Source: Deltaproteobacteria bacterium (GTDB lineage Bacteria; Myxococcota_A; UBA9042; DTJE01). From it: a stretch of 64,000 bases of DNA. The notes under the pieces are model-generated. The model made no database searches, was not told the DNA's origin, and saw only the letters and a list, made by a program, of their open reading frames with translations. Position 1 is the first letter of the stretch, and the number at the start of each line of letters is the position of its first letter. This document shows positions 1 to 64,000 of this stretch, one piece after another. Location: the NCBI GenBank assembly GCA_029547805.1, contig JAKPOP010000010.1, positions 521,675 through 585,674 of the forward strand, given 5' to 3'. The position numbers and the translations under genes were made by a program.

Positions 1-1592
1 TGGGTGGGGAAGGCGAAGGCACAGCCGGCCTTCTCCACGACCTCCATGATCTCCAGCAGCACCTGGTGACGGACGTCCCGGAAGGCGTAGGCGTCCTCCA
101 CCAGGAACCACGCCATGATCTCGATGTCCAGCGACGACGGACCGAACTGCTGGAACCGGACCACCACCCGGTCGGGCCAGACCAACGGGTGTCGTCGAAG
201 CAGGGCCTCGATCTCCCCGGTCACCTTCCGGATCCGCTCGACGCCGGTCCCGTACTCGAGCCCGATGACCGTATGCAGGCGGAACCGGTCCCGGGCCGTC
301 AGGTTCTCAAGGCGCATGTCGGCGAGTTTTCCGTTGGGGATCGACACCAGGACCCGATCCATGGTCCGGATGCGGGTGGATCGAAGCCCGATGGCCTCGA
401 CGGTCCCCGAGACCCCGTCGACCTGGATGAAGTCCCCCACCTGGATGGGCCGGTCCACCCCGATGGAGAAGGCTCCAAAGAGGTTCTCCACCGTCTTCTG
501 GGCCGCCAGGGCCAGGGCCAGGCCTCCCACGCCGAGCCCCGCCAGCAGGCTCGCGACCGGATAGCCCAGGGCCGAGAGGGCCGCCACGATTCCCAGGCCG
601 CCGACCAGCAGCTTCCCGATCCGGGTCCCGAAGGAGAGGAGGAACTGCGCCGAGGGGCTGTCCTTCGCCCAGGGGCTCTCCTCGAGACCCCGATGCAGCA
701 CGTCCATGGTCCGGAACAGAGCCCAGAAGCCGTCCACCCAGGCCAGGGCGATCAGCACCCGGTAGAGGTGATCCAGGGCCGCCGGAGCAAAGACGAGCCA
801 GGGGAGGGCGATCCTCAACAGGATCAGCATCCAGGCCACCCGGAAGGGACCTCGCATCGAGACGGCCAGTGCGTCGTCCCACGAGGACCGGGTCCGCTGG
901 GCGGCCGCCAGGAGGATTCTCCGGGTCACCGAGGCCAGGGGAACGGCCAGCAGGAAGGCCAGCACGACCAGCGGGACCAGGGCCAGCCACTGCCAGCGAA
1001 GCAGGCCCCAGGCGGAGGGCAGCAGCAAGGGATCCGGCAGGTTCTCATACATCCACTGGCCCGGCAGGGCCGCGAACCACTCCTCGACCCGTTCCACCGA
1101 CCGCCGGGAGACCCGCCAGGGCGGCCCTTCCTGGGAGACGTTGCGGACCAGCCGGAGGGGCTCCCGCTGGCCGCTGGGCATCGGCAGGCGAGTGACCTCG
1201 TCCACCCCCGCCGGGAGCCCGTCGTCGGTGGCGCCGTCCGTGGTCGCGGCAATCCGGCCGGGGTCCGGCCACCCATGGTGGTCCAGCACCGCCGCCAGGC
1301 GCCTCGCGATGCGTGCCCCCTCCGGCTCCAGGCCCTTCGGAAGGTCCAGGAACGCCGTCGCCTCGTCCCATCTGCCCCGTTTCAGGAGCCCTTGCAGTTC
1401 CTGGAACACCACCCGGGGGGAATCGGGGCTGACCAGGGGTTCCGACGGTCCCTCGGACACCGTGGACCGGGCCTCGGCGGCGGCTCCCGGCGCCTCTTCC
1501 GCCAGGGTTCCCATGGCCCAGCCCGGGCCCAGGATCAGGCACAGGGCCCACGCCGGTCGAAGAAACGCGCATCCTCTTCGGTTCGTCGGCAC
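1..1592 (-). CDS. MscS-family mechanosensitive ion channel, partial (C-terminus beyond window)
   Basis: This is a small-conductance mechanosensitive channel that would release solutes from the cytoplasm under hypo-osmotic stress. GTG at 1592-1590 follows AGGAGG by five bases. A signal-like hydrophobic segment (about residues 9-24) precedes a periplasmic region of about 160 residues. Several membrane helices follow, the first near residues 190-215. The Gly/Ala-rich pore helix around residues 345-372 (SLLAGLGVGGLALALAAQ, then KTVENLFG) and the beta domain (VGDFIQVDGVSGTVEAIGLRSTRI) are typical MscS. The reading frame is open at base 1, so the end of the cytoplasmic vestibule is missing. Codon use matches the neighbours. 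It diverges from the GH84 gene with 123 bp between starts. Confidence 0.88.
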   Translation of the reverse strand, partial: MPTNRRGCAFLRPAWALCLILGPGWAMGTLAEEAPGAAAEARSTVSEGPSEPLVSPDSPRVVFQELQGLLKRGRWDEATAFLDLPKGLEPEGARIARRLAAVLDHHGWPDPGRIAATTDGATDDGLPAGVDEVTRLPMPSGQREPLRLVRNVSQEGPPWRVSRRSVERVEEWFAALPGQWMYENLPDPLLLPSAWGLLRWQWLALVPLVVLAFLLAVPLASVTRRILLAAAQRTRSSWDDALAVSMRGPFRVAWMLILLRIALPWLVFAPAALDHLYRVLIALAWVDGFWALFRTMDVLHRGLEESPWAKDSPSAQFLLSFGTRIGKLLVGGLGIVAALSALGYPVASLLAGLGVGGLALALAAQKTVENLFGAFSIGVDRPIQVGDFIQVDGVSGTVEAIGLRSTRIRTMDRVLVSIPNGKLADMRLENLTARDRFRLHTVIGLEYGTGVERIRKVTGEIEALLRRHPLVWPDRVVVRFQQFGPSSLDIEIMAWFLVEDAYAFRDVRHQVLLEIMEVVEKAGCAFAFPT

Positions 1593-1715
1593 GCCATCCT
1601 CCTGTCCCGGGCGATGATAGCAGCAATCCGGCAGGCCCTGGACTCTGGCCGGAGACCCCCATCCGGGCGATACTCCGAAACCGCGAGCCGCCACCCTCTC
1701 GAACCAGGAGGAACC

Positions 1716-3659
1716 GTGCAGGCGACACTCCGCGCCCTGGCTGCCGGGGCCCTGGCCTCAGGACTGCTGGCCTGTGCCTCGATGACGTCCCCAGGATGCG
1801 ACCCGGGACCGGGGGCGGATATCGCCGAGACGGACCTCCCCGACGACGTCCCGGAGACCCCGGGGGCCTGCCCGCCGACGGAGGCGACGCCCCTCGAATC
1901 GGACCTCCTGCCCCGGCCGTACCGGGTCCTGGGGCGTGGGGCCGGGTCCTGTCGGGACCGGCGGCCGTCCACCGCCATCGTGGCGGGCCTCGACCCCGGG
2001 GAGGCGGCTCTCTGGTCCGACTTCGCCCGCCGGCTTCATCTCCGGGAGTCCCAGGAGGCACCGGACCTGGTCGTCCGCCTTGGAGGACCGGCCGCCCTGG
2101 CCCAGGAGGCGGCCCGGTGTCCCCCCATGGCGCCCCCCTCCGACGAGGCCTACCGCCTGGCGGTCTCCTGCCCCGAGTCGGGTCCCGTCGTGGCGGAGGT
2201 CCTGGCCACGTCGCCCCGGGGACGGCGATGGGCCCTCGAGACCCTGGCCCAGGTCCTCACGGCCCCACCGGCCCGGGAGGTCTGGGTGGACGATGCCCCC
2301 GCGATCCCCGTTCGAGGAGTGCTGGAGACCTTCTACGGCCCGCCCTGGGACCCCGAGGACCGACTGGAGATGCTGGATCGCATCGCCCGGATGAAGATGA
2401 ACGTCTTCGTCTACGGGTCGAAACTGGACCCCTATATCGACTGGGCCGACACCTACTGGCGCGACGAGTGGCCCGAGGAGTACCTGGGATTCCTCTCGGA
2501 GATGGCGGCCCGGGCACGGGACCGGGGGATCGAACCCGGGATCATCGTGAAGCCCCTGGACCAGGCGATCTTCCATGCCGAGGAGGACCGGGCCCTGGCG
2601 GCCGATCGGCTCGTGCGACTGGTGGACCTGGGGTTCGCGATGGTGGCCCTGGGTTTCGACGACACCCCCAAGAACCTCTCCCCGGCGGATCGCCCCTTCT
2701 ACCCGGACTACGACACGGGGGTGCTGGACTTCTCCCGCGACGTCCTGGAGCGGGTCCGTGCGGCCCGGCCAGGAGTGCGGCTGGGATGGGTGCCCAACGA
2801 CTACTGGAGCGACGCCCCGGAGGCCCCCCGGTCCCTCCCCCTGGCCGGGACGACGCTGGGCCCCGACGTCCTGATCGGCTGGACCGGGAGGGGGATCGTC
2901 TCCCGGACCATTCCAGTGGCCGACGCCGTCGAGGCCGCGGCATGGATGGGCCGGCGGCCCCTCCTGGGGGACAACTACCCGGTCATCGACCACGCCTCGG
3001 CGCGGCTGAACCTGGGCCCCCTGGAGGGCCGGGACCCGGGTCTCCCGGCCCACCTCTCCGGAGCCCTGTTCAACCCGATGCCCGGGCCCTGGGTCTCCCT
3101 GCCGGCCCTGGCCACCTGCGCCGACTGGGCCTGGAACGCCCCGGGATACGACCCGGATCGGTCGCTCCGGGCGATGGCCCGCCTGCTGGCCGGCGAGACC
3201 GGGCAACCGGCCCTGGAGACCCTGGCGCGCCATGACCGGTCGCCGGAGATCGCCGGGTCTCCCTCGCCGACCCTCGAGGCCGCCATCGCCGCCTTCTGGA
3301 CCGCATGGGACCAGGGAGCCCCCCAGGAGGCGGCCCGGGTCCTGCGACGGGATTTCCTGGAGCCGTTCCGGGACGTGCCGGGATCCTGGGAGCAGGGCGA
3401 TGCCGAGCCGTCCTTGAAGGAGGCCATCCGGCCCTGGGCGGAGCAGGCCGGCCGTTACGGCGAGGCGGGGCTGACGGCCCTGGACCTGCTGGACCGGCTG
3501 GCTGCCGGCATGCCGCCGTCGGTGGAGGAACGGGAGGCCTTCCGGGACCAGGTCCGGACCGCCGCCTCCTTCGCCCCCCGTCCAGCGGGAACCCTGCTGG
3601 GGGACTTCCTGGATCACGCCCTGGAGATCCTGGACGGGCACCCGGGGATCCGACGGTGA
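1716..3659 (+). CDS. GH84-family beta-N-acetylglucosaminidase lipoprotein
   Basis: A secreted glycosidase predicted to remove N-acetylglucosamine from glycans by the substrate-assisted GH84 mechanism. The GTG at 1716 is chosen because AGGAGG lies just upstream and it opens a lipoprotein signal with lipobox LLAC (Cys about residue 20); the frame is open much further upstream but that stretch opposes the channel gene. After an Asp/Pro-rich linker comes an alpha/beta N-domain, then the catalytic barrel from about residue 203. The barrel starts RGVLETFYGPPW, followed by KMNVFVYGSKLDPY. The paired catalytic aspartates are D315-D316 in GFDDT. The C-terminal 200 residues are helical. Length of 647 residues suits the family. 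The natural substrate (peptidoglycan, chitin or host glycan) cannot be read from sequence. Confidence 0.88.
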   Translation: MQATLRALAAGALASGLLACASMTSPGCDPGPGADIAETDLPDDVPETPGACPPTEATPLESDLLPRPYRVLGRGAGSCRDRRPSTAIVAGLDPGEAALWSDFARRLHLRESQEAPDLVVRLGGPAALAQEAARCPPMAPPSDEAYRLAVSCPESGPVVAEVLATSPRGRRWALETLAQVLTAPPAREVWVDDAPAIPVRGVLETFYGPPWDPEDRLEMLDRIARMKMNVFVYGSKLDPYIDWADTYWRDEWPEEYLGFLSEMAARARDRGIEPGIIVKPLDQAIFHAEEDRALAADRLVRLVDLGFAMVALGFDDTPKNLSPADRPFYPDYDTGVLDFSRDVLERVRAARPGVRLGWVPNDYWSDAPEAPRSLPLAGTTLGPDVLIGWTGRGIVSRTIPVADAVEAAAWMGRRPLLGDNYPVIDHASARLNLGPLEGRDPGLPAHLSGALFNPMPGPWVSLPALATCADWAWNAPGYDPDRSLRAMARLLAGETGQPALETLARHDRSPEIAGSPSPTLEAAIAAFWTAWDQGAPQEAARVLRRDFLEPFRDVPGSWEQGDAEPSLKEAIRPWAEQAGRYGEAGLTALDLLDRLAAGMPPSVEEREAFRDQVRTAASFAPRPAGTLLGDFLDHALEILDGHPGIRR

Positions 3660-3720
3660 TCACGGGCTCCCGGTTGCCCGATGACCTGCTGTATGCTCCA
3701 CCCCCGACGGGAGGTGCCTC

Positions 3721-5481
3721 GTGGAAGGGCAGGTCCAGGGTTCGCGCTTCGGCGACCGGGAGTTCTACACGACGCTGGGGCTCCGGTGCGGCATCGAGAT
3801 GCACCGGCAGTTGCACACCGATCACAAGCTCTTCTGCCGGTGCCCCGTGCGCCCCTATTCCCAGGAATACCACGCGGAGATCCTGCGCCACATGCGCCCG
3901 ACCCTCTCGGAACTGGGGGAATACGACCCGACGGCCCTGATGGAGTTCAAGACCCGCAAGGAGATCGTCTATCGCCTGAACCGCGACACGGTCTGCACCT
4001 ACGAGATGGACGATGCGCCCCCCTTCGGCCTGAACCGGGACGCCCTCCATCGAGGTCTCGTGATTGCCCGGATGCTGAACCTGAACCTGGTGGACGAGGT
4101 CCACATCGCCCGGAAGCAGTACCTGGACGGGTCGATCCCGACGGGGTTCCAGCGAACCTGCATCCTCGGGGTCAACGGGTGGATCCGCGTCGAGGGACGC
4201 CGCATCGGGATCCGACAACTGGGACTGGAGGAGGATGCCTGCCGGGAGGTCTCAGACCACGGGCATCGGCGCACCTACCTGACGGATCGCCTGAGCATCC
4301 CCTTGATCGAGATCGTCACCGAGGCCGAGATGCACACCCCCTGGGAGGCCTTCCAGGTGGGGTCCGCGATCCGCCGCCTGTGCCACCTCTCGGGGCAGGT
4401 CCGCACCGGCCACGGCCGGGCCCGCCAGGACGTGAACGTGAGCATCCGGGGCGGGGATCGGGTGGAAATCAAGGGCGTCTCGACCCTCCGCCTGATCCCG
4501 GCCCTGGTGCACTACGAGGCCCTGCGCCAGAAGGCCCTGCTGGACCTCCGGGACGCCCTGAAGGCCCGGGGCGTGGTCCCGGCGGACTTCTCCGAGGACC
4601 GGGACGTCACGGCCCTGGCCCGGCGCTTCGTCCATCCCGCCCTGCGGGGGCCCTGGACCGGGGGCGTCGTGGCCCGGGCGATCCTGCTGCGGAAGTGCAG
4701 CGGCTTCCTCTCGCGGCCCCTGGCGCCGGGACGCACCTTCGCCAGCGAGGTCTCGGACCGGGTCCGGGTGATCGCCTGCCTGGACCGGATGCCCAACCTC
4801 GCCCACTCCGACGACCCCGAGGCCTTCTCCCTGAGCCCCCTCTTCGACCAGGTGCGCCAGGCCTTCGAGGCCGGGGCCCCCGACGCGGTGGTGATCGTCG
4901 CCGGGCCGGCCCAGGACGTCCAGACCGCCATCGGAGAGGTCCGCTTGCGGCTCACCGAGGCCCTCGTGGGCGTGCCCCGGGAGACCCGGAAATCGCTCCC
5001 CGACGGCACCACGTGCTTCGAACGGATGCTCCCGGGGCCGGACCGGATGTACCCCGACACCGACCTGCCCCCCATCGTGCTGGGCCAGGAGGACCATCGC
5101 CGGGCCCGGGAAGAGACCCCCGAACCGAACTGGGACAAGGAGGATCGCTGGATCGGGATGGGCTGCTCCCGGGAACAGGCCTACCGGCTGCTCACGGAGG
5201 ACGCCTGGCCGGCCTTCGAGGCCCTCGTGGACCAGGTGGCCGTGCGCCCGTCGGTGCTGGCATGGCTGCTGCTGGACTGGATTCCGGGCCTCCGGCGCCG
5301 AGGGGCCTCGATCGAGGGACTGACGGTGGACCGCCTCCGGGAGGTGCTGTCGGTCCCGGAGGGGGTCCCGCAGTTACGCCAGAAGGATGCCGCTGGCCGG
5401 GTCGGTCTCGCGGTCGGACGCCCACCCCGCTTCCTGCAGAAGCCCGATCCCCGCAAGGATCAACCGGAGCCAACACGATGA
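3721..5481 (+). CDS. gatE: Glu-tRNA(Gln) amidotransferase subunit E (archaeal-type)
   Basis: GatE activates Glu-tRNA(Gln) by phosphorylation and transfers ammonia supplied by GatD, giving Gln-tRNA(Gln) without a glutaminyl-tRNA synthetase. The GatB-like core begins near residue 18 (LGLRCGIEMHRQLHTDHKLFCRCPV). The GAD insertion characteristic of GatE and bacterial AspRS, absent from GatB, covers about residues 308-430. GTG at 3721 follows GGGAGG. At 586 residues the protein looks shorter at its C-terminus than archaeal GatE: after about residue 540 it ends in an unrelated-looking basic/proline-rich stretch rather than a full YqeY-like tail. The stop overlaps the gatD start (ATGA), so the two are translationally coupled. 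Its presence in a bacterium is unusual and suggests ancient transfer. Confidence 0.9.
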   Translation: MEGQVQGSRFGDREFYTTLGLRCGIEMHRQLHTDHKLFCRCPVRPYSQEYHAEILRHMRPTLSELGEYDPTALMEFKTRKEIVYRLNRDTVCTYEMDDAPPFGLNRDALHRGLVIARMLNLNLVDEVHIARKQYLDGSIPTGFQRTCILGVNGWIRVEGRRIGIRQLGLEEDACREVSDHGHRRTYLTDRLSIPLIEIVTEAEMHTPWEAFQVGSAIRRLCHLSGQVRTGHGRARQDVNVSIRGGDRVEIKGVSTLRLIPALVHYEALRQKALLDLRDALKARGVVPADFSEDRDVTALARRFVHPALRGPWTGGVVARAILLRKCSGFLSRPLAPGRTFASEVSDRVRVIACLDRMPNLAHSDDPEAFSLSPLFDQVRQAFEAGAPDAVVIVAGPAQDVQTAIGEVRLRLTEALVGVPRETRKSLPDGTTCFERMLPGPDRMYPDTDLPPIVLGQEDHRRAREETPEPNWDKEDRWIGMGCSREQAYRLLTEDAWPAFEALVDQVAVRPSVLAWLLLDWIPGLRRRGASIEGLTVDRLREVLSVPEGVPQLRQKDAAGRVGLAVGRPPRFLQKPDPRKDQPEPTR

Positions 5482-6872
5482 GTCAGCCAGGGACGGACAC
5501 ACTCAAGGGTTACCGGGGCGTCGGACGGGAGGTGCTGGAACGCCTGGGCATCCAGGTCTGGGAGGACGTGGAGATCCGCACCACTCGGGGGACCTACCGG
5601 GGCATTCTGCTCCCCCGGAGCGAGACCGCCGACGACCGGCACCTCGTGCTGAAACTGGAGACCGGCTACAACATCGGGGTGGCCGCCGGGGATGTCCTGG
5701 AGGCCGTCTCCCACGGTCGCCGGGAGGCCCATTACCAGATCCCGGAAAAGGAGTTCCCCTTCGACCCGGCCAAGCCCACGGTGAAACTGCTGGGCACCGG
5801 CGGCACGATCGCCTCCCGGCTGGACTACCGCACAGGGGCCGTGATTCCGGCCTTCAGCCCTGGGGAACTCTACGGATCGGTGCCGGAACTCGCGGACATC
5901 TGCAACATCGAGACGGAGAAGCTCTACGCCGTCTTCTCCGAGAACATGGGCCCGGAGCAGTACATCGGGCTGGCCCGGGCGGTGGCCCGGGAGATCGAGC
6001 GGGGAGTGGACGGCATCGTCATCGGCCACGGCACGGACACGATGCATCACACCGCGGCCATCCTGTCCTTCATGGTCCAGAACCCCCCGATCCCCATCGT
6101 GATGGTCGGCAGCCAGCGGAGCAGCGACCGGCCGTCCTCCGATGCGGCCCTGAACCTGATGCACGCGGCCCGCACCGCCGGGCACAGCGACATCGCCGAG
6201 GTGATGGTCTGCATGTTCGGCCCGACCTCGGACCAGTATGGACTGCTGCACCGGGGCACTCGGGTCCGCAAGATGCACTCGTCCTTCCGGTCCACGTTCC
6301 GGACCATCGGAGACATCCCGGTGGCCATGGTCTCCCGGGAGAAGGTGACCCCCCTGCGTCCAGACTACCGCCGCCGGAACCCCAACCGGAAGTGCATCCT
6401 GGACGCGGTCTACGACAACCGGGCCACGATCCTCTACTACTACCCCGGCATGAAGCCGGACCTGATCGAGGCCCTGGTGGACAAGGGGTACCGGGGCATC
6501 GTGATCGCCGGGACCGGCCTGGGACACGTGAACAAGCCCCTGTATCCCGCGATCCGGAAGGCGGTGGACCAGGGGGTCCACTTCTTCATGACCGTCCAGA
6601 CCCTCTGGGGCTACACCCAGATGTACGTCTATGACACGGGCCGCGACCTCATGGAACTGGGGATCGTGCCCTGCGCGAACATGCTCCCGGAGGTGGCCTT
6701 CATGAAACTCTGCTGGGCGCTGGCCCACAGCGACGACCGGGAGGAGGTCAAGCGGATCATGCTCACGCCGGTGGCGAACGAGATCACCGAGCGGGAACCC
6801 CCCGACGCCTACCTGATCTACCAGGGCGGCCTCCCGGAGGTCGAGGCCTTCGTGAAGTCCCACCGGATGTGA
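5478..6872 (+). CDS. gatD: Glu-tRNA(Gln) amidotransferase subunit D (asparaginase-like)
   Basis: GatD hydrolyses glutamine (or asparagine) and channels ammonia to GatE. An N-terminal beta-barrel of about 90 residues precedes an L-asparaginase domain. The catalytic set by family alignment is complete: T110 in GTGGTIAS, T186 and D187 in GHGTDTM, and K265 in VRKMHSS. The stretch SQRSSDRPSSDAALNL is also diagnostic of GatD over ordinary asparaginases. ATG at 5478 overlaps the gatE stop by four bases. At 464 residues it matches archaeal GatD (about 430-450). The gene ends three bases before the convergent dapA. Together with gatE it makes a complete transamidosome pair. Confidence 0.93.
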   Translation: MSQPGTDTLKGYRGVGREVLERLGIQVWEDVEIRTTRGTYRGILLPRSETADDRHLVLKLETGYNIGVAAGDVLEAVSHGRREAHYQIPEKEFPFDPAKPTVKLLGTGGTIASRLDYRTGAVIPAFSPGELYGSVPELADICNIETEKLYAVFSENMGPEQYIGLARAVAREIERGVDGIVIGHGTDTMHHTAAILSFMVQNPPIPIVMVGSQRSSDRPSSDAALNLMHAARTAGHSDIAEVMVCMFGPTSDQYGLLHRGTRVRKMHSSFRSTFRTIGDIPVAMVSREKVTPLRPDYRRRNPNRKCILDAVYDNRATILYYYPGMKPDLIEALVDKGYRGIVIAGTGLGHVNKPLYPAIRKAVDQGVHFFMTVQTLWGYTQMYVYDTGRDLMELGIVPCANMLPEVAFMKLCWALAHSDDREEVKRIMLTPVANEITEREPPDAYLIYQGGLPEVEAFVKSHRM

Positions 6873-6875
6873 TCG

Positions 6876-7751
6876 TCACCGGAGGCCGGCAGTCGACAGG
6901 GCCGCCTCCAGGGCCTCCCGGGTGGACCGAGAGGCAGCGACCAGGGGCAGGCGCACCTCGTCCCGGCAGAGGCCCAGCATCGCGGCGGCGGCCTTCACGG
7001 GCGCGGGACTGGACTCCAGGAACAGGGCCCGGTAGAGCGGCGCCAGGGACAGGTCGGTCTCCCGGGCCTCGGCCGTCCGACCGGCCTGCCAGTGTTCCCA
7101 CAGGGCCACCATCGGGGCCGGGGCGACGTTCGAGGCCACGCTCACGACCCCCTGGGCCCCCAGGGCCCAGGAGGCCAGGGCCAGCCCGTCGTCCCCCGAG
7201 AGCACCCGGAACCCCGGGGCCGCGCATTGCCGGACCTCCCGGACGGTGGCGGGGCTTCCGCTGGCATCCTTCAGCGCCACGATTCCTGGCACCCCCGAGA
7301 GGTCTCCGACGCTGGTGGGAGCCAGGTGCACCCCGGTCCGGCCCGGGACGTCGTAGAGCATGACCGGCAGCCCCCCCTCCCGGGCCACGACCCGGAAGTG
7401 CTCGACCAGGCCCTGCTGCTGGGGGCGGACGTAGTAGGGAGTCACCACGAGGGCCCCGTCGGCCCCCAGTTCCCGGGCCCGCCGGGTGCGTTCCACGGTG
7501 GAACGGGTCCCGTAGGTCCCGGTCCCGGCCAGCACCGGCACCCGGCCTCCGGCGGTCTCGACCACCGTCGCAACCACCCGGTCCCACTCCTCGGCGGTCA
7601 TCGAGGCCGGCTCCCCGGTGGTGCCGCAGGCCACCAGGCCATGGACCCCCGCGGCCACCTGACGCCGCACCAGTTCCCGGAGGGACGGCAGGTCCACTTC
7701 CCCATGGTCGAATGGGGTAATCAGGGCCGTGAAGACGCCTTGCCAGTTCAT
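6876..7751 (-). CDS. dapA: 4-hydroxy-tetrahydrodipicolinate synthase
   Basis: Catalyses condensation of pyruvate with aspartate semialdehyde, the first committed step to diaminopimelate and lysine. The 291-residue TIM-barrel keeps the Schiff-base lysine K161 (VALKDASG), the proton-relay Y133 and R138 (LYDVPGRTG) and the GTTGE loop near residue 43, numbers that coincide with the E. coli enzyme. The closely related N-acetylneuraminate lyase and keto-acid aldolases share the fold, but the RTG motif favours DapA. ATG at 7751 overlaps the stop of the HEAT gene (ATGA), with AGGGAG upstream, so it is the last gene of the ffh operon. It ends almost against gatD. Confidence 0.92.
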   Translation of the reverse strand: MNWQGVFTALITPFDHGEVDLPSLRELVRRQVAAGVHGLVACGTTGEPASMTAEEWDRVVATVVETAGGRVPVLAGTGTYGTRSTVERTRRARELGADGALVVTPYYVRPQQQGLVEHFRVVAREGGLPVMLYDVPGRTGVHLAPTSVGDLSGVPGIVALKDASGSPATVREVRQCAAPGFRVLSGDDGLALASWALGAQGVVSVASNVAPAPMVALWEHWQAGRTAEARETDLSLAPLYRALFLESSPAPVKAAAAMLGLCRDEVRLPLVAASRSTREALEAALSTAGLR

Positions 7752-8320
7752 CGACGCTGCTCCCTGCGACAGAGGGCCAGGCCCTGCTCCACGGCCAGAC
7801 GCACCTCCAGGACCTCCTCGGTGCCCAGCAGGTCCTCCAGGGCCTGGCAGGCCGCCGGGTCCCCGGTCCGGCCGATGGCCCGGGCCGCCGAGGCCCGCAG
7901 GTCCGGATGGGGGTCCCGCAGCCAGGGCAGCAGGTCCGTCGCGACGGGAGGTCCCTCGTGTTCCGCCAGGGACTCCATCGCCTGCCCCCGGAGTTCCATG
8001 GGCTCGTCCGGGTTGGGGATCAGGCTCGACAGCACCCGCCGGGCCCGCTCCCCTGGAAAGCGGGCCAGGGCCCGGCAGGCCTTCATCCGGATCTCCAGGT
8101 CCACCTTGCGGGCCACCAGCAGGTTCACCAGCACCCGGTCGGCCCCCTCCCCCACCTGCCGGGCGAAGTCCTCGGGCCCCGGGTCCTTCAAGGTCCGGAG
8201 CACCTTCACCGCATCCTCGGTCTTGCGCTCCTCGGGGGACGCGGCCCGGACAGGGGACGCCACCGCGCACAGCGCCGTCGCCAGCAGCCACGCAACGGCC
8301 GATCGCGCATGCCGGGTCAT
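7748..8320 (-). CDS. Secreted HEAT-repeat protein
   Basis: A 190-residue protein with a signal peptide (hydrophobic WLLATALCAVA, cleavage likely after VRA near residue 26). It is followed by four or five helical HEAT/PBS-like repeats, visible as recurring patterns such as RMKACRALARFPG and DLRASAARAIGRTGD. Such repeats usually form protein-binding scaffolds; no catalytic motif is present. ATG at 8320 overlaps the ffh stop and its own stop overlaps the dapA start, so it is translated as the middle gene of the operon. The link between a periplasmic scaffold and SRP or lysine synthesis is not evident, and the context may only reflect co-transcription. Confidence 0.8.
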   Translation of the reverse strand: MTRHARSAVAWLLATALCAVASPVRAASPEERKTEDAVKVLRTLKDPGPEDFARQVGEGADRVLVNLLVARKVDLEIRMKACRALARFPGERARRVLSSLIPNPDEPMELRGQAMESLAEHEGPPVATDLLPWLRDPHPDLRASAARAIGRTGDPAACQALEDLLGTEEVLEVRLAVEQGLALCRREQRR

Positions 8321-9849
8321 CGCTTCTTCCTGGCCTTCTGGCGCTGTTTGCGGGCCTGCTTCTCCTTCTTCCGCCGACGCTCCTTCTCGGCCGGCGAGAG
8401 ACGCGGCGCGCCGTAGCCGGCGCCCCATCCCCGGGAGGGCTCGGGAGGCAGGAAGTCCGACACGTCCTCGCCCCGGGACTTCGCCAGGTCCAGGGCCTCC
8501 TTGACCCCCGGCAGGCGGGCCAGCAACTGGGGCTGCTTGCCGACCTGCTTCATGACCTTTCGCATCATCTCGAAGCGGGCCAGCAGGTCCTTCACCTCCG
8601 GGACCTTGCGGCCGGACCCCCGGGCGATGCGCCGCATGCGGCTCTCGTTGATGATCTCGGGCTTCTGGCGCTCCTCGGGGGTCATCGAGTGGATCATCGC
8701 CTCGATGCGCTGGAGGACCTTTTCGTCCACCGCCGCCCCGTCGGGCACCATCTCGTGGAAGAAGGGCAGTTTCTCCAGCGTGTCCCGGAGGGGCCCCATC
8801 TTCTGGATCGCCCGGATCTGCTCCAGGAACTGGATCAGGTTGAACCGCCCCTTGAGCAGTTCCAGGGCGTCCGCCTCGGCCTGCTCCTGGTCCACGACCT
8901 TCTCGAACTCCTGGACCAGGCCCACCACGTCGCCGAAGCCCAGGATCCGACTGGCGATCCCCTCGGGGCGGAAGGGCTCGATGCGCTGGAGGTCCTCCCC
9001 CATCCCGACAAACAGGATCGGCTTGCCGGTGACGGCCCGGACCGACAGGGCCGCGCCACCGCGGGCATCGCCGTCCAGTTTCGTCATCACCACGCCGGTC
9101 AGCGAGAGGCGCCGGTCGAACTCCGAGGCCATCCGCACCGAGTCCTGGCCCATCATCGCGTCCACGACCAGCAGGATGTTCTTCGGTCGGGTCCTGGCCT
9201 GGACCTCGGACAGCTCGGCCATCAGGGGCTCGTCGATGGTCAGGCGCCCGGCGGTGTCGAAGATCACCACGTCCCGCTTCTCGGCGATGGCCTGGCGCAT
9301 CGCCTCGGCACAGAGGTCCGGGGGGCTCATCTCGGGCCGATGGAAGACCGGCACCCCGATGCGCTCCCCAAGGACCTTCAACTGGTCCACGGCCGCCGGG
9401 CGGTAGATGTCCGCCGCGACCAGCATCGGCCGCTTCTTCTCCCCTTTCAGGAAGTTCGCCAGTTTCGCGGCGGTGGTGGTCTTCCCGGTCCCGTGGAGTC
9501 CCACCATCATCACCGCCGTGACCCGGCCCGAGGGCTCCCAGAGGAGGTCGCCCCGGGCCTCTCCCATCAGCGAGATCAACTCGTCGTGGCACAGTTTCAC
9601 GAAGTGCTCGGCGGGGGTCACCTCCAGGCGTCTCCCCTCGGTCTTCGCGACGACCTGGACCACCTCCCCCACGGCCTTCTGGCGCACCCGATCCAGGAAG
9701 GCATTGACCACCGGCAGGGAGACGTCCGCCTCCAGCAGGGAGACCCGGATGTCCCCCAGGACCTCCTCGAGGTCCGACTCGTTGATGGTGGTCTTGCCCG
9801 TCAGCCGCGCCCGGGCGGAACGGAAACCCTTCGTCAAGACATCGAACAT
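8317..9849 (-). CDS. ffh: Signal recognition particle protein Ffh
   Basis: The GTPase of the bacterial SRP, which binds 4.5S RNA and hydrophobic signal sequences and hands ribosomes to FtsY at the membrane. Order of domains: N helical bundle (about 1-95), G domain with P-loop GLHGTGKTTTAAKLAN, DTAGRL and TKLDGDARGG, then the M domain (about 300-450) with the RNA-binding GSGRKVPEV helix. A lysine/arginine-rich tail ends the 510-residue protein, longer than the E. coli protein (453). ATG at 9849 is preferred to an upstream extension because that region holds a promoter. First gene of the ffh - HEAT - dapA operon. Confidence 0.96.
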   Translation of the reverse strand: MFDVLTKGFRSARARLTGKTTINESDLEEVLGDIRVSLLEADVSLPVVNAFLDRVRQKAVGEVVQVVAKTEGRRLEVTPAEHFVKLCHDELISLMGEARGDLLWEPSGRVTAVMMVGLHGTGKTTTAAKLANFLKGEKKRPMLVAADIYRPAAVDQLKVLGERIGVPVFHRPEMSPPDLCAEAMRQAIAEKRDVVIFDTAGRLTIDEPLMAELSEVQARTRPKNILLVVDAMMGQDSVRMASEFDRRLSLTGVVMTKLDGDARGGAALSVRAVTGKPILFVGMGEDLQRIEPFRPEGIASRILGFGDVVGLVQEFEKVVDQEQAEADALELLKGRFNLIQFLEQIRAIQKMGPLRDTLEKLPFFHEMVPDGAAVDEKVLQRIEAMIHSMTPEERQKPEIINESRMRRIARGSGRKVPEVKDLLARFEMMRKVMKQVGKQPQLLARLPGVKEALDLAKSRGEDVSDFLPPEPSRGWGAGYGAPRLSPAEKERRRKKEKQARKQRQKARKKR

Positions 9850-9883
9850 CGGTGCTCTCGTCCCCGCACAGCAAGCCACCGGC

Positions 9884-9912
9884 GTTATACGAGACCCCCG
9901 CCGGCCCGTCAA
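9884..9912 (-). promoter_or_regulatory. Predicted sigma-70-type promoter for ffh operon
   Basis: On the minus strand, TTGACG (9912-9907) is separated by 17 bases from TATAAC (9889-9884), a near-consensus pair. The start of transcription would fall about 30 bases before the ffh ATG at 9849. Confidence 0.75.
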
Positions 9913-10028
9913 GCCGCGGCCAGTTGCAGCAGTGCCGGTGTCATAGTACGTTTCCATGGAACGATGACGACATGGCGCTCTTCGCGACCCGGGAGGAGGA
10001 ACGTCCTGGTTGCCATGGCGGAATCGTC

Positions 10029-10124
10029 GCCCGCCGGCAGGGGCGGGCCGCTGGAGCGGAGCGGCCGGATGGCCACGAACGAAGCACGGGGAACTCGGCG
10101 CGCCGTGACCCGTGAGCGGCGCGC
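10029..10124 (+). promoter_or_regulatory. Candidate attenuator-like hairpins in 5' leader
   Basis: Three 7-bp inverted repeats with loops of 6, 7 and 13 bases occur within 96 bases of a probable 5' leader. The first two overlap by three bases, so they are mutually exclusive at full length. A ribosome site (GGAGG at 10186-10190) follows 60 bases later. Chance GC palindromes are possible in such GC-rich DNA. Confidence 0.35.
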
Positions 10125-10196
10125 GTGGAGGGGAGGAGCCCTTCCCCTTCCTCAGGGAATGACGGAGGAACAGGACCGGATCCCGGGAGGTCTCCA

Positions 10197-12161
10197 GTGC
10201 AGGTGAACTGGGACATCGTGGGCCTGGCCGTCAGCCTGGGGGTCTTCTCCCTGACGCAGGTCTTCCTGTTCCTGAAGCATCGGCGGGTCCAGCGGCTCTT
10301 TCAGGAGATCGAGAACCTGCAACGGACGCCCCAGGATCGGTGCGCCGAGGTCATCGGCACCGCGATTGCGGCCTACCGCCTGGTCCGACGACTCGAGGAA
10401 CGGGGATTCCTGCGCGAGAGCGACGTGGATCGCATCGAGGCCATGCTGGTCAAGGGCCTTCGGAAGGCCGCCGAGGGGCTGTGCGGACAGCTCACCGATT
10501 CCCAGAGGGAACTCGTCCAACGCCTCCTCCAGGATCAGCACCTGACACCCTCCGAGGTGGACCTCCTGGAACAGGCCGTCTGGAAGCAGATTGCCTTGCC
10601 GGCGCAACAGGACCTCGTGATGACGCGGGTCGAGGCCCTCGAGCGCCAGGTGGGCGTCATTGCCAGAATCATGTCCCACAACCTGCTCTACCTCTCGCTG
10701 CTGGTCATATCGGGCTGTTCTGCGCTGGCGCTGCTGTACCTGGCCCTGCAGCGGGGTCCCGATGCCCCGCCGGCAGAATCGGTCCCCACGATCCACGCCA
10801 CCCTGGGGATCATCGAGTGGCAGGACCGACAAAAGACCCTGAGTTTCGTCCAGCCGGTCACCGCACGCCTGAGCACCTATCCGGGCCTCAAGGTGGGACA
10901 CCGGGTATTCGGCGCCTCCAAGAGCGAGGCGGACCAGGCAATCGCGATGCTCCGACGGCAGGAGATCCAGGCGCTGATCCTGAGCCCCCTGAGGTTCGTG
11001 ACGCTGCGACGGACGCTGCCCCTGGACCCCTTCATGATGCTGAGCACTCGAGGAAGCCGCCTTTACAAGGCGGTGATCTGCGTCCGGGCCGACAGCCCTT
11101 ACCGAAGCCTGGCGGACCTCAAGGACGAGCCCATCGGCTTCCTGCCCGCTGAATCGGCCTCGGGATACCAGTTGCCCATCGTCTCCTTCCGAACCGCACA
11201 CATCGATCCCGAGGCCCTTCACCGGGTGACCTTGATGAACCACGGCGAACTGCGCAAGGCGCTGGAGGAAGGACGGATCGCCGCCGGAGGCACCTTCGCG
11301 GACAACTGCACCAGCAGTCCGGCGCTCCGAGTGTTGATGGAGACCGCGTCGATTCCGAACGGGGTGCTCGTGTTGGCCCCCGACCTGCCCCCGGAGGTCC
11401 GGGACGCCCTTCGGGACGGATTCGAGAGACTGGCCGGGGAGCTGGAGCGGCAGGAATTCTCCCTCTATGGCGATGGACCGGTCGGGAAGGACCGGATCGA
11501 CGGCTTCACCGAGTTCGATGCCGCAGCCTATGAGCGATTCGAGCAGGTCGTGGGCCTGGCGCTCCCCCAGGAACGGCTCGTGATCCGGTGGCAGGCGGAA
11601 GGAACCGTCCAGTCGGACCTGCTCCCCCGATTCGTCTCTCTCCTCGAGACCCATCTCCTGTCCTCCGGGCGATTCCGGCTGGAGACCGACGTCTCGGAGA
11701 CATCCTCAGAGGCGATCGGACGCTTCCTGGTGACCCTGCTGCCTGCTGGCGGGACGGGGGCGACCGGCGTCCTGGTCCGCGTTGCCGGACCCCTCCCTGG
11801 AAAGGAATTGAAGATGACGACATCGGCCCGGATCCCGACGGACGGAACAGGACTGGAGGAAGAATCGGCCCGGTCGGCCTACGAGATTCTCCGAACCTTT
11901 CCCATTCAGGGATACCTGGTCCCCATCGACCGGACCGGACAACTGGGGATCGCCTGCGGGTCCCTTGCGGGGGTCCGCCCGGGCATGGAGGCGAGGGTGG
12001 ACGGAAGACCCTCAGTGCGCCGGATCGAATCGGACGATATCGGGGAGATGACCACCCGGGTCCCGCTTCCCGAGGGCATGTCGCCGGAGGAGTCCCGAGG
12101 TCGGCGCGTCGTGCTGACCTATCCTCCCAGGCCGGAGCCTGCCGAAGGGAACGTCCCTTGA
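10197..12161 (+). CDS. Membrane-anchored protein with phosphonate-type periplasmic binding domain
   Basis: Function unknown; the architecture suggests a ligand-sensing membrane protein. GTG at 10197 has GGGAGG six bases upstream. A membrane helix (about 6-24) is followed by a helical, charged loop of about 135 residues and a second helix (about 162-184). Residues about 200-440 resemble the PhnD-like/TAXI substrate-binding family: inhibitor-like segments such as LKVGHRVFGASKSEADQAIAML, and SLADLKDEPIGFLP followed by SASGYQLP are typical of its two lobes. The final 200 residues are an unassigned soluble domain. No kinase, cyclase or permease is fused or adjacent, so it is not an ordinary transporter component. 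It stands alone, converging on the next gene. Confidence 0.7.
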   Translation: MQVNWDIVGLAVSLGVFSLTQVFLFLKHRRVQRLFQEIENLQRTPQDRCAEVIGTAIAAYRLVRRLEERGFLRESDVDRIEAMLVKGLRKAAEGLCGQLTDSQRELVQRLLQDQHLTPSEVDLLEQAVWKQIALPAQQDLVMTRVEALERQVGVIARIMSHNLLYLSLLVISGCSALALLYLALQRGPDAPPAESVPTIHATLGIIEWQDRQKTLSFVQPVTARLSTYPGLKVGHRVFGASKSEADQAIAMLRRQEIQALILSPLRFVTLRRTLPLDPFMMLSTRGSRLYKAVICVRADSPYRSLADLKDEPIGFLPAESASGYQLPIVSFRTAHIDPEALHRVTLMNHGELRKALEEGRIAAGGTFADNCTSSPALRVLMETASIPNGVLVLAPDLPPEVRDALRDGFERLAGELERQEFSLYGDGPVGKDRIDGFTEFDAAAYERFEQVVGLALPQERLVIRWQAEGTVQSDLLPRFVSLLETHLLSSGRFRLETDVSETSSEAIGRFLVTLLPAGGTGATGVLVRVAGPLPGKELKMTTSARIPTDGTGLEEESARSAYEILRTFPIQGYLVPIDRTGQLGIACGSLAGVRPGMEARVDGRPSVRRIESDDIGEMTTRVPLPEGMSPEESRGRRVVLTYPPRPEPAEGNVP

Positions 12162-12179
12162 CGTTTCTCCGGACGGCCC

Positions 12180-13925
12180 TCACTGGCAGGTCACCCGGAC
12201 GCTGACCCGGGCACCCCAGACCACCTCGTCGTAGACCAGGTAGTAGGGTCGCCCGGCCTCGGCGGTGAAGGTCACCTCGGCCCACCAGCCCCAGTCCCGG
12301 CCGATGCAGGTGACGGGATTGCAGGCCCCCGACAGCACGTAGGCCTCCACCTGGTCCTCCCAGAAGGGGTCCTCGACCCGGAACGTCACCTGGCGCCGGG
12401 TCTCGCTGACGAAGCGCCAGACCGTGTCGTCGCCAGACATCGAGGACCCACAGGCATTGCCGGTCGCCTGGTTGCCCACGGCCATGTGGCTGGTGAGGCG
12501 AAAGCCGCAAGTCACGTCGGCATCCACCTTCGTGCAGGTATCCGGGGTGCAGGGGGGCAGCCAGGTGCAGTCCCCGTCGGCACAATCGGTCAGGCCGTCC
12601 AGGTCGTCGTCCCATCCGTCGCCGCAGAGGGTCTCCCGGTCCGGGCAGACGCCGCAGTCCGCCGGGCAGGTGGCGCAGGTCTCCCGAGGGCGATCGCAGA
12701 GGCTGTCCCCACACCGGGGTCCCGATCGGCAGGAACCGCCGTCGCAGGCATCCCCGAGGGTGGCCGGGTCTCCGTCCTCGCAGGGGAGGGCATTGGGGTC
12801 GTGCACGCAGGTGAACTGGACGCAGGTGTCGTCCGTGCAGGGATTCCCGTCATCGCACATCGACGCCTCCACGCACTCGCAGACCATGGGCCCCGGGATG
12901 CAGGCCCCCTCCAGGCAGCGGTCCGGATCGGTGCAGGGATTCCCGTCGGAACAGGAGGCGTCGTCGTCCAGGGGCATCCACTGGAACGGGTCCCGGTCCG
13001 GCCGGCAGGCCAGGCAGGAGAACGGGGTCTCCAGGTCCCCCTCCACGACGCAACGCCCCTCGATCCGGCACCATCCCGGGGCGAGTTCCTGGGAGCAGGA
13101 TCCCTCCCGGCACCGATCGGCGGTGCAGGGAAGGCCGTCGTCGCACCGGGCGTCGGAGTCGCACTCGCACCATCGCGGCCCGGGCACGCAGGTCCCGTCC
13201 ACGCACCGGTCCCCCTCGGTGCAGCCATCTCCGTCGTCGCAGGGGACGTCGTTGGGCGGATGCGTGCAGGATCCCAGGTCGCATCGGGTGTCGGTGCAGG
13301 GGTTCCCGTCGTCCGGACAGTCCCCGTCCACCCGGCACTCACAGGTGGCGACTCCCCCCTTGCAGGAGCCCCGGTGGCAAGTCTCCCCGGTGGTGCAGAA
13401 GTCCCCGTCCTCGCAGGGCTCCCCCTCCCGGACCCCCGAATCGAGCACGCATCGGTGCAGATCCCGGGCACACCGGTTCGGTCGGCAGGGTTCGTCATAG
13501 GCCGGGTCGCAATCCTCGTCGGACTCGCATCGGCAGGTGGCGGAACCCGGAGGGCAGAGGCCGAGTTGGACCTCCGGTGCCGCATCCCCGGGGTCCCCCG
13601 TCCCGTCGGCTCCCGGATCCCCGCCGCCGGGGTCCTCGGAGGCGACCTCTCCCAGGAGGTCCGGAGAGGAATCACCCGCATCCCCGGACACCGGGACCTC
13701 TTCCGGGGCGTCCTCGCCGGACGCCTCCCCAGGTCCGTCTCCCTCGACGCCGACGTCCCGCTCCGGAACCTCCGGGTCCGGGTCCCAGGCGCCCGAGTCC
13801 CCGGGCGGCACGACGACATCGATGACCGGGAACACCAGTTCCAGCGGCAGGTCAGGCGCGGCCCCACCGCCACCACAACCCGCCAGGGCCAGGACCATCC
13901 CCACCACTCGTCCGACTCGCGGCAT
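12180..13925 (-). CDS. Cys-rich repeat lipoprotein
   Basis: A 581-residue predicted outer-membrane lipoprotein. ATG at 13925 follows GGGGAGG and gives a lipoprotein signal with the Cys in LALAGC at about residue 17. An Asp/Glu/Pro/Gly-rich linker runs to about residue 130. About 300 residues of Cys-rich repeats follow, with recurring units such as CDDGDGCTEGDRCVDGTC and CDDGNPCTDDTC, each carrying about six Cys. The last 120 residues form an ordinary-looking domain with few Cys. The units resemble slime-mould-type and myxobacterial disulfide-rich repeats. Probably a disulfide-stabilised surface protein; ligand unknown. A similar and larger protein lies at 19771-24798. Confidence 0.82.
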   Translation of the reverse strand: MPRVGRVVGMVLALAGCGGGGAAPDLPLELVFPVIDVVVPPGDSGAWDPDPEVPERDVGVEGDGPGEASGEDAPEEVPVSGDAGDSSPDLLGEVASEDPGGGDPGADGTGDPGDAAPEVQLGLCPPGSATCRCESDEDCDPAYDEPCRPNRCARDLHRCVLDSGVREGEPCEDGDFCTTGETCHRGSCKGGVATCECRVDGDCPDDGNPCTDTRCDLGSCTHPPNDVPCDDGDGCTEGDRCVDGTCVPGPRWCECDSDARCDDGLPCTADRCREGSCSQELAPGWCRIEGRCVVEGDLETPFSCLACRPDRDPFQWMPLDDDASCSDGNPCTDPDRCLEGACIPGPMVCECVEASMCDDGNPCTDDTCVQFTCVHDPNALPCEDGDPATLGDACDGGSCRSGPRCGDSLCDRPRETCATCPADCGVCPDRETLCGDGWDDDLDGLTDCADGDCTWLPPCTPDTCTKVDADVTCGFRLTSHMAVGNQATGNACGSSMSGDDTVWRFVSETRRQVTFRVEDPFWEDQVEAYVLSGACNPVTCIGRDWGWWAEVTFTAEAGRPYYLVYDEVVWGARVSVRVTCQ

Positions 13926-14169
13926 GTTGCCTCCCCGGGATTCCCCGTGCTGGTCCCGTTCCTGGGCCTCCCCCCGTCGCCGAGCCCGCCGATTCCCAGC
14001 AGTGGTGCTCATTCTAGCATCGCCCGCCCCCTGCCGCAGTCCACCGGGCTTCCTGGTGACCCTGAACATCTCAAGGGATCCGGCCCACCGGGAGCCGATC
14101 GCGACGCTGGACCCAGCGTCCCGCTTGGGGGAAATCCATTCCGGTACGAGGGGTTGACTTCGAGAAGGA

Positions 14170-14182
14170 GGGGACTGTCCCC
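14170..14182. promoter_or_regulatory. Operator-like palindrome upstream of nuoA
   Basis: GGGGACTGTCCCC is a perfect odd palindrome 16 bases upstream of the candidate nuo -35 box. It could be a repressor or activator site for the nuo operon or for the divergent gene. No known consensus is claimed. Confidence 0.3.
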
Positions 14183-14197
14183 CGGGGCCCCTGCGCG

Positions 14198-14226
14198 TTG
14201 ATCCCGGAGCGCTTTCCTGCTACTTT
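14198..14226 (+). promoter_or_regulatory. Candidate nuo promoter
   Basis: TTGATC at 14198-14203 and TACTTT at 14221-14226 are separated by 17 bases, leaving a leader of about 38 bases with CAGGAGG before the nuoA GTG. The -10 box is only a half match. Confidence 0.4.
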
Positions 14227-14270
14227 CCGGGCGACGTTCGACGGCCGGCACGCTGGCAGGAGGCGAACCC

Positions 14271-14693
14271 GTGGAATCCCCCGTTGCTCCCTATGTCGCC
14301 CTGCTGCTGGGCATCCTCACCGCGGTGGGGCTGGCGGCGGTGATCCTGGTCCTGAACCGCCTGCTGGGTCCCCGACGGTCCTCGCCCGTGAAGGACAGTC
14401 CCTTCGAGTGCGGATCCCTGCCGCTGGACACCCCCCGGAAGCGCGTCTCGGTTCGCTTCTATGCCGTGGCCATCTTCTTCCTGGTCTTCGACCTGGAGGT
14501 CGTCTTCCTGCTCCCCTGGGCCGTCCTCTACCGGGAACTGCTCGCCTCGCCGATCTTCGGACCCGTGGCCTTCGCCGAGATCGTGGTCTTCCTCGGCGTG
14601 CTGGCCCTGGGTCTCTGGTTCGTCTGGGGCAAGGGCGCCCTGGACTGGGCCTTCGACACCGTTCCTGCGAAGCGGAGCGCCGCCGATGACTGA
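14271..14693 (+). CDS. nuoA: NADH-quinone oxidoreductase subunit A
   Basis: Small membrane subunit of respiratory complex I that contacts the quinone site. The 140 residues hold three membrane helices, with the conserved loop KDSPFECGSLPLD between helices 1 and 2 and FDLEVVFLLPWA in helix 2. GTG at 14271 is preceded by CAGGAGG at seven bases. The usual next gene, nuoB, is missing: nuoA overlaps nuoCD directly by eight bases. Confidence 0.95.
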   Translation: MESPVAPYVALLLGILTAVGLAAVILVLNRLLGPRRSSPVKDSPFECGSLPLDTPRKRVSVRFYAVAIFFLVFDLEVVFLLPWAVLYRELLASPIFGPVAFAEIVVFLGVLALGLWFVWGKGALDWAFDTVPAKRSAADD

Positions 14694-16509
14694 GACCTTC
14701 GAGGAGATCCGGACCCGCATCGGGGACGCCCTGATCCAGTGTGGTTCCCCCCAGGACACCCCCACGCTCGTGGTCACCCGGGAAGGGCTGCTGCCCACCC
14801 TCTCCTTCCTCCGGGATGACCAGGGCTTCGACCTCCCGCTGGACGTCACCGCCGTGGACCTGCTGGCCATGGCCGACGGCAAGCCGGGCCACCAGCGGGC
14901 CCCCCGCCACCCGATGTTCCACACTCGGAGCGTCCCTCCCCTGGGCCAGGTGGACGGCCATCGCTTCGAGGTCGTGTACCACCTCCGGCGGATCCGGGAC
15001 GGCGCCCTGGTGCGGGTCAAGGTGCCGGTCCGGGAGGACGACTGCCAGATCCCCACCGCAACCACGGTCTATCCCGGTCTCGAGTGGTTCGAGCGGGAGG
15101 TCTTCGACATGTTCGGGGTGCGCTTCGAGGGCCACCCGGACCTCCGGCGCATCCTGCTCTACCCCGAGTTCGTCGGGCACCCCCTCCGGAAGGACTATCC
15201 CCGCCGGGCCTACCAGCCCCGCGTCCCGATGCCCCGCCTCGAAGGCGACCCGGTCCCGGGCGTCCCGGGCCCCCTCCCCCTCGGGGATCCCCAGGAATAC
15301 CCGCCTCCACCGACCGCCCAGGTCCCCCTGGAGGACGGACTCCGGTCGGAACCCCTGGTGATCAACATGGGCCCCTCCCACCCGGCGATGCACGGCACGG
15401 TCCGGATCCGCCTGGTGCTGGACGGCGAGACGGTCCGGGACGCCGACATCGACATCGGCTACCTGCACCGGGGCTTCGAGAAGATGTGCGAGGCGGGGAC
15501 CTGGACCCAGGTGATCCCCTACACGGACCGCCTGAACTACGTCTCCCCGCTCATCAACAACGTGGGCTACGTCTCGGCGGTGGAGAAACTGCTGGGGGTC
15601 GAGATCACCGAGCGGTGCCGATACGTCCGGGTCTTCATCTCGGAAATCGCCCGCATCGCGGACCACCTGACCGCCATCGGCGCCCAGGCGCTGGAGATCG
15701 GGGCCTACACGCCCTTCCTCTGGGCCATGCAGGCCAGGGAGGAGATCTACTTCCTGATCGAGTTCATCACCGGGGCCCGGGTCACGACCTCCTACACCCG
15801 GGTCGGCGGGCTGCGGTGGGACCTCCCGGAGGGGTGGCAGCAGCGCTGGCAGAAGGCCCGGAAGGTGCTGGATGCCCGGATGGTGGACATCGACGCCCTG
15901 CTCACCCGGAACCGGATCTTCATCGACCGGATGCAGGACACCGGCGTGATCGGCCCGGAGGAGGCCCTCTCCCTGGGCTTCACCGGGCCCTGCCTCCGGG
16001 CGACGGGCGTCCCCTACGACCTCCGGAAGGACCTCCCGTACCTGGTCTATGACCGCCTGGACTTCGAGGTCCCGGTGGGGACCCGGGGGGACAACCTGGA
16101 CCGTTACCTCGTCCGCATGGAGGAGATCCGCCAGTCCGAGTCCCTGGTCGAGCAGGTCATCCGGGACATCCCCGAAGGCCCTGTCAATGTCGACGACTGG
16201 CGCGTCGTGCTGCCCCCGAAGGACCAGGTCTACAACACCATCGAGGGCATGATCGCCCATTTCGAGATCGTGATGGACGGCATCCAGGTGCCCCGGGGAG
16301 AGGCCTACGCCGCCGTCGAGGGGGGCAACGGCGAGGTGGGCTTCTACATCGTCAGCGACGGGTCCGGGTTCCCCTACCGGGTCCACGTCCGGCCGCCCTG
16401 CTTCGCCCTGATGCAGGGTCTGAAGCGGATGATCGTCGGGGGCCTGGTGGCCGACGTGATCCCGACCTTCGACTCCATCAACATGATCGGCGGGGAGATC
16501 GACCGCTGA
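14686..16509 (+). CDS. nuoCD: NADH-quinone oxidoreductase subunits C/D, fused
   Basis: Fused 30- and 49-kDa subunits of the peripheral arm of complex I. ATG at 14686 overlaps nuoA. The NuoC part (about 1-185) has the signature WFEREVFDMFGVRFEGHPDLRRIL. A proline-rich linker leads to NuoD (about 215-607), which carries NMGPSHPAMHG from residue 227 and ends in the typical DSINMIGGEIDR close. C/D fusions occur in enterobacteria and scattered other groups. The 607-residue length matches E. coli NuoCD. NuoD normally builds the quinone pocket together with NuoB, which is not in this window. Confidence 0.95.
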   Translation: MTETFEEIRTRIGDALIQCGSPQDTPTLVVTREGLLPTLSFLRDDQGFDLPLDVTAVDLLAMADGKPGHQRAPRHPMFHTRSVPPLGQVDGHRFEVVYHLRRIRDGALVRVKVPVREDDCQIPTATTVYPGLEWFEREVFDMFGVRFEGHPDLRRILLYPEFVGHPLRKDYPRRAYQPRVPMPRLEGDPVPGVPGPLPLGDPQEYPPPPTAQVPLEDGLRSEPLVINMGPSHPAMHGTVRIRLVLDGETVRDADIDIGYLHRGFEKMCEAGTWTQVIPYTDRLNYVSPLINNVGYVSAVEKLLGVEITERCRYVRVFISEIARIADHLTAIGAQALEIGAYTPFLWAMQAREEIYFLIEFITGARVTTSYTRVGGLRWDLPEGWQQRWQKARKVLDARMVDIDALLTRNRIFIDRMQDTGVIGPEEALSLGFTGPCLRATGVPYDLRKDLPYLVYDRLDFEVPVGTRGDNLDRYLVRMEEIRQSESLVEQVIRDIPEGPVNVDDWRVVLPPKDQVYNTIEGMIAHFEIVMDGIQVPRGEAYAAVEGGNGEVGFYIVSDGSGFPYRVHVRPPCFALMQGLKRMIVGGLVADVIPTFDSINMIGGEIDR

Positions 16510-16522
16510 GCGAGGTGCCTCG

Positions 16523-18073
16523 ATGCCGACGCTGACCATCGACGGACAGACCATCACGGTGGAACCGGGGACCCGGGTGATCGAGGCGGCCGATCGCCTG
16601 GGGATCGACATCCCGCGGTTCTGCTACCACCCGGGGCTCTCGGTCGCCGCCAACTGCCGCATGTGCCTGGTGGAGACCAACAAGAGCCCCAAGCCCGTGC
16701 CGTCCTGCTACGAGATGTGCGTCGACGGGCTGGAGGTGAAGACCCGCACCGAACGCATCCTGGAGGCCCGGCGGGCCGTGCTGGAGTTCATCCTGCTGAA
16801 CCACCCGGTCGATTGCCCCATCTGCGACCAGGCCGGGGAGTGCGACCTCCAGGACCTCTACTTCGCCCATGACCACCAGCCGTCGCGGCACTTCTTCCGC
16901 AAGCACCACAAGGCCAAGGCCCGGATCCTGGGCCCCCAGGTGATCTACGACGCCGAGCGTTGCATCAACTGCACCCGGTGCATCCGGGTCTGCAACGAGG
17001 TGGCGAAGGCGCCGCAACTGACCCAGGTCCAGCGGGGCGAGCGGACCTACATCGACGTCTTCCCGGGACATCCCCTGGACCACCCCTACAGCATGTGCAC
17101 CGCCGACGTGTGTCCCGTCGGGGCCCTGACGATCCGGGACTTCCGGTTCAAGTGCCGGGCCTGGCTGGTCCACGGGATCGACAGCGCCTGCACGGGGTGC
17201 AGCCGGGGATGCAGCGTCCGGGTGGACGTCTATCGCAACGCGGTGCAGCGGGTGGTCCCCCGCCCCAATCCCGACGTGAACCAGTACTGGGCCTGTGATG
17301 GGGGACGCCTCCTCTATCACCGCTACGAGACGGGACGCCTGGCGCAGGTCCGCCGGGGCGGAACCCCCTCGACGGCCCGGGAGGCCCTGGCGGCCCTGGC
17401 CGAGGGCCTGCTGGTCAGGGAGGACCTGAGGATCGGGGTGGTCCTGTGGGCCGGCATGACCCTGGAGGACGCCTGGGCCGTCGCCACGCTGGCCCGGGGC
17501 CTGGACCCGAAGGCCCTGTTCTTCCTGGCCGCGATGCCCGACGGCGCCGGGGATGACGTCCTGATCCGCCCCGACAAGAACGCCAACCGGGCCGGGGTGG
17601 GGAAGGTCCTGGAGGCCCTGGGCGTCTCGGCCCTCCCCCTGGACTCCCTCCCGGGGCAGACGACGGGTCTCCACTCCCTCTGGGCCTTCGGCGAGGACCT
17701 CCCCGGACCGGTGGTCCAGGCCCTCCAGGGCCTTCCGCTGGGGGTCTTCCACGGTCCTCGGGAGGAGGCGGCCGCCCGGGCCCCCTTCGCCTTCCCGGGG
17801 ACGTCGCCGTTCGAGACCGACGGCACGGTCGTGAACGAGTTCGGCATCGCCCAGCGGCTGCGCCGGGCCGTCCAGCCGGCGGCCGAGACGACCTCCCCGG
17901 CGGAGTTCGCCCGGGCCCTGGCCAATCGCCTGGGCCGACCCCTGGTCCCGCCGGGCGAGACGGACCTCTTCGGGGCCGTCGGCCGGGTCCTGGAAGGGGT
18001 CCTCGGCTTCTCCACCGCCTCGATCGGCAAGCACGGCCTGCGGATCGGGGACCTTCCCGGGAGGGCGTCATGA
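16523..18073 (+). CDS. nuoG: NADH-quinone oxidoreductase subunit G, short form
   Basis: Iron-sulfur subunit of the complex I electron-input arm. ATG at 16523. Visible ligand sets: a [2Fe-2S] ferredoxin domain (CYHPG, CRMC and a fourth Cys in PSCYEMC), the His/Cys cluster HPVDCPICDQAGEC, two 4Fe-4S motifs (CINCTRCIRVC and CTADVCP), and an extra N7-type set CTGCSRGC with a distant CDGG. The molybdopterin-like C-terminal part is short, since the protein is 516 residues against 700-900 in many bacteria. NuoE and NuoF, which normally feed it from NADH, are absent here. ATG of nuoH overlaps its stop. Confidence 0.93.
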   Translation: MPTLTIDGQTITVEPGTRVIEAADRLGIDIPRFCYHPGLSVAANCRMCLVETNKSPKPVPSCYEMCVDGLEVKTRTERILEARRAVLEFILLNHPVDCPICDQAGECDLQDLYFAHDHQPSRHFFRKHHKAKARILGPQVIYDAERCINCTRCIRVCNEVAKAPQLTQVQRGERTYIDVFPGHPLDHPYSMCTADVCPVGALTIRDFRFKCRAWLVHGIDSACTGCSRGCSVRVDVYRNAVQRVVPRPNPDVNQYWACDGGRLLYHRYETGRLAQVRRGGTPSTAREALAALAEGLLVREDLRIGVVLWAGMTLEDAWAVATLARGLDPKALFFLAAMPDGAGDDVLIRPDKNANRAGVGKVLEALGVSALPLDSLPGQTTGLHSLWAFGEDLPGPVVQALQGLPLGVFHGPREEAAARAPFAFPGTSPFETDGTVVNEFGIAQRLRRAVQPAAETTSPAEFARALANRLGRPLVPPGETDLFGAVGRVLEGVLGFSTASIGKHGLRIGDLPGRAS

Positions 18074-19104
18074 CCGCCACCTTCGTTGCCCTGACGGTCG
18101 CGAAGATCCTCGGGTTCATGGTGATCTTCGCCCTCTCGCTGGGGGCCGTGCTGACCTGGGTCGAGCGGAAGATGTCCTCCCTGATCCAGGACCGGGTCGG
18201 CCCCAACCGGGCCTCCATCGGCGGGGTCCGGGCCGCGGGCCTGATCCACATCATCGCCGACATGCTGAAGGCCTTCACGAAGGAGGACTTCGTCCCTCCC
18301 CAGGCCAACAAGGTGCTCTTCTACCTGGCCCCCGCCATCGCCTTCGCCACCGTGGTGGCGGTCTTCGCCCTGATCCCCTTCGGCCCCGGCCCCCTGGTCA
18401 TCGCGGACCTGGACAACGGCATGATCTGGTTCTTCGCGATCATGGGCTTCGGCGTCTATGGGGCCACCCTCGGAGGCTGGGCCTCCAACAACAACTTCGG
18501 CCTGCTGGGGTCCCTCCGGGCCGCGGCCCAGATGATCTCCTACGAGGTCAGCATGGGCCTCAACGTGCTGGGCATCTTCCTGGTCTTCGGGACCCTGAGC
18601 CTCACCCAGATCGTCACCGGCCAGGGGGACCTGCTGTTCGGGTGGCTCCCGAAGTGGGGCATCGTCGTGCAGCCGGTGGGCTTCATCCTCTTCCTGGCCG
18701 CCGCGATGGCCGAGAACAAGCGGGCCCCCTTCGACCTGCCCGAGGGGGAGTCGGAGATCGTCGGCTACTTCGTCGAGTACTCGGCGATGGGGTTCGCGAC
18801 CTTCTTCCTGAGCGAGTTCGTCGAGGTGGTCGTGATCGCGGCCATCGGAGCCACGCTGTTCCTCGGGGGCTGGCAGATCCCCTTCGTGGACCCCGCCGGG
18901 GCCGCCGGGGGATGGACCGCCGTCGCCCAGGTGGGGGCCTTCGTCGGGAAGGTCGTGTTCCTGTGCTGGCTGCAGATGCTGATTCGCTGGACCGTGCCCC
19001 GGTTCCGGTATGATCAGGTGATGGCGCTGGGCTGGAAGGTGCTGCTGCCCCTGTCGATGCTGAACCTGCTGGTCACCGCGGCGGTGCTGGCGGTGATCGG
19101 ATGA
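18070..19104 (+). CDS. nuoH: NADH-quinone oxidoreductase subunit H
   Basis: Membrane subunit at the base of the quinone chamber of complex I. The 344-residue protein has about eight or nine membrane helices. Family signatures include GAVLTWVERKMSSLIQDRVGPNR near the N-terminus and NKRAPFDLPEGESEIVGYF followed by VEYS in the central acidic loop. It starts within the nuoG stop (ATGA). Nothing is unusual in the protein itself; the oddity is the incomplete operon around it. Confidence 0.96.
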   Translation: MTATFVALTVAKILGFMVIFALSLGAVLTWVERKMSSLIQDRVGPNRASIGGVRAAGLIHIIADMLKAFTKEDFVPPQANKVLFYLAPAIAFATVVAVFALIPFGPGPLVIADLDNGMIWFFAIMGFGVYGATLGGWASNNNFGLLGSLRAAAQMISYEVSMGLNVLGIFLVFGTLSLTQIVTGQGDLLFGWLPKWGIVVQPVGFILFLAAAMAENKRAPFDLPEGESEIVGYFVEYSAMGFATFFLSEFVEVVVIAAIGATLFLGGWQIPFVDPAGAAGGWTAVAQVGAFVGKVVFLCWLQMLIRWTVPRFRYDQVMALGWKVLLPLSMLNLLVTAAVLAVIG

Positions 19105-19135
19105 CGGCCCTTCCGGGGTCGGGAAGGAGGTCGCT

Positions 19136-19651
19136 GTGGTCAAGGTGAAGGTGGTCGAACGGCCGCCGGCGGACCTGGTGGTCCGGTCCTGGTTGCCGGA
19201 GCTCTGGAAGGGCATGAAGGTGACCAACCGGCACTTCTGGGTCAACCTGCTGACCCGGAAGGGGATCGTGACGGCCCAGTACCCCGAGGAGAAGTTCCCC
19301 TATGCCCCCCGGTACCGGGGCCACCACCGGCTCATGCGCCGGGAGGACGGATCGGTGCGGTGCGTGGCCTGCTTCTGCTGCTCCACCGCCTGCCCGGCGG
19401 ACTGCATCCACATCGTGGCCGGTGAGCGGGGCGACGATCACGAGAAGTACCCGGTGGTCTTCGAGGTGGACTTCATCAAGTGCATCTTCTGCGGGATGTG
19501 CGAGGAGGCCTGCCCCTGCGACGCCATCCGGCTCGATTCGGGGATCCACCGGGCGCCCTCCTGCACCCGGGAAGGCGAGATGAGCCACAAGGAGGACCTT
19601 CTGGCCCTGGGAGGCCTCTCGGTGGCCCGCCAGGGCGGGGAGTACCGCTGA
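19136..19651 (+). CDS. nuoI: NADH-quinone oxidoreductase subunit I
   Basis: Two-cluster ferredoxin subunit (N6a and N6b) passing electrons towards NuoB. Two 4Fe-4S motifs are present: CVACFCCSTACP (with one extra Cys) and CIFCGMCEEACP. GTG at 19136 has GGAAGGAGG seven bases upstream. The 171 residues suit the family. The operon stops here: the expected nuoJKLMN genes do not follow, and the next gene is an unrelated lipoprotein with its own candidate promoter. Confidence 0.95.
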   Translation: MVKVKVVERPPADLVVRSWLPELWKGMKVTNRHFWVNLLTRKGIVTAQYPEEKFPYAPRYRGHHRLMRREDGSVRCVACFCCSTACPADCIHIVAGERGDDHEKYPVVFEVDFIKCIFCGMCEEACPCDAIRLDSGIHRAPSCTREGEMSHKEDLLALGGLSVARQGGEYR

Positions 19652-19688
19652 CCCTTCCCCCCCTCCCGGGAACCGGAACCCCACCCTC

Positions 19689-19717
19689 TTGACGCCCCTC
19701 GCCGACGCGGTTCATCA
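19689..19717 (+). promoter_or_regulatory. Candidate promoter for giant Cys-rich lipoprotein
   Basis: TTGACG at 19689-19694, 17 bases, then a weak TCATCA at 19712-19717. It sits between the nuoI stop and the lipoprotein start, supporting separate transcription. Confidence 0.4.
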
Positions 19718-19770
19718 TCGGTTCAACGGTGAACTGGAAGGGCGGGCTGTTTCTCTCACGGGAGGGAATC

Positions 19771-22700
19771 ATGGGCAGACGAACGAACGGTCTGGCATGG
19801 GGAGTCCTCACGGCGCTGCTGGTGGGCTGTGGCGGCGGGGGCGGGGGTCCGGCCATGGACCTGGCGGGACCCGATGTCGGGGACCCGGGAATCGTGACCG
19901 ACGTCCCTGCCGGCGACCCGGGGGTGCCGACGGACCTGACGGGACGAGACCTCGAGGCGGACGAGACCCCGACGGGGGGAGACGAGGGTCAGGACACGGG
20001 CCGGCCGGAGGACCTCCCGAGCGATCCGGGCACGGATGGACCCCATCCCGAGGACCTGGGCACGGACCTCCCCCCGGACCTACCCCCGGATCTTGCCGGC
20101 GACACGGGCTGCCTGGAGGAGTGCAGGGTCCAGAACGCCTTCGGAACCTGCACGGGGCAACAGCGCTGCGGAGAGCCCGAGACCTGCACCGCGGCGGTGC
20201 CCGCCGAGGAACAGTGCAACGGCCTCGACGACAACTGCGACGGCGTCACCGACGAGGGCGACCTCTGCGGCGAGGATGGCCTGGACTGCACCCGGGCCGT
20301 CTGCGCCGGCCCGGGAGGCTGCATCCAGGAGGTCCAGGCCGGCTGGTGCCTGATCGACGCCCAGTGCCACCGGGCCGGCGTCCAGAACCCGGCCAACGCC
20401 TGCGAGGTCTGCATCCCCGGTGACCAGGGTGGTTCCTGGCAGCCCCGAACCGGCCCCTGCGACGACGGCAATCCCTGCACGCTCGATGATCGATGCCAGG
20501 ACGGCGCCTGCATCCCCGGCCAGAACGTCTGCCTCTGCGCCCAGAACCAGGACTGCGCCATCTACGAGGACGACAACCGCTGCAACGGGACGCTGACCTG
20601 CGACACGACCCGCGTCCCCCACGTCTGCGTGGTGGACCCGGCCACCGTGGTGTCCTGCGACCCGTCGAACGACCGCCCGTGCCTGGCGAATCGCTGCGAC
20701 CCCGCCACCGGGACCTGCGCGATGACGCCGGTGGACGAGGAGGGGACCTGCGACGACGGGGACCCCTGCACCCGGGACGACCGGTGCCGCCAGGGGTCCT
20801 GCCAGGGCACGGCCTACGCCTGCGACGACGGCCTGGCGTGCACCGCCGATGCCTGCGACGGCACCGGGGGATGCACCCACGAACTGCTGCCATACTTCTG
20901 CCGGATCACGAACGCCCCGGGATCGGTGGTGTGCGTGGCCCAGGGCGAGAATCCCGAAGGAGACCCGTGCCGGTCCTGCGACCCCCGGCAGGACCCGGAG
21001 GCATGGACCTTCACGAACGCCCCCTGCGACGACGGGGATCCCTGCACGGCCGGCGACGTCTGCGTGGACGGCGCCTGCCTGGGCAATCCCTACCTCTGCG
21101 ATGACGGCCTGGACTGCACCGCGGAGTCCTGTGACGGTTTCGGCGGCTGCGAGGTGACGCTGGTCGAGGGATTCTGCGTGATCGCCGGCGCCTGCTTCCG
21201 GGACGGGGACCTGGACCCCGCCAATCCCTGCCTGTCCTGCGACCCGGCGGCCAATCCTCGGGAGTGGACCCCGAATCATCTCTCCTGCGAGGACGGCAAC
21301 CCCTGCACGACCGGCGAGGTCTGCGTCGGCGGGTCCTGCCGCGCCACCGGTTCCCGATCCTGCGAGGACGGAAATCCCTGCACCGACGACTGGTGCGACC
21401 CCGCGGTGCCCGGCGGCTGCGTGAGCCAGCCCAACACCCGCCCCTGCGACGACGGCAATCCATGCACGGTCGGGGACGTCTGCGACCAGGGGTCGTGCAT
21501 GGCCGGACCCATCCAGGCCTGCCAGTGCCAGGACGATGCCGACTGCCCCGACGACGGGGACCTCTGCAATGGCCGTCCGATCTGCTACCGGGGGGTCTAT
21601 CCGTACCAGTGCCTGATCGACCCCTCCACCGTGGTCGACTGCGACGGGAGCCAGGACACCGCCTGCCGCCAGAACCGCTGCGTGCCGGCGACGGGCCTCT
21701 GTGAGCCGACGCCCGTCCGGCAAGGCGAGGTCTGCGACGACGGAGAGGCCTGCACCGCCGGGGATCGGTGCCTGGACGGGACCTGCACCGGCACCGCCTA
21801 TGCCTGCGACGACCTGCTGGACTGCACGGCCGATGCCTGCCGGGGAGACGGGACCTGTCGGCATGACCTCCAGGCGGGCTTCTGCCTGATCGCCGGGACC
21901 TGCATGGTGGCCGGCACCCGGGATCCCGACAACCCCTGCCAGCAGTGCGACCCCCTGACCCGACCCTTCACCTGGACCCCCCTGGCCAACGGGACTCCCT
22001 GCAACGATCAGGATGCCTGCACCTCCGGCGACGCCTGCCGGAGCGGCCAGTGCCGGGGGACGGCCTACGGCTGCGATGATGGGCTTTCGTGCACCCGTGA
22101 CGCCTGCCTGGGCGACGGCACCTGCCGGCACGACATCGTGGCCGGGACCTGCCTGATCGACGGGACCTGCCGGGCCGACGGCGAGGCCCTGGACGAGTGC
22201 CGGTACTGCAACGCGGCCTCGTTCCCGGACCAGTGGACCGTGCGGGTTGGATCGCCTTGCAACGATGGCAACGCATGTACCCAGGATGACCGTTGCCAGG
22301 CCCTGACGGGACTCTGCGCCGGCACGCCCTATGACTGCGACGACGGCCTCTGGTGCACCCGGGACGCCTGCCTGGGCGACGGGACGTGCTCCCATGCCAT
22401 CGATCCCCTGGCCTGCGTGATCGACGATGCCTGCCAGGCCCGGGGCGATCGGAGCCCCACCAGCGAGTGCCTGACCTGCTGGCCCGAGCGGAGCCAGACC
22501 ACCTGGAGCCCCCTCCCCGACGGCCTGCCCTGCTCGGACAACAACCAGTGCACGGTCAACGATCACTGCGTGTCGGGAGTCTGCCAGGTGGGACCGGCCT
22601 TGAACTGCAATGACGACAATCCCTGCACCGAGGACCGGTGCGACCCGGCGGTCGGCTGCGTGAACCGCCCCTCGGACCGGCTGGCCCTTGACCTCGAGAC

Positions 22701-24798
22701 CCCGGGACTCTTCGAGTTCGAGAACTCGGCCCCCGAGACCGGCTGGCACGAGGCCGAGAACCCCCTGGGCTGGCCGTCCCGGGCCCTCTACTACGGCAAC
22801 CCGAACACCGGCACCTATGAAACGGGGTCCGATCGGAACTCCGGCGAGGCTCGGACCCGGGACCCGGTGATCCTCCATCCAGGAGACCCGGCCTTCCTCT
22901 CCTTCGACCTGTGGCTCGACACCGAGTGGTCCCGGTGGTGGGACACCCTGGGAGAGGGTCGCCTCTGGGACGCCGACAACCTGGAGGTCTGGGCCGAGTT
23001 CGACGACCACAGCCGAGAGATCCTCTGGGCCTCCTACTGGGGATGGCCGCAGTGGTGGATCACGAATTCCATGGGCCAGGCCATCGGGCCCCGGGCGGTG
23101 CGCGTCCGGGGGATCGACCTGCGCAACGTCCTCGTGGGGCGCGGCCATCCGCCCTTCCGCCTGCTGTTCCGCTTTGACACCCTCGATGGGACCATGAACG
23201 GCTTCGGCGGGGCGGTGGTGGACCGGGTGGTGATCGGCCAGACCTGCGACGACGGGGACGTCTGCGTGGAGGGAGAGTCCTGCGTGGCGGGGCGGTGCCA
23301 GGGCCTGCCATTGGACTGCCGCGACGGCAACGACTGCGTGATCAGGACCTGCGACCCGGAGATGGGATGCATGACCGTCGGCCTCGCCGAGGACCCGATC
23401 CCCTGCGAGGACTTCGACCGTTGCACGGAGGACAGCACCTGTCTCCCGTGGGCCGGATGGTGCCAGGGCGGGACGGCCATCACCTGCCCCGACGACCAGA
23501 ACGAGTGCACGGCCGACCGGTGCGATTCCGTGAAGGGCTGCGTCCACGATCCGGTCCCCGACTACCAGGTCCCATGCGGCGAGAATGGCTCCGGCGTCTG
23601 CATCGAGGGCCGATGTGCCACCTGGACCTCCTGGCAGGACGGCCTCCGCTTCGTCGGAGACTGGGTGACCACCTTCCAGGCCGGGACCTGGCCCGAACCG
23701 TCGGCCCCCCTCTCGATCGTCGGGGCCGTGGACCGCCGGAACGGGGTCCGGGACGACCCCATCTTCCCGGGCATCCTGGTCGGGGAGGGAAGCGCATGGA
23801 CCGTGGACTGGCGTTACTGGGGCATGGCCTTCGCGGCCGCCGATCGGCTGGCTGTCGGCACCCGTTACCATGACGTCTTCGGCACCTGGGTCCCCTGGAC
23901 CGGCACCTGGGTCCCCGGCAGCGGCTGGTCCTTCTCCCCGGAGGACAACCCGCCCCTGAATCCCCCGGACTCCTCGGTCGATGCCCTGTTCGACGCCGCC
24001 CTCTACTGGAGGGACCGGCAGTCCTACCTGATGGCCGGGCCCGGAGTGGTCCATGGACAGGCCCCCTACATCCAGGAATGCGCCTTCGACCAGGCGAACG
24101 GCACCTGGGGGGCCTGCAACACCCTCGCGGCCTTCGAACTCCCCGATCCCGCCTGCACGACCTTCCAGCAGATGACCCCCACCACCCTCTGGACGAACGG
24201 CTGGATGGCGTTGATGGGCGGTGCGGCGATCGCGTCGAACGGCCAGCGCTACCTGTCGATCCTGGTCCATGACGGAAGCAGCCCCTGCGCGACCCAGGCC
24301 GGTTTCCAGAGCGCGTTCTTTGCCCGGGATCCCTGGGGCCTCGGCCTCATGCGGCGATCCGACACCGAGGACCTCCTGGCGATGGGCGGCACCGACTACT
24401 GGAACCTCTGGGCCGCCGGGTCCCAGGGGCTTCTCCTGAAACTGGACCTGGGGTTGGGCTGGCGAACGATCGTCCCGAGCGGCCTGGCCGTGTCCTGGGA
24501 CGCCAGCCACACGGTCCGGTCGGTGCTGGCCGAGGATGGGGAGGTCCACTTCGTGGGCACCTGGAACGACCCCGTCCATGGGGAGATCCCCTTCTACCTC
24601 CATGCGACCCTGGACCGGGCCACCAGCAACCCCGTCTTTGACTGGCGCCAGGACTTCCCGGAACTCGCGGGCCTCGAGGCCCAGTTCCTCGATATCTTGA
24701 GGGATCCCAACACCGGCGACCTGGTGGTGGTCGGGTCCATCCATGACTCCCTGACCGATGTCACGATAGGGTTGCTGATGTGGTTCGGCGCCCACTGA
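19771..24798 (+). CDS. Giant Cys-rich repeat lipoprotein with MopE-type motif
   Basis: A 1675-residue predicted lipoprotein. ATG at 19771 follows GGGAGG and gives a signal ending in LLVGC (Cys about residue 20). An Asp/Pro/Gly linker leads to a MopE-like motif, CNGLDDNCDGVTDEG. About 800 residues of Cys-rich units follow, such as CDDGDPCTRDDRC and CDDGLACTADAC, in a longer alternating pattern of four unit types. A low-Cys beta-rich domain comes next (about 970-1150), then three more Cys units, and a C-terminal region of about 400 residues rich in Trp and Gly that may be a beta-propeller. Probably cell-surface or outer-membrane anchored; function unknown. Related in repeat type to 12180-13925. 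Confidence 0.85.
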   Translation: MGRRTNGLAWGVLTALLVGCGGGGGGPAMDLAGPDVGDPGIVTDVPAGDPGVPTDLTGRDLEADETPTGGDEGQDTGRPEDLPSDPGTDGPHPEDLGTDLPPDLPPDLAGDTGCLEECRVQNAFGTCTGQQRCGEPETCTAAVPAEEQCNGLDDNCDGVTDEGDLCGEDGLDCTRAVCAGPGGCIQEVQAGWCLIDAQCHRAGVQNPANACEVCIPGDQGGSWQPRTGPCDDGNPCTLDDRCQDGACIPGQNVCLCAQNQDCAIYEDDNRCNGTLTCDTTRVPHVCVVDPATVVSCDPSNDRPCLANRCDPATGTCAMTPVDEEGTCDDGDPCTRDDRCRQGSCQGTAYACDDGLACTADACDGTGGCTHELLPYFCRITNAPGSVVCVAQGENPEGDPCRSCDPRQDPEAWTFTNAPCDDGDPCTAGDVCVDGACLGNPYLCDDGLDCTAESCDGFGGCEVTLVEGFCVIAGACFRDGDLDPANPCLSCDPAANPREWTPNHLSCEDGNPCTTGEVCVGGSCRATGSRSCEDGNPCTDDWCDPAVPGGCVSQPNTRPCDDGNPCTVGDVCDQGSCMAGPIQACQCQDDADCPDDGDLCNGRPICYRGVYPYQCLIDPSTVVDCDGSQDTACRQNRCVPATGLCEPTPVRQGEVCDDGEACTAGDRCLDGTCTGTAYACDDLLDCTADACRGDGTCRHDLQAGFCLIAGTCMVAGTRDPDNPCQQCDPLTRPFTWTPLANGTPCNDQDACTSGDACRSGQCRGTAYGCDDGLSCTRDACLGDGTCRHDIVAGTCLIDGTCRADGEALDECRYCNAASFPDQWTVRVGSPCNDGNACTQDDRCQALTGLCAGTPYDCDDGLWCTRDACLGDGTCSHAIDPLACVIDDACQARGDRSPTSECLTCWPERSQTTWSPLPDGLPCSDNNQCTVNDHCVSGVCQVGPALNCNDDNPCTEDRCDPAVGCVNRPSDRLALDLETPGLFEFENSAPETGWHEAENPLGWPSRALYYGNPNTGTYETGSDRNSGEARTRDPVILHPGDPAFLSFDLWLDTEWSRWWDTLGEGRLWDADNLEVWAEFDDHSREILWASYWGWPQWWITNSMGQAIGPRAVRVRGIDLRNVLVGRGHPPFRLLFRFDTLDGTMNGFGGAVVDRVVIGQTCDDGDVCVEGESCVAGRCQGLPLDCRDGNDCVIRTCDPEMGCMTVGLAEDPIPCEDFDRCTEDSTCLPWAGWCQGGTAITCPDDQNECTADRCDSVKGCVHDPVPDYQVPCGENGSGVCIEGRCATWTSWQDGLRFVGDWVTTFQAGTWPEPSAPLSIVGAVDRRNGVRDDPIFPGILVGEGSAWTVDWRYWGMAFAAADRLAVGTRYHDVFGTWVPWTGTWVPGSGWSFSPEDNPPLNPPDSSVDALFDAALYWRDRQSYLMAGPGVVHGQAPYIQECAFDQANGTWGACNTLAAFELPDPACTTFQQMTPTTLWTNGWMALMGGAAIASNGQRYLSILVHDGSSPCATQAGFQSAFFARDPWGLGLMRRSDTEDLLAMGGTDYWNLWAAGSQGLLLKLDLGLGWRTIVPSGLAVSWDASHTVRSVLAEDGEVHFVGTWNDPVHGEIPFYLHATLDRATSNPVFDWRQDFPELAGLEAQFLDILRDPNTGDLVVVGSIHDSLTDVTIGLLMWFGAH

Positions 24799-24825
24799 TC
24801 CCGGCGGGTCGCCGGTGCGGGGCAG

Positions 24826-26319
24826 TCAGCGGGAGGGCCGGGCCCGGCAGGTGGCGAGCCACTCGCTCATGGCCTGCAGCGTCTTCGTCAACCACCAGCG
24901 TCCCTCGGCAAAGACCCCGTAGTCGGCCCCGGACATCGCCGCCGCAAAGCGCGTGGCATTGCCGTAGAAGAGCCAGGATTCGACCCACCGCCGCTCGATG
25001 ACCTCGTCGAAGGGGCTCCCCTGGCCCGGTCCCCGGGCGCATCCCCGGGCCCAGGCCTCCTGGACCATCCCGGTGGCGGTCCGCGTCTGTCGATTCGTCT
25101 CCTCGATCACGTGATGCAGTTTCTGGAAGTGGCCAGTGACCCAGGAGGTGCCATGGCAGGCCCCGCACACCGTGGCCAGGCGCCGCTCCCGCGCCTCCCC
25201 CTCCGCCGGGTCGATCAGGCCCGGAGAGGGGGTCCCGTCCAGTGCCGTGGGAAGCGGCAGGCCGTCGGCGCTCCGCAGGCCGGTGGTATCCGGCCCCTGG
25301 GGCGGCCGATGGGCATAAGGCAGTCCGAACAGCCGCCAGGCCAGGCGGTCGGCGAAGCGGTGAGTCCGGGGGACCATGACCCGGCCGGAGGCGTCGGCCA
25401 GTTCCGAGGCATGACAGGCGGCACAGGTCGGCGCCGTGAAGTCCCGGCCAGGGACCCAGGGGACCGCGTCGAAGTCGTAGGACGCCTCCCGGGACTTGAC
25501 GGTCACCCCGTGCTTGCTGACGGACCAGACCGGGTAGGCCGGCACATCGGGGCCCTTGTGGCAGGTGCCGCAGGTCTCGGCCTTCCGGGCCACCGCGATG
25601 GAGAACTCGTGGCGCACGTGGCAGGCGGAGCAGGTCCCCAGCGTCCCGTCGGGGTTGACACGGCCCACCCCCTGGTTGGGCCAGTGCGACAGCACCGGGA
25701 AGGTCATCTCACCGGCCTGGGCCGTGTCGCGGGTCACCGTGCCCACCACCCGGACCTCGGTCCCGTGGCAGGCCAGACAGGCGTCTGCCCGGGTCGCGTC
25801 TCCCGGGTCCGAGACCTTCAGGGACCGACCATCGCGGGACCGGATCCCGACCGCCTGATCCATCAGGTCCCGGAACAGGGGATTGCGGACCAGGTTGCCG
25901 TGGGCGTGGGCCATCCGGTTCTGCCGGAACTGGTCCGCCTCCACCGGGTGACAGGCGGCGCAGTCGGCCGGCGTCACGACGGGATGCATGCGATGGTCCC
26001 CGTGGTCCACCGTGTCGGGGTGCCGGTCCGGGTCCCGGGTGTGACACTCGGCGCATCCTACTGCGAAGGAGGCCGTGCCCTCGGGGGCCTCCCCCACCGA
26101 TACCCGGCGGGAGGCGGGGGGTTTCGCCAGGGCCGCCTGGACCGTGGTCCGGGCATGGCGAGACCGGCGCCAGTCCGCCACGACCCCTGGCGTGGCCTCC
26201 TCGTGGCACTCCAGGCAGTCCCGGGAGGCCGGGCTCAGGGGCGGGTCCTCGGCTGCCAGGCCCAGGGCCGGCCAGGTGCCACAGAGGAAGGCGATCCCCA
26301 GCAGGATATCCCGATCCAT
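24826..26319 (-). CDS. Octaheme c-type cytochrome, hydroxylamine oxidoreductase-like
   Basis: A periplasmic multiheme redox enzyme. The 497-residue protein has a signal peptide (to about residue 22) and eight CxxCH motifs, the first at residue 35. The context is typical of the HAO fold: CLECHEEATPGVVADW near the N-terminus, then WSVSKHGV, and APTCAACHASEL in the second half. Members of this family oxidise hydroxylamine or hydrazine, or run in reverse as nitrite or hydroxylamine reductases. The sequence alone does not tell which, because I cannot confirm the cross-linking tyrosine. ATG at 26319 follows GGAGG by five bases. No partner cytochrome or quinone oxidase is adjacent. Confidence 0.78.
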   Translation of the reverse strand: MDRDILLGIAFLCGTWPALGLAAEDPPLSPASRDCLECHEEATPGVVADWRRSRHARTTVQAALAKPPASRRVSVGEAPEGTASFAVGCAECHTRDPDRHPDTVDHGDHRMHPVVTPADCAACHPVEADQFRQNRMAHAHGNLVRNPLFRDLMDQAVGIRSRDGRSLKVSDPGDATRADACLACHGTEVRVVGTVTRDTAQAGEMTFPVLSHWPNQGVGRVNPDGTLGTCSACHVRHEFSIAVARKAETCGTCHKGPDVPAYPVWSVSKHGVTVKSREASYDFDAVPWVPGRDFTAPTCAACHASELADASGRVMVPRTHRFADRLAWRLFGLPYAHRPPQGPDTTGLRSADGLPLPTALDGTPSPGLIDPAEGEARERRLATVCGACHGTSWVTGHFQKLHHVIEETNRQTRTATGMVQEAWARGCARGPGQGSPFDEVIERRWVESWLFYGNATRFAAAMSGADYGVFAEGRWWLTKTLQAMSEWLATCRARPSR

Positions 26320-26541
26320 GACGGCCTCCGTCGTTGATCCCTGTCGATCCGGGATTCTGTCGCAGCGATCGAGCGCCGGTCAATGGACGCCCGACCGCCG
26401 ATGTCCTGGTTCTTGGACTCCCTCCCGCGCAAGGCGGCCCGCCTTGCGGTCGAAGGGCCTGGATCACGGCTCCGGTACAGGAGGCCCGGAGCGACGGGGA
26501 CATGGATCGGGCCCGGGGGACGGGACGCCCCGGGCACCGGA

Positions 26542-26685
26542 TCAACGCTTCATCAGGAACAGTTGCGTCACCTTGATTGCGGTCGGCAGCAGGAAACTGC
26601 CGCCGGTCTCCCCCAGCAGCAGGGACCGGATCCCGAATCGCAGCCCACCGTTGCCAGCCAGAGGACGCTGCATGCCAGCCACCAT
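26542..26685 (-). CDS. Candidate 47-residue peptide, uncertain
   Basis: The ORF starts ATG at 26685 with GAGGGAG four bases before it and ends at a TGA. It would encode a Gly/Leu-rich peptide ending in LFLMKR. Codon use is not third-position GC-biased (GCT, CGT, CCT, GGT appear), unlike the neighbours, which suggests either a recently acquired or a spurious ORF. I recognise no family. Confidence 0.2.
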   Translation of the reverse strand: MVAGMQRPLAGNGGLRFGIRSLLLGETGGSFLLPTAIKVTQLFLMKR

Positions 26686-26739
26686 ATCGCTCCCTCTCTT
26701 ATCGGATCCGACTCGGAATCCCTGGCGGCCAGACGATAG

Positions 26740-26760
26740 TTGGATGGCAGTAACATCCAA
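26740..26760. promoter_or_regulatory. Perfect inverted repeat, operator-like
   Basis: TTGGATG, a 7-base spacer, then CATCCAA. No T-run follows, so it is not a typical terminator. It sits in a gap between two minus-strand genes and may be a regulator site or a remnant end. Confidence 0.35.
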
Positions 26761-26887
26761 GAGCACTCATCGGGACAAGTCGGGCGCCTTGTTCCTTGTG
26801 CCAGACAGCCTCTGGAAACGCCGGGTCCCAGAACGTCGCAAGGTCCCAGGACGCCTCTCGAATTCACGGAAATGGCAGCGGGCCCGG

Positions 26888-28783
26888 CTACTCCTGTCGG
26901 GACTCCTCGATCCCTCCCGTTCCGGGCGCGATCGAGTCGGCGTCCGATGGGGATGCGGGGTCCGGACTCTTCCGGGACCCGGCCACCACCCGCTGGTAGG
27001 CCAGCAGGATGTCCGCCATGGTCAGGATCCCAGCGAAGCGCCGTTCGGCCCCCTCCACCACGACCGCCAGTTCTTCCAGGTGATTGTTCCGCATCATTCG
27101 CTGAGCGCGATCGACCGGGTCGGTCTCCCGGACGAAGAAGAACCGCTCGTCCAGCAGGTCCCGGGCCCGGGCACCGGGCTGGTCCTGGACCGCGTGCAGC
27201 AGGCGATCGACCCGGAAGGCCCCCTCCAGGACCCCGTCCGCGTCGATCACCGGGAAGATGCGCTGGCGAGACGCCTCCGTCACTCGCAGGATCTCAGCGA
27301 CAGTCATGGCCGGCCGGACCTCCACGACCCGGCGATCCCGATGGAACACGTCCCCGACCCGCAAGGGGCTCAGGGCATCCATCGTCGTCATGCCGGTCTG
27401 GGGCAGCACGATCCCCCGACAGGGCCACTGGCTGCGATAGATCGTCCAGTCACGGCTGACCAGGAAGGCCCCGGCGCAGACCCACATGCTGGGCACCAGC
27501 AGGCCGTAGTTCCCGGTCAACTCGCTGACCATGATCACCGTCGAGATGGGGGTCTTGGCCGCGGCGGCGAAGAACCCGGCCATCCCGACGATCGCGAAGG
27601 TCGTCGGGTGCTGCACGACCCCGGGCATGACGGCGTGGAAGGCGTTCCCCACGGCACCGCCCAGCGTGGCGCCGATGACCATCGACGGCCCGAAGACGCC
27701 GCCGCTGCCCCCCGACCCGATCGACGTCGCGGTGGTGACGATCTTGCCGAAGGCCACCGCCAGCAGCAGTGGGACCGACAGGTCCGCGCCGTCGCTGTCC
27801 ACCAGGTGCTGGATGATGCCGTAGCCGCTCGAGAGCACGTCTCCGATGTCCCGAGTCCGCCCCCAGATCCAGATCAGCGCCAGCCCGATGGCCCCGGTGA
27901 GGGCCCCCCCGACCATCGGCCGCAGGGGTCGCGGCAGGGGCAGGCGCCGGAAGGCCGCCTGGGCCCCATAGAAGACCCGGATGTAGGTCAGGGCGCCGCC
28001 AGCCACCACCACGGCCAGCACCAGGTAGGGCCCCAGTTCCAGGGGGTTCGTGAATCCGTAGGCGCCGGCCCCCGTGAACATGTGCCCCCATCCGAACCGG
28101 CTCGCAAAGACCGCGTAGCCGACGATCGACGACACCATCGCCGGGAGCAGCACCTCGGCCTCGAACTCCGGCGACGAGTAGAGCACCTCCGCGGCGAAGA
28201 TCGCCCCGGCGAGAGGCGCCCGGAAGATGGCCCCGACCCCGCCACCGATGCCCGCCGCCAGCAGGATGCGGCGGTCCCGGGCACTGAGCCCCAGGCGCGT
28301 GGCCAGCAGGCTCCCGAACCCGGCGCCGATCTGGGCGATGGGCCCCTCCCGACCCCCGGAACCGCCGGTGCCGATGGTGATGGCCGAGGCGATCATCTTG
28401 ACCAGGGGCACCCGGGCCCGGATGCGCCCCATGCGCCGGTGATAGGCGTCAATGGCCGCGTCGGTGCCGTGACCCTCGGCCTCCGGGGCGATCCAGAACA
28501 CCAGCAGCCCCGCCATCAGGCCCCCGACCGCCGGCAGCACCACCACGAGGGCCGGGACCAGGTCCCGAACGGGAATGCCCAATTCCGGCGGTTCGCCGCC
28601 GGGGCCCCCCAGGTCCAGGCCCGCCAGGCCCGTCAGGACCAGTTCCCGGATGGCCTGCAGGGCGAACTGGAGCGCGATGGCCCCGACCCCGCTCACGACC
28701 CCGACGAGTCCACCCAGCAGCAGCCACTTCCCGGCCGAGGTGAAGTCGAACCGATCGGCCAGCCTCTGCACCCGTTTCCACAT
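26888..28783 (-). CDS. CLC-family chloride channel/transporter with CBS domains
   Basis: A membrane anion channel or anion/proton antiporter. The 631-residue protein has about ten membrane segments over residues 18-440. CLC motifs visible are GSGGREGPIAQIG (with the gating Glu) and GSGGSGGVFGPS. After the membrane part come two CBS domains (about 455-590), which usually bind adenine nucleotides and regulate gating. The position of the internal proton-path Glu (E203 of the E. coli protein, in EEM) reads AEV here, so Val probably replaces it; this favours a passive or weakly coupled channel. ATG at 28783; the start is supported by an amphipathic lead and by alignment. Confidence 0.9.
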   Translation of the reverse strand: MWKRVQRLADRFDFTSAGKWLLLGGLVGVVSGVGAIALQFALQAIRELVLTGLAGLDLGGPGGEPPELGIPVRDLVPALVVVLPAVGGLMAGLLVFWIAPEAEGHGTDAAIDAYHRRMGRIRARVPLVKMIASAITIGTGGSGGREGPIAQIGAGFGSLLATRLGLSARDRRILLAAGIGGGVGAIFRAPLAGAIFAAEVLYSSPEFEAEVLLPAMVSSIVGYAVFASRFGWGHMFTGAGAYGFTNPLELGPYLVLAVVVAGGALTYIRVFYGAQAAFRRLPLPRPLRPMVGGALTGAIGLALIWIWGRTRDIGDVLSSGYGIIQHLVDSDGADLSVPLLLAVAFGKIVTTATSIGSGGSGGVFGPSMVIGATLGGAVGNAFHAVMPGVVQHPTTFAIVGMAGFFAAAAKTPISTVIMVSELTGNYGLLVPSMWVCAGAFLVSRDWTIYRSQWPCRGIVLPQTGMTTMDALSPLRVGDVFHRDRRVVEVRPAMTVAEILRVTEASRQRIFPVIDADGVLEGAFRVDRLLHAVQDQPGARARDLLDERFFFVRETDPVDRAQRMMRNNHLEELAVVVEGAERRFAGILTMADILLAYQRVVAGSRKSPDPASPSDADSIAPGTGGIEESRQE

Positions 28784-28936
28784 TCAACGGCTCCCCGGCC
28801 CGATGGGGCCTTTCTCCCGGGCCGCCGAGGGCCCTCTCCCCCGCAGCCCGACCCCTCCCTCCTTACCACAGGACGGATCGGACTGCCGACTCCAGGAGGC
28901 CCCCTGGAGGGAGGCGCCGCCGGTCCAGGATCCCGG

Positions 28937-28965
28937 TTGTCTCCCGTGGGGGATCCCGTTAGACT
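28937..28965 (+). promoter_or_regulatory. Promoter for KamA-like gene
   Basis: TTGTCT at 28937-28942, a 17-base spacer, and TAGACT at 28960-28965. Transcription would begin about 30 bases before the ATG at 29004. Confidence 0.55.
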
Positions 28966-29003
28966 GGGTACCGGGTGACGTCCCTTGACAACCAGGAGGC
29001 CCT

Positions 29004-30797
29004 ATGGAACCCGCCACCGCCCGCTACGGCCCGGAGTCCCTGGCCGAGGCCGCCGAGCCATTCCTGGCACTGGTCCGGCGATGTCCGACCGCGAAGGCCG
29101 CCCGCCATCGCCTCCACGAGGAGGTCTCCCGGGAACAGTACTACCAGCACGATGCCACTCTGGCGGCGGGCACGACCGCCCTGCGCCACGTCCGGGACGC
29201 CGCCCGGGCGCTCCGGAGCATGCTGAACCCCCAGGCGGAGCAGGCCGCCGGGTTCTCCCTGGCCGAGGCGATCTGGAACATCGCCTCGGGGCGGGCCGAC
29301 CCCTCCCTGAGCCCGGCCTTCTATGCCGATCTCACCCACCTCTTCCGGGCCCTGACGGGGCGGGCGAGCCTCCCGCCGGTCGTGCCGGGGAGCCCGACAG
29401 CGGGCCTGGATGGCCGGGAGGCAGCCCTCGAGCGATCGGATCGGCTGGACCTCCTGTGGCAGCACGTCCAGGCCCGCATGCAACGATTCCCCACGGGCCT
29501 GGACCCGGAGGCCACAGCCCGGAGGGCCCGTCGGGAAGAGGCGGTCCGGAAGGCCCTGGGCGGCAGCCCGGAAGACTTCCAGGACTGGCAGTGGCAGGCC
29601 CGCCACGTCCTCCGGGATGCCTCGCCCCTGTCGCAGGTCGTGCGCCTGTCCCGGGAGGAGCGGGAGGCCATCGAGCCCCTCGCCAGTCACCGGATCCCCT
29701 TCGGGGTGACGCCCTACTACGCCTCCCTGATCGACGACGACCCGGAGGTGGGACGGGACCGGGCCCTGCGGGCCCAGGTGCTGCCGCCGCAGGACTACGT
29801 CCGCCAGATGGTCGCCCACCGCGGCCAGCGTCAATGCGCCTTCGACTTCATGCTGGAGCGGAACACCTCCCCGACGGACCTTGTGACCCGCCGCTATCCT
29901 GCCATTGTGATCCTGAAGCCATTCAACACATGCCCCCAGATCTGCGTGTATTGCCAGCGGAACTGGGAGATCGAGGAGCCGATGGCCGACGGCGCCCTGG
30001 CGGCGACGCCGGTCCTCGACCAGGCCATCGGGTGGATCCGGGATCACCCCTCGGTCCGGGAGGTGCTGGTGACCAGCGGGGACCCCATGGCCCTGCCCGA
30101 TGAGACCCTGCTGGGGATTCTTCGGCAGGTGGCGGCCATCCCCCATGTGGACCTGATCCGCATCGGGACCCGGACGCCGGTGACCATGCCGATGCGCATC
30201 ACCTCGGCACTGGCCGAGGCCCTGGGAGGCCTCCGGGAGCCCGGGCGACGGGAGGTCTGCGTGGTGACCCACGTGCAGCACCCCTACGAGGTGACGCCCC
30301 GGATGGTCCGCGCGGTGGACCGGCTCCGGCGCCAGGGAATCTCCGTGTACAACCAGATGGTGTTCACGCTGTTCGTGTCGCGGCGATTCGAGGCGACGTC
30401 GCTGCGGATGCTGCTGCGACGCATCGGGATCGAGCCCTACTACACCTTCCTGCCCAAGGGCAAGGAGGAGTTGGCGGCCTATCGGGTCCCCATCGCCCGG
30501 CTGATGCAGGAACAGGCCGAGGAGGCGCGGCTGCTCCCCGGGTCCCGGCGGACCGACGAGGCGGTGTACAACGTCCCCAGCCTGGGCAAGAACTACCTCC
30601 GGGCGACCCAGCACCGGGACCTCCTGGCCATCCGGCCCGATGGGTCCCGGGTCTATGCCTTCCATCCCTGGGAGACCGGGATCGCGCCGACGGAGCCCTA
30701 CGTCGGCCGTGACGTCCCGCTGCTGGAATACCTGAACCGCCTGGAGGATCTCGGGGAGGACCCCCGGGATTACGAGAGCCTCTGGTACTACTACTGA
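29004..30797 (+). CDS. KamA-family radical SAM/PLP aminomutase, divergent long form
   Basis: Belongs to the lysine 2,3-aminomutase family, in which a SAM-derived radical and PLP shift an amino group. ATG at 29004 follows AGGAGG. A helical N-terminal region of about 300 residues is much longer than in classical KamA (about 416 residues in total). The iron-sulfur motif is CPQICVYC (C310, C314, C317). The probable PLP lysine is K529 in SLGKNYL. The classical features are altered: the Cys motif is followed by QRNW rather than a run of arginines, and the PGGGGK lysine loop is replaced. The substrate may therefore be lysine, glutamate or another amino acid. It is monocistronic and lies 16 kb from kamDE. 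Confidence 0.78.
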   Translation: MEPATARYGPESLAEAAEPFLALVRRCPTAKAARHRLHEEVSREQYYQHDATLAAGTTALRHVRDAARALRSMLNPQAEQAAGFSLAEAIWNIASGRADPSLSPAFYADLTHLFRALTGRASLPPVVPGSPTAGLDGREAALERSDRLDLLWQHVQARMQRFPTGLDPEATARRARREEAVRKALGGSPEDFQDWQWQARHVLRDASPLSQVVRLSREEREAIEPLASHRIPFGVTPYYASLIDDDPEVGRDRALRAQVLPPQDYVRQMVAHRGQRQCAFDFMLERNTSPTDLVTRRYPAIVILKPFNTCPQICVYCQRNWEIEEPMADGALAATPVLDQAIGWIRDHPSVREVLVTSGDPMALPDETLLGILRQVAAIPHVDLIRIGTRTPVTMPMRITSALAEALGGLREPGRREVCVVTHVQHPYEVTPRMVRAVDRLRRQGISVYNQMVFTLFVSRRFEATSLRMLLRRIGIEPYYTFLPKGKEELAAYRVPIARLMQEQAEEARLLPGSRRTDEAVYNVPSLGKNYLRATQHRDLLAIRPDGSRVYAFHPWETGIAPTEPYVGRDVPLLEYLNRLEDLGEDPRDYESLWYYY

Positions 30798-30886
30798 GGG
30801 CAATGAACGGTACTGGCTGCCGGGGCGGCGGCGCAGATGTCACCCGGTCACCGCGGGCGAACCATGGGGATCGCCGGGAGGCGCCC

Positions 30887-30916
30887 TCGACAGCCTCCCG
30901 GGACTTCCGATAGAGT
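30887..30916 (+). promoter_or_regulatory. Promoter for glycosyltransferase operon
   Basis: TCGACA at 30887-30892 and TAGAGT at 30911-30916 with an 18-base spacer, about 28 bases upstream of the ATG at 30944. Confidence 0.5.
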
Positions 30917-30943
30917 GCGCACATCCCGGTCCTGGGCAGTCCC

Positions 30944-32149
30944 ATGCGGGTGCTGGTCGTCTCGAACCTCTTCCCCCCGCACTACCTGGGAGGCTACGAA
31001 CTGCTCTGCAGGCAGGTCTGCGAGGGCCTGACGGCCCGTGGCCACTCGGTCGAAGTGATCACGAGCCGCCACGGCGTCGACCCACGAGACCCTCCGGAAC
31101 CGGGCGTTCACCGGGAACTGCACCTGGTCTCGCCCTTCGAGGCCCCCCCGGTCATGGAACGGTCCGTCCGCCTCCGGGTCGGCCGGATCAACGAGGCCAT
31201 CGCCAGGGATTGGATGCAGCGCGTGCGCCCTGACGTGGTGTTCGTCTGGAGCCAGTTGCGAATCACCCTCGGGCCCTCGCGGGCGGCCTCCCGCCTGGGT
31301 CTCACGACAGTCTTCACCTTCAATGACGAGCACCCTCTCATTTTCGTCCCCCGCCCGCCCTCCTGGCGACCGCGACGGCTGGTCGGCGCCCTGCTGGACG
31401 CCACCCTCTACCGGGAACTGTTCCTGGAGCACCTGGACCTCTCGCACGTGACCTGCATCTCCCGACACCTGCTGGACCGGCTGGTGGCCGGGGGCCTCCC
31501 GGTGCGCCATGCCCGGGTGATCCACCAGAGCATCGCCATCGACGACTTCCCCCCCCGGCCCGATCCCGGCTCCCTCCAGATGCCGCCCCGGCTGCTCTTC
31601 GTGGGACAGATGCTGCCCTACAAGGGCGCCCACCTGCTGGTCGAGGCGGTCGGGCGTCTGATCGCCGCAGGACGGGAGGTCCGGCTGACCCTGGTCGGAA
31701 GCGGCGAGGCGGACTACGAGCAGCGGCTCCGGCAGGAGGCCCGAGACCTGGGGGATCGGGTGACCTTCCTGGGCCGGGTGGACCGGGCCGACCTGCCGGC
31801 GATCTATCGGGCCCACGACCTGTTTGTCTTCCCATCCACCTCCGTGGAAGGCTTCGGTCTGACCTTCCTGGAGGCGATGGCCTCGGGAGTGCCGGTGGTG
31901 GCCACCGACTCCGGGGGCCACGGCGAGGTGATCCGCCACGGTGTCAACGCCCTGGTCTTCCCGGAGGGGGACGGCGAGGCCCTGGCGGCGGCCATCGCCC
32001 GGATGCTGGACGACGAGGAACTGCGCCGGGGACTGGCCCGCCGGGCCCTGGAAGAGGTCCGACGGCGTTTCCACTTCGACCGCTATCTGGACGAGATCGA
32101 GGACTTCCTGGAGGAGGCCGTCCGCCAGGGACCACGGAGGAGTCGATGA
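30944..32149 (+). CDS. GT4-type glycosyltransferase
   Basis: A cytoplasmic or membrane-associated retaining glycosyltransferase of the GT-B fold, probably acting on a cell-envelope glycan. The N-domain begins MRVLVVSNLFPPHYLGG, a loop for acceptor or lipid binding. The C-domain has LLFVGQMLPYKGAHLL (donor-phosphate lysine) and the EGFGLTFLEAMASGVPVVAT signature holding the E-x7-E motif. No strong ribosome site precedes the ATG at 30944. The stop overlaps the next gene start (ATGA), pairing it with a deacetylase-like protein, which fits stepwise glycan building and modification. The sugar and acceptor are not determined. Confidence 0.9.
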   Translation: MRVLVVSNLFPPHYLGGYELLCRQVCEGLTARGHSVEVITSRHGVDPRDPPEPGVHRELHLVSPFEAPPVMERSVRLRVGRINEAIARDWMQRVRPDVVFVWSQLRITLGPSRAASRLGLTTVFTFNDEHPLIFVPRPPSWRPRRLVGALLDATLYRELFLEHLDLSHVTCISRHLLDRLVAGGLPVRHARVIHQSIAIDDFPPRPDPGSLQMPPRLLFVGQMLPYKGAHLLVEAVGRLIAAGREVRLTLVGSGEADYEQRLRQEARDLGDRVTFLGRVDRADLPAIYRAHDLFVFPSTSVEGFGLTFLEAMASGVPVVATDSGGHGEVIRHGVNALVFPEGDGEALAAAIARMLDDEELRRGLARRALEEVRRRFHFDRYLDEIEDFLEEAVRQGPRRSR

Positions 32150-32931
32150 TCCTCGGGCCACCGGTCCGGCTGCTGGTCCACGCCGACGACCTGGGCATGA
32201 GCCCTCAGGTCAACGAGGCGATCTTCGCAGCGATCGAGGCCGGGCGCGTCTCTTCGGCCTCGATCCTCGCCAACGGTCCCGCCGTCGAGGAGGCGGCGGC
32301 CCGGGCCCGGGCGTTCCCCGGCGCCTCCTTCGGGGTCCACCTGAATCTGACCGAGTTCCGACCCCTGACCACCGACCCGGCCCTCCGGTTCCTGCTGGGG
32401 CCCGACGGGGCCTTCGCCGGCCGACGGGACCTTCTGTGCCGATCCGCGACCGTCCACCACCCGAAGGTCTTCGGGGCCCTCGTCCGGGAGTGGGTCGCCC
32501 AGGTGACTCGGGTCCGGCAACTGGGCGTCCCGGTCACCCACCTGGACTCCCACAACCACGCCCATCTGGTGGTCCAGATGGTCGGTGTGCTGAAGGCGGT
32601 CCAGGTCCGCACCGGCCTCCGGCGAGTCCGGCCGGCGATGGACCTCTTCGACGGCCGCCGGTACCGGGCCGACCGAGTCACCCGCTGGAAGCGTCGGATC
32701 CAGAACGCCGCCCTGCGCCGGCTGCCAGCGACCCGGACCCCTGACCACTTCACGAGCCTGATGGCCTTCCTGGACCCGGTGGCCCACCGGGCGGTCCGGC
32801 CAGGCGAGTCGGTGGAAGTGATGGTCCACCCGGGACACCCGGCCTGCATCGAGGAGAGCGTTCGCCTCTTCGACCCCTGGGAGGACTGGCTGCCCTGGCC
32901 GGTCCGCCGGATCTGCTACCGGGACCTCTGA
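32146..32931 (+). CDS. ChbG/YdjC-family carbohydrate deacetylase-like protein
   Basis: YdjC/ChbG proteins are metal-dependent deacetylases of acetylated sugars such as chitobiose. The 261-residue protein keeps the metal-site motifs HADDLG near the N-terminus, GVHLNLTE around residue 63 and HLDSHNHAH around residue 135. ATG at 32146 overlaps the glycosyltransferase stop and has GGAGG upstream. The natural substrate is likely the sugar chain assembled by the preceding enzyme, an inference from operon structure only. Confidence 0.85.
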   Translation: MILGPPVRLLVHADDLGMSPQVNEAIFAAIEAGRVSSASILANGPAVEEAAARARAFPGASFGVHLNLTEFRPLTTDPALRFLLGPDGAFAGRRDLLCRSATVHHPKVFGALVREWVAQVTRVRQLGVPVTHLDSHNHAHLVVQMVGVLKAVQVRTGLRRVRPAMDLFDGRRYRADRVTRWKRRIQNAALRRLPATRTPDHFTSLMAFLDPVAHRAVRPGESVEVMVHPGHPACIEESVRLFDPWEDWLPWPVRRICYRDL

Positions 32932-32972
32932 GGCCTCCACGAGCCGTGGCCGCCGGCGCCCCCTGCCCATGA

Positions 32973-33001
32973 TTGACCTGACCGCGGAGTCGTGATAAGC
33001 G
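32973..33001 (+). promoter_or_regulatory. Promoter for Cys-rich/beta-helix lipoprotein
   Basis: TTGACC at 32973-32978, 17 bases, TAAGCG at 32996-33001, followed by a 48-base leader with GAGGAG before the ATG at 33050. Confidence 0.55.
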
Positions 33002-33049
33002 GCACGGGTCCCGCCTGGGCGGAACATTCGCAAACACGAGGAGTTCCCG

Positions 33050-36000
33050 ATGCATCGCGCAGCAAGAACCGGATGCCTCGCGGCGTCCCTGGCGGTCCTG
33101 GTGGGACTGGCAGCCTGCGGCGGCGGAGCCGCCGGCACCGACGTCACTCCGGGGACCGACGCGACAACCGATGCCGGCACCGACAACGCCCCGCCGGCGG
33201 AGGTTCCCGAGGACCTCCCGGCGGAGAACCCGCCGACATGTCAGGACGAGTGCGGGCCGGAGGGGTCCACCACCTGCGTCCTCGGGGGAGTCGCGACCTG
33301 CACCGACCTGGACCAGGACGACTGCCTCGAGTGGTCGCCTCCGACACCGTGCCCCCAGGGCCGAGTGTGCCAGGACGGTGCCTGCGTGGTCGGCTGCCCC
33401 GACGCCCCGTGCAGCGTGATCGGGGCCCACCGCTGCCAGCCGGGATCCATCCGCACCGTCGAGGAGTGCAATGACTTCGACCAGGACGGCTGCCTGGAGT
33501 GGGGCAACCCATTGGACTGCCAGGGGAACATGGTCTGCGCCGGCGGCTACTGCGCAACCTCCTGCGTGAACGAGTGCACGGCCATCGGGGCCCGGAAGTG
33601 CGACCTGAACCGGGCCGTGGTCTGCGGGGACTACAACACCGACGGGTGCCTCGAGTGGGGCGACGCCACCGACTGCGATCCCCAGACCTGCACGAACGGG
33701 TACTGCGCCGACGCGTGCGCCGACGAGTGCACGGCCCCCGACGCCCGGACCTGCGACGGAAACGGGTTCAAGGTCTGTGGCGACTTCGACGAGGACCCGT
33801 GCCTGGAGTGGGGCACCGTGCAGGCCTGCGGCCCGGGGCAGACGTGCAGCGCCGGGTACTGCGGCGACACCTGCCAGGACGAGTGCACGGTGGCCAACGC
33901 CCGCCGGTGCAACGAGACCCTCGCGGTGGTGACCTGCGGCAACCACGACGGGGACCCGTGCCTGGAGTGGGGCAGCCCCGTCCCCTGCGACGAGGGCCTG
34001 GTCTGCGCCAACGGCTTCTGCGAGAACCGCTGCCAGAACGAGTGCACGGTCGTCCAGGCGCGCAAGTGCGACGAGTCCGGGCGGGTGGTCCGCTGCGATG
34101 ACTACAACCACGACGGATGCCTCGAGTGGGGCACCGGGATCGCCTGCGACCCTCCACTGGTCTGCGACCAGGGCAACTGCCGGTTGTCCTGCACCGACGA
34201 GTGCGCGGTGAAGAACAGCCGCCGATGCACCCCCGGCAGCCTGAACCGCTTCGAGGTCTGCGACGAGTTCGACGGGGACGGCTGCCTCGAGTGGGGCACC
34301 CCCCAGGCCTGCGACGGGTCGCTGGTGTGCAGCGGCGCCGGAGACTGCGCGATCTCCTGTCAGAGCGAGTGCGCGGTGATCGACGCCCGGATGTGCGAGG
34401 GCGACGCCGTGCGCCGGTGCGGCGACTACAACGACGACTCCTGCCTCGAGTGGGGCACGCCGGTCCCCTGCGAGGTCTTCGAGCGGTGCCAGGACGGCGC
34501 CTGCCTCCAGAAGGACCCCCCGGCCAAGGTGGTCATCGCCGAGGTCCTCTTCGACAGCACCGGTTTCCCGGACACCGACACCTTCGTGGAACTGGCCGGC
34601 CCCCCGGGGACCGACCTGACCGGGTGGGTGCTGGCGGGCGTGAACGGGGCAGACGGCCAGGACTACGCCTCCGGGCGGTTCGTGCTGGCCGGGCGGATCC
34701 CCTCGGACGGGCGGTTTGTGCTGGTCCACCCCGATGCGAAACCGGCCTTCCGGGACCAGGCCGACCAGTGGATGAAGGCCTCCGGCGACATCCAGAACGG
34801 CCCCGACAGCCTCCAGTTGCGCTACGGGACCCGGGTGGTGGATGCCCTCGGCTATGGCACCTTCCCGAACCCGGCCTTCTTCGCCGGCGAGGGAAGCCCG
34901 GCTCCCCGGCCGGCCGAGAACCAGAGCCTGGGCCGGGACGCCGCTGACACCGACACCGACGACAACGCCCGGGACTTCCAGGTGTTCCAGGCCCCGAGCC
35001 CCGGGGCCCCGAACGTCCAGGTCAACGAGCCGCCCCAGGCCTCCCTGTCGTGCACCGGGACCGTGATGGCGGGCGATCCGGCCACCCTGGACGCCTCGGC
35101 CTCCTACGACAGTGACGGGGCCATCGTCACCTACGCCTTCGACTTCGGCGACGGCACCTCCGCCAGCGGCACCGAGGCGGTGGCGACCCACGCCTATGCC
35201 ACCCCCGGCACCCGCACCGTGACGGTCACCGTGACCGACGACCGCGGCGCCACGGCCCAGGCGACCTGCCAGGTGGCCGTCGGGGACGGACAGGCGCCAC
35301 AGGCGGTGATCATCCGCCCCGCCGACGACACCCAGGTGACCCAGGGCCAGACCGTCCACGTGCTGGCCGATGCCACCCCGGCCCCGGGGCGAGGCATCGC
35401 CTCGGTGCAACTGCTGGCTGACGGCACCCCATGGGGGTCCCCCGACGACGCCCCGCCCTACGAGTTCGCCTACACGGTCCCCCTCTCCCAGCCGAAGGAC
35501 ACCACCGTCGTGCTGGTGGCCCGGGCCCTGGACAGCCAGGGCAGCACGGGCCTGTCGGCGCCGGTCCGCCTGCGGGTCCGCAACGACCCCCCGGTGCCCC
35601 GCTTCACCGCCGTGGTCACCGGGGCCCTGGAGGTCACCGTGGACGCCGGGGCCAGCACCGACACCGAGACGCCCACCGCGGACCTGGAGGTCCGGTGGGA
35701 CTTCCAGGACGACGGAACCTGGGATACCGGCTGGTCCACCGGCAAGGTCGCCACCGTCACCTACCCCGCCGACGGGACCTACCGGATCCGGATGGAGGTC
35801 CGGGACGGCATCGGGCAGGTGGCGGCCCTGACCCAGGAGGTGACCCTGTCCTCGATCCAGTACGTCAGCGGGACCGTCACCACGACGACCTGGACCGGCA
35901 CGATCGTGATCACCGGCGACGTCACCGTGCCCGCCGGCAACACACTGACCATCGCCGAGGGCACCTCGGTGCTCTTCGTCTTCATCGACCAGGACGCCGA

Positions 36001-38524
36001 CGGCGTCGGGGACTACGACATCGTCGTGAACGGTACGCTGGACGTGAACGGCACCGCCGCGAGGCCGGTCCTGTTCACCTCCTACGGCAGCGACCACCGC
36101 CAGCCGAAGGCCTGGAACACCCTGCGCCTGGCCGGGGCCGGCAGCACGCTGGACTGGGCCGTGATCGAGTATGCCGGCACGGGCCTCGACATCCGCAACG
36201 ACGCGGCGGTCCGGGACACCATCGTGCGCCTGTGCCACCGGGGCATCGCCGTCGCCGCCGGCAGCGCCACGACCACCTGGACCCGGACGACCCTGACTGG
36301 CCACGCCGACAACGGGATCACGCTGACCTCCGGGACCGTCGAGGCCACCTCCCTGACCGTGTCGGAGAACGGCGGCCGCGGGGCCTACGTCACCGGAGGC
36401 ACCCTGAACCTCTCGGGGTCCGTCGTGACCTCGGGCCAGATGGCGGGCCTCGAGTGGTTCGGCGGCGGCGGCGGGCTCGTGACCCGCAACGTGATCTCCG
36501 GCAACGCCCTGGAGGGCGTCCGGGTCACCACGAACGGATCGACCGACCCGTCGCCGGTGATCCAGTACAACCACATCCAGGGCAACGCCCTGGTCCGGGG
36601 GCGGGTGGCCAGCACGCCGGGAATCTCCGTCACGACCACCGGATCGGACTACGGCACCTTCTCCTCGGCCCCCTGGACCACTCCCGGTGGCGAGGAGGTC
36701 CAGTTCGTGCTGGTGGCCTACAGCGAGACCGACTCCTCGTCCAACTACGTCTCGGGTTATGTGAAGAAGGACGACCAGAACGGAATGACGCTCTGGACCG
36801 CCGGGTCGTCCACCACGGCCTGGGCCGACCTCCGGGGCCAGGGGGCCTCCCGGATCGTCGCGACGGTGGCCGACTACCAGGGATCGTCCTACTCCGGCAC
36901 GCTGACGATCCAGCGGGCCCTGTGGGAGCAGGCCGGGGCCGTCCGGGAGGGGTCCTTCGCGACCCGGTCCGGCACCATCGACGCCCGGCACAACTACTGG
37001 GGGGCCTTCCCCCGGGTGCTGGACGTGCTGACCCTGGGCACCCCCTCCTCGGCCAACATCGAGGGCTTCACCGGGGTCCCCTTCGACGGGACCTGGACCA
37101 AGGGGCCCTATCTCGGCGGCGAGACGCTGACCGCCGCCCAGTCCTGGACCGGCGACGTCTTCATCACCGGCAATCTGGACATCCAGGGGGTCCCGGTCAC
37201 GCTGGCGGCGGGGACGCGGGTCCTCTTCGCCCCCGTGGACCAGGACGACAACGGCATGGGGGATTACACGCTGCGAATGACCGGCTGCACGGTGGACGTC
37301 CGCGGGCGCAGCGATGCCCCGGTGGTCTTCTCGTCGGCCGGAGGCGACGTCCGGAAGGCCTACCAGGAGACCCTCCTTGGCGGCACCGGCTCCAGCACGA
37401 TCGCCTGGGCGGTCTTCGAGAACGGCAACACCGGCCTGCGTCTCGAGACGGGCAGTCACGCCCTGGCCGACGTGACCTTCCGGAACGACTTCCAACAGGG
37501 CCTGCGGGTGCGGTCCAACGGCACCGCCGACCAGGTGACCCTGACCCGGGTCGAGGCCACCGGCAACAACCGAGGCATCTCGCTGGAGTCGGCCCGCAAC
37601 GTGACGCTGACCCAGGGGAACCTGCACCACAATACCGGGGACGGCCTCTACGTCGTCGGCAGCAGCGGCAGCGTCGGCATCGCCCGGAGCACCTTCGCCC
37701 ACAACGGCGGCAGCGGCGTCTTCCTGAACCGGGCCACCGCCACCGCCATCGAGGACAGCACCTTCGCCAACAACGCCCAGCACGGCCTCTACCTGCTGGG
37801 GGCATCGGCGCCAGTGGACTACTGCAATGTCCAGTACAACGGCGTCGGCATCCGGGTCGAGGGGGCCACCTCCGGCAGCCTCCAACACAGCAACGTCAAG
37901 TACAACGACGACGAGGGGGTCCTGCTGCTGTCCGAGGGGACCGCCAATCCCACCCTGGCGATCACCGGCTGCAACGTCTTCGGGAACGCCGTCCGGCGGG
38001 CGGGCATCATCGCCACGGCCCCCCTGGCCGTGTCCACGACCGGCAGCGACTACGGCACCTTCACCTCGGCCCCCTGGGCCACCCCCGGCGACGAGACCGT
38101 GCTGGCCCTGCGGGTCCAGTACAGCGAGACCGACTCCTCCTCGAACTACGTCTCCGGCTACGTGAAGAAGGACGACGCCAACGGGGCCACGATCTGGAAC
38201 AGCGCGTCGTCCCTGGGCCCCCTGGTGACCTTCATCGAGACCTTCGGGGCGACCCGTCTGGTGGCCCAGGTGGCCGACTACCAGGGGTCGTCCTACTCCG
38301 GCACGATGGCCATCAGCGGCTTCTACTACCGCACCGCCAACGACCCCACGGTGGTCCGCAGCACCGAACTGTCGGCGATGACCGCCACCGGCACCGTGAA
38401 CTGCCGGGACAACTACTGGGGCGCCTTCCCGGACCCGACCTCCCGCTTCAGCCTGGTCCGCAACGACGCCATCGACTTCCAGGGCTTCGTCGGCAGCGCC
38501 CTGACGGGCCTCGGCCCCCGGTAG
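33050..38524 (+). CDS. Multidomain surface lipoprotein: CLEWG repeats, lamin-tail, PKD and beta-helix
   Basis: A 1824-residue predicted lipoprotein with lipobox LAAC at about residue 23. Eight Cys-rich units of about 50 residues (about 63-485) each contain a D-x-D-x-CLEWG-like core. A lamin-tail-like domain follows (about 495-640), then a PKD domain with FDFGDGTSASG (about 665-745). Two more Ig-like domains come next, one of them PKD-like. From about residue 945 to the end, the pattern of short Asn/Gly/Thr-rich strands suggests a right-handed parallel beta-helix. Two modules there (about 1184-1325 and 1648-1805) share the segment SETDSSSNYVSGYVKKDD and the ending NYWGAFP. Probably an adhesive or polysaccharide-binding surface protein; no enzymatic site is identified. 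Confidence 0.85.
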   Translation: MHRAARTGCLAASLAVLVGLAACGGGAAGTDVTPGTDATTDAGTDNAPPAEVPEDLPAENPPTCQDECGPEGSTTCVLGGVATCTDLDQDDCLEWSPPTPCPQGRVCQDGACVVGCPDAPCSVIGAHRCQPGSIRTVEECNDFDQDGCLEWGNPLDCQGNMVCAGGYCATSCVNECTAIGARKCDLNRAVVCGDYNTDGCLEWGDATDCDPQTCTNGYCADACADECTAPDARTCDGNGFKVCGDFDEDPCLEWGTVQACGPGQTCSAGYCGDTCQDECTVANARRCNETLAVVTCGNHDGDPCLEWGSPVPCDEGLVCANGFCENRCQNECTVVQARKCDESGRVVRCDDYNHDGCLEWGTGIACDPPLVCDQGNCRLSCTDECAVKNSRRCTPGSLNRFEVCDEFDGDGCLEWGTPQACDGSLVCSGAGDCAISCQSECAVIDARMCEGDAVRRCGDYNDDSCLEWGTPVPCEVFERCQDGACLQKDPPAKVVIAEVLFDSTGFPDTDTFVELAGPPGTDLTGWVLAGVNGADGQDYASGRFVLAGRIPSDGRFVLVHPDAKPAFRDQADQWMKASGDIQNGPDSLQLRYGTRVVDALGYGTFPNPAFFAGEGSPAPRPAENQSLGRDAADTDTDDNARDFQVFQAPSPGAPNVQVNEPPQASLSCTGTVMAGDPATLDASASYDSDGAIVTYAFDFGDGTSASGTEAVATHAYATPGTRTVTVTVTDDRGATAQATCQVAVGDGQAPQAVIIRPADDTQVTQGQTVHVLADATPAPGRGIASVQLLADGTPWGSPDDAPPYEFAYTVPLSQPKDTTVVLVARALDSQGSTGLSAPVRLRVRNDPPVPRFTAVVTGALEVTVDAGASTDTETPTADLEVRWDFQDDGTWDTGWSTGKVATVTYPADGTYRIRMEVRDGIGQVAALTQEVTLSSIQYVSGTVTTTTWTGTIVITGDVTVPAGNTLTIAEGTSVLFVFIDQDADGVGDYDIVVNGTLDVNGTAARPVLFTSYGSDHRQPKAWNTLRLAGAGSTLDWAVIEYAGTGLDIRNDAAVRDTIVRLCHRGIAVAAGSATTTWTRTTLTGHADNGITLTSGTVEATSLTVSENGGRGAYVTGGTLNLSGSVVTSGQMAGLEWFGGGGGLVTRNVISGNALEGVRVTTNGSTDPSPVIQYNHIQGNALVRGRVASTPGISVTTTGSDYGTFSSAPWTTPGGEEVQFVLVAYSETDSSSNYVSGYVKKDDQNGMTLWTAGSSTTAWADLRGQGASRIVATVADYQGSSYSGTLTIQRALWEQAGAVREGSFATRSGTIDARHNYWGAFPRVLDVLTLGTPSSANIEGFTGVPFDGTWTKGPYLGGETLTAAQSWTGDVFITGNLDIQGVPVTLAAGTRVLFAPVDQDDNGMGDYTLRMTGCTVDVRGRSDAPVVFSSAGGDVRKAYQETLLGGTGSSTIAWAVFENGNTGLRLETGSHALADVTFRNDFQQGLRVRSNGTADQVTLTRVEATGNNRGISLESARNVTLTQGNLHHNTGDGLYVVGSSGSVGIARSTFAHNGGSGVFLNRATATAIEDSTFANNAQHGLYLLGASAPVDYCNVQYNGVGIRVEGATSGSLQHSNVKYNDDEGVLLLSEGTANPTLAITGCNVFGNAVRRAGIIATAPLAVSTTGSDYGTFTSAPWATPGDETVLALRVQYSETDSSSNYVSGYVKKDDANGATIWNSASSLGPLVTFIETFGATRLVAQVADYQGSSYSGTMAISGFYYRTANDPTVVRSTELSAMTATGTVNCRDNYWGAFPDPTSRFSLVRNDAIDFQGFVGSALTGLGPR
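33238..34510 (+). repeat. Eight tandem Cys-rich CLEWG coding repeats
   Basis: Within the lipoprotein gene, units of about 150 bases repeat eight times, each coding a unit with CLEWG (once CLEWS) and about six Cys. Sequence between cores is diverged, so these are old duplications rather than a recent slippage array. Confidence 0.85.
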
Positions 38525-38569
38525 CCCCGGCCCCGGCGCCAGGACCTTGGGGGCCCCGGCGCCCGGTGC

Positions 38570-38582
38570 TAGAATGCCCCCA
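38570..38582 (+). promoter_or_regulatory. Promoter abutting a start codon (possible leaderless mRNA)
   Basis: TTGGGG at 38547-38552, 17 bases, and TAGAAT at 38570-38575 place the expected transcript start at or beside the ATG at 38582. No ribosome site lies between. Confidence 0.45.
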
Positions 38583-39928
38583 TGGCGGGAACCTCCCGAT
38601 TCGCCGGCCTTTTCTGCGTCATCGCCCTGGCCCTCCCGGCCCGGGCCGACCCGCCCGGGACCACTGCGGCCACCGGCGCCGCCGCCCCGACCGCCGACCG
38701 GGACCCGGCATGGTCCGTCGAGGGCTTCGCGTCGGGCCTCGGGGGCATGATCCACCGGGAGGCGGCCTTCGGCTTCGACCTGGGCGTCGGCGGCCGGGTC
38801 CGGGCCTTCCGAGGCCTGCTGGCGGCTCCGGTGCGCTTCGACGGCCGGGGCCTGCGGCGGGCCGATTGGGACGAGCGGACCGACTTCGGGCGCATCGTCT
38901 CGGAACTGGCCTGGCAGGGGCCCGGGGATGCCTGGTGGCTGCGCCTGGCCCCCATCGAGGGCCTCTCGCTGGGGACCGGCAACCTGGTGTCCGACTTCGT
39001 GTCCACCATCGACCCTGACCACTGGCGCACGGGGTTCGTCGCGGCCTTCGACGTCCGGCCCGTCGCGGCCCTGTGCTTCCTGGACTCGTTCCTGGACCCG
39101 GAGGTGATCGGGGGGCGCGTGGCCCTCCGGCCCTTCTACTGGGCCGACGACCGGGGCCTCTTCGGACGCCTGGAGGTCGGCCTAACCCTGGCCGGGGACC
39201 TCCGGATGCCCTGGGATGCCCGCCCGGGGCCCCTGGACCGGACCGGCCTGCCCGCCTCGGGCCGGGAGGGGCTCCTGGCAGGGTCCATCGACCTGCGCTG
39301 GGCCCTCTGGCGGTCCCGGACCGTCGAGGTGACCCCCCACGGGGCCTGGACCCGCCTGGGGGTCTCCGACGGGGCCCACGCGGGCCTGACGCTGGCCCTG
39401 GCCCCTCATCAGGACGTGCGGCTGCTCCTGGGCGGCGAGTGGCGCTATCTGGGCCCCCGGGCCGTGCTGCCCTGGTTCGATGGCCTCTACATGGCCGACC
39501 GGCACCTCTGGCGGGACAGTCCCAAGGCCCGGGCCCGGGACCTGGCCCCCGAGGGCCGGCACGGATCCGCCGTGTGGCTGGGCCTCGCCTGGCGCCCCTG
39601 GCTGGACCTCGCCGGGGAGTTCCACCACGACCCCCGGTGGGACTTCGCCACCGTCTCGGCCTCCCTGGCGGCCCGCTGGCCCGACCATCTCCAGGTCACC
39701 GGGACCCTCCGGGCCCGGGGCCTCGCCCACCCGGCCCGGAGCCCCGACCGCCTGCTGGCGGCCGTCTCGGCCGATGCCACCCTCTGGCGGTCCATCGCGC
39801 TGTTCGGCGTCTATGCCCGGGACCTCCATGGCTGCACCGCCGCCGACGGGTCCGGCGCCCTGTGTCCCTCCGACTCCTTCCTGCTGGGCCTCCGCCTGGC
39901 CCTGACCCTCGGACCGACCCGACCCTGA
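38582..39928 (+). CDS. Predicted outer-membrane beta-barrel protein
   Basis: The 448-residue protein has a signal peptide (hydrophobic FAGLFCVIALALPARA, cleavage near residue 21). Many short amphipathic strands with alternating hydrophobic residues and aromatic girdles follow, for example GFDLGVGGRVRAF, VSASLAARWPDHLQVTGTL and the final LLGLRLALTL strand. No conserved family was recognised. Start at 38582 gives a proper signal peptide but has no ribosome site. It sits among Cys-rich lipoproteins, so it could export, anchor or partner them; that is only a guess. Confidence 0.68.
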   Translation: MAGTSRFAGLFCVIALALPARADPPGTTAATGAAAPTADRDPAWSVEGFASGLGGMIHREAAFGFDLGVGGRVRAFRGLLAAPVRFDGRGLRRADWDERTDFGRIVSELAWQGPGDAWWLRLAPIEGLSLGTGNLVSDFVSTIDPDHWRTGFVAAFDVRPVAALCFLDSFLDPEVIGGRVALRPFYWADDRGLFGRLEVGLTLAGDLRMPWDARPGPLDRTGLPASGREGLLAGSIDLRWALWRSRTVEVTPHGAWTRLGVSDGAHAGLTLALAPHQDVRLLLGGEWRYLGPRAVLPWFDGLYMADRHLWRDSPKARARDLAPEGRHGSAVWLGLAWRPWLDLAGEFHHDPRWDFATVSASLAARWPDHLQVTGTLRARGLAHPARSPDRLLAAVSADATLWRSIALFGVYARDLHGCTAADGSGALCPSDSFLLGLRLALTLGPTRP

Positions 39929-40085
39929 TCGCCCGATCACACCTCCCGGACCACGGCCGCCCAACACGAACCCAAAAGGCATCTTGTTCCTTGTAGTTAT
40001 GCCAGGCACGGTTCCTGCTACTCCATCCCACCGGGGTTCCCAGACAGGGTCCCGGGTCGGGGTGGATTCCGGGGCGAGGAACCGA

Positions 40086-40091
40086 TAGAAT
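40086..40091 (+). promoter_or_regulatory. Candidate -10 box for Cys-rich protein gene
   Basis: TAGAAT at 40086-40091, with only a weak -35 (TGGATT at 40063-40068, 17 bases upstream). AGGAGG and an ATG at 40116 follow. Confidence 0.4.
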
Positions 40092-40115
40092 GGAGTCGTT
40101 TCAGGAGGTCTTGCC

Positions 40116-42707
40116 ATGAACGCCACATCCCGTTCACCTGCGTGGTCCAGGGGGGCCGGCATCCTGCTGCTGGCCCTCGCAACGATGGGCGCCCGAGGGG
40201 GGTGCGGGCCCATCGACCCGGACCCCTCCGACGGGGACCAGTGCCTGGCCCCGGCCGACTGCGAGGGGCTGCCCCATGTCCTCTGCCTGGGGGCCTGGCA
40301 GTGCCTGGACGGGGCCTGCCAGTGGCAGTGCAGCCAGCCCGCCGCCGAGTGTACCGTCGTGGCCGACTGTGCCGACAAGCCGGCGCCGGTGCGCTGTCCG
40401 GGGACCTGGTCCTGCGTCCAGGGCGCCTGCCAGTACGACTGCACCGAGGAGCCCCCGGCCGAGTGCCAACAGGACACCGACTGCCCGAAGGGGATGCACT
40501 GCGAGGCCCAGGAGGTCTGCCCCCCCTGCGTCGATGCCTCGGTCCCCTGCATGATGCCCTGTGAACAGCACGGGGTCTGCGTCCAGGACCAGCCGCCTCC
40601 GCCGACCTGCGTGACCGGCGGCTGCTCCGGGGAACTCTGCGTCCCCGTGGGCACCGACATCGCGTCGCCGTGCTGGTACCAGGAGTGGTTCGGATGCCTG
40701 AAGTACAGCCGCTGCGGCGCCTTCGGCCCCAACGGGTCCTGCGGCTGGGAGCAGACCCCCGAGTTCGAGAAGTGCCTGGAGGGCCTCCAGTGCCAGACCG
40801 ACCAGGTCTGCCCCGAGGGCTTCGCCTGCATCGAGGGGCGCTGCCAGCCCCGGCAGGAACCCCCGGCGGGCTGCTACTCCGATGAGAACTGCCCCGAGGG
40901 CATGCACTGCTCGGTCCGGGACGGGGAGTGCCTGACCGACCCCAACTGCCCGGTCTGTGACGTCTGCTACGGCCGCTGCGTGCCGGACCAGGAGCCGCTG
41001 TACTGCGACGAGAATCAGCCCTGCCCCAAGGGGCTCGTCTGTGTCCAGAAGACCGAGTGTCCCCCCTGCGTGTACGACAATCCGCCGTGCCGGGCCCCCT
41101 GCCGGGTCTTTGGCGTCTGCGAGAAGCCCCAGGAGCCGGGCCAGTGCCGGAGCGACCTGGACTGCAAGCCCGGGGAGCGGTGCTACTGGACTGGCCTCTG
41201 CCCCCCCTGCGACTGCGACCCGGCGGCCGGAACGGACTGCGTGTGCGAGTGCCCGCCGGTGGACCACGGCTTCTGCGGGCCGGCCTGCGACCCGTCGATG
41301 CCGGAGGTCTGCGGCAACGGCCTCGACGACGACTGCGACGGGATGGTGGACGAGGACTGCCGGCCCCCGGTCTCCTGCGTCCAGGACCGCGACTGCCTGC
41401 CCTACGAGTACTGCGACCTGAACCAGCCGGTCCCGCTGCCGGACGGGACGCTGTCCTGCTGCCCGCCCAACGCCCGCTGCCTCCCCGACATCCCCCCCTG
41501 CGAGGCCGGCGTCTGCCGCCTGCAGGAGGGCTACTGCTGGACCGACGGGGACTGCCTGCCGGGGCAGCGGTGCGAGGGGGCCATCGTCTGCCCGCCCGGG
41601 GCCTATTGCCTCGTCGCGGACCGTCCCGGCAAGTGCGTGCAGTCCTCCTACATCCCCTGCTCCAGCGACGCCGTCTGCCCCGTCGGGTATGTCTGCGACA
41701 CCAGCCAGTGCCTGTCCTGCTGCCCCGACGCGGCCCCGGACATGGGGTGCATCGCGATGTGCTGCGGCCAGTGCGTGCCCGAGGGCGGCTGCATCGACCA
41801 GGATGGCGACGGCGTCTGCCGGGACAAGGACTGCAACGACGCCGATCCCAGCGTCTTCCCGGGGGCCTTCGAGGCCTGTGACGGCCTCGACAACGACTGC
41901 AACGGGATGGTGGACGAGAACTGCGGCGGCTGCCAGTCGGACCGGGACTGCGCCCCCTACGAGACCTGCGTGTTCCCGGGCTACGCCGACGACGGGCCCC
42001 TGGCCTGCTGCCCGCCCAACGCCTTCTGCATCCCCGAGATCCCCCCCTGCCCGATGGGCGGCCAGTGCGTGCTGCGCCCGGGCTACTGCTGGGGGGACGC
42101 CGACTGCGGGCCGGGACAGCGGTGCGAAGGGGCCTCCATCTGCCCGCCGGGGGCCTACTGCATCCTGCCGGACCGGCCGGGCCAGTGCGTGCCCGGGACC
42201 CCCGAACCGGCGAAGTGCCGGTCCGACGCCGACTGCGGCGAGGGGCTCCGGTGCATCATCACGCTGACCGACCCCCTGACCTGCTGCCCGCCCGGGGAGG
42301 TCTGCATCATGATCTACCCGCCCTGCGAGGGGACCTGCCAGTTGCAGGTGGACCGCTGCTGGACCGACCGGGACTGTGAGGCGGGCCAGACCTGCGTCGG
42401 GGCCCGGATCTGCCCCCCGGGGGCCCTCTGCCTGCTGCCGGACGCCCCGGGCAAGTGCCAGGACACGGTCCTTCCGATCCCGTGCGACGCCGCGGGGGTC
42501 TGCCCCGACGGGATGGCCTGCACGACCGATACCGTCTGTCCCCCCTGCGTGAACCAGGATCCCCCCTGCGAGATGCCCTGTCAGGAGGTGTCCGTCTGCA
42601 AGCAGGTCTGCCAGTCCGACGCCGACTGCCCGGACGGGTCGTTCTGCAACGTGCTGCGCTGTGGCGGCACCCGGTGCCCGGGCCCCTGGTTCTGCGAGCC
42701 CCGATAG
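40116..42707 (+). CDS. Cys-rich secreted protein with two MopE-type motifs
   Basis: An 863-residue exported protein, probably a lipoprotein (hydrophobic ILLLALATMGARGGC, Cys near residue 30). Nearly the whole chain consists of Cys-rich units of about 45-60 residues, with recurring blocks such as CCPPNA, CEGA-x-CPPGAYC and CRSDADC. Two Asp-rich MopE-type motifs, CGNGLDDDCDGMVDEDC and CDGLDNDCNGMVDENC, lie at about residues 402 and 588; MopE is the copper-binding secreted protein of methanotrophs, though metal binding here is not shown. ATG at 40116 follows AGGAGG. The stop is followed by a partial in-frame duplication of the C-terminal coding sequence. Confidence 0.83.
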   Translation: MNATSRSPAWSRGAGILLLALATMGARGGCGPIDPDPSDGDQCLAPADCEGLPHVLCLGAWQCLDGACQWQCSQPAAECTVVADCADKPAPVRCPGTWSCVQGACQYDCTEEPPAECQQDTDCPKGMHCEAQEVCPPCVDASVPCMMPCEQHGVCVQDQPPPPTCVTGGCSGELCVPVGTDIASPCWYQEWFGCLKYSRCGAFGPNGSCGWEQTPEFEKCLEGLQCQTDQVCPEGFACIEGRCQPRQEPPAGCYSDENCPEGMHCSVRDGECLTDPNCPVCDVCYGRCVPDQEPLYCDENQPCPKGLVCVQKTECPPCVYDNPPCRAPCRVFGVCEKPQEPGQCRSDLDCKPGERCYWTGLCPPCDCDPAAGTDCVCECPPVDHGFCGPACDPSMPEVCGNGLDDDCDGMVDEDCRPPVSCVQDRDCLPYEYCDLNQPVPLPDGTLSCCPPNARCLPDIPPCEAGVCRLQEGYCWTDGDCLPGQRCEGAIVCPPGAYCLVADRPGKCVQSSYIPCSSDAVCPVGYVCDTSQCLSCCPDAAPDMGCIAMCCGQCVPEGGCIDQDGDGVCRDKDCNDADPSVFPGAFEACDGLDNDCNGMVDENCGGCQSDRDCAPYETCVFPGYADDGPLACCPPNAFCIPEIPPCPMGGQCVLRPGYCWGDADCGPGQRCEGASICPPGAYCILPDRPGQCVPGTPEPAKCRSDADCGEGLRCIITLTDPLTCCPPGEVCIMIYPPCEGTCQLQVDRCWTDRDCEAGQTCVGARICPPGALCLLPDAPGKCQDTVLPIPCDAAGVCPDGMACTTDTVCPPCVNQDPPCEMPCQEVSVCKQVCQSDADCPDGSFCNVLRCGGTRCPGPWFCEPR

Positions 42708-42757
42708 GTTCCCACCTGGCGTCGTCCCGATCCCCGGTTCTGTGAACCGCGGCAGGT
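42683..42757 (+). repeat. Short tandem duplication across a stop codon
   Basis: The 3' end of the upstream gene (about 42685-42712, coding the FCEPR end) recurs at an offset of 48 bases (about 42733-42760), again reading FCEPR in the same frame but without the stop. This looks like a local duplication followed by loss of the outer copy's coding role. Confidence 0.6.
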
Positions 42758-42816
42758 TCCTCTGGCCCCCGGCGGCCTGCGGGCCTCCGGGGACTCCCCC
42801 CTGCGGGAGGTGTCCC

Positions 42817-44400
42817 ATGCGCGTGCTTCTCCCAGCCGTCACCATCTTCCTGGCGGCCGGCCTCGTGGCCTGCCTCGGCTCCCCGACCGGCCGGGACCCC
42901 GGACCGCGGGACCTGCCGGCCGATGCCCCCGAGGTCCCGCCTCACCCGGCCGATGCCCCGGCGGACCTGCCCGAGGACGATGCGACGCCGGAAGACCCGG
43001 CCCCCGGCGACCCCCTGGAGGCACTGGACCCGACCCCAACCCTTGATACCGCCGACATCGATGCCCCCGACACCGATGCCCCCGACACCGATGCCCCCGG
43101 GCCGACCTGCTGTCTCTCGGACGACCAGTGCCCCGACGGCCTGCGCTGCGTCCCGGTGCCCGGCGGCATGGGGGTCTGCCTCCCGGGCCCCGGGGCCGGG
43201 TCCTGCTGGACCTCCAGCGACTGCGCTCGGGACGAGGTCTGCCAGGGCGCCATCCCCTGCCGCTGCGGGCAGGATGCCTCGATGGACGGCTGCGACATCC
43301 CGGGGCGATGCATCTCCCGGGCCCCCGACTGCTGCCGGACCCACAACGATTGCCCGGCCTTCGAGGTCTGCGGACCCGGGAACGTTTGCGTGCCGGCCCC
43401 GGCCCCCGGGGAGTGCTGGTCCGACCAGGACTGCTACGACACCCAGCAGTGCATTGGCGCCGCAGCCTGTCCCTGCGGCCGGATCTGCGACATCGAGGAG
43501 GGACCCGGCCGGTGCCTGCCGCTCCCCGGAGGGTGCTGTGGCACCGACCGGGACTGCCCCGAGGACCACGTCTGTCGCCGCCAGGACCTCTGGGACCACC
43601 TCCCGGGCCGCTGCCTGCCCTCCCCGACCGGCCCGGCGTGTCCCGGCGACTCCGCCTGCTGCTGGGACGACCGGGACTGCCCCGACGGGTCCTTCTGCTC
43701 CGGCGCGGTCGGCTGCGGCTGCGTGGAACTCTGCCCGGTCTGCGGCGCCTGTGCCGAGGACCGGATCGGCTTCTGCGAGCCCTACCCGATCACCGTGACG
43801 CTGGACCTCGCCAGGCCCGTCTGTCGGCCTCCCCGACCCGGTGACTTCTTCCCCACCTGGGAGGTCCCCCTGACCTGGCACACCTCGATGCCCGCCCGAT
43901 CCGTGCTGGAGGTGGCGGTCAACGCCTTCACGGGCCGGGAGGGCCAGATCCCGATCGAGGAAGATCTGGCCCAGGATCATGCGATCACGCTGGCCCTCAC
44001 GGTCTTTCACTTCTCCGATCCCCCCAAGGTCGGCGAGTCGGTCCTCTTCCGGGCCCGAGTGACCGGTGCCGGGGGCCAGCAGGGCCTCTCGGCCGCCGTC
44101 GCCGTCCCGGTGGACCCCGAGACCCGGGCCTGCCTCAACCCCTTCGACGAGGCGTGCAGCGACGGCGGCCCCATCCTCTGCCGCGTGATCCCGCCTCCCT
44201 GCGACCCGGACAAGGTGATGGCCGTCATCGACGGCTGCGAGCGGTGCGTCTTCCCGAACACCTGCACCTGCGATGACGGGACCGATCCGGAGTGCCCGAT
44301 GCCGGCGCCGACCTGCGATCCCCCCCGGGTCCTGGCGGTGCAGGGGCACTGCTGGGCCTGCGTCTCGCCCTCCACCTGCAACGAGGCCGCCACCCGGTGA
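42817..44400 (+). CDS. Cys-rich lipoprotein
   Basis: A 527-residue lipoprotein. ATG at 42817 follows GGGAGG and gives a signal ending LVAC (Cys about residue 19). An acidic, Pro/Ala-rich linker with repeated DTDAPD follows (to about residue 95), then six or so Cys-rich units (to about 325) of the type CCLSDDQCPDGLRC and CCWDDRDCPDG. A low-Cys region that may be an Ig-like beta domain lies at about 325-450, and a final Cys-rich tail ends the protein. It follows the 863-residue protein by 109 bp and may share its transcript. Function unknown, presumably surface-exposed. Confidence 0.82.
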   Translation: MRVLLPAVTIFLAAGLVACLGSPTGRDPGPRDLPADAPEVPPHPADAPADLPEDDATPEDPAPGDPLEALDPTPTLDTADIDAPDTDAPDTDAPGPTCCLSDDQCPDGLRCVPVPGGMGVCLPGPGAGSCWTSSDCARDEVCQGAIPCRCGQDASMDGCDIPGRCISRAPDCCRTHNDCPAFEVCGPGNVCVPAPAPGECWSDQDCYDTQQCIGAAACPCGRICDIEEGPGRCLPLPGGCCGTDRDCPEDHVCRRQDLWDHLPGRCLPSPTGPACPGDSACCWDDRDCPDGSFCSGAVGCGCVELCPVCGACAEDRIGFCEPYPITVTLDLARPVCRPPRPGDFFPTWEVPLTWHTSMPARSVLEVAVNAFTGREGQIPIEEDLAQDHAITLALTVFHFSDPPKVGESVLFRARVTGAGGQQGLSAAVAVPVDPETRACLNPFDEACSDGGPILCRVIPPPCDPDKVMAVIDGCERCVFPNTCTCDDGTDPECPMPAPTCDPPRVLAVQGHCWACVSPSTCNEAATR

Positions 44401-44465
44401 CCTTCCCGAAAATAATCCCCCCGGGCCGATCGTCGGTGAGGTCGGATTGCGCGTTGGAGGACGCC

Positions 44466-45143
44466 ATGAAGACTCGACGATGGCTTCTGATGGTCCTGCC
44501 TCTCTCCCTCTCCCCCGCCGGCTGCTTCATCGACCTGGACGACGACGGGTCGGGGTACTACCCCACCGGGTGCGCGAGCGACTGGGACTGCCCCTCCGCC
44601 GACATGTACTGCGACCTCGACTCGGGGGCCTGCCTCTACTACGAAGGCTGCCGGTGGGACGGCGACTGCGCGAGCGGCTACCGCTGCGGCGGTGACGGCC
44701 TCTGCTACCAGGACGCCCGGTCGCCGGTCTGCCGGGGCGACGCCGACTGCCCCGCCGGGACCTACTGCGGCACCGACGGCCTCTGCTGGGTGCCGCCCCT
44801 GTGCTACTCGGACCACGACTGCGACGTCGGCTTCTTCTGCGCCGCCAATGGCCGGTGCCTCCCTGCGGGGCTCTGCCGGCGGGACGAAGATTGCCCCTTC
44901 GGCCAGTACTGCGCCGGGGGCCAGTGCGCGGTCTCCGGGGCCTGCCTGGAGGACGCCGACTGCCTCTCCAACGCCTACTGCGGCGCCGACGGCGGGTGCT
45001 GGACCGTCCAGCGGTGCCTCCTGTCGGCCGAGTGTCCCCTGGCCTACCACTGCGCCGCCGACGGCCAGTGCCGCGAGGGCTGCCTGACCGACTCCGACTG
45101 CCCCACCGGCACCTGGTGCCGTGCCGACGCCTTTTGCCACTGA
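44466..45143 (+). CDS. Small Cys-rich lipoprotein
   Basis: A 225-residue lipoprotein with the signal MKTRRWLLMVLPLSLSPAGC (Cys at residue 20). Eight or so units of the pattern C-x4-DC-x5-YC-x-D-G-x-C follow, for example CRGDADCPAGTYC and CLTDSDCPTGTWC. The compact unit is the same type as in the two preceding genes. ATG at 44466 lies close behind GGAGG. It ends the block of surface Cys-rich genes. Confidence 0.82.
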   Translation: MKTRRWLLMVLPLSLSPAGCFIDLDDDGSGYYPTGCASDWDCPSADMYCDLDSGACLYYEGCRWDGDCASGYRCGGDGLCYQDARSPVCRGDADCPAGTYCGTDGLCWVPPLCYSDHDCDVGFFCAANGRCLPAGLCRRDEDCPFGQYCAGGQCAVSGACLEDADCLSNAYCGADGGCWTVQRCLLSAECPLAYHCAADGQCREGCLTDSDCPTGTWCRADAFCH

Positions 45144-45152
45144 GCCCCGGAC

Positions 45153-45182
45153 TTGACCGGGAGCGGCGGACCGACCTAGCAT
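45153..45182 (+). promoter_or_regulatory. Promoter for YdcH-like gene
   Basis: TTGACC at 45153-45158, 18 bases, TAGCAT at 45177-45182; AAGGAGG and the ATG at 45213 follow. Confidence 0.55.
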
Positions 45183-45212
45183 CCAGGTTTCCGGTCGGAA
45201 AGGAGGTCTCCG

Positions 45213-45434
45213 ATGGGAACCGACGAGGCACCGGTGGATCGGGAGGCGTCGCTGGCGCACCTGCAGGCCCTCCGGGAACAGCACCGCCACCTGGATGTCC
45301 AGATCACGGAACTGGAACAGAAGCCCTGGCTGAGCCCCGAGGAGCAGGTGGACCTGGCGATCAAGAAGAAACAGAAGCTCTGGATGAAGGACCAGATCTA
45401 CCAGTTGGCCTCCCGCCTGGGTCAAGAGACCTGA
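45213..45434 (+). CDS. YdcH/DUF465-like small coiled-coil protein
   Basis: A 73-residue soluble protein predicted as a helical hairpin: LQALREQHRHLDVQITELEQ, a short turn with LSPEEQ, then IKKKQKLWMKDQIYQL. This layout and the closing lysine-rich helix match the YdcH family, whose members are small proteins of unknown role. AAGGAGG lies upstream of the ATG and a promoter precedes it. Likely expressed alone. Confidence 0.7.
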   Translation: MGTDEAPVDREASLAHLQALREQHRHLDVQITELEQKPWLSPEEQVDLAIKKKQKLWMKDQIYQLASRLGQET

Positions 45435-45506
45435 CCCACCCCCCTTCCAACCATCGGAAATCATTCATTCTGGAAGGCCCGGTTCCGGCATTTGGGGAGA
45501 AATCGC

Positions 45507-45612
45507 CCAGAAAATCTGGCACCCCTGAAAAAAACCTCTTGACAGACTCGGATCTTCTTGCCAGATTTGGTCTTGCTCATGCTCATGAGTGGCAGCACGG
45601 CTTCCAGATTGG
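45507..45612 (+). promoter_or_regulatory. HU gene promoter with three CCAGA boxes
   Basis: TTGACA (45539-45544), 17 bases, CAGATT (45562-45567) form a good promoter. Three related boxes surround it: palindrome CCAGAAAATCTGG at 45507-45519, CCAGATTTGG at 45561-45570 over the -10, and CCAGATTGG at 45604-45612 downstream. They may bind a regulator. The leader to the ATG is about 110 bases. Confidence 0.5.
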
Positions 45613-45683
45613 ATGTTCGGACTGCCGGGCGAGTGACGGCCGCGTCACTCAAAGGTCTGGGAAGGAAGGGAGGAGGTACGGTC

Positions 45684-45959
45684 ATGACGAAGGCTCAGTT
45701 GATCCAGGAGATCCAGAACGCGAAGGGCGTGGAGCTGACGAAGAAGCAGACGGAGGCGGTGCTCACGGCGGTGTTCGACGCGATGCGCGTGGCGATCAAG
45801 AAGGACAAGCGCTTCTCGTTCCCGGGCTTCGGGACCTTCACGGTCCGGACCCGCAAGGAGCGGAAGGGCCGCAACCCGCGGACCGGCGCGTCCATCAAGA
45901 TCAAGGCCTCCAAGACGGTCGGCTTCAAGCCCGCCCCGAAGCTGAAGCACTCCCTGTAG
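45684..45959 (+). CDS. hup: HU-family DNA-binding protein
   Basis: A 91-residue histone-like protein that bends and compacts DNA as a dimer. The helical N-half (MTKAQLIQEIQ...) is followed by the HU signature FSFPGFGTFTVRTRKERKGRNP and the C-terminal KIKASKTVGFKPAPKLK. ATG at 45684 lies behind GGAGG. Lysine codons are all AAG, and codon bias suggests high expression. IHF subunits are close relatives; the alignable signature fits HU slightly better. Confidence 0.93.
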   Translation: MTKAQLIQEIQNAKGVELTKKQTEAVLTAVFDAMRVAIKKDKRFSFPGFGTFTVRTRKERKGRNPRTGASIKIKASKTVGFKPAPKLKHSL

Positions 45960-46127
45960 TCCGCTTCGGCGTTCACCCGCCGGTCGTCTCCCGTCCCGCC
46001 ACCTGCGGATCGCCCAGGTTCCGAGGGCCCGTCCATCCGTCGGGACCCGACCAGAACGGGGACGGACGCCCCAGGTCACCTTGCGGCCGGCGGCCGAGGT
46101 GCCATAGGATGCCCCGGGAGGTCTCCG

Positions 46128-47159
46128 GTGAGCAGGATCCTGGACCTCGTGGATGCCGCCGACCCGGCCGTCATCGCGGTGGTCGGATGCGGCAAGAACA
46201 CGGGCAAGACGACCACGCTGAACGCCCTGATCCAGGGATGCACGGACCGAGGGGAGCGGGTCGGGATCCTCTCGATCGGGATCGACGGAGAGGAGGCGGA
46301 CTTCTGGCTGGGGGTCCCGAAACCCCGCGTCCTGGCGCCAGCCGGCACGCTGCTGGCCACCGCCGAGGAGGCCCTGCGGGCCGGCACGGCCAGGAGCCGC
46401 GTGCTGGAAGGCACCGGAGGACGCACCCTGCTAGGGGAACTGGTCATCGGCGAGGTGGTCGAGGCAGGGACCGTGCTGCTGGCGGGGGTGCGGTCCCGGC
46501 GGGACCTGGCCGGGGCGGCATCCCGGATGCGCCGGCTCGGAGCCCGGCGGGTCTTCCTGGACGGCGCGTGGCAGCGGACGATGGCCGCCGACCCCCGGGT
46601 CGCCGACGCGGTGATCCTGGCCACCGGGGCCGTGCTGGGACGCACCTGTGAGGAGGTGGCGGCCCGGACCCGGGAGGTGCTGGACCGGCTGATGCTGCCG
46701 ATGACCGACCGGGAGGATCTCCGGCGGGCAGCCCGGCGGGAGACCGGGGACCCGGAGGAATCCGACGAGTCCCTGGAGGCCACCCTGGAACCGGTGACGG
46801 ACCGGAATCCCCGGAAGGCCGCGGCCCCCGGGACCATCGAGGGCCCGGACCTGGCGCCAGGGGTCGCCGTGACCGGCGCCCTGACGGTGGACCGGATGGC
46901 CGCGCTGGCCCAGAGGGTCGGGACCCCAGGAGAGGTCGTCGCCAGGGACCCCACGAGGGTCTTTCTGGGCCCCCCGGACCTGGATCGGTGGCGGCGACGG
47001 GGCATCGTCGTCCGGGTCGCGGACCGGGCCCCGGTGCTCGGAGTCACCGTGAACCCCTACAGCGTGCTGGGGTGGACCCTGCCCGCCGCCGACCTGCGGG
47101 AGGCCGTCGCCCGGGTCGCCGCCCCGATCCCGGCCCTGGTGCTGGACCCGCCGACGTGA
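46128..47159 (+). CDS. kamB: P-loop protein of the lysine aminomutase operon (KamB-like)
   Basis: A 343-residue soluble protein that begins with a nucleotide-binding loop at residues 20-30 (GCGKNTGKTTT). It lies 15 bp upstream of kamD. In known lysine-fermentation clusters, proteins called KamB and KamC precede kamDE and act as a reactivating system for the B12-dependent 5,6-aminomutase, and this gene's position fits KamB. The sequence assignment rests mostly on context and the P-loop, and no KamC (MutS-like ATPase) is in the window. GTG at 46128 follows GGGAGG. A possible promoter has TTGCGG at 46081-46086 and TAGGAT at 46105-46110, 18 bases apart. Confidence 0.6.
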   Translation: MSRILDLVDAADPAVIAVVGCGKNTGKTTTLNALIQGCTDRGERVGILSIGIDGEEADFWLGVPKPRVLAPAGTLLATAEEALRAGTARSRVLEGTGGRTLLGELVIGEVVEAGTVLLAGVRSRRDLAGAASRMRRLGARRVFLDGAWQRTMAADPRVADAVILATGAVLGRTCEEVAARTREVLDRLMLPMTDREDLRRAARRETGDPEESDESLEATLEPVTDRNPRKAAAPGTIEGPDLAPGVAVTGALTVDRMAALAQRVGTPGEVVARDPTRVFLGPPDLDRWRRRGIVVRVADRAPVLGVTVNPYSVLGWTLPAADLREAVARVAAPIPALVLDPPT

Positions 47160-47174
47160 AAGGGGGCATGACCG

Positions 47175-48746
47175 ATGAGGAACCTGCTGGACCTGGACCC
47201 GACCGTGATCGAGGAGTGCCGCCGGCTCGCGGCGGAGATCGCCCGGGAGGTGACGGGCTTTGCCAGGGCCCGGACCACCACCTCCATCGAGCGGGCCACG
47301 CTCCGGTGGATGGGCGTGGAGGGGGCCGACCCCGAGGGCGTGCCGCTGGTCAACCGGGTCGTCGAGGAGGCACGACAGGCCGGCGCCCTGGGCCTGGGCA
47401 TCGCCATCCCCTTCGCCGGGGCGATGGTGCGCAGCGGCCTGTCCCCCCAGGAGGCGGCGCAGGCCATCGCCGATGGCAGGCTGTCGCTGGATCGCCCCCC
47501 CGAGTCTCTGGTGCCAAAGTGCCGGTCCCTGGCCCGGGACCTGGCGGAGGCGGGGGCCCGGCGGGTCCAGGAGACGGTCCGGCAGCGAGAGCAGTTGATC
47601 CGGGACCTGGGAGAAGGGCCCCATCCCCTGCTCTATGTCATCGTGGCCTCGGGGAACATCTACGAGGACACGCTCCAGGCCAAGGTCTGCGTCCAGGCCG
47701 GGGCCCAGGTGATTGCGGTGATCCGGAGCACCGCCCAGAGCCTGCTCGACTACATCCCCGAGGGGGCCACGACCGAGGGCTACGGGGGCACCTACGCCAC
47801 CCAGATGAACTTCCGGATCATGCGCCAGGCGCTGGACGAGGCATCCCGGACCCACGGGCGCTACGTCCGGCTCTGCAACTACGCCTCGGGCCTCTGCATG
47901 CCCGAGATGTCAGCCCTGGGGGCCCTGGAGCGGCTGGACGTGATGCTCAACGACGCCCTCTACGGGATCCTGTTCCGGGACATCAACATGCAGCGGACGC
48001 TGACGGACCAGGCCTTCAGCCGCCGGATCTCGGCCGCCGCCGGCATCATCATCAACACCGGCGAGGACAACTACCTGACCACCGCCGATGCCTTCGAGGC
48101 CGGCCACACGGTGCTGGCGTCGGAGTTCATCAACGAGCAGATCGGGCTCCGATGCGGCCTGCGGCCCGAGCAACTGGGGCTGGGCCACGCGATGCAGATG
48201 AATCCCTGGCAAGAGGACATGCTGCTGTGGGAGATCGCCCAGGCCCAACTGGTCCGGGAGGTCTTCCCCCGGTCGCCCATCAAGTACATGCCGCCGACCC
48301 GGTACATGACCGGAGACATCTTCCGGGGCCACGTCCAGGACGCCCTCTTCAATCTGGTCAGCGTCTGGACCGGCCAGGGGATTCACCTGCTGGGCATGAT
48401 GACCGAGGCGATGCACACCCCCCACGTCCATGACCGGGTACTGGCGCTGGAGTCGGCCCGGATGATCCAGCAGGCGGCCCGACACCTGGAGGAGGAGGTT
48501 CGATTCCAGCCTGACGGGCGCATCCAGCGTCGGGCCCGGGAGGTGCTGGATCGGGCCGAGGCCCTGCTGCGTCAGGTCCGGGACCGGGGGCTCTTCCAGG
48601 CCCTGGCCGAGGGGGTCTTCGCCGACATCCCTCGGTCCCCGGAGGGCGGCCGGGGGCTCGACGGAGTGGCCCTCCGGGAGCCGGACTACGAGAACCCGGT
48701 GGAGGAGGTCCTCGACCGGATGACCGATCAGGAGGGCGACCGATGA
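47175..48746 (+). CDS. kamD: D-lysine 5,6-aminomutase alpha subunit
   Basis: Catalytic TIM-barrel subunit that, with KamE, converts D-lysine (or L-beta-lysine) to 2,5-diaminohexanoate (3,5-diaminohexanoate) using adenosylcobalamin and PLP, an early step of lysine fermentation. Length of 523 residues suits the family. Characteristic blocks include VIVASGNIYEDTLQAK, GGTYATQMNFRIMRQAL and MHTPHVHDR. ATG at 47175. Its stop overlaps kamE (ATGA). The preceding KamB-like gene and following kamE form one operon. Confidence 0.92.
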   Translation: MRNLLDLDPTVIEECRRLAAEIAREVTGFARARTTTSIERATLRWMGVEGADPEGVPLVNRVVEEARQAGALGLGIAIPFAGAMVRSGLSPQEAAQAIADGRLSLDRPPESLVPKCRSLARDLAEAGARRVQETVRQREQLIRDLGEGPHPLLYVIVASGNIYEDTLQAKVCVQAGAQVIAVIRSTAQSLLDYIPEGATTEGYGGTYATQMNFRIMRQALDEASRTHGRYVRLCNYASGLCMPEMSALGALERLDVMLNDALYGILFRDINMQRTLTDQAFSRRISAAAGIIINTGEDNYLTTADAFEAGHTVLASEFINEQIGLRCGLRPEQLGLGHAMQMNPWQEDMLLWEIAQAQLVREVFPRSPIKYMPPTRYMTGDIFRGHVQDALFNLVSVWTGQGIHLLGMMTEAMHTPHVHDRVLALESARMIQQAARHLEEEVRFQPDGRIQRRAREVLDRAEALLRQVRDRGLFQALAEGVFADIPRSPEGGRGLDGVALREPDYENPVEEVLDRMTDQEGDR

Positions 48747-49519
48747 ACCGACCGGAACTGGCCGTCGTGCCCGGCGTGGACCTGCAGCAGGTCCGCCCCT
48801 ACGGGGACACCCTGGGGGACGGGGTCGTGCAGGTCTCCTTCTCCCTGCCCCTTCCGGCCTGCCCGGAGGCCGAGGAGGCCGCCCGGCAACTGGCCCTGCG
48901 GATGGGACTGGAGGAACCCCAGGTGTATCACCGGGCGGACCTGGGCTACGGGTTCTCGTTCTACATCCTCTATGGCCGCTGCCGGCACGCGGTGGACGTC
49001 ACCCGGACCCTGGTGCCCCGGGTCCAGGCCCTGGAGGCCTCCTTCGAGGAGATCAATGAGCGACTGCTGCGAGTCGCCGGGCGTCCCCTCCGGGTCGTCG
49101 GGGCCTGCACCGGGTCCGACGCCCACACGGTGGGAATCGATGCGATCCTGAACATGAAGGGATTTGCCGGGGAGTACGGCCTGGAGCGGTACCCGGCCCT
49201 GAGGGTCCGGAACCTCGGCGCCCAGGTGACCAACGAGCGGCTCCTGCACGAGGTCCAGGCCACGGACGCCGACGTGGTGCTGGTCTCCCAGGTCGTGACC
49301 CAGAAGGACGTCCACCTGTCCAATCTGGCCGAGTGGGTGGACCTGGTGGAGGCGGCAGGCCTCCGGGACCGCCTCCTGATGGCCTGCGGCGGGCCCCGGA
49401 TCCGCCACGAGACGGCCCTGGAACTGGGCTTCGACGCCGGGTTTGGCCCCGGGACCACCCCCCGGCAGGTGGCGGCCTGGATCCTCTCCGAATGGGAACG
49501 ACGCCACCCTCCCGCCTGA
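48743..49519 (+). CDS. kamE: D-lysine 5,6-aminomutase beta subunit (B12-binding)
   Basis: Carries the cobalamin and PLP sites of the lysine aminomutase. After an N-terminal dimerisation domain (about 1-110) comes the Rossmann B12 domain. H128 in DAHTVG is the cobalt-ligand histidine. K139 in LNMKG lies 11 residues later, the same spacing as the PLP lysine and the cobalt histidine of the clostridial enzyme. The 258-residue length is normal. ATG at 48743 overlaps the kamD stop. The usual downstream fermentation genes (kdd, kce, kal) do not follow. Confidence 0.93.
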   Translation: MNRPELAVVPGVDLQQVRPYGDTLGDGVVQVSFSLPLPACPEAEEAARQLALRMGLEEPQVYHRADLGYGFSFYILYGRCRHAVDVTRTLVPRVQALEASFEEINERLLRVAGRPLRVVGACTGSDAHTVGIDAILNMKGFAGEYGLERYPALRVRNLGAQVTNERLLHEVQATDADVVLVSQVVTQKDVHLSNLAEWVDLVEAAGLRDRLLMACGGPRIRHETALELGFDAGFGPGTTPRQVAAWILSEWERRHPPA

Positions 49520-49572
49520 TCCTGTTGTTTTCGTTATATTTTCCTGAATCTAGAGCAACCATTGTTTTCTGG

Positions 49573-49601
49573 TTGACTTTCCCCGATGTCCCCAGTATCG
49601 T
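49573..49601 (+). promoter_or_regulatory. Promoter for small Cys-containing protein
   Basis: TTGACT at 49573-49578, a 17-base spacer, and TATCGT at 49596-49601, in an AT-rich stretch (about 49525-49640) that contrasts with the surrounding DNA. GGGAGG precedes the ATG at 49649. Confidence 0.6.
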
Positions 49602-49648
49602 GTTTTCCAGGACCATAAAGGTCCGATTTTGCGACCAGGGAGGAAGCC

Positions 49649-49858
49649 ATGCGATTCACCTCGGCGTCCGAAGACCTCCGGGACCTGGTGGACACCTTTC
49701 ACTGCCGGGCCCGGCGGAAGGAACTGACCCTGGACAAGTGCCTCAACGACTACCTCGAGGCCAACGCCTTCGAGCGCAAGCGGTCGGCCTGCTACCGGTG
49801 CCCCCAGGGCCGCAAGAACCGGGAGGCCTATGCCGGGGCACAGGAGGAAGAGGACTGA
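49649..49858 (+). CDS. Small protein with Cys pair, unknown function
   Basis: A 69-residue charged protein with Cys residues near position 19, a second at about 31, and a CYRC pair near 48-51 (sequence SACYRCPQGRKNR). The CxxC with flanking basic residues suggests a small zinc-binding or nucleic-acid-binding protein, but no family is recognised. It has its own strong promoter and ribosome site, so it is probably a real, regulated gene. Confidence 0.6.
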   Translation: MRFTSASEDLRDLVDTFHCRARRKELTLDKCLNDYLEANAFERKRSACYRCPQGRKNREAYAGAQEEED

Positions 49859-49872
49859 GGAGGCGCACCGGG

Positions 49873-51090
49873 TCACGGGGCCTTCAGCACCGTGGTCACC
49901 GAGGCGCAGATCGGGCCTCCGATATTGAACGACGCCGCGTACCGGGCCCCGGGGACCCGGAGGGCCTCGGGCGTCCGTCCCAGCAACTGCCAGGAATTCC
50001 AGCCGATCATGGCCACGCCGGTGGCCCCGATGGGGTGCCCCTTCGCGATCAGGCCCCCGGAGGTGTTGATGGGCACCTTGCCGCCGTCCACCCGGGCATG
50101 GCCCTCGACGAAGTAGCGGGCCCCCTGGCCCGGCTCCGCCAGGCCCAGGATCTCCACCGCCAGGGCCCCCATGATCCCGAAGCAGTCGTGCACCTCGGCG
50201 ACGCCCACGTCGGCAGCGGTGATGCCAGCCATCCGGTACGCCGCCTGCATCGCCCGGTAGGCCCCCGCCGGGTGCAGCACGTCCCGCCCCCGGGTGGACA
50301 GGGGGTCCGTCGCCTGGCCGAACCCGACCAGTTCCACGGCCCGGGATGCCGGGATCCCCAGCCGGCGCATCCCCTCCTCGGTGGCCAGCACCAGCCCGGC
50401 CCAGCCGTCGGACATCTGGGAGCACTCGAAGGTCTTCAGGGGCAGGCCCTCGGCGATGTAGCGGTTGGGTCCCTCGAGGGTCATCACCTTCTCGACGGTC
50501 ATCTCGACCTTCTGCATCTGGGCCAGGGGGTTGTGGTTTCCGTGGGCATAGAAGGTCACCGCCACGTGGGCCAGCTGCTCCTCGGTGACGCCCCAGTGGG
50601 CCATGTAGGCCGCCTGGACCTCGGCAAAGATGTGGGGGAAGACGAAGACCTTGCCCGGCCGCTCCTCCAGGTGGGAGGCGGTGCCCAGCACCTTGCCGAG
50701 CAGTTTCCCGTCGGCCTTCCCCTCGTCGTCGCGCATCTTCTCGATGCCCACCGCCAGGCCCACGTCGGCCTCGCCCAGCAGCAGCCTCCGGACCACCGTC
50801 AGGACCGCCTGTCCCCCGGAGGCGCAGGCGTTCTCCACCGTCTCGATGGGCTTGCCCGCCATCGCCGGTTCCATCGCCAGCAGACCTGCCAGCAGGGTCT
50901 GGTCCTGGAGCAGCGGCGCCAGCAGGCCCGCCACCGAGGCCGTCTCGACGGCCTCCAGGGGCACGCCCGCCGCCGCCGCGGCCTCCCGGGCCGCCAGCCG
51001 GATGGCCTCCTCGACCTTCATCGCCCCCAGTTTGCCGAAGGGGCTCTGGGCGTATCCCGCCACGAAAACCCGTCGATTTCCCGGCAGCAT
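49873..51090 (-). CDS. SCP2-type thiolase / acetyl-CoA acetyltransferase-like
   Basis: A 405-residue thiolase-fold enzyme. Motifs include the nucleophile region ENACASGGQAV (active Cys), EVHDCFGIMG (catalytic His) and the C-terminal NTSGGLIAKGHPIGATG. These fit the SCP-x/non-classical thiolase subfamily more than the biosynthetic type. It may cleave or condense acyl-CoA in fatty acid or amino acid catabolism; some relatives need a small DUF35 partner, which is not adjacent. ATG at 51090 follows GGGAGGG. It diverges from the vWA gene. Confidence 0.87.
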   Translation of the reverse strand: MLPGNRRVFVAGYAQSPFGKLGAMKVEEAIRLAAREAAAAAGVPLEAVETASVAGLLAPLLQDQTLLAGLLAMEPAMAGKPIETVENACASGGQAVLTVVRRLLLGEADVGLAVGIEKMRDDEGKADGKLLGKVLGTASHLEERPGKVFVFPHIFAEVQAAYMAHWGVTEEQLAHVAVTFYAHGNHNPLAQMQKVEMTVEKVMTLEGPNRYIAEGLPLKTFECSQMSDGWAGLVLATEEGMRRLGIPASRAVELVGFGQATDPLSTRGRDVLHPAGAYRAMQAAYRMAGITAADVGVAEVHDCFGIMGALAVEILGLAEPGQGARYFVEGHARVDGGKVPINTSGGLIAKGHPIGATGVAMIGWNSWQLLGRTPEALRVPGARYAASFNIGGPICASVTTVLKAP

Positions 51091-51170
51091 GCACTCCCTC
51101 CCCGATACCACCCTGCCGGAGAATCCCCCGAACCCGACCCCTTCGTCAAGGGATGCGATCCGATTCCCCA

Positions 51171-51199
51171 TTGACGAAATCCCTCCACCAGGGTTACAA
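51171..51199 (+). promoter_or_regulatory. Promoter for the vWA/tubulin operon
   Basis: TTGACG at 51171-51176, a 17-base spacer, and TTACAA at 51194-51199, about 28 bases before the expected transcript start. GAGGAGG and the ATG at 51234 follow. It is the only clear promoter in the four-gene unit. Confidence 0.65.
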
Positions 51200-51233
51200 C
51201 GACACTCGTTTCCGATTCGAACGAGGAGGTGGA

Positions 51234-53483
51234 ATGCCTTCCGGGGGCCGACCCTGGCGAACCAGCACCTTCTGGGGTGGGCTGGTGCTTTTCCTCCTGC
51301 TGCTCGCCTCGGTGGAATCGAAGGCCATCCCGAAGAAGCACGTGGTGTTTCTGCTGGATCGGTCCGGGTCCATGAAGGCGCAGTGCCGGAAGGGAAGAAT
51401 TCGGGACGTCCAGCGGGTAGCGACCGGCATGCTGAACTGCATCCGGGACGACGGGAACGTCGTGCTGTCCTTCTACCGGTTCGGGGAGAAGGATCGGCAC
51501 CAGGCGATCCTCCAGGGGGTTTCCCCAGGAGAGGCACTGAAGCGACTCCCGGACCTCTTCACGGAAGACTGCGAGCAGTACCAGGATCGTTGGACCTTCA
51601 TCGCCTACTCCACCTTCGAAATCTTCAAGGAACTGCTGGGGCGGCCGACCCTGCAACTGTCGGACCCGCTCCCGGACGAGGCGGGGCTCTTTGCCTTCTA
51701 CGTCTTCACCGACGGTGACGAAGATCCCCACGGATTGGACAATCGCCCCTACGACCGCTGGATGAAGGCCCAGAAGAGTCAAAATCGTGTCGTGCTCTGG
51801 CAGTGGGACGTGACACGTGAAGTGAACGCCCCGTGCCCACCAGGAAATCGGGTGCTGTACATGGTGCAGGTGGGTCCCGCCATTCCTCCGGATTCGGCCC
51901 GGGTGGACCCCGAGCAGGCGCGGCCCTCCGAACCGCTGAAGGTGCAGGTCGGTCGTCGGATCGTCCTCTATGCCCGGGATGTCGTTTCCCCGGAGGACCA
52001 GGACGATCCCAGGATCTGCCGGGGCGACGCCTCGACCGGGGATCCGACCCCCGTCCCGGACTCGCTGCTGCACGTACAGGCCGTCACCGAGTGGGGCATC
52101 GATGGGGCCTCGGGGGCCACACCCGAGTGGATGATCCACGCCCCTCCTCGGGGCCTGCTGGCAACCGGCGACATCGACCGGTCCACCCTGGAACTGGAGA
52201 TCCAGGGAGTTCGGAACGGCGAAACCGAGGTCGTGATCCCCTCGGTCCAGATCCCGGACGGGAAATACCCCATCCGCCTGGACCGGCAGCAGTTGTGCAA
52301 CGAATTGAAGCGGGTCTATCCCTTCAGCGACTTCCTGTTGCCGGAAGAGCCCACCGACTTGCCGGAAGAGGCCACCGACGCCCCCGGTGACAAACCGGGG
52401 CCCCTGCCCCGCCTGGGCAACATCCTGGTCGAGCGGCACCCGACGCACGTGTTCTCGCTGGAGACCCAGAATGGCGTCCCGGCGGACCTGGCGCTGCCGG
52501 ATCTGGTCTCCGATCGGTTCCACCGGTACCGGACCGTCTCCCGGACCTTCCGGATCACCCCCCCGGATCAGGTGCGGGCCGGGTCCGACTGGTCCGTCCA
52601 GGTCTACCGGAAGGGCGAGCCCCTGGCCGACGCCTCGGATTTCGTGGCACTGTCCGGAGAGGCGGGAGTCCGGGGGACGAGCATCTCGATCCCCGCGGGG
52701 AGCGACGTGTCGTTGACCGTTCCCGCAACGGTCCAGCATCCTCTCTGGAGCCTGGTCGGGAGGGGATTTCATCAGGATGTCGGGCCCTACGAGTTGCGAC
52801 TCTGCGTCCAGCCGCGACTGCCCACCGGCGATCCGCACGCGATCCGGGTCGATTGTCGGGATTGCGGTACCGAAAGCCTCTCCCAAGAGGGGGAGGCGTG
52901 GTGCGTTCCCATCCCGGTGCAGGTGAAGGCCCGCCCCCTGTCCTGGCTCGCGCTGGCGGGGCTGTTGTTGGCCCTCCTGGCCGCGCTCCGGGTCGCCTGG
53001 CGCTGGAAGACTCGACCTCGGTTTCCCCCGGGATTGCGGATCGGGCATCCCATCGGGGGGGAGGACCTGCGGAGCGCCCACGAGAAGGGCCTGACGGGCA
53101 TTCTGGCCCTCTATTTCCGCAAGCCGCTCTATCTGGACCTCCAGAGCGATGGGAGCACCGCCTCCTGGCGCAAGTTGCCGGCCTCCCAGGGGAAGCCCGT
53201 CTCGATGAACCTGCTGGGCATTCGACCGAGTCCCCATGGGGGGCAGGCCATCTGGTGCTGGTGCGCGGCACTGGAGTGCGACGAGGACGGCACCGCCGCG
53301 GCCGAGGTCACGGTGGACGGGGCCCCACTGGCCCCGCTGGCCCGGGAGCCGGGAGCCGAGGAGACGAAGGACCTGGTCCCCATCGATCTGAGGGACGTGG
53401 AAATCGATCGGAAGGTGGTGTCCTTGTTTCGGAAATCCTCGAACCGGCGGATCGACTTCTGGATCCGCCAGGAGGAGGCCTGA
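51234..53483 (+). CDS. Membrane-anchored vWA protein, first gene of candidate system
   Basis: A 749-residue membrane protein. A signal peptide or N-terminal helix (about 14-28) is followed by a von Willebrand A domain with the MIDAS motif DRSGSM at residues 42-47, suggesting metal-dependent ligand binding. An Asp/Thr/Pro-rich region follows, then beta-rich segments. A second hydrophobic helix lies at about 569-590, with about 160 residues beyond it that would be cytoplasmic. vWA domains often couple with ATPases in multi-component machines. ATG at 51234 is chosen over an upstream in-frame start because of the promoter and GGAGG. It is separated from the tubulin-like gene by 48 bp. Confidence 0.82.
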   Translation: MPSGGRPWRTSTFWGGLVLFLLLLASVESKAIPKKHVVFLLDRSGSMKAQCRKGRIRDVQRVATGMLNCIRDDGNVVLSFYRFGEKDRHQAILQGVSPGEALKRLPDLFTEDCEQYQDRWTFIAYSTFEIFKELLGRPTLQLSDPLPDEAGLFAFYVFTDGDEDPHGLDNRPYDRWMKAQKSQNRVVLWQWDVTREVNAPCPPGNRVLYMVQVGPAIPPDSARVDPEQARPSEPLKVQVGRRIVLYARDVVSPEDQDDPRICRGDASTGDPTPVPDSLLHVQAVTEWGIDGASGATPEWMIHAPPRGLLATGDIDRSTLELEIQGVRNGETEVVIPSVQIPDGKYPIRLDRQQLCNELKRVYPFSDFLLPEEPTDLPEEATDAPGDKPGPLPRLGNILVERHPTHVFSLETQNGVPADLALPDLVSDRFHRYRTVSRTFRITPPDQVRAGSDWSVQVYRKGEPLADASDFVALSGEAGVRGTSISIPAGSDVSLTVPATVQHPLWSLVGRGFHQDVGPYELRLCVQPRLPTGDPHAIRVDCRDCGTESLSQEGEAWCVPIPVQVKARPLSWLALAGLLLALLAALRVAWRWKTRPRFPPGLRIGHPIGGEDLRSAHEKGLTGILALYFRKPLYLDLQSDGSTASWRKLPASQGKPVSMNLLGIRPSPHGGQAIWCWCAALECDEDGTAAAEVTVDGAPLAPLAREPGAEETKDLVPIDLRDVEIDRKVVSLFRKSSNRRIDFWIRQEEA

Positions 53484-53531
53484 CAGGGAGGGGCCCAAGG
53501 AGTCCTGGCGCAACCTTGAAGGAGGACGGAG

Positions 53532-56500
53532 ATGCCGACGCTGATCATCGGACTGGGGGGCACGGGGACCAAGGTCGTTCGACGGATCCGCAAGCGATGG
53601 GACACTGTCGGAGCGCCGCGCAACACGGCCCTGGCAGTCATTGACGCCCGGTCCCGAGACCCCGAGGAGGGACCCATCGACGGAGTCTTCTTCAACCCGG
53701 TGCGCCCGATCAAGTATCCCGATGCCTTCCGGCAGGCGAAAGAGGAGGTCAAGGCCTGGTGGCCCCACAGTCGGGGCGTGACGGCAGACCCGGACATCGA
53801 CTTCAGCAATGGATGCGGGGCGGTACGGACCAACGGTCGGTTCTTCGCCTACTGGTATTCCCGGGTGATCGCCAAGACCATCGACGATGCCTTCCTGCAC
53901 CTGTCCGCCAAGGGTCTTCCGGGGACCGGCGAGGACGCCCACACCTTCGACGTCTTCCTGGTGGGAAGCCTCGGCAACGGGACCGGCGGGGGCACCTTTC
54001 TGGATGTGGCGACGATCGTGCGGCACAAGATCGCCCCGCGGTGCATGAACCTCCGGTTGATGGGGGTCTTCATCCCGGCGTCGGTCACTCGGGAGAAGTG
54101 GCGGGGAAGCCAGGTGGAGCAGCGAATTGCCGCCGCCGGCTACGCAGCGCTGATCGAGACCCAGTACGAACTGAATCGACGTTCCAGGGACCGACTTCGC
54201 CCGCGGGAACCCTATGTGTTCCGGGGTTGGACCGACGTCGGACACGTGGATTTCTCCACCAGCCCGGGCCGTCCGGACCCGGATCTGCCTCCGCTGGACC
54301 ATGTCTTCATCCTCGACAAGCGGGATACGAACCACCTGGTGGCCCCCTACCTGACCCTGTTGGACATCGCGGCGGAAGGGATCAGCCTCATTGCCGAGGG
54401 GGCCGACGCCGATGCTCGGTTGCTGGACGGTTTCGTCCACGTGCCCAAGTACCTCGGCATCGGGAGTTTCGGCGCCATCCGGCTGACCGTCCCCGCGAGG
54501 GAGATCCAGTCCCACGTCGCAAATGTCCAGGCCTGGCGAGCCGTCGAGGCGGCCCGGGCCCGCGGTCCGCAGGCCTTGGCCCCGTGGAGGCACCTGCTGC
54601 GCGAGGAGACCCCTGACGGGACCGAGGTGTTCCAGAAGGATGACGCATCGCTGGAAGACCATGTGGACTTCTTCCTGGGCAAGGTGCTGCGAGTCCGGGA
54701 GGCAGGGGAGTTCAATCAGGTGCTGGAACGGTTTGGGAACTTCAACAAGGAGCTTCTGGACCAGTTCAACCGGATCATCGCCGGGGTCGACGCACTGACG
54801 GACGCGAAGGCGATCGCCAACAAGGCGACGGAGATCAAGAACTTCATCGACGACCGGCTCGTCGGTCTGGCCGATGCCCGTAGCCGGGTCCTGCAGGAGA
54901 CCTGGGAGCGTCTTCCCCGGGATCCCGAAAAGCCCGTCGATGCCGGGGTCCAGTGGTGGATCAATCGGAAGGTCCAGAACTTCGCCCAGGCGGGGGCCTT
55001 CGGGCTCCTGACCGACTGGCTCGAGGAGATGAAGAAGGCGATCCAGGTCCAACGGGAATCGCTTGCGAGGAACGAACGGAAGAAGTTCCTGGCCAACTCC
55101 GGGCACCGGGATATCGACCTGGGCCGGACGGCCGAGGACCTTCGGAAGGTGGCGGAGCAGTACTTCGCCTGGTTCAAGAAAGGGTGGATGAAGGAACAGA
55201 TCGGGAAGATGAGCGCAGAGGCCCGGAAGAAGGTCGAATACCTGCTGTGGGAGGCGAACATCGTCGCCGCCGAGCGCTTTTTCGACCGGATCCTGGCCCA
55301 TCTGGACACCCTCTGGAAGGGAAGTTCCCAGGCCCTGGAGTTCCTGTCCCATCCCCGGCTGGCCCAGCGCCTGGAAGATGACGCCCACAAGGGCATCGGG
55401 GCGGCTGCCGGAGGCAAGGCCCGGGAGCACCAGGGCCTGAAGGCCGAGTACCTGATGGGCACCGACGAGAGCACCCTCGATCGGATTCTGTCCGACGTGG
55501 AAGCAACCTCCGAAGCCTCTGCGGTCGGGATCCTGGGGGGGATGGGGTCCCAGAACAGGGCCCTCTTGCTGGAGTCCCTGGGCGAGGACTCCCGGGTCCT
55601 CATCGGCGCAGAGACGAAGGGTCGACGTGCCCGAAGGGACCCGGTGGGACTGGTGGACGAGTACCGAAAGGCACTGCTGCACCAGACAACGGAACGGGTG
55701 CGGGACAGGGTGGGTTCCCGGTGTCGGATCGACCTCATCCTGGAACAGGAGGCGATCCAGTCGCTGAACGAGTACTTCCGACTGGTTCACCAGGAGAAGG
55801 ACGCCCCAGATACCACTCCCAGGACCCGCTTCCTCTCGGAACTGAAGGACCAGATCGGAAGCCCGGCAACGGACCAGATCCAGCGGCAGGACTGGCAGAA
55901 TGACCTGGAAACGGCCATGCAACAGGCCGTCGACTACTACATCGCGGGACGACTCCATCGCCTCATCGCCCTGGCGGCGACCCAGTGGAGCCTCGTCTCC
56001 GATCGGGAGAGGCTTGCGGAAATCGTGGACTTCTCCTTCGTGATGCACCATGGCAGCGCCTCTCGCATCCCCCAGGCCATCCAAAAGATCGAGGAGATGG
56101 GACTGGCGGACCAGAGGTCCAACTTCCGCACACAACAGAACGACCTCATGGACCCCCGCCGGGTGGACATCCTGAAGGTCCAGCTGGGAGGATCGGTCGA
56201 GTCCCTGGAGATGCTGGAGGAAATCGATTCCTACCGGCTGGTCATGCGGGAACAGCCCGACTTCAGCCCCCACCTGACGGAGCAGTACCTCCAGATGGGC
56301 CGGAGGTGGAACGAGCAGATGGCCGGTGGTGAGCAGTACCATGGAGCCGCGCTGCTCGCCCTGGCGGTCCACTTCGGACTGGTCCAGGTGGACTCTTCGG
56401 GCAACTACAAGATCGCGAGGGATTTCTCGTACCGGGATGGAGACAAGGCGATCCAGTACGCCGCGAACCGGATTCTCGGGAAGGGGATCGAGGCCGTCTC

Positions 56501-56795
56501 CCGGGATCTGGACGGGACGGAAGAGTGGTACGTCACGTTCAACAAGGCCCTGAGACAGAACCTGTTCAGCCTCGTGAAGGACCGGGCGATCGGGGTTCCC
56601 GGGACCCCGGGGATCGGCTGGAACGGCGCCGCGGACGAACTGCGAAAGGTGGCCGCGGAGATCGATAGGAAGGTCCAGGGAGAGCCGGATACCTCCAAGG
56701 TAGAACTGATGCAGAGACAGATCCGCCAGTTGAATCAGGCCGCGGCGGAACTGGAAGAGATGAAGGGATCTGGCCTCCCGGCCCTGTTCCGCTAG
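53532..56795 (+). CDS. Tubulin-like GTPase (bacterial Tubulin_2 type)
   Basis: A 1087-residue cytoplasmic protein. The N-terminus has GLGGTGTK (residues 7-14), and the tubulin/FtsZ signature appears as GSLGNGTGGGT at residues 145-155. After about residue 300 the sequence is long, charged and helical, consistent with coiled coils. The N-terminal fold matches bacterial tubulin-like (Tubulin_2) proteins, whose function is unknown; it is not FtsZ or TubZ. ATG at 53532 has GGAGG upstream. The gene has 48 bp before it and 29 bp after it, so it is co-transcribed with its neighbours. Polymerisation is possible but unproven. Confidence 0.84.
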   Translation: MPTLIIGLGGTGTKVVRRIRKRWDTVGAPRNTALAVIDARSRDPEEGPIDGVFFNPVRPIKYPDAFRQAKEEVKAWWPHSRGVTADPDIDFSNGCGAVRTNGRFFAYWYSRVIAKTIDDAFLHLSAKGLPGTGEDAHTFDVFLVGSLGNGTGGGTFLDVATIVRHKIAPRCMNLRLMGVFIPASVTREKWRGSQVEQRIAAAGYAALIETQYELNRRSRDRLRPREPYVFRGWTDVGHVDFSTSPGRPDPDLPPLDHVFILDKRDTNHLVAPYLTLLDIAAEGISLIAEGADADARLLDGFVHVPKYLGIGSFGAIRLTVPAREIQSHVANVQAWRAVEAARARGPQALAPWRHLLREETPDGTEVFQKDDASLEDHVDFFLGKVLRVREAGEFNQVLERFGNFNKELLDQFNRIIAGVDALTDAKAIANKATEIKNFIDDRLVGLADARSRVLQETWERLPRDPEKPVDAGVQWWINRKVQNFAQAGAFGLLTDWLEEMKKAIQVQRESLARNERKKFLANSGHRDIDLGRTAEDLRKVAEQYFAWFKKGWMKEQIGKMSAEARKKVEYLLWEANIVAAERFFDRILAHLDTLWKGSSQALEFLSHPRLAQRLEDDAHKGIGAAAGGKAREHQGLKAEYLMGTDESTLDRILSDVEATSEASAVGILGGMGSQNRALLLESLGEDSRVLIGAETKGRRARRDPVGLVDEYRKALLHQTTERVRDRVGSRCRIDLILEQEAIQSLNEYFRLVHQEKDAPDTTPRTRFLSELKDQIGSPATDQIQRQDWQNDLETAMQQAVDYYIAGRLHRLIALAATQWSLVSDRERLAEIVDFSFVMHHGSASRIPQAIQKIEEMGLADQRSNFRTQQNDLMDPRRVDILKVQLGGSVESLEMLEEIDSYRLVMREQPDFSPHLTEQYLQMGRRWNEQMAGGEQYHGAALLALAVHFGLVQVDSSGNYKIARDFSYRDGDKAIQYAANRILGKGIEAVSRDLDGTEEWYVTFNKALRQNLFSLVKDRAIGVPGTPGIGWNGAADELRKVAAEIDRKVQGEPDTSKVELMQRQIRQLNQAAAELEEMKGSGLPALFR

Positions 56796-56824
56796 GCGGG
56801 GCTTCCCGGGGGAAGGATCGTCCG

Positions 56825-59365
56825 ATGAGTCTGCTGGTGCTGCCGATCAACGACCTGGAGGACCTCGAGGACCCGCTGGCCCAGGTGTTCCTGGAGGTCT
56901 CGGCCATCTACGGTACCGAGCAGGCCTCCCGGGCTGCCGATCCCGAGGCCGCCCGTCTGCTGGAGCCTCTGGAGATCCTCTTCCTCGACGGAGACCCCTA
57001 CGACGACATCGCCCTCGCGGGCCCCGCCGGGACCTGCATTGTCCGTCCCGGACGGACCTCCGCCCCTGGAAGCGCCCCCGGGAAAGAGCCGTCAGGGGGC
57101 CGCCAGAAGGACAACCACGAGGCAGCGGCCCGGGAACTCCTGTTCCAGCGCATCACCCGGATGATCCAGCGCATCGGGGAGGTCCCGGCCGGGGAGGAAC
57201 GACAGGGATCGCGTCCCTGTCTGGTGATCGTCCCGGTGCTGCTGCTACGGGAAGGTCCCGATGGCGGGGAGGTCCCGGAGACGACACGGGCCCTGATGAA
57301 CCGGCTGGAAGGCCTGTGGAGGCTCCTGGAGACCCTGCAGCCCCGCCTGACCCAGGGTGGAATGGGTGGCGAGGCTCATCTGGCCGTTGGGGACGTGCGC
57401 CTGATGCCCTGGATGTTCTGTGAACCGGGGTTTCGGGACGACCGGGCCCCGGCGCTGTTCCAGGGCCCCGGAGGGCTGGGCCGAGGCCAGTTGACGCCGC
57501 TCGTCTACGGTGACGTCGCACGGGATGGAACGCGACTGCCCTTCGCTGGCTACGGAAGGAGCCGCCTGCTCACCGACCTCTTGCTCCTGAACGCCCTGTC
57601 GGCGGATCGGGACAGACTCCAGGAGGTCTTCGCGATTCAGTCGGAAGCGAATCGGCGGATGTTCTTTCATTCCCACTCTTCCCTCTTCGAATACCCCCTC
57701 AACGACCTCCTCCGGGAAGGGGTGCTGCACCGGCTGGCGGGCGAGGAACCCGAGACCCGCATGGTCCCGGACCTCACACGACTCGAGGCCCTCTCCCGCC
57801 AGGTCGAGGCGGAATACGAGGACCGGATCCACACCCACCTCGAGGTCCTCCGGAAGGTCCTCGATGCCGAAGTCTTCGAGAGCACCGCGTTCGACTTCCC
57901 CGAGCCGGGGACCGACAGGAATCGTCCTGCGGAACGGCTTCCCAGGGGCGCCGGGGAAATCGACTTCCAGGTTCTCCCCCGCCCGGGGATCCTGGAATCG
58001 CTCTCGGCCAGCCGAATGGCCGAGGATCTCCACGACCAGTGGATCTCGACGATCCGGGACGCCACGGGTCCCTTCCTGGACCGGATGATGGGGGAGGGGC
58101 TCCAAGAGGCCTATGGAACCATCCGGGAACAGACGGCGGAACTGGAACAATGCCTGGTGGAGATGATGGGGCCGGTGAACCGGCACCCTGAGACTCCCCA
58201 GTCGATCCCGGACACCGCCCGGGCGGTGGGACGGATGTTGGGCGTCCTCGATGGCATGGAAGCGGGGTTGCAGGCCATCGGACGGAACCAGGCCGAGGAG
58301 AGGATCGAGGACCCGAAGGACCTGGAGCAGGAGGCCCTGGCCCTCCGGACGGACTGGGTGGACCAGGAGGAGCGGCTGATCCAGGAGGCGGCGACCCTGC
58401 CCGGTCGCGTTGCGACGTTCCTGCAGGTGGTCGGAGCAGGAATCGCGATGTACGGAATCGCCTGGTTGCTGCTGCGTTTCTCGGACCTCCTCAAGGGGAA
58501 TCCCCTCTGGGTCACCTGGGTCACGGCGCTGCCCTGGGCCGGACTGGCGGCCTTCCTGGCCTTCTGGGCCGTCCGAAGTCGAACCCTGGGCTGGGTCCGC
58601 CGGTGCCGGGCCTCGGCCGACCAGATGCGAACCCAGGCCAACCAGCTGATGGGGAGGCTGGTCCGGATTCTGAACAGTCGGATCCGCCGCATCAAGCATG
58701 CCGCCAGCGAGGACCTTCGCCGCTCGATGCGGGCCGTTCGGGACCGCCTCCAGACCGAGATCGCCGGACTCGGGACGTTGATCCAGGACGAACTGGCATC
58801 CCGCGCAACCCGAAGGACGGCTCTTGAAGCCATGGAGAAGGAATTCCCACCGGTCTCGACCGGGAGGTTCCACTGGCGGTTCCCGGGCACCCTGGACGTT
58901 TACCTGGATGAGGGCGAGTTCCAGGCCGACCTGGCCAACTTGCTGACTCCGGTCGTGCGCCTGCGGGAGATGCCCGGCGTGGTCACGCTGGATGACTACC
59001 GAAAACTCCTGAGCGCGAGGGTGGATGCCGCGGTGGGCTCCGCGGAGACCATCGTGGGAGAGAGGCGGCTGGAAGGGAACCAGATGCTTCGCCAGGCGGT
59101 CGAACTGGGCAGCCGGAGGAACCTGCTCCCCCCCGGTGGGGATGAGCATTCGGCCTCCACCTTTGTGGTCGCCGGGTCTCTGCTCCGTGACCGCCTGGAT
59201 GTGGAGGAGGCCATCGGGCACCTGTCCTCAAGGCCACAGATCCTGTCAGGTGCGGTCGCCCGGGCCCTCCCCCGGGAGATGGCGATCACCGTGACCGTGC
59301 TGGGGGTCGTCGGAACGGTCGGAAAACCAGGAAGGATCGGAGGGACGCCGGAGGTCCGACAGTGA
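56825..59365 (+). CDS. Two-TM coiled-coil protein, unknown, part of candidate system
   Basis: An 846-residue protein with no family I recognise. The first 500 residues are mostly soluble, with a Leu/Glu/Arg-rich helical part at about 320-500. Two membrane helices lie at about 531-551 and 560-582. They are followed by a charged helical stretch (about 590-700) likely to form coiled coil, and a C-terminal domain. Both flanks would be on the same side of the membrane, probably cytoplasmic. ATG at 56825 lies 29 bp after the tubulin gene; the stop overlaps the GTG of the next gene. Confidence 0.75.
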   Translation: MSLLVLPINDLEDLEDPLAQVFLEVSAIYGTEQASRAADPEAARLLEPLEILFLDGDPYDDIALAGPAGTCIVRPGRTSAPGSAPGKEPSGGRQKDNHEAAARELLFQRITRMIQRIGEVPAGEERQGSRPCLVIVPVLLLREGPDGGEVPETTRALMNRLEGLWRLLETLQPRLTQGGMGGEAHLAVGDVRLMPWMFCEPGFRDDRAPALFQGPGGLGRGQLTPLVYGDVARDGTRLPFAGYGRSRLLTDLLLLNALSADRDRLQEVFAIQSEANRRMFFHSHSSLFEYPLNDLLREGVLHRLAGEEPETRMVPDLTRLEALSRQVEAEYEDRIHTHLEVLRKVLDAEVFESTAFDFPEPGTDRNRPAERLPRGAGEIDFQVLPRPGILESLSASRMAEDLHDQWISTIRDATGPFLDRMMGEGLQEAYGTIREQTAELEQCLVEMMGPVNRHPETPQSIPDTARAVGRMLGVLDGMEAGLQAIGRNQAEERIEDPKDLEQEALALRTDWVDQEERLIQEAATLPGRVATFLQVVGAGIAMYGIAWLLLRFSDLLKGNPLWVTWVTALPWAGLAAFLAFWAVRSRTLGWVRRCRASADQMRTQANQLMGRLVRILNSRIRRIKHAASEDLRRSMRAVRDRLQTEIAGLGTLIQDELASRATRRTALEAMEKEFPPVSTGRFHWRFPGTLDVYLDEGEFQADLANLLTPVVRLREMPGVVTLDDYRKLLSARVDAAVGSAETIVGERRLEGNQMLRQAVELGSRRNLLPPGGDEHSASTFVVAGSLLRDRLDVEEAIGHLSSRPQILSGAVARALPREMAITVTVLGVVGTVGKPGRIGGTPEVRQ

Positions 59366-62300
59366 GCGAGGAGGTCCCCATTTCCGAGGCCCGGTCTTCC
59401 GCCGAGCCTGCGCGGGAATCCACGGAGGCCCGCCTCCGCCGCAGGTTCGCCTGGAAGGTGGGGTTGGCCGTGGCCGGCCTGGTCGTGCTGGCCCTCGGCG
59501 GACTGCTGGCCCTGCTGTTCCTGCTGAACGTCAAGGCGGTCTTCCGCTATCTGGACCTGGACCACGTCACGGCCTGGCTCCGGGACGTGCTGCCGGAGGG
59601 TTGGGGTCCGGAAGACGGCTTTGAACTGGTCGTCGCCACCTTGCTGAATCTGGCGGTATTCGTCCTTTCGTTGGTCATCGCCCTGTTCTCGGGCCTGCTC
59701 GCGGGACGGCAGGGGGCAAGGCAAGGGGAATTCAGCCCCTTTCGGGCCTCGGTCATCTCCCTGACCAGGAATTCCGGTTGGGCTGGGCTGTGGATCCTCC
59801 TCGCAGGGGTCCTGGTCGGGGTCCTCGGGTCCGTCTTCTTGCTGCAATACGCCGCATTCCCGTTCCTGTTCCAGATCCTGCCGGGTCTATCGGGCATTGC
59901 GATGGCCCTGGTGGCCCTGGGCCTGGCAACGATGATCCGGCTGGAATACCTGCTGCCTCCCAGGCGCGACCCCGAGGTGCCGGCAGGCCCCGACGAGGAC
60001 GAGGAGAAGGCGCGCCTGACCGGCAGAGAACTGTTGGAGCGCCTGCGGTCCTCTCCGATCTATCGCCGACAGGTGCTGTTCGATCGATGGCTGCCCGGGG
60101 AGGTCCGGACCTACGAGGAGGGGGATGGTCTGGGCCCGCTGCTCGAGCGGTTCCCTCGAATGCGTGGAATTCTCGCCCACACCGGCATCCGGAGGCTTTC
60201 CTTCGATCAGGCCTGCGCGATGCGGGAGATCCTGCAGTCGGAGGCCGGTCGGGGTTCCAGGAGCATCGACTACGTGCTGGTGGGATGGCCCGGGTCGGGT
60301 CGCACGACCCTGGCCAACCTGCTCTCCCTCGGTGCGGTGCTGCACCGGGAGGGAGCCATGTATTGCATCTCCGCCGAGAGTCCCGGCCACTCGCTGGACC
60401 CTGACGCATCGGGACAGAAGAAGGCGGACCGGGGCACCCGCCACCCCAGTCTGCAACTGGGGCAGTGGCTCAAGGCGGCGGGCCTCTTGACCCAGGTCCG
60501 GGTCCAGCATGCCTATGACGACCCGGGCTCGCCCCGGGACCTCCGCCTGGGGGAACGGCCGGACATGATCTTCACCGACGTGCGGATGCTGTCCGACGCG
60601 GTGTTGAAGCGCGTGGGAGGTGACGGACGGGAACTCATCGCCCGCCTGCGATACGTGGTGATCGACCACCCCGATCGCCTCCCTCGGGCCGACCTGATCC
60701 GGCTGCGCCTGGCCATCGCCCGACTGCGGATGACCGCCGAGATGTTCGGCCGCGCCCCCACCTTCATCCTGCTGCTCCCGCACCTGAACAACGCGATGGA
60801 ACTCGCGAAGTTCCTCCTGAACAACGAGGATGTCCCGTTCCACAAGTTCGCTTCCTGGCCGGACCCGGCCCACCTGGTGGGATGGATGCCTCCGCTGGAG
60901 TTGCTGGACCCGGAGGAACAGGAGCGCCCGGTCCTGACCAGGGCCCGGTTCGTCGAGGAGGCCATCGCCCTGATGTCAGAAATCGGCTACATCTCCAACC
61001 GCTTGCGGGAACAGGAGGGAAAGAAGGACCTCCGGGTCGCAGTGGTGGATGCCAAGCCCTTGCTCGGACCCGAGGCCCGGGAGTTCATCCGGATGCGGAT
61101 CCCGGAACTGCTTGCCCGGGACCTGCCTCCAGACCGACGGGAACAGGAGATCCACCTGGACTGGACCTACCTGGGGTCCCGGGAGATCGCCCTGGACCGG
61201 AGGGCCCACTACGACCTGATCGTGGTCATGGGCGTTGGCGGCAACCCCGCCCACCTGCTTTCCTGCCTGCGACCCGCCCTGGCATCCGAGGGGGCCATCT
61301 TCCTCGTGGGGGACTCCTCCCCCGAGGACCAGGAGACCCTGTGGACGATCATGGACGAGAACTGGACCCCATCCCGGGTCCTGGAACGCCTGGAGATCCC
61401 GTCGTTCCTGATCCCCGACCACTCCGATGCGGTCATCGCCCACGAGATGGCCATGCTGTTCGAGGACTTCTACCTCAGGCCCCTTCCCGGCGACCGCCTG
61501 CTGGAAGTCTTCCCCAGCGGGATCACGAAGATCCTGCTCGCGGACTGGCAGAGAATGCGACGGATCGAGGAGGTCTCGGTCTTCGTGCAGACCCGACCGG
61601 GACTCCGTCCCTCGATCCGGCCCTACTGGAGGCGACAGGACCCGACATTCAGCGGGGAGCAGTTTGCGGTTCCCTGGGGCTGCTCCACGAGGAGGCTCCT
61701 CCAGGTCCGCGATGAAACGGCCCACACCCGTGCCCGGAGACGCCCCCACCTCGATCCGGCCGTGGATCATGATCGGGTCTTCATCGACCTGTTTCCCCGG
61801 GCCATGCGCCGCTACCCACCGGCCACCGTGATGGTCAGCAATGTCCGGCGATGGGAACTCTCCCGGGAGGACCAGGAGAAGCAGCAGCGCACGGCGGTGA
61901 TCGAGGGGGAGATCAGTTTCAGCCAGCCCGAGGAGTCGGTGGCGATCCGGGTGGATCGCCGCAAGCCCCGGTTCGACAGTCGGCTGCTGGGGGAGTGCCC
62001 CCTGGACCCGGATCAGCCGCCCCGGTTCTCCGAAGAGGTCCAGAGGGAGTTGCGCAAGAACGCCATCTTCCCGTTCCTGCGTCCGTTGGGCGGCGAGGAG
62101 TCGCTCCCCGAGATCCCGTATGGACTGATGCTGGTGGACTCCCTGGCGCTGCCGGGTGTCGGGGGCGCAGCGACCCCGGACATGCTGGTCCGGGGCGGAA
62201 TCTGGCAGTGCCGGATCCAGGAGACATTGCGCGACCTGGTGCGAACCGACGACCGGCTGGTGGAAGAACCTGCCCAGGTGATTCACGAGGACCTGCCGCA

Positions 62301-63660
62301 TGCCCTGAAGATCCAGAGGGAGTTCTTCACGGTGGGGGTCTCCCTGTTCCTGGTTCCCTCGCCGGGCGCCAACACCGAGGGGCTTCCCCTGGAGGAGCGG
62401 CCCGCATGGCACGGATTCGCGCGAGCCTTCGAGGGGGTCCTGTCCTCGCGGTACACGAACTTCCGGGACGAGTTGCGGGTGATCCTGGTCCCGAACGCCC
62501 CTGGCGACGAACACACCGAGTCCACCTGTCCCAATGGCTACCGCGTCTTGATCCATGGTCTCTTTTCGGACGAGAGGGCCTCCCGTGGCCTCGGACAGGT
62601 GCTGTACGCGGACGTGCTGGGCGACCTCCTCCGGCAGACGCTCCGGCGGCTGGAGCGTTGCGACTGCGACGATGGGTGTTCCGCGTGTTGTGGTGGGCTT
62701 GGAACCATTCCCGTCCACCTCCTCCCCCACCAGGGGTTCGAGCCCCAGGATGCCGTCAGCCGGAAGGGAGCCTACCTGCTGACCTGCGCGGCGCTGGGCA
62801 AGAAGCCGGACTGGAGGCGCTTCTACGAGGGGCAGCGACGACGCCGGCAACTGGGGGGAGACGAGGAGGGCCCCTCGGCCACCGATGCCGACATGCAGCG
62901 GCTGCTGGACGAGGTCCTGGGCCTGCCCGACGAGAAGGGTGTCATGCGGGGAGGACTGTGGCAGGAACTGTTCGGAGCCCCCCCGCACCCTTCCGCGGAG
63001 GCCGGAACCCCATCGACCGAGGCTCCCGGTTCCACCGCATGGATGGTGCTCCGAACGTCCTTCCTCGCTCCCGCTCAATGGAGCTCCACCCTGCCGGACA
63101 ACGCAGTTGGGGTGTACCTTCCCGGGTCCAATCAGGTCGAGGTCCGTCCCGGCGAATCCGAGGACACCGTGCGAGAGACGCTGGTTCACGAGTACTGCCA
63201 CAACTGGCAATTCCAGTCTCGGGAATTCGATCTGGCGCGCCTCCGGGAGTCCCGAGAGGCCTCCCAGTTCTTCCAGGGCAAGCTGGTGATCGAGGGCCAT
63301 GCCACCTGGGCGGACCACCAGTTCCGGTTCTCCAGGGGCCTGGGTGCCTCCTATACCCGAGGCAACGATAGACGGCCCTGGAACGAGTACAAGGTCGGCT
63401 ATCTCCTCTTCGAGGGTCTCGAGAAGGCCGTGGGCCAGCAGGGACTGTTTGCGTGGATCCGCCCGCTTCCGCCCGACGGATCTCCCCCGGTGATTCGTTC
63501 CCGAAATCCCCGGCTGAAGCCAGGTTTCACCCTGACCGACCTCCTGAAGGCCCTGGACCTCTATCAGGTGGCCCGAAGCGGGCGCTACACCAGCTTTGAC
63601 GTTCCCGAGGACTCGGGAGCATCGGGTCCGGATCCCGCTTCCGACGGAGGTCCGGGGTGA
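59362..63660 (+). CDS. Membrane pseudo-helicase (DUF1998/MrfA-like) with HExxH metallopeptidase domain
   Basis: A 1432-residue protein. Four hydrophobic segments lie at about 30-53, 93-117, 136-158 and 166-192. A superfamily-2 helicase-like region follows: a Q-motif-like SFDQAC, motif I GWPGSGRTT (308-316) with Arg at the usual Lys (R314), motif II IDHPD (434-438) in place of DEVH, and LLPH (471-474) in place of the SAT motif. Motif VI is also lost (CLRPAL near 635-640). An intact DUF1998-type Cys cluster follows at C1100, C1102, C1106 and C1109, as in MrfA, Hrq1 and DISARM DrmB. The C-terminus has HEYCH at 1276-1280 and the later Glu at 1311 (IEGHA), resembling DA1-like zinc peptidases. GTG at 59362 overlaps the upstream stop. 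Confidence 0.8.
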   Translation: MSEEVPISEARSSAEPARESTEARLRRRFAWKVGLAVAGLVVLALGGLLALLFLLNVKAVFRYLDLDHVTAWLRDVLPEGWGPEDGFELVVATLLNLAVFVLSLVIALFSGLLAGRQGARQGEFSPFRASVISLTRNSGWAGLWILLAGVLVGVLGSVFLLQYAAFPFLFQILPGLSGIAMALVALGLATMIRLEYLLPPRRDPEVPAGPDEDEEKARLTGRELLERLRSSPIYRRQVLFDRWLPGEVRTYEEGDGLGPLLERFPRMRGILAHTGIRRLSFDQACAMREILQSEAGRGSRSIDYVLVGWPGSGRTTLANLLSLGAVLHREGAMYCISAESPGHSLDPDASGQKKADRGTRHPSLQLGQWLKAAGLLTQVRVQHAYDDPGSPRDLRLGERPDMIFTDVRMLSDAVLKRVGGDGRELIARLRYVVIDHPDRLPRADLIRLRLAIARLRMTAEMFGRAPTFILLLPHLNNAMELAKFLLNNEDVPFHKFASWPDPAHLVGWMPPLELLDPEEQERPVLTRARFVEEAIALMSEIGYISNRLREQEGKKDLRVAVVDAKPLLGPEAREFIRMRIPELLARDLPPDRREQEIHLDWTYLGSREIALDRRAHYDLIVVMGVGGNPAHLLSCLRPALASEGAIFLVGDSSPEDQETLWTIMDENWTPSRVLERLEIPSFLIPDHSDAVIAHEMAMLFEDFYLRPLPGDRLLEVFPSGITKILLADWQRMRRIEEVSVFVQTRPGLRPSIRPYWRRQDPTFSGEQFAVPWGCSTRRLLQVRDETAHTRARRRPHLDPAVDHDRVFIDLFPRAMRRYPPATVMVSNVRRWELSREDQEKQQRTAVIEGEISFSQPEESVAIRVDRRKPRFDSRLLGECPLDPDQPPRFSEEVQRELRKNAIFPFLRPLGGEESLPEIPYGLMLVDSLALPGVGGAATPDMLVRGGIWQCRIQETLRDLVRTDDRLVEEPAQVIHEDLPHALKIQREFFTVGVSLFLVPSPGANTEGLPLEERPAWHGFARAFEGVLSSRYTNFRDELRVILVPNAPGDEHTESTCPNGYRVLIHGLFSDERASRGLGQVLYADVLGDLLRQTLRRLERCDCDDGCSACCGGLGTIPVHLLPHQGFEPQDAVSRKGAYLLTCAALGKKPDWRRFYEGQRRRRQLGGDEEGPSATDADMQRLLDEVLGLPDEKGVMRGGLWQELFGAPPHPSAEAGTPSTEAPGSTAWMVLRTSFLAPAQWSSTLPDNAVGVYLPGSNQVEVRPGESEDTVRETLVHEYCHNWQFQSREFDLARLRESREASQFFQGKLVIEGHATWADHQFRFSRGLGASYTRGNDRRPWNEYKVGYLLFEGLEKAVGQQGLFAWIRPLPPDGSPPVIRSRNPRLKPGFTLTDLLKALDLYQVARSGRYTSFDVPEDSGASGPDPASDGGPG

Positions 63661-63672
63661 CCCGCCGGCGAA

Positions 63673-64000
63673 TCAGCAGGCGCCAATGACGTGGGTGCCG
63701 CCGCGGCCCTGGAGGGCGGCCTCCAGGGTCTCGGGATTCGTGATGATGGCCCGCTTGCCGCCCCGCTCCAGGAACTCGCAGACCGCCAGCACCTTCGGCC
63801 CCATGCTGCCCGCCGGGAACTCCCCCTGGCGGTAGAGGTCCATCAGGTTCTCGGAGGTGATCGCCGAGAGGGCCTCCTGGTCCGGCTTGCCGTAGTGCAC
63901 GAAGACCTGGGGCACCTCGGTCAGGATGATGAAGATGTCGGCGCCAATCTGGTTCGCCAGCAGGGACGACGAGAGGTCCTTGTCGATCACCGCCTCGATG
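63673..64000 (-). CDS. arcC: Carbamate kinase, partial (N-terminus beyond window)
   Basis: The last 109 residues of carbamate kinase, which makes ATP from carbamoyl phosphate and ADP in arginine or purine catabolism. The fragment begins IEAVIDKDLSSSLLA and contains GADIFIILTEVPQVFVHYGKP, followed by EFPAGSMGPKV; both stretches are diagnostic. The frame is open at base 64000, so the start lies outside. An internal GTG near 63990 is not the real start. It converges with the candidate four-gene system. Confidence 0.92.
   Translation of the reverse strand, partial: IEAVIDKDLSSSLLANQIGADIFIILTEVPQVFVHYGKPDQEALSAITSENLMDLYRQGEFPAGSMGPKVLAVCEFLERGGKRAIITNPETLEAALQGRGGTHVIGAC

What the first reader, a model, noticed from the sequence alone, without database searches (positions are those of the whole stretch)
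51234..63660. Four-gene vWA / tubulin-like / coiled-coil TM / pseudo-helicase-peptidase system
Seen directly: a promoter, then four co-oriented genes with 48 bp and 29 bp gaps and a 4-base overlap. Together they encode a membrane vWA protein, a tubulin-like GTPase, a two-TM coiled-coil protein and a membrane protein that joins a degenerate helicase to an HExxH domain. Known family facts: vWA proteins recur with NTPases in conflict systems, DUF1998 helicases occur in DISARM and MrfA-type repair, and Tubulin_2 proteins lack a known role. Inference: an envelope-spanning sensing or defence machine with a tubulin cytoskeletal part. I know of no described system with this set.
Basis: partly seen in the sequence, partly recalled or inferred. 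Interest (0 to 1): 0.88.

Follow-up and report, generated by a model that had tools for sequence, protein, structure and literature searches.

The report
Membrane tubulin operon with dead helicase
This is a real, recurring four-gene bacterial operon that pairs a tubulin-like protein and an outward-facing sensor-type (vWA) protein with a membrane-anchored, apparently catalytically dead relative of a DNA helicase family known mainly from phage defence; the tubulin/vWA pair was already known, but I found no earlier description of the helicase relative as a conserved partner.

Summary
The four genes are real, with the stated boundaries. The vWA + Tubulin_2 (FtsZl1) pair is not new: it was described in 2010 as a membrane-remodelling candidate, and vWA/tubulin sets were listed among conflict systems in 2020. 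What appears new is gene 4. Its family is MrfA/YprA (DUF1998) by profile (E=2e-38) and by Foldseek (top four hits MrfA). It has four predicted N-terminal membrane segments, and its helicase motifs are degraded: Walker A K to R, DExH to DHPD (invariant in three genomes), motif VI lost. This pseudo-helicase is a recurrent partner. It lies downstream of Tubulin_2 in 15 of 24 testable loci of a phylum-wide sample and in 38 of 48 other loci, spanning Myxococcota, Acidobacteriota and Gammaproteobacteria. Its divergence tracks that of the tubulin (r=0.93). The HExxH domain belongs to one subtype (three genomes, two intact). Function is unproven. For defence: in the sister genome, both genes flanking this operon border CRISPR III-B, Mokosh-like and TerY-like genes, and Thermaceae plasmids put vWA-tubulin beside brxL. 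Against: most flanks elsewhere are housekeeping genes. Verdict: new variant of the vWA-FtsZl1 system, possibly linking tubulin machines to the YprA immune family.

The parts
51171..51200 (+). weak promoter-like TTGACG-N18-TACAAC (below scan threshold)
   Evidence: sequence; scan found none
51234..53483 (+). gene 1: vWA protein, 749 aa; signal-peptide-like N-terminus, MIDAS DRSGSM (51357-51374), TM 52944-53000, cytoplasmic tail
   Evidence: homologous to G075 (E 2e-15) and G121 (E 5e-27); Pfam only sub-threshold
53532..56795 (+). gene 2: Tubulin_2 / FtsZl1 protein, 1087 aa; GLGGTGT 53550-53570, GSLGNGTGGG 53964-53993, long helical region
   Evidence: PF13809 E 1.9e-22; AF2 + Foldseek best CetZ/FtsZ/tubulin, weak E 4e-3, prob 1.0
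56825..59365 (+). gene 3: 2-TM protein with coiled-coil-like C-terminus, 846 aa; TMs 58412-58474 and 58511-58573
   Evidence: homologous to G075 gene 3 (E 1e-7) and G121 (E 8e-7); a 2-TM protein at the same place in most loci
59362..63660 (+). gene 4: membrane-anchored MrfA/YprA-family pseudo-helicase with C-terminal metallopeptidase-like domain, 1432 aa
   Evidence: family profile vs MrfA E 2e-38; Foldseek 6znp E 9e-18; relatives 33-37% identity
59452..59934 (+). four predicted N-terminal TM segments of gene 4
   Evidence: multi-TM N-terminus in most relatives
60283..60309 (+). degenerate Walker A GWPGSGRTT (K to R)
60658..60681 (+). degenerate motif II VIDHPDRL (DExH to DHPD)
   Evidence: DHPDRL invariant in window, G075 and G121; MrfA has VIDELH
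62659..62691 (+). MZB/DUF1998 zinc cysteines CDCDDGCSACC
   Evidence: PF09369; conserved in G075 and G121
63187..63309 (+). HEYCH ... EGHATW metallopeptidase-like motifs
   Evidence: DUF6782 E 4e-5; intact HEYAH/EGHARW in G121, HAFVH in G075

Best explanation
The operon encodes one envelope-spanning apparatus built on the FtsZl1 (Tubulin_2)/vWA module. Shown from sequence: gene 1 has a signal-peptide-like start, a vWA domain and one TM, which places the vWA domain outside the inner membrane with a cytoplasmic tail; gene 2 is a cytoplasmic tubulin-fold protein; gene 3 is a 2-TM protein with large cytoplasmic parts; gene 4 is a YprA/MrfA-family helicase with an N-terminal membrane anchor, its ATPase motifs degraded and its zinc domain kept, plus, in this subtype, an HExxH domain. 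Inferred: the vWA domain binds an envelope or invader-derived ligand; GTP-dependent assembly of the tubulin protein at the membrane, held by genes 3 and 4, passes the signal on; the pseudo-helicase acts as a ligand- or nucleic-acid-binding switch rather than a motor; the C-terminal peptidase is a subtype-specific output that cleaves cytoplasmic targets. The most likely biological role is a conflict/immune response. Housekeeping membrane remodelling is the main rival.
For: Four genes in conserved order with G075 and G121. Gene 4 family is MrfA with degraded motifs. 15/24 phylum-sample loci and 38/48 other loci carry it downstream of the tubulin. Tubulin and gene 4 distances correlate, r=0.93. 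Each flank of this site in sister genome G001 borders an island with CRISPR III-B, Mokosh-like helicase, RT-PrimPol, TerY-like triad and its own vWA-Tubulin_2 set. vWA-tubulin-brxL on three Thermaceae plasmids. YprA relatives are central to DISARM, Dpd and Druantia (PMC12458937).
Against: Flanking genes of other four-gene loci are mostly housekeeping, and the PADLOC matches listed are nearly all protein-kinase models. The window's own flanks are metabolic. No nuclease domain was found. In G001 the two contigs are not joined, so the single island is inferred, and its tubulin set is a different subtype without the pseudo-helicase. Thermaceae loci also lack it. A dead helicase argues against direct DNA targeting.
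Confidence: 0.5

Rival explanations
1. A membrane-remodelling or vesicle machine, as proposed for FtsZl1 in 2010: tubulin filaments at the inner membrane are coupled to periplasmic vWA proteins through the TM proteins, with no immune role.
For: Published proposal for the same family (PMC2875224). All partners except the tubulin are membrane proteins. The G075 operon's first ORF carries an OmpA peptidoglycan-binding domain. Mostly housekeeping flanks.
Against: Patchy presence (31 of 114 genomes in the phylum), strong divergence, and the same-site defence island and plasmid defence contexts. No direct link to membrane shaping.
Confidence: 0.3
2. A transport or proteolysis device: the vWA/tubulin scaffold presents substrates to the gene 4 peptidase or to an exported pathway.
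For: HExxH/EGHA motifs conserved in G121; transglutaminase-like domains at the C-terminus of two other relatives; a reviewer of PMC2875224 suggested transport/signalling.
Against: Most relatives have no recognisable peptidase domain, and in G075 the catalytic Glu is lost.
Confidence: 0.15
3. Fortuitous neighbours or a decaying operon.
For: Degraded helicase motifs; no close relative of genes 3 and 4 in 53 near genomes by single-sequence search.
Against: Intact frames, conserved order in three families, invariant DHPD and zinc motifs, and a 63-79% linkage rate.
Confidence: 0.02

Closest known systems
FtsZl1 / vWA membrane-remodelling candidate system (Makarova & Koonin 2010, PMC2875224)
   Same: Tubulin_2/FtsZl1 protein next to membrane vWA proteins and uncharacterised TM proteins; OmpA association
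   Different: no helicase-derived partner is named in the text; its families A1-A2/B1-B9 are given only as uncharacterised, and its supplement could not be read, so genes 3 and 4 may be among them
GTPase/vWA/tubulin conflict systems (Kaur et al. 2020, PMC7159879)
   Same: tubulin fused to helical/coiled-coil region, membrane vWA with extracellular domain; vWA-type conflict systems reported in myxobacteria and Lamprocystis, lineages where this set also occurs
   Different: those tubulin systems are centred on GAP1-N2 GTPases in Firmicutes and Actinobacteria; no such GTPase seen here
YprA/MrfA family helicases of DISARM, Dpd, Druantia, ARMADA, BRIGADE, TALON (PMC12458937)
   Same: RecA1-RecA2-DUF1998/MZB architecture, homologous over 700 positions
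   Different: membrane-anchored, ATPase motifs degraded, no nuclease found; the paper's text does not mention tubulin, vWA or transmembrane members
Thermaceae plasmid vWA-tubulin-hypothetical-brxL cluster
   Same: vWA followed by tubulin-like gene
   Different: third gene without TM, no MrfA-like gene 4, BrxL instead

Membership tests
FtsZl1 (Tubulin_2, PF13809) | N-terminal Tubulin_2 domain above the curated cut-off | tested here: met
   80.5 bits vs cut-off 27
FtsZl1 (Tubulin_2, PF13809) | GTP-binding loop GGGTG(S/T)G | tested here: met
   variant GNGTGGG at 53964-53993; G, T, G invariant across relatives
FtsZl1 (Tubulin_2, PF13809) | long helical/coiled-coil part after the tubulin domain and a vWA gene in the operon | tested here: met
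   AF2 helices ~320-815; gene 1 MIDAS
FtsZl1 (Tubulin_2, PF13809) | GTP binding and filament formation | not testable with these tools
   needs biochemistry; not shown for the family in the papers read
YprA/MrfA family | homology over both RecA domains and the DUF1998/MZB domain | tested here: met
   family profile E 2e-38 over positions 274-988; Foldseek E 9e-18
YprA/MrfA family | zinc-binding cysteines of MZB | tested here: met
   CDCDDGCSACC; the MrfA cysteine cluster aligns with the family's
YprA/MrfA family as an active SF2 helicase | Walker A GKT, DExH box, motif VI | tested here: not met
   GWPGSGRTT, VIDHPDRL, motif VI lost in window, G075 and G121
DISARM / Druantia / ARMADA / Dpd | partner genes (methyltransferase, nuclease, DrmB-type etc.) in the operon | tested here: not met
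   no PADLOC match better than E 0.19 for the four proteins; none in the operon
GAP1-N2 GTPase-centric tubulin conflict systems | GAP1-N2 GTPase and FNIII-repeat genes | tested here: not met
   no such domain in the four proteins by Pfam
Metallopeptidase (DUF6782-like, HExxH) | HExxH with downstream acidic/His motif | tested here: inconclusive
   sub-threshold DUF6782 (23.4 vs 27 bits); HEYxH and EGHA conserved in G121, lost Glu in G075
Anti-phage defence system | protects against phage | not testable with these tools
   only context evidence (for; 104, 105 against)

The most novel reading that the evidence does not exclude
A distinct class of YprA-based immune machine in which the helicase has become a membrane-bound, catalytically dead sensor or adaptor, coupled to a tubulin filament and a periplasmic vWA domain, so that invasion at the envelope triggers cytoskeletal assembly and, in some lineages, proteolysis.
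Probability: 0.3. Interest if true: 0.92.

Novelty: new variant of a known kind. Interest (0 to 1): 0.72.

Why it matters
FtsZl1 tubulins have had no tested role that I could find since 2010, and a reviewer then objected that a cytoplasmic tubulin cannot form a complex with periplasmic vWA proteins. The conserved 2-TM protein, the 4-TM pseudo-helicase and the single-pass vWA protein offer a concrete physical route across the membrane. The link to the YprA family suggests a testable immune role and adds a membrane-anchored, degraded branch that the text of a 2025 survey of that family does not mention.

Tried and rejected
Single-sequence searches with genes 3 and 4 in 53 near relatives and a genome-contig scan with gene 4 found nothing useful; sequence divergence was the cause, and profiles solved it. 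PADLOC and NCBIfam on the four proteins gave no system. A 16-row tubulin alignment was too diverse for the scan, so a narrower one was used. Defence enrichment around the Myxococcota, Acidobacteriota and gammaproteobacterial loci was looked for and not found. Window tubulin on plasmids: no match. PDB sequence search for genes 1 and 3: none. First impression that the HExxH domain had decayed (G075) was corrected by G121, where it is intact. The linkage rate of gene 4 could have been inflated by sampling on tubulin similarity, so it was measured again in a phylum-wide sample. Azospirillum plasmid gene 4 is only weakly similar (hhalign probability 55%) and is not counted.

Full report
OBSERVATION. 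The vWA start at ATG 51234 has a good Shine-Dalgarno. The claimed promoter is weak: the scan finds none, and a TTGACG-N18-TACAAC at 51171-51200 misses the threshold.

WHAT THE PROTEINS ARE. Gene 2 is Tubulin_2/FtsZl1 (E=1.9e-22). Its AF2 model (mean pLDDT 64) matches CetZ, FtsZ, tubulin and TubZ best, weakly (E=4e-3, probability 1.0). Gene 1 has a signal-peptide-like start, a MIDAS motif DRSGSM, one TM and a cytoplasmic tail, although no Pfam vWA model reaches its cut-off. Gene 3 has two adjacent TMs in the middle. Gene 4 has four N-terminal TMs, an MZB/DUF1998 match and a DUF6782 metallopeptidase-like match.

GENE 4 IS AN MrfA/YprA RELATIVE. Alone it finds nothing in the PDB by sequence. A profile of 30 family members finds MrfA/YprA at E=2e-38 over positions 274-988, with the next hit at 2e-4. 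An AF2 model of residues 233-1432 (mean pLDDT 56, peptidase part unreliable) has four MrfA chains as its top Foldseek hits (best E=9e-18). The alignment shows MrfA TPTASGKT, VIDELH and QQAGRAGR where the family has degraded motifs. In the window, G075 and G121 the motifs read GWPGSGR/GWPGAGR and an invariant IDHPDRL, with motif VI lost and the zinc cysteines kept. Across some 46 members about 11 keep GK[ST] and only one keeps DExH. So most members are probably dead ATPases; this is inferred from motifs, not assayed.

CONSERVATION OF THE FOUR-GENE SET. The closest relatives are in other families of the phylum. In G075, genes 1-4 lie in the same order (vWA E~1e-15, tubulin E~1e-37; gene 3 E=1e-7, gene 4 33% identity, E=2e-157). 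In G121 likewise (E=5e-27, 7e-51, 8e-7, 7e-122). A scan with a tubulin alignment gave 80 named loci in Myxococcota, Acidobacteriota and Gammaproteobacteria. Of 48 loci with more than 6 kb downstream (the window among them), 38 carry a gene-4 homologue on the same strand after the tubulin (G075 was missed there by a distance filter). Because those loci were picked by similarity, I also used a phylum-wide sample: 31 of 114 genomes have PF13809, and 15 of 24 loci with enough downstream sequence have gene 4. The two sets overlap in part. Tubulin and gene-4 distance matrices correlate at r=0.93, and tubulin and gene-3 at 0.80 (n=37, permutation p=0.001); shared phylogeny alone can produce some of this. 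Gammaproteobacterial and acidobacterial loci often have two or three vWA genes and a further ~800-aa gene. Of 30 fourth proteins, 21 match MZB and 12 match DEAD at E<=0.05.

THE PEPTIDASE. HEYCH...EGHATW is intact in the window, HEYAH...EGHARW in G121, and HAFVH...EGHALW in G075. Other relatives lack it; two carry transglutaminase-like domains. It is a subtype feature.

GENOMIC CONTEXT. The window operon sits between a thiolase (minus strand) and a carbamate kinase (minus), among metabolic genes. In same-genus G001 the kamDE-thiolase block is 88% identical to the window's, and after it comes an island with a Mokosh-like SF1 helicase, a TerY-like vWA, PP2C and kinase. G001's carbamate kinase lies on another contig, preceded by CRISPR III-B (Cmr) genes, RT-PrimPol and a different vWA-Tubulin_2-kinase-vWA-transglutaminase set. 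That these contigs join into one island is inferred. On three Thermaceae plasmids vWA-tubulin is followed by a hypothetical gene and brxL, with DNA methyltransferase and helicase genes nearby in two; these lack gene 4 (tested on the Meiothermus set). Against a general rule, 93 flanking genes of four-gene loci elsewhere are mostly housekeeping, and the PADLOC matches listed are kinase-type models.

COMPARISON WITH THE LITERATURE. The vWA/FtsZl1 module and a membrane-remodelling hypothesis are from 2010 (PMC2875224). Tubulin/vWA sets appear among conflict systems (PMC7159879), whose vWA-type systems occur in myxobacteria and Lamprocystis, lineages also seen here. A 2025 YprA survey does not mention tubulin, vWA or transmembrane members in its text (PMC12458937). 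Supplements were not readable and preprint coverage is limited, so an earlier unnamed sighting of genes 3 and 4 is possible.

MECHANISM. Shown by sequence: topology elements, tubulin and MrfA ancestry, degraded motifs, linkage. Inferred: vWA ligand binding outside, GTP-dependent tubulin assembly inside, genes 3 and 4 as membrane couplers, a pseudo-helicase switch, and peptidase output in one subtype. I favour a conflict role at about 0.5, with membrane remodelling at 0.3.

Noticed in passing
L145 5077-19391 and L147/L148 (G001 C92 and C20): Sister genome carries, next to the same flanking genes, CRISPR III-B (Cmr), RT fused to a TOTE-type primase, Mokosh-like helicase, TerY-like vWA-PP2C-kinase triad and a second type of vWA-Tubulin_2 operon.
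   Followed up: partly
L153, L155, L156: Three Thermaceae plasmids share vWA - tubulin-like - ~680 aa hypothetical - brxL, with DNA methyltransferase/helicase genes nearby in two.
   Followed up: partly
L154 12480-25291: Azospirillum ramasamyi plasmid has a tubulin-like gene, a 1-TM 710 aa, a 3-TM 1118 aa and a vWA protein in a row; gene 4 similarity only weak (hhalign 55%).
   Followed up: partly
L157: Azospirillum sp. TSA2s plasmid: tubulin-like gene beside caspase-family and OmpA genes.
   Followed up: no
L100-L103, L112, L119, L132: A fifth ~800 aa gene without predicted TM follows gene 4 in gammaproteobacterial and acidobacterial loci, and several vWA genes precede the tubulin in some.
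   Followed up: no
L034 3-2600: The vWA ORF of relative G075 contains an OmpA peptidoglycan-binding domain (E 1e-20), matching the OmpA association noted in 2010.
   Followed up: partly
window 46128-51090: kamDE (lysine aminomutase-like) genes and thiolase, conserved across the family, flank the operon on the left.
   Followed up: partly
L036 4416-8249: Predicted fusion of a RodA/FtsW-like flippase with a penicillin-binding transpeptidase in one protein near a partial Tubulin_2 gene.
   Followed up: no
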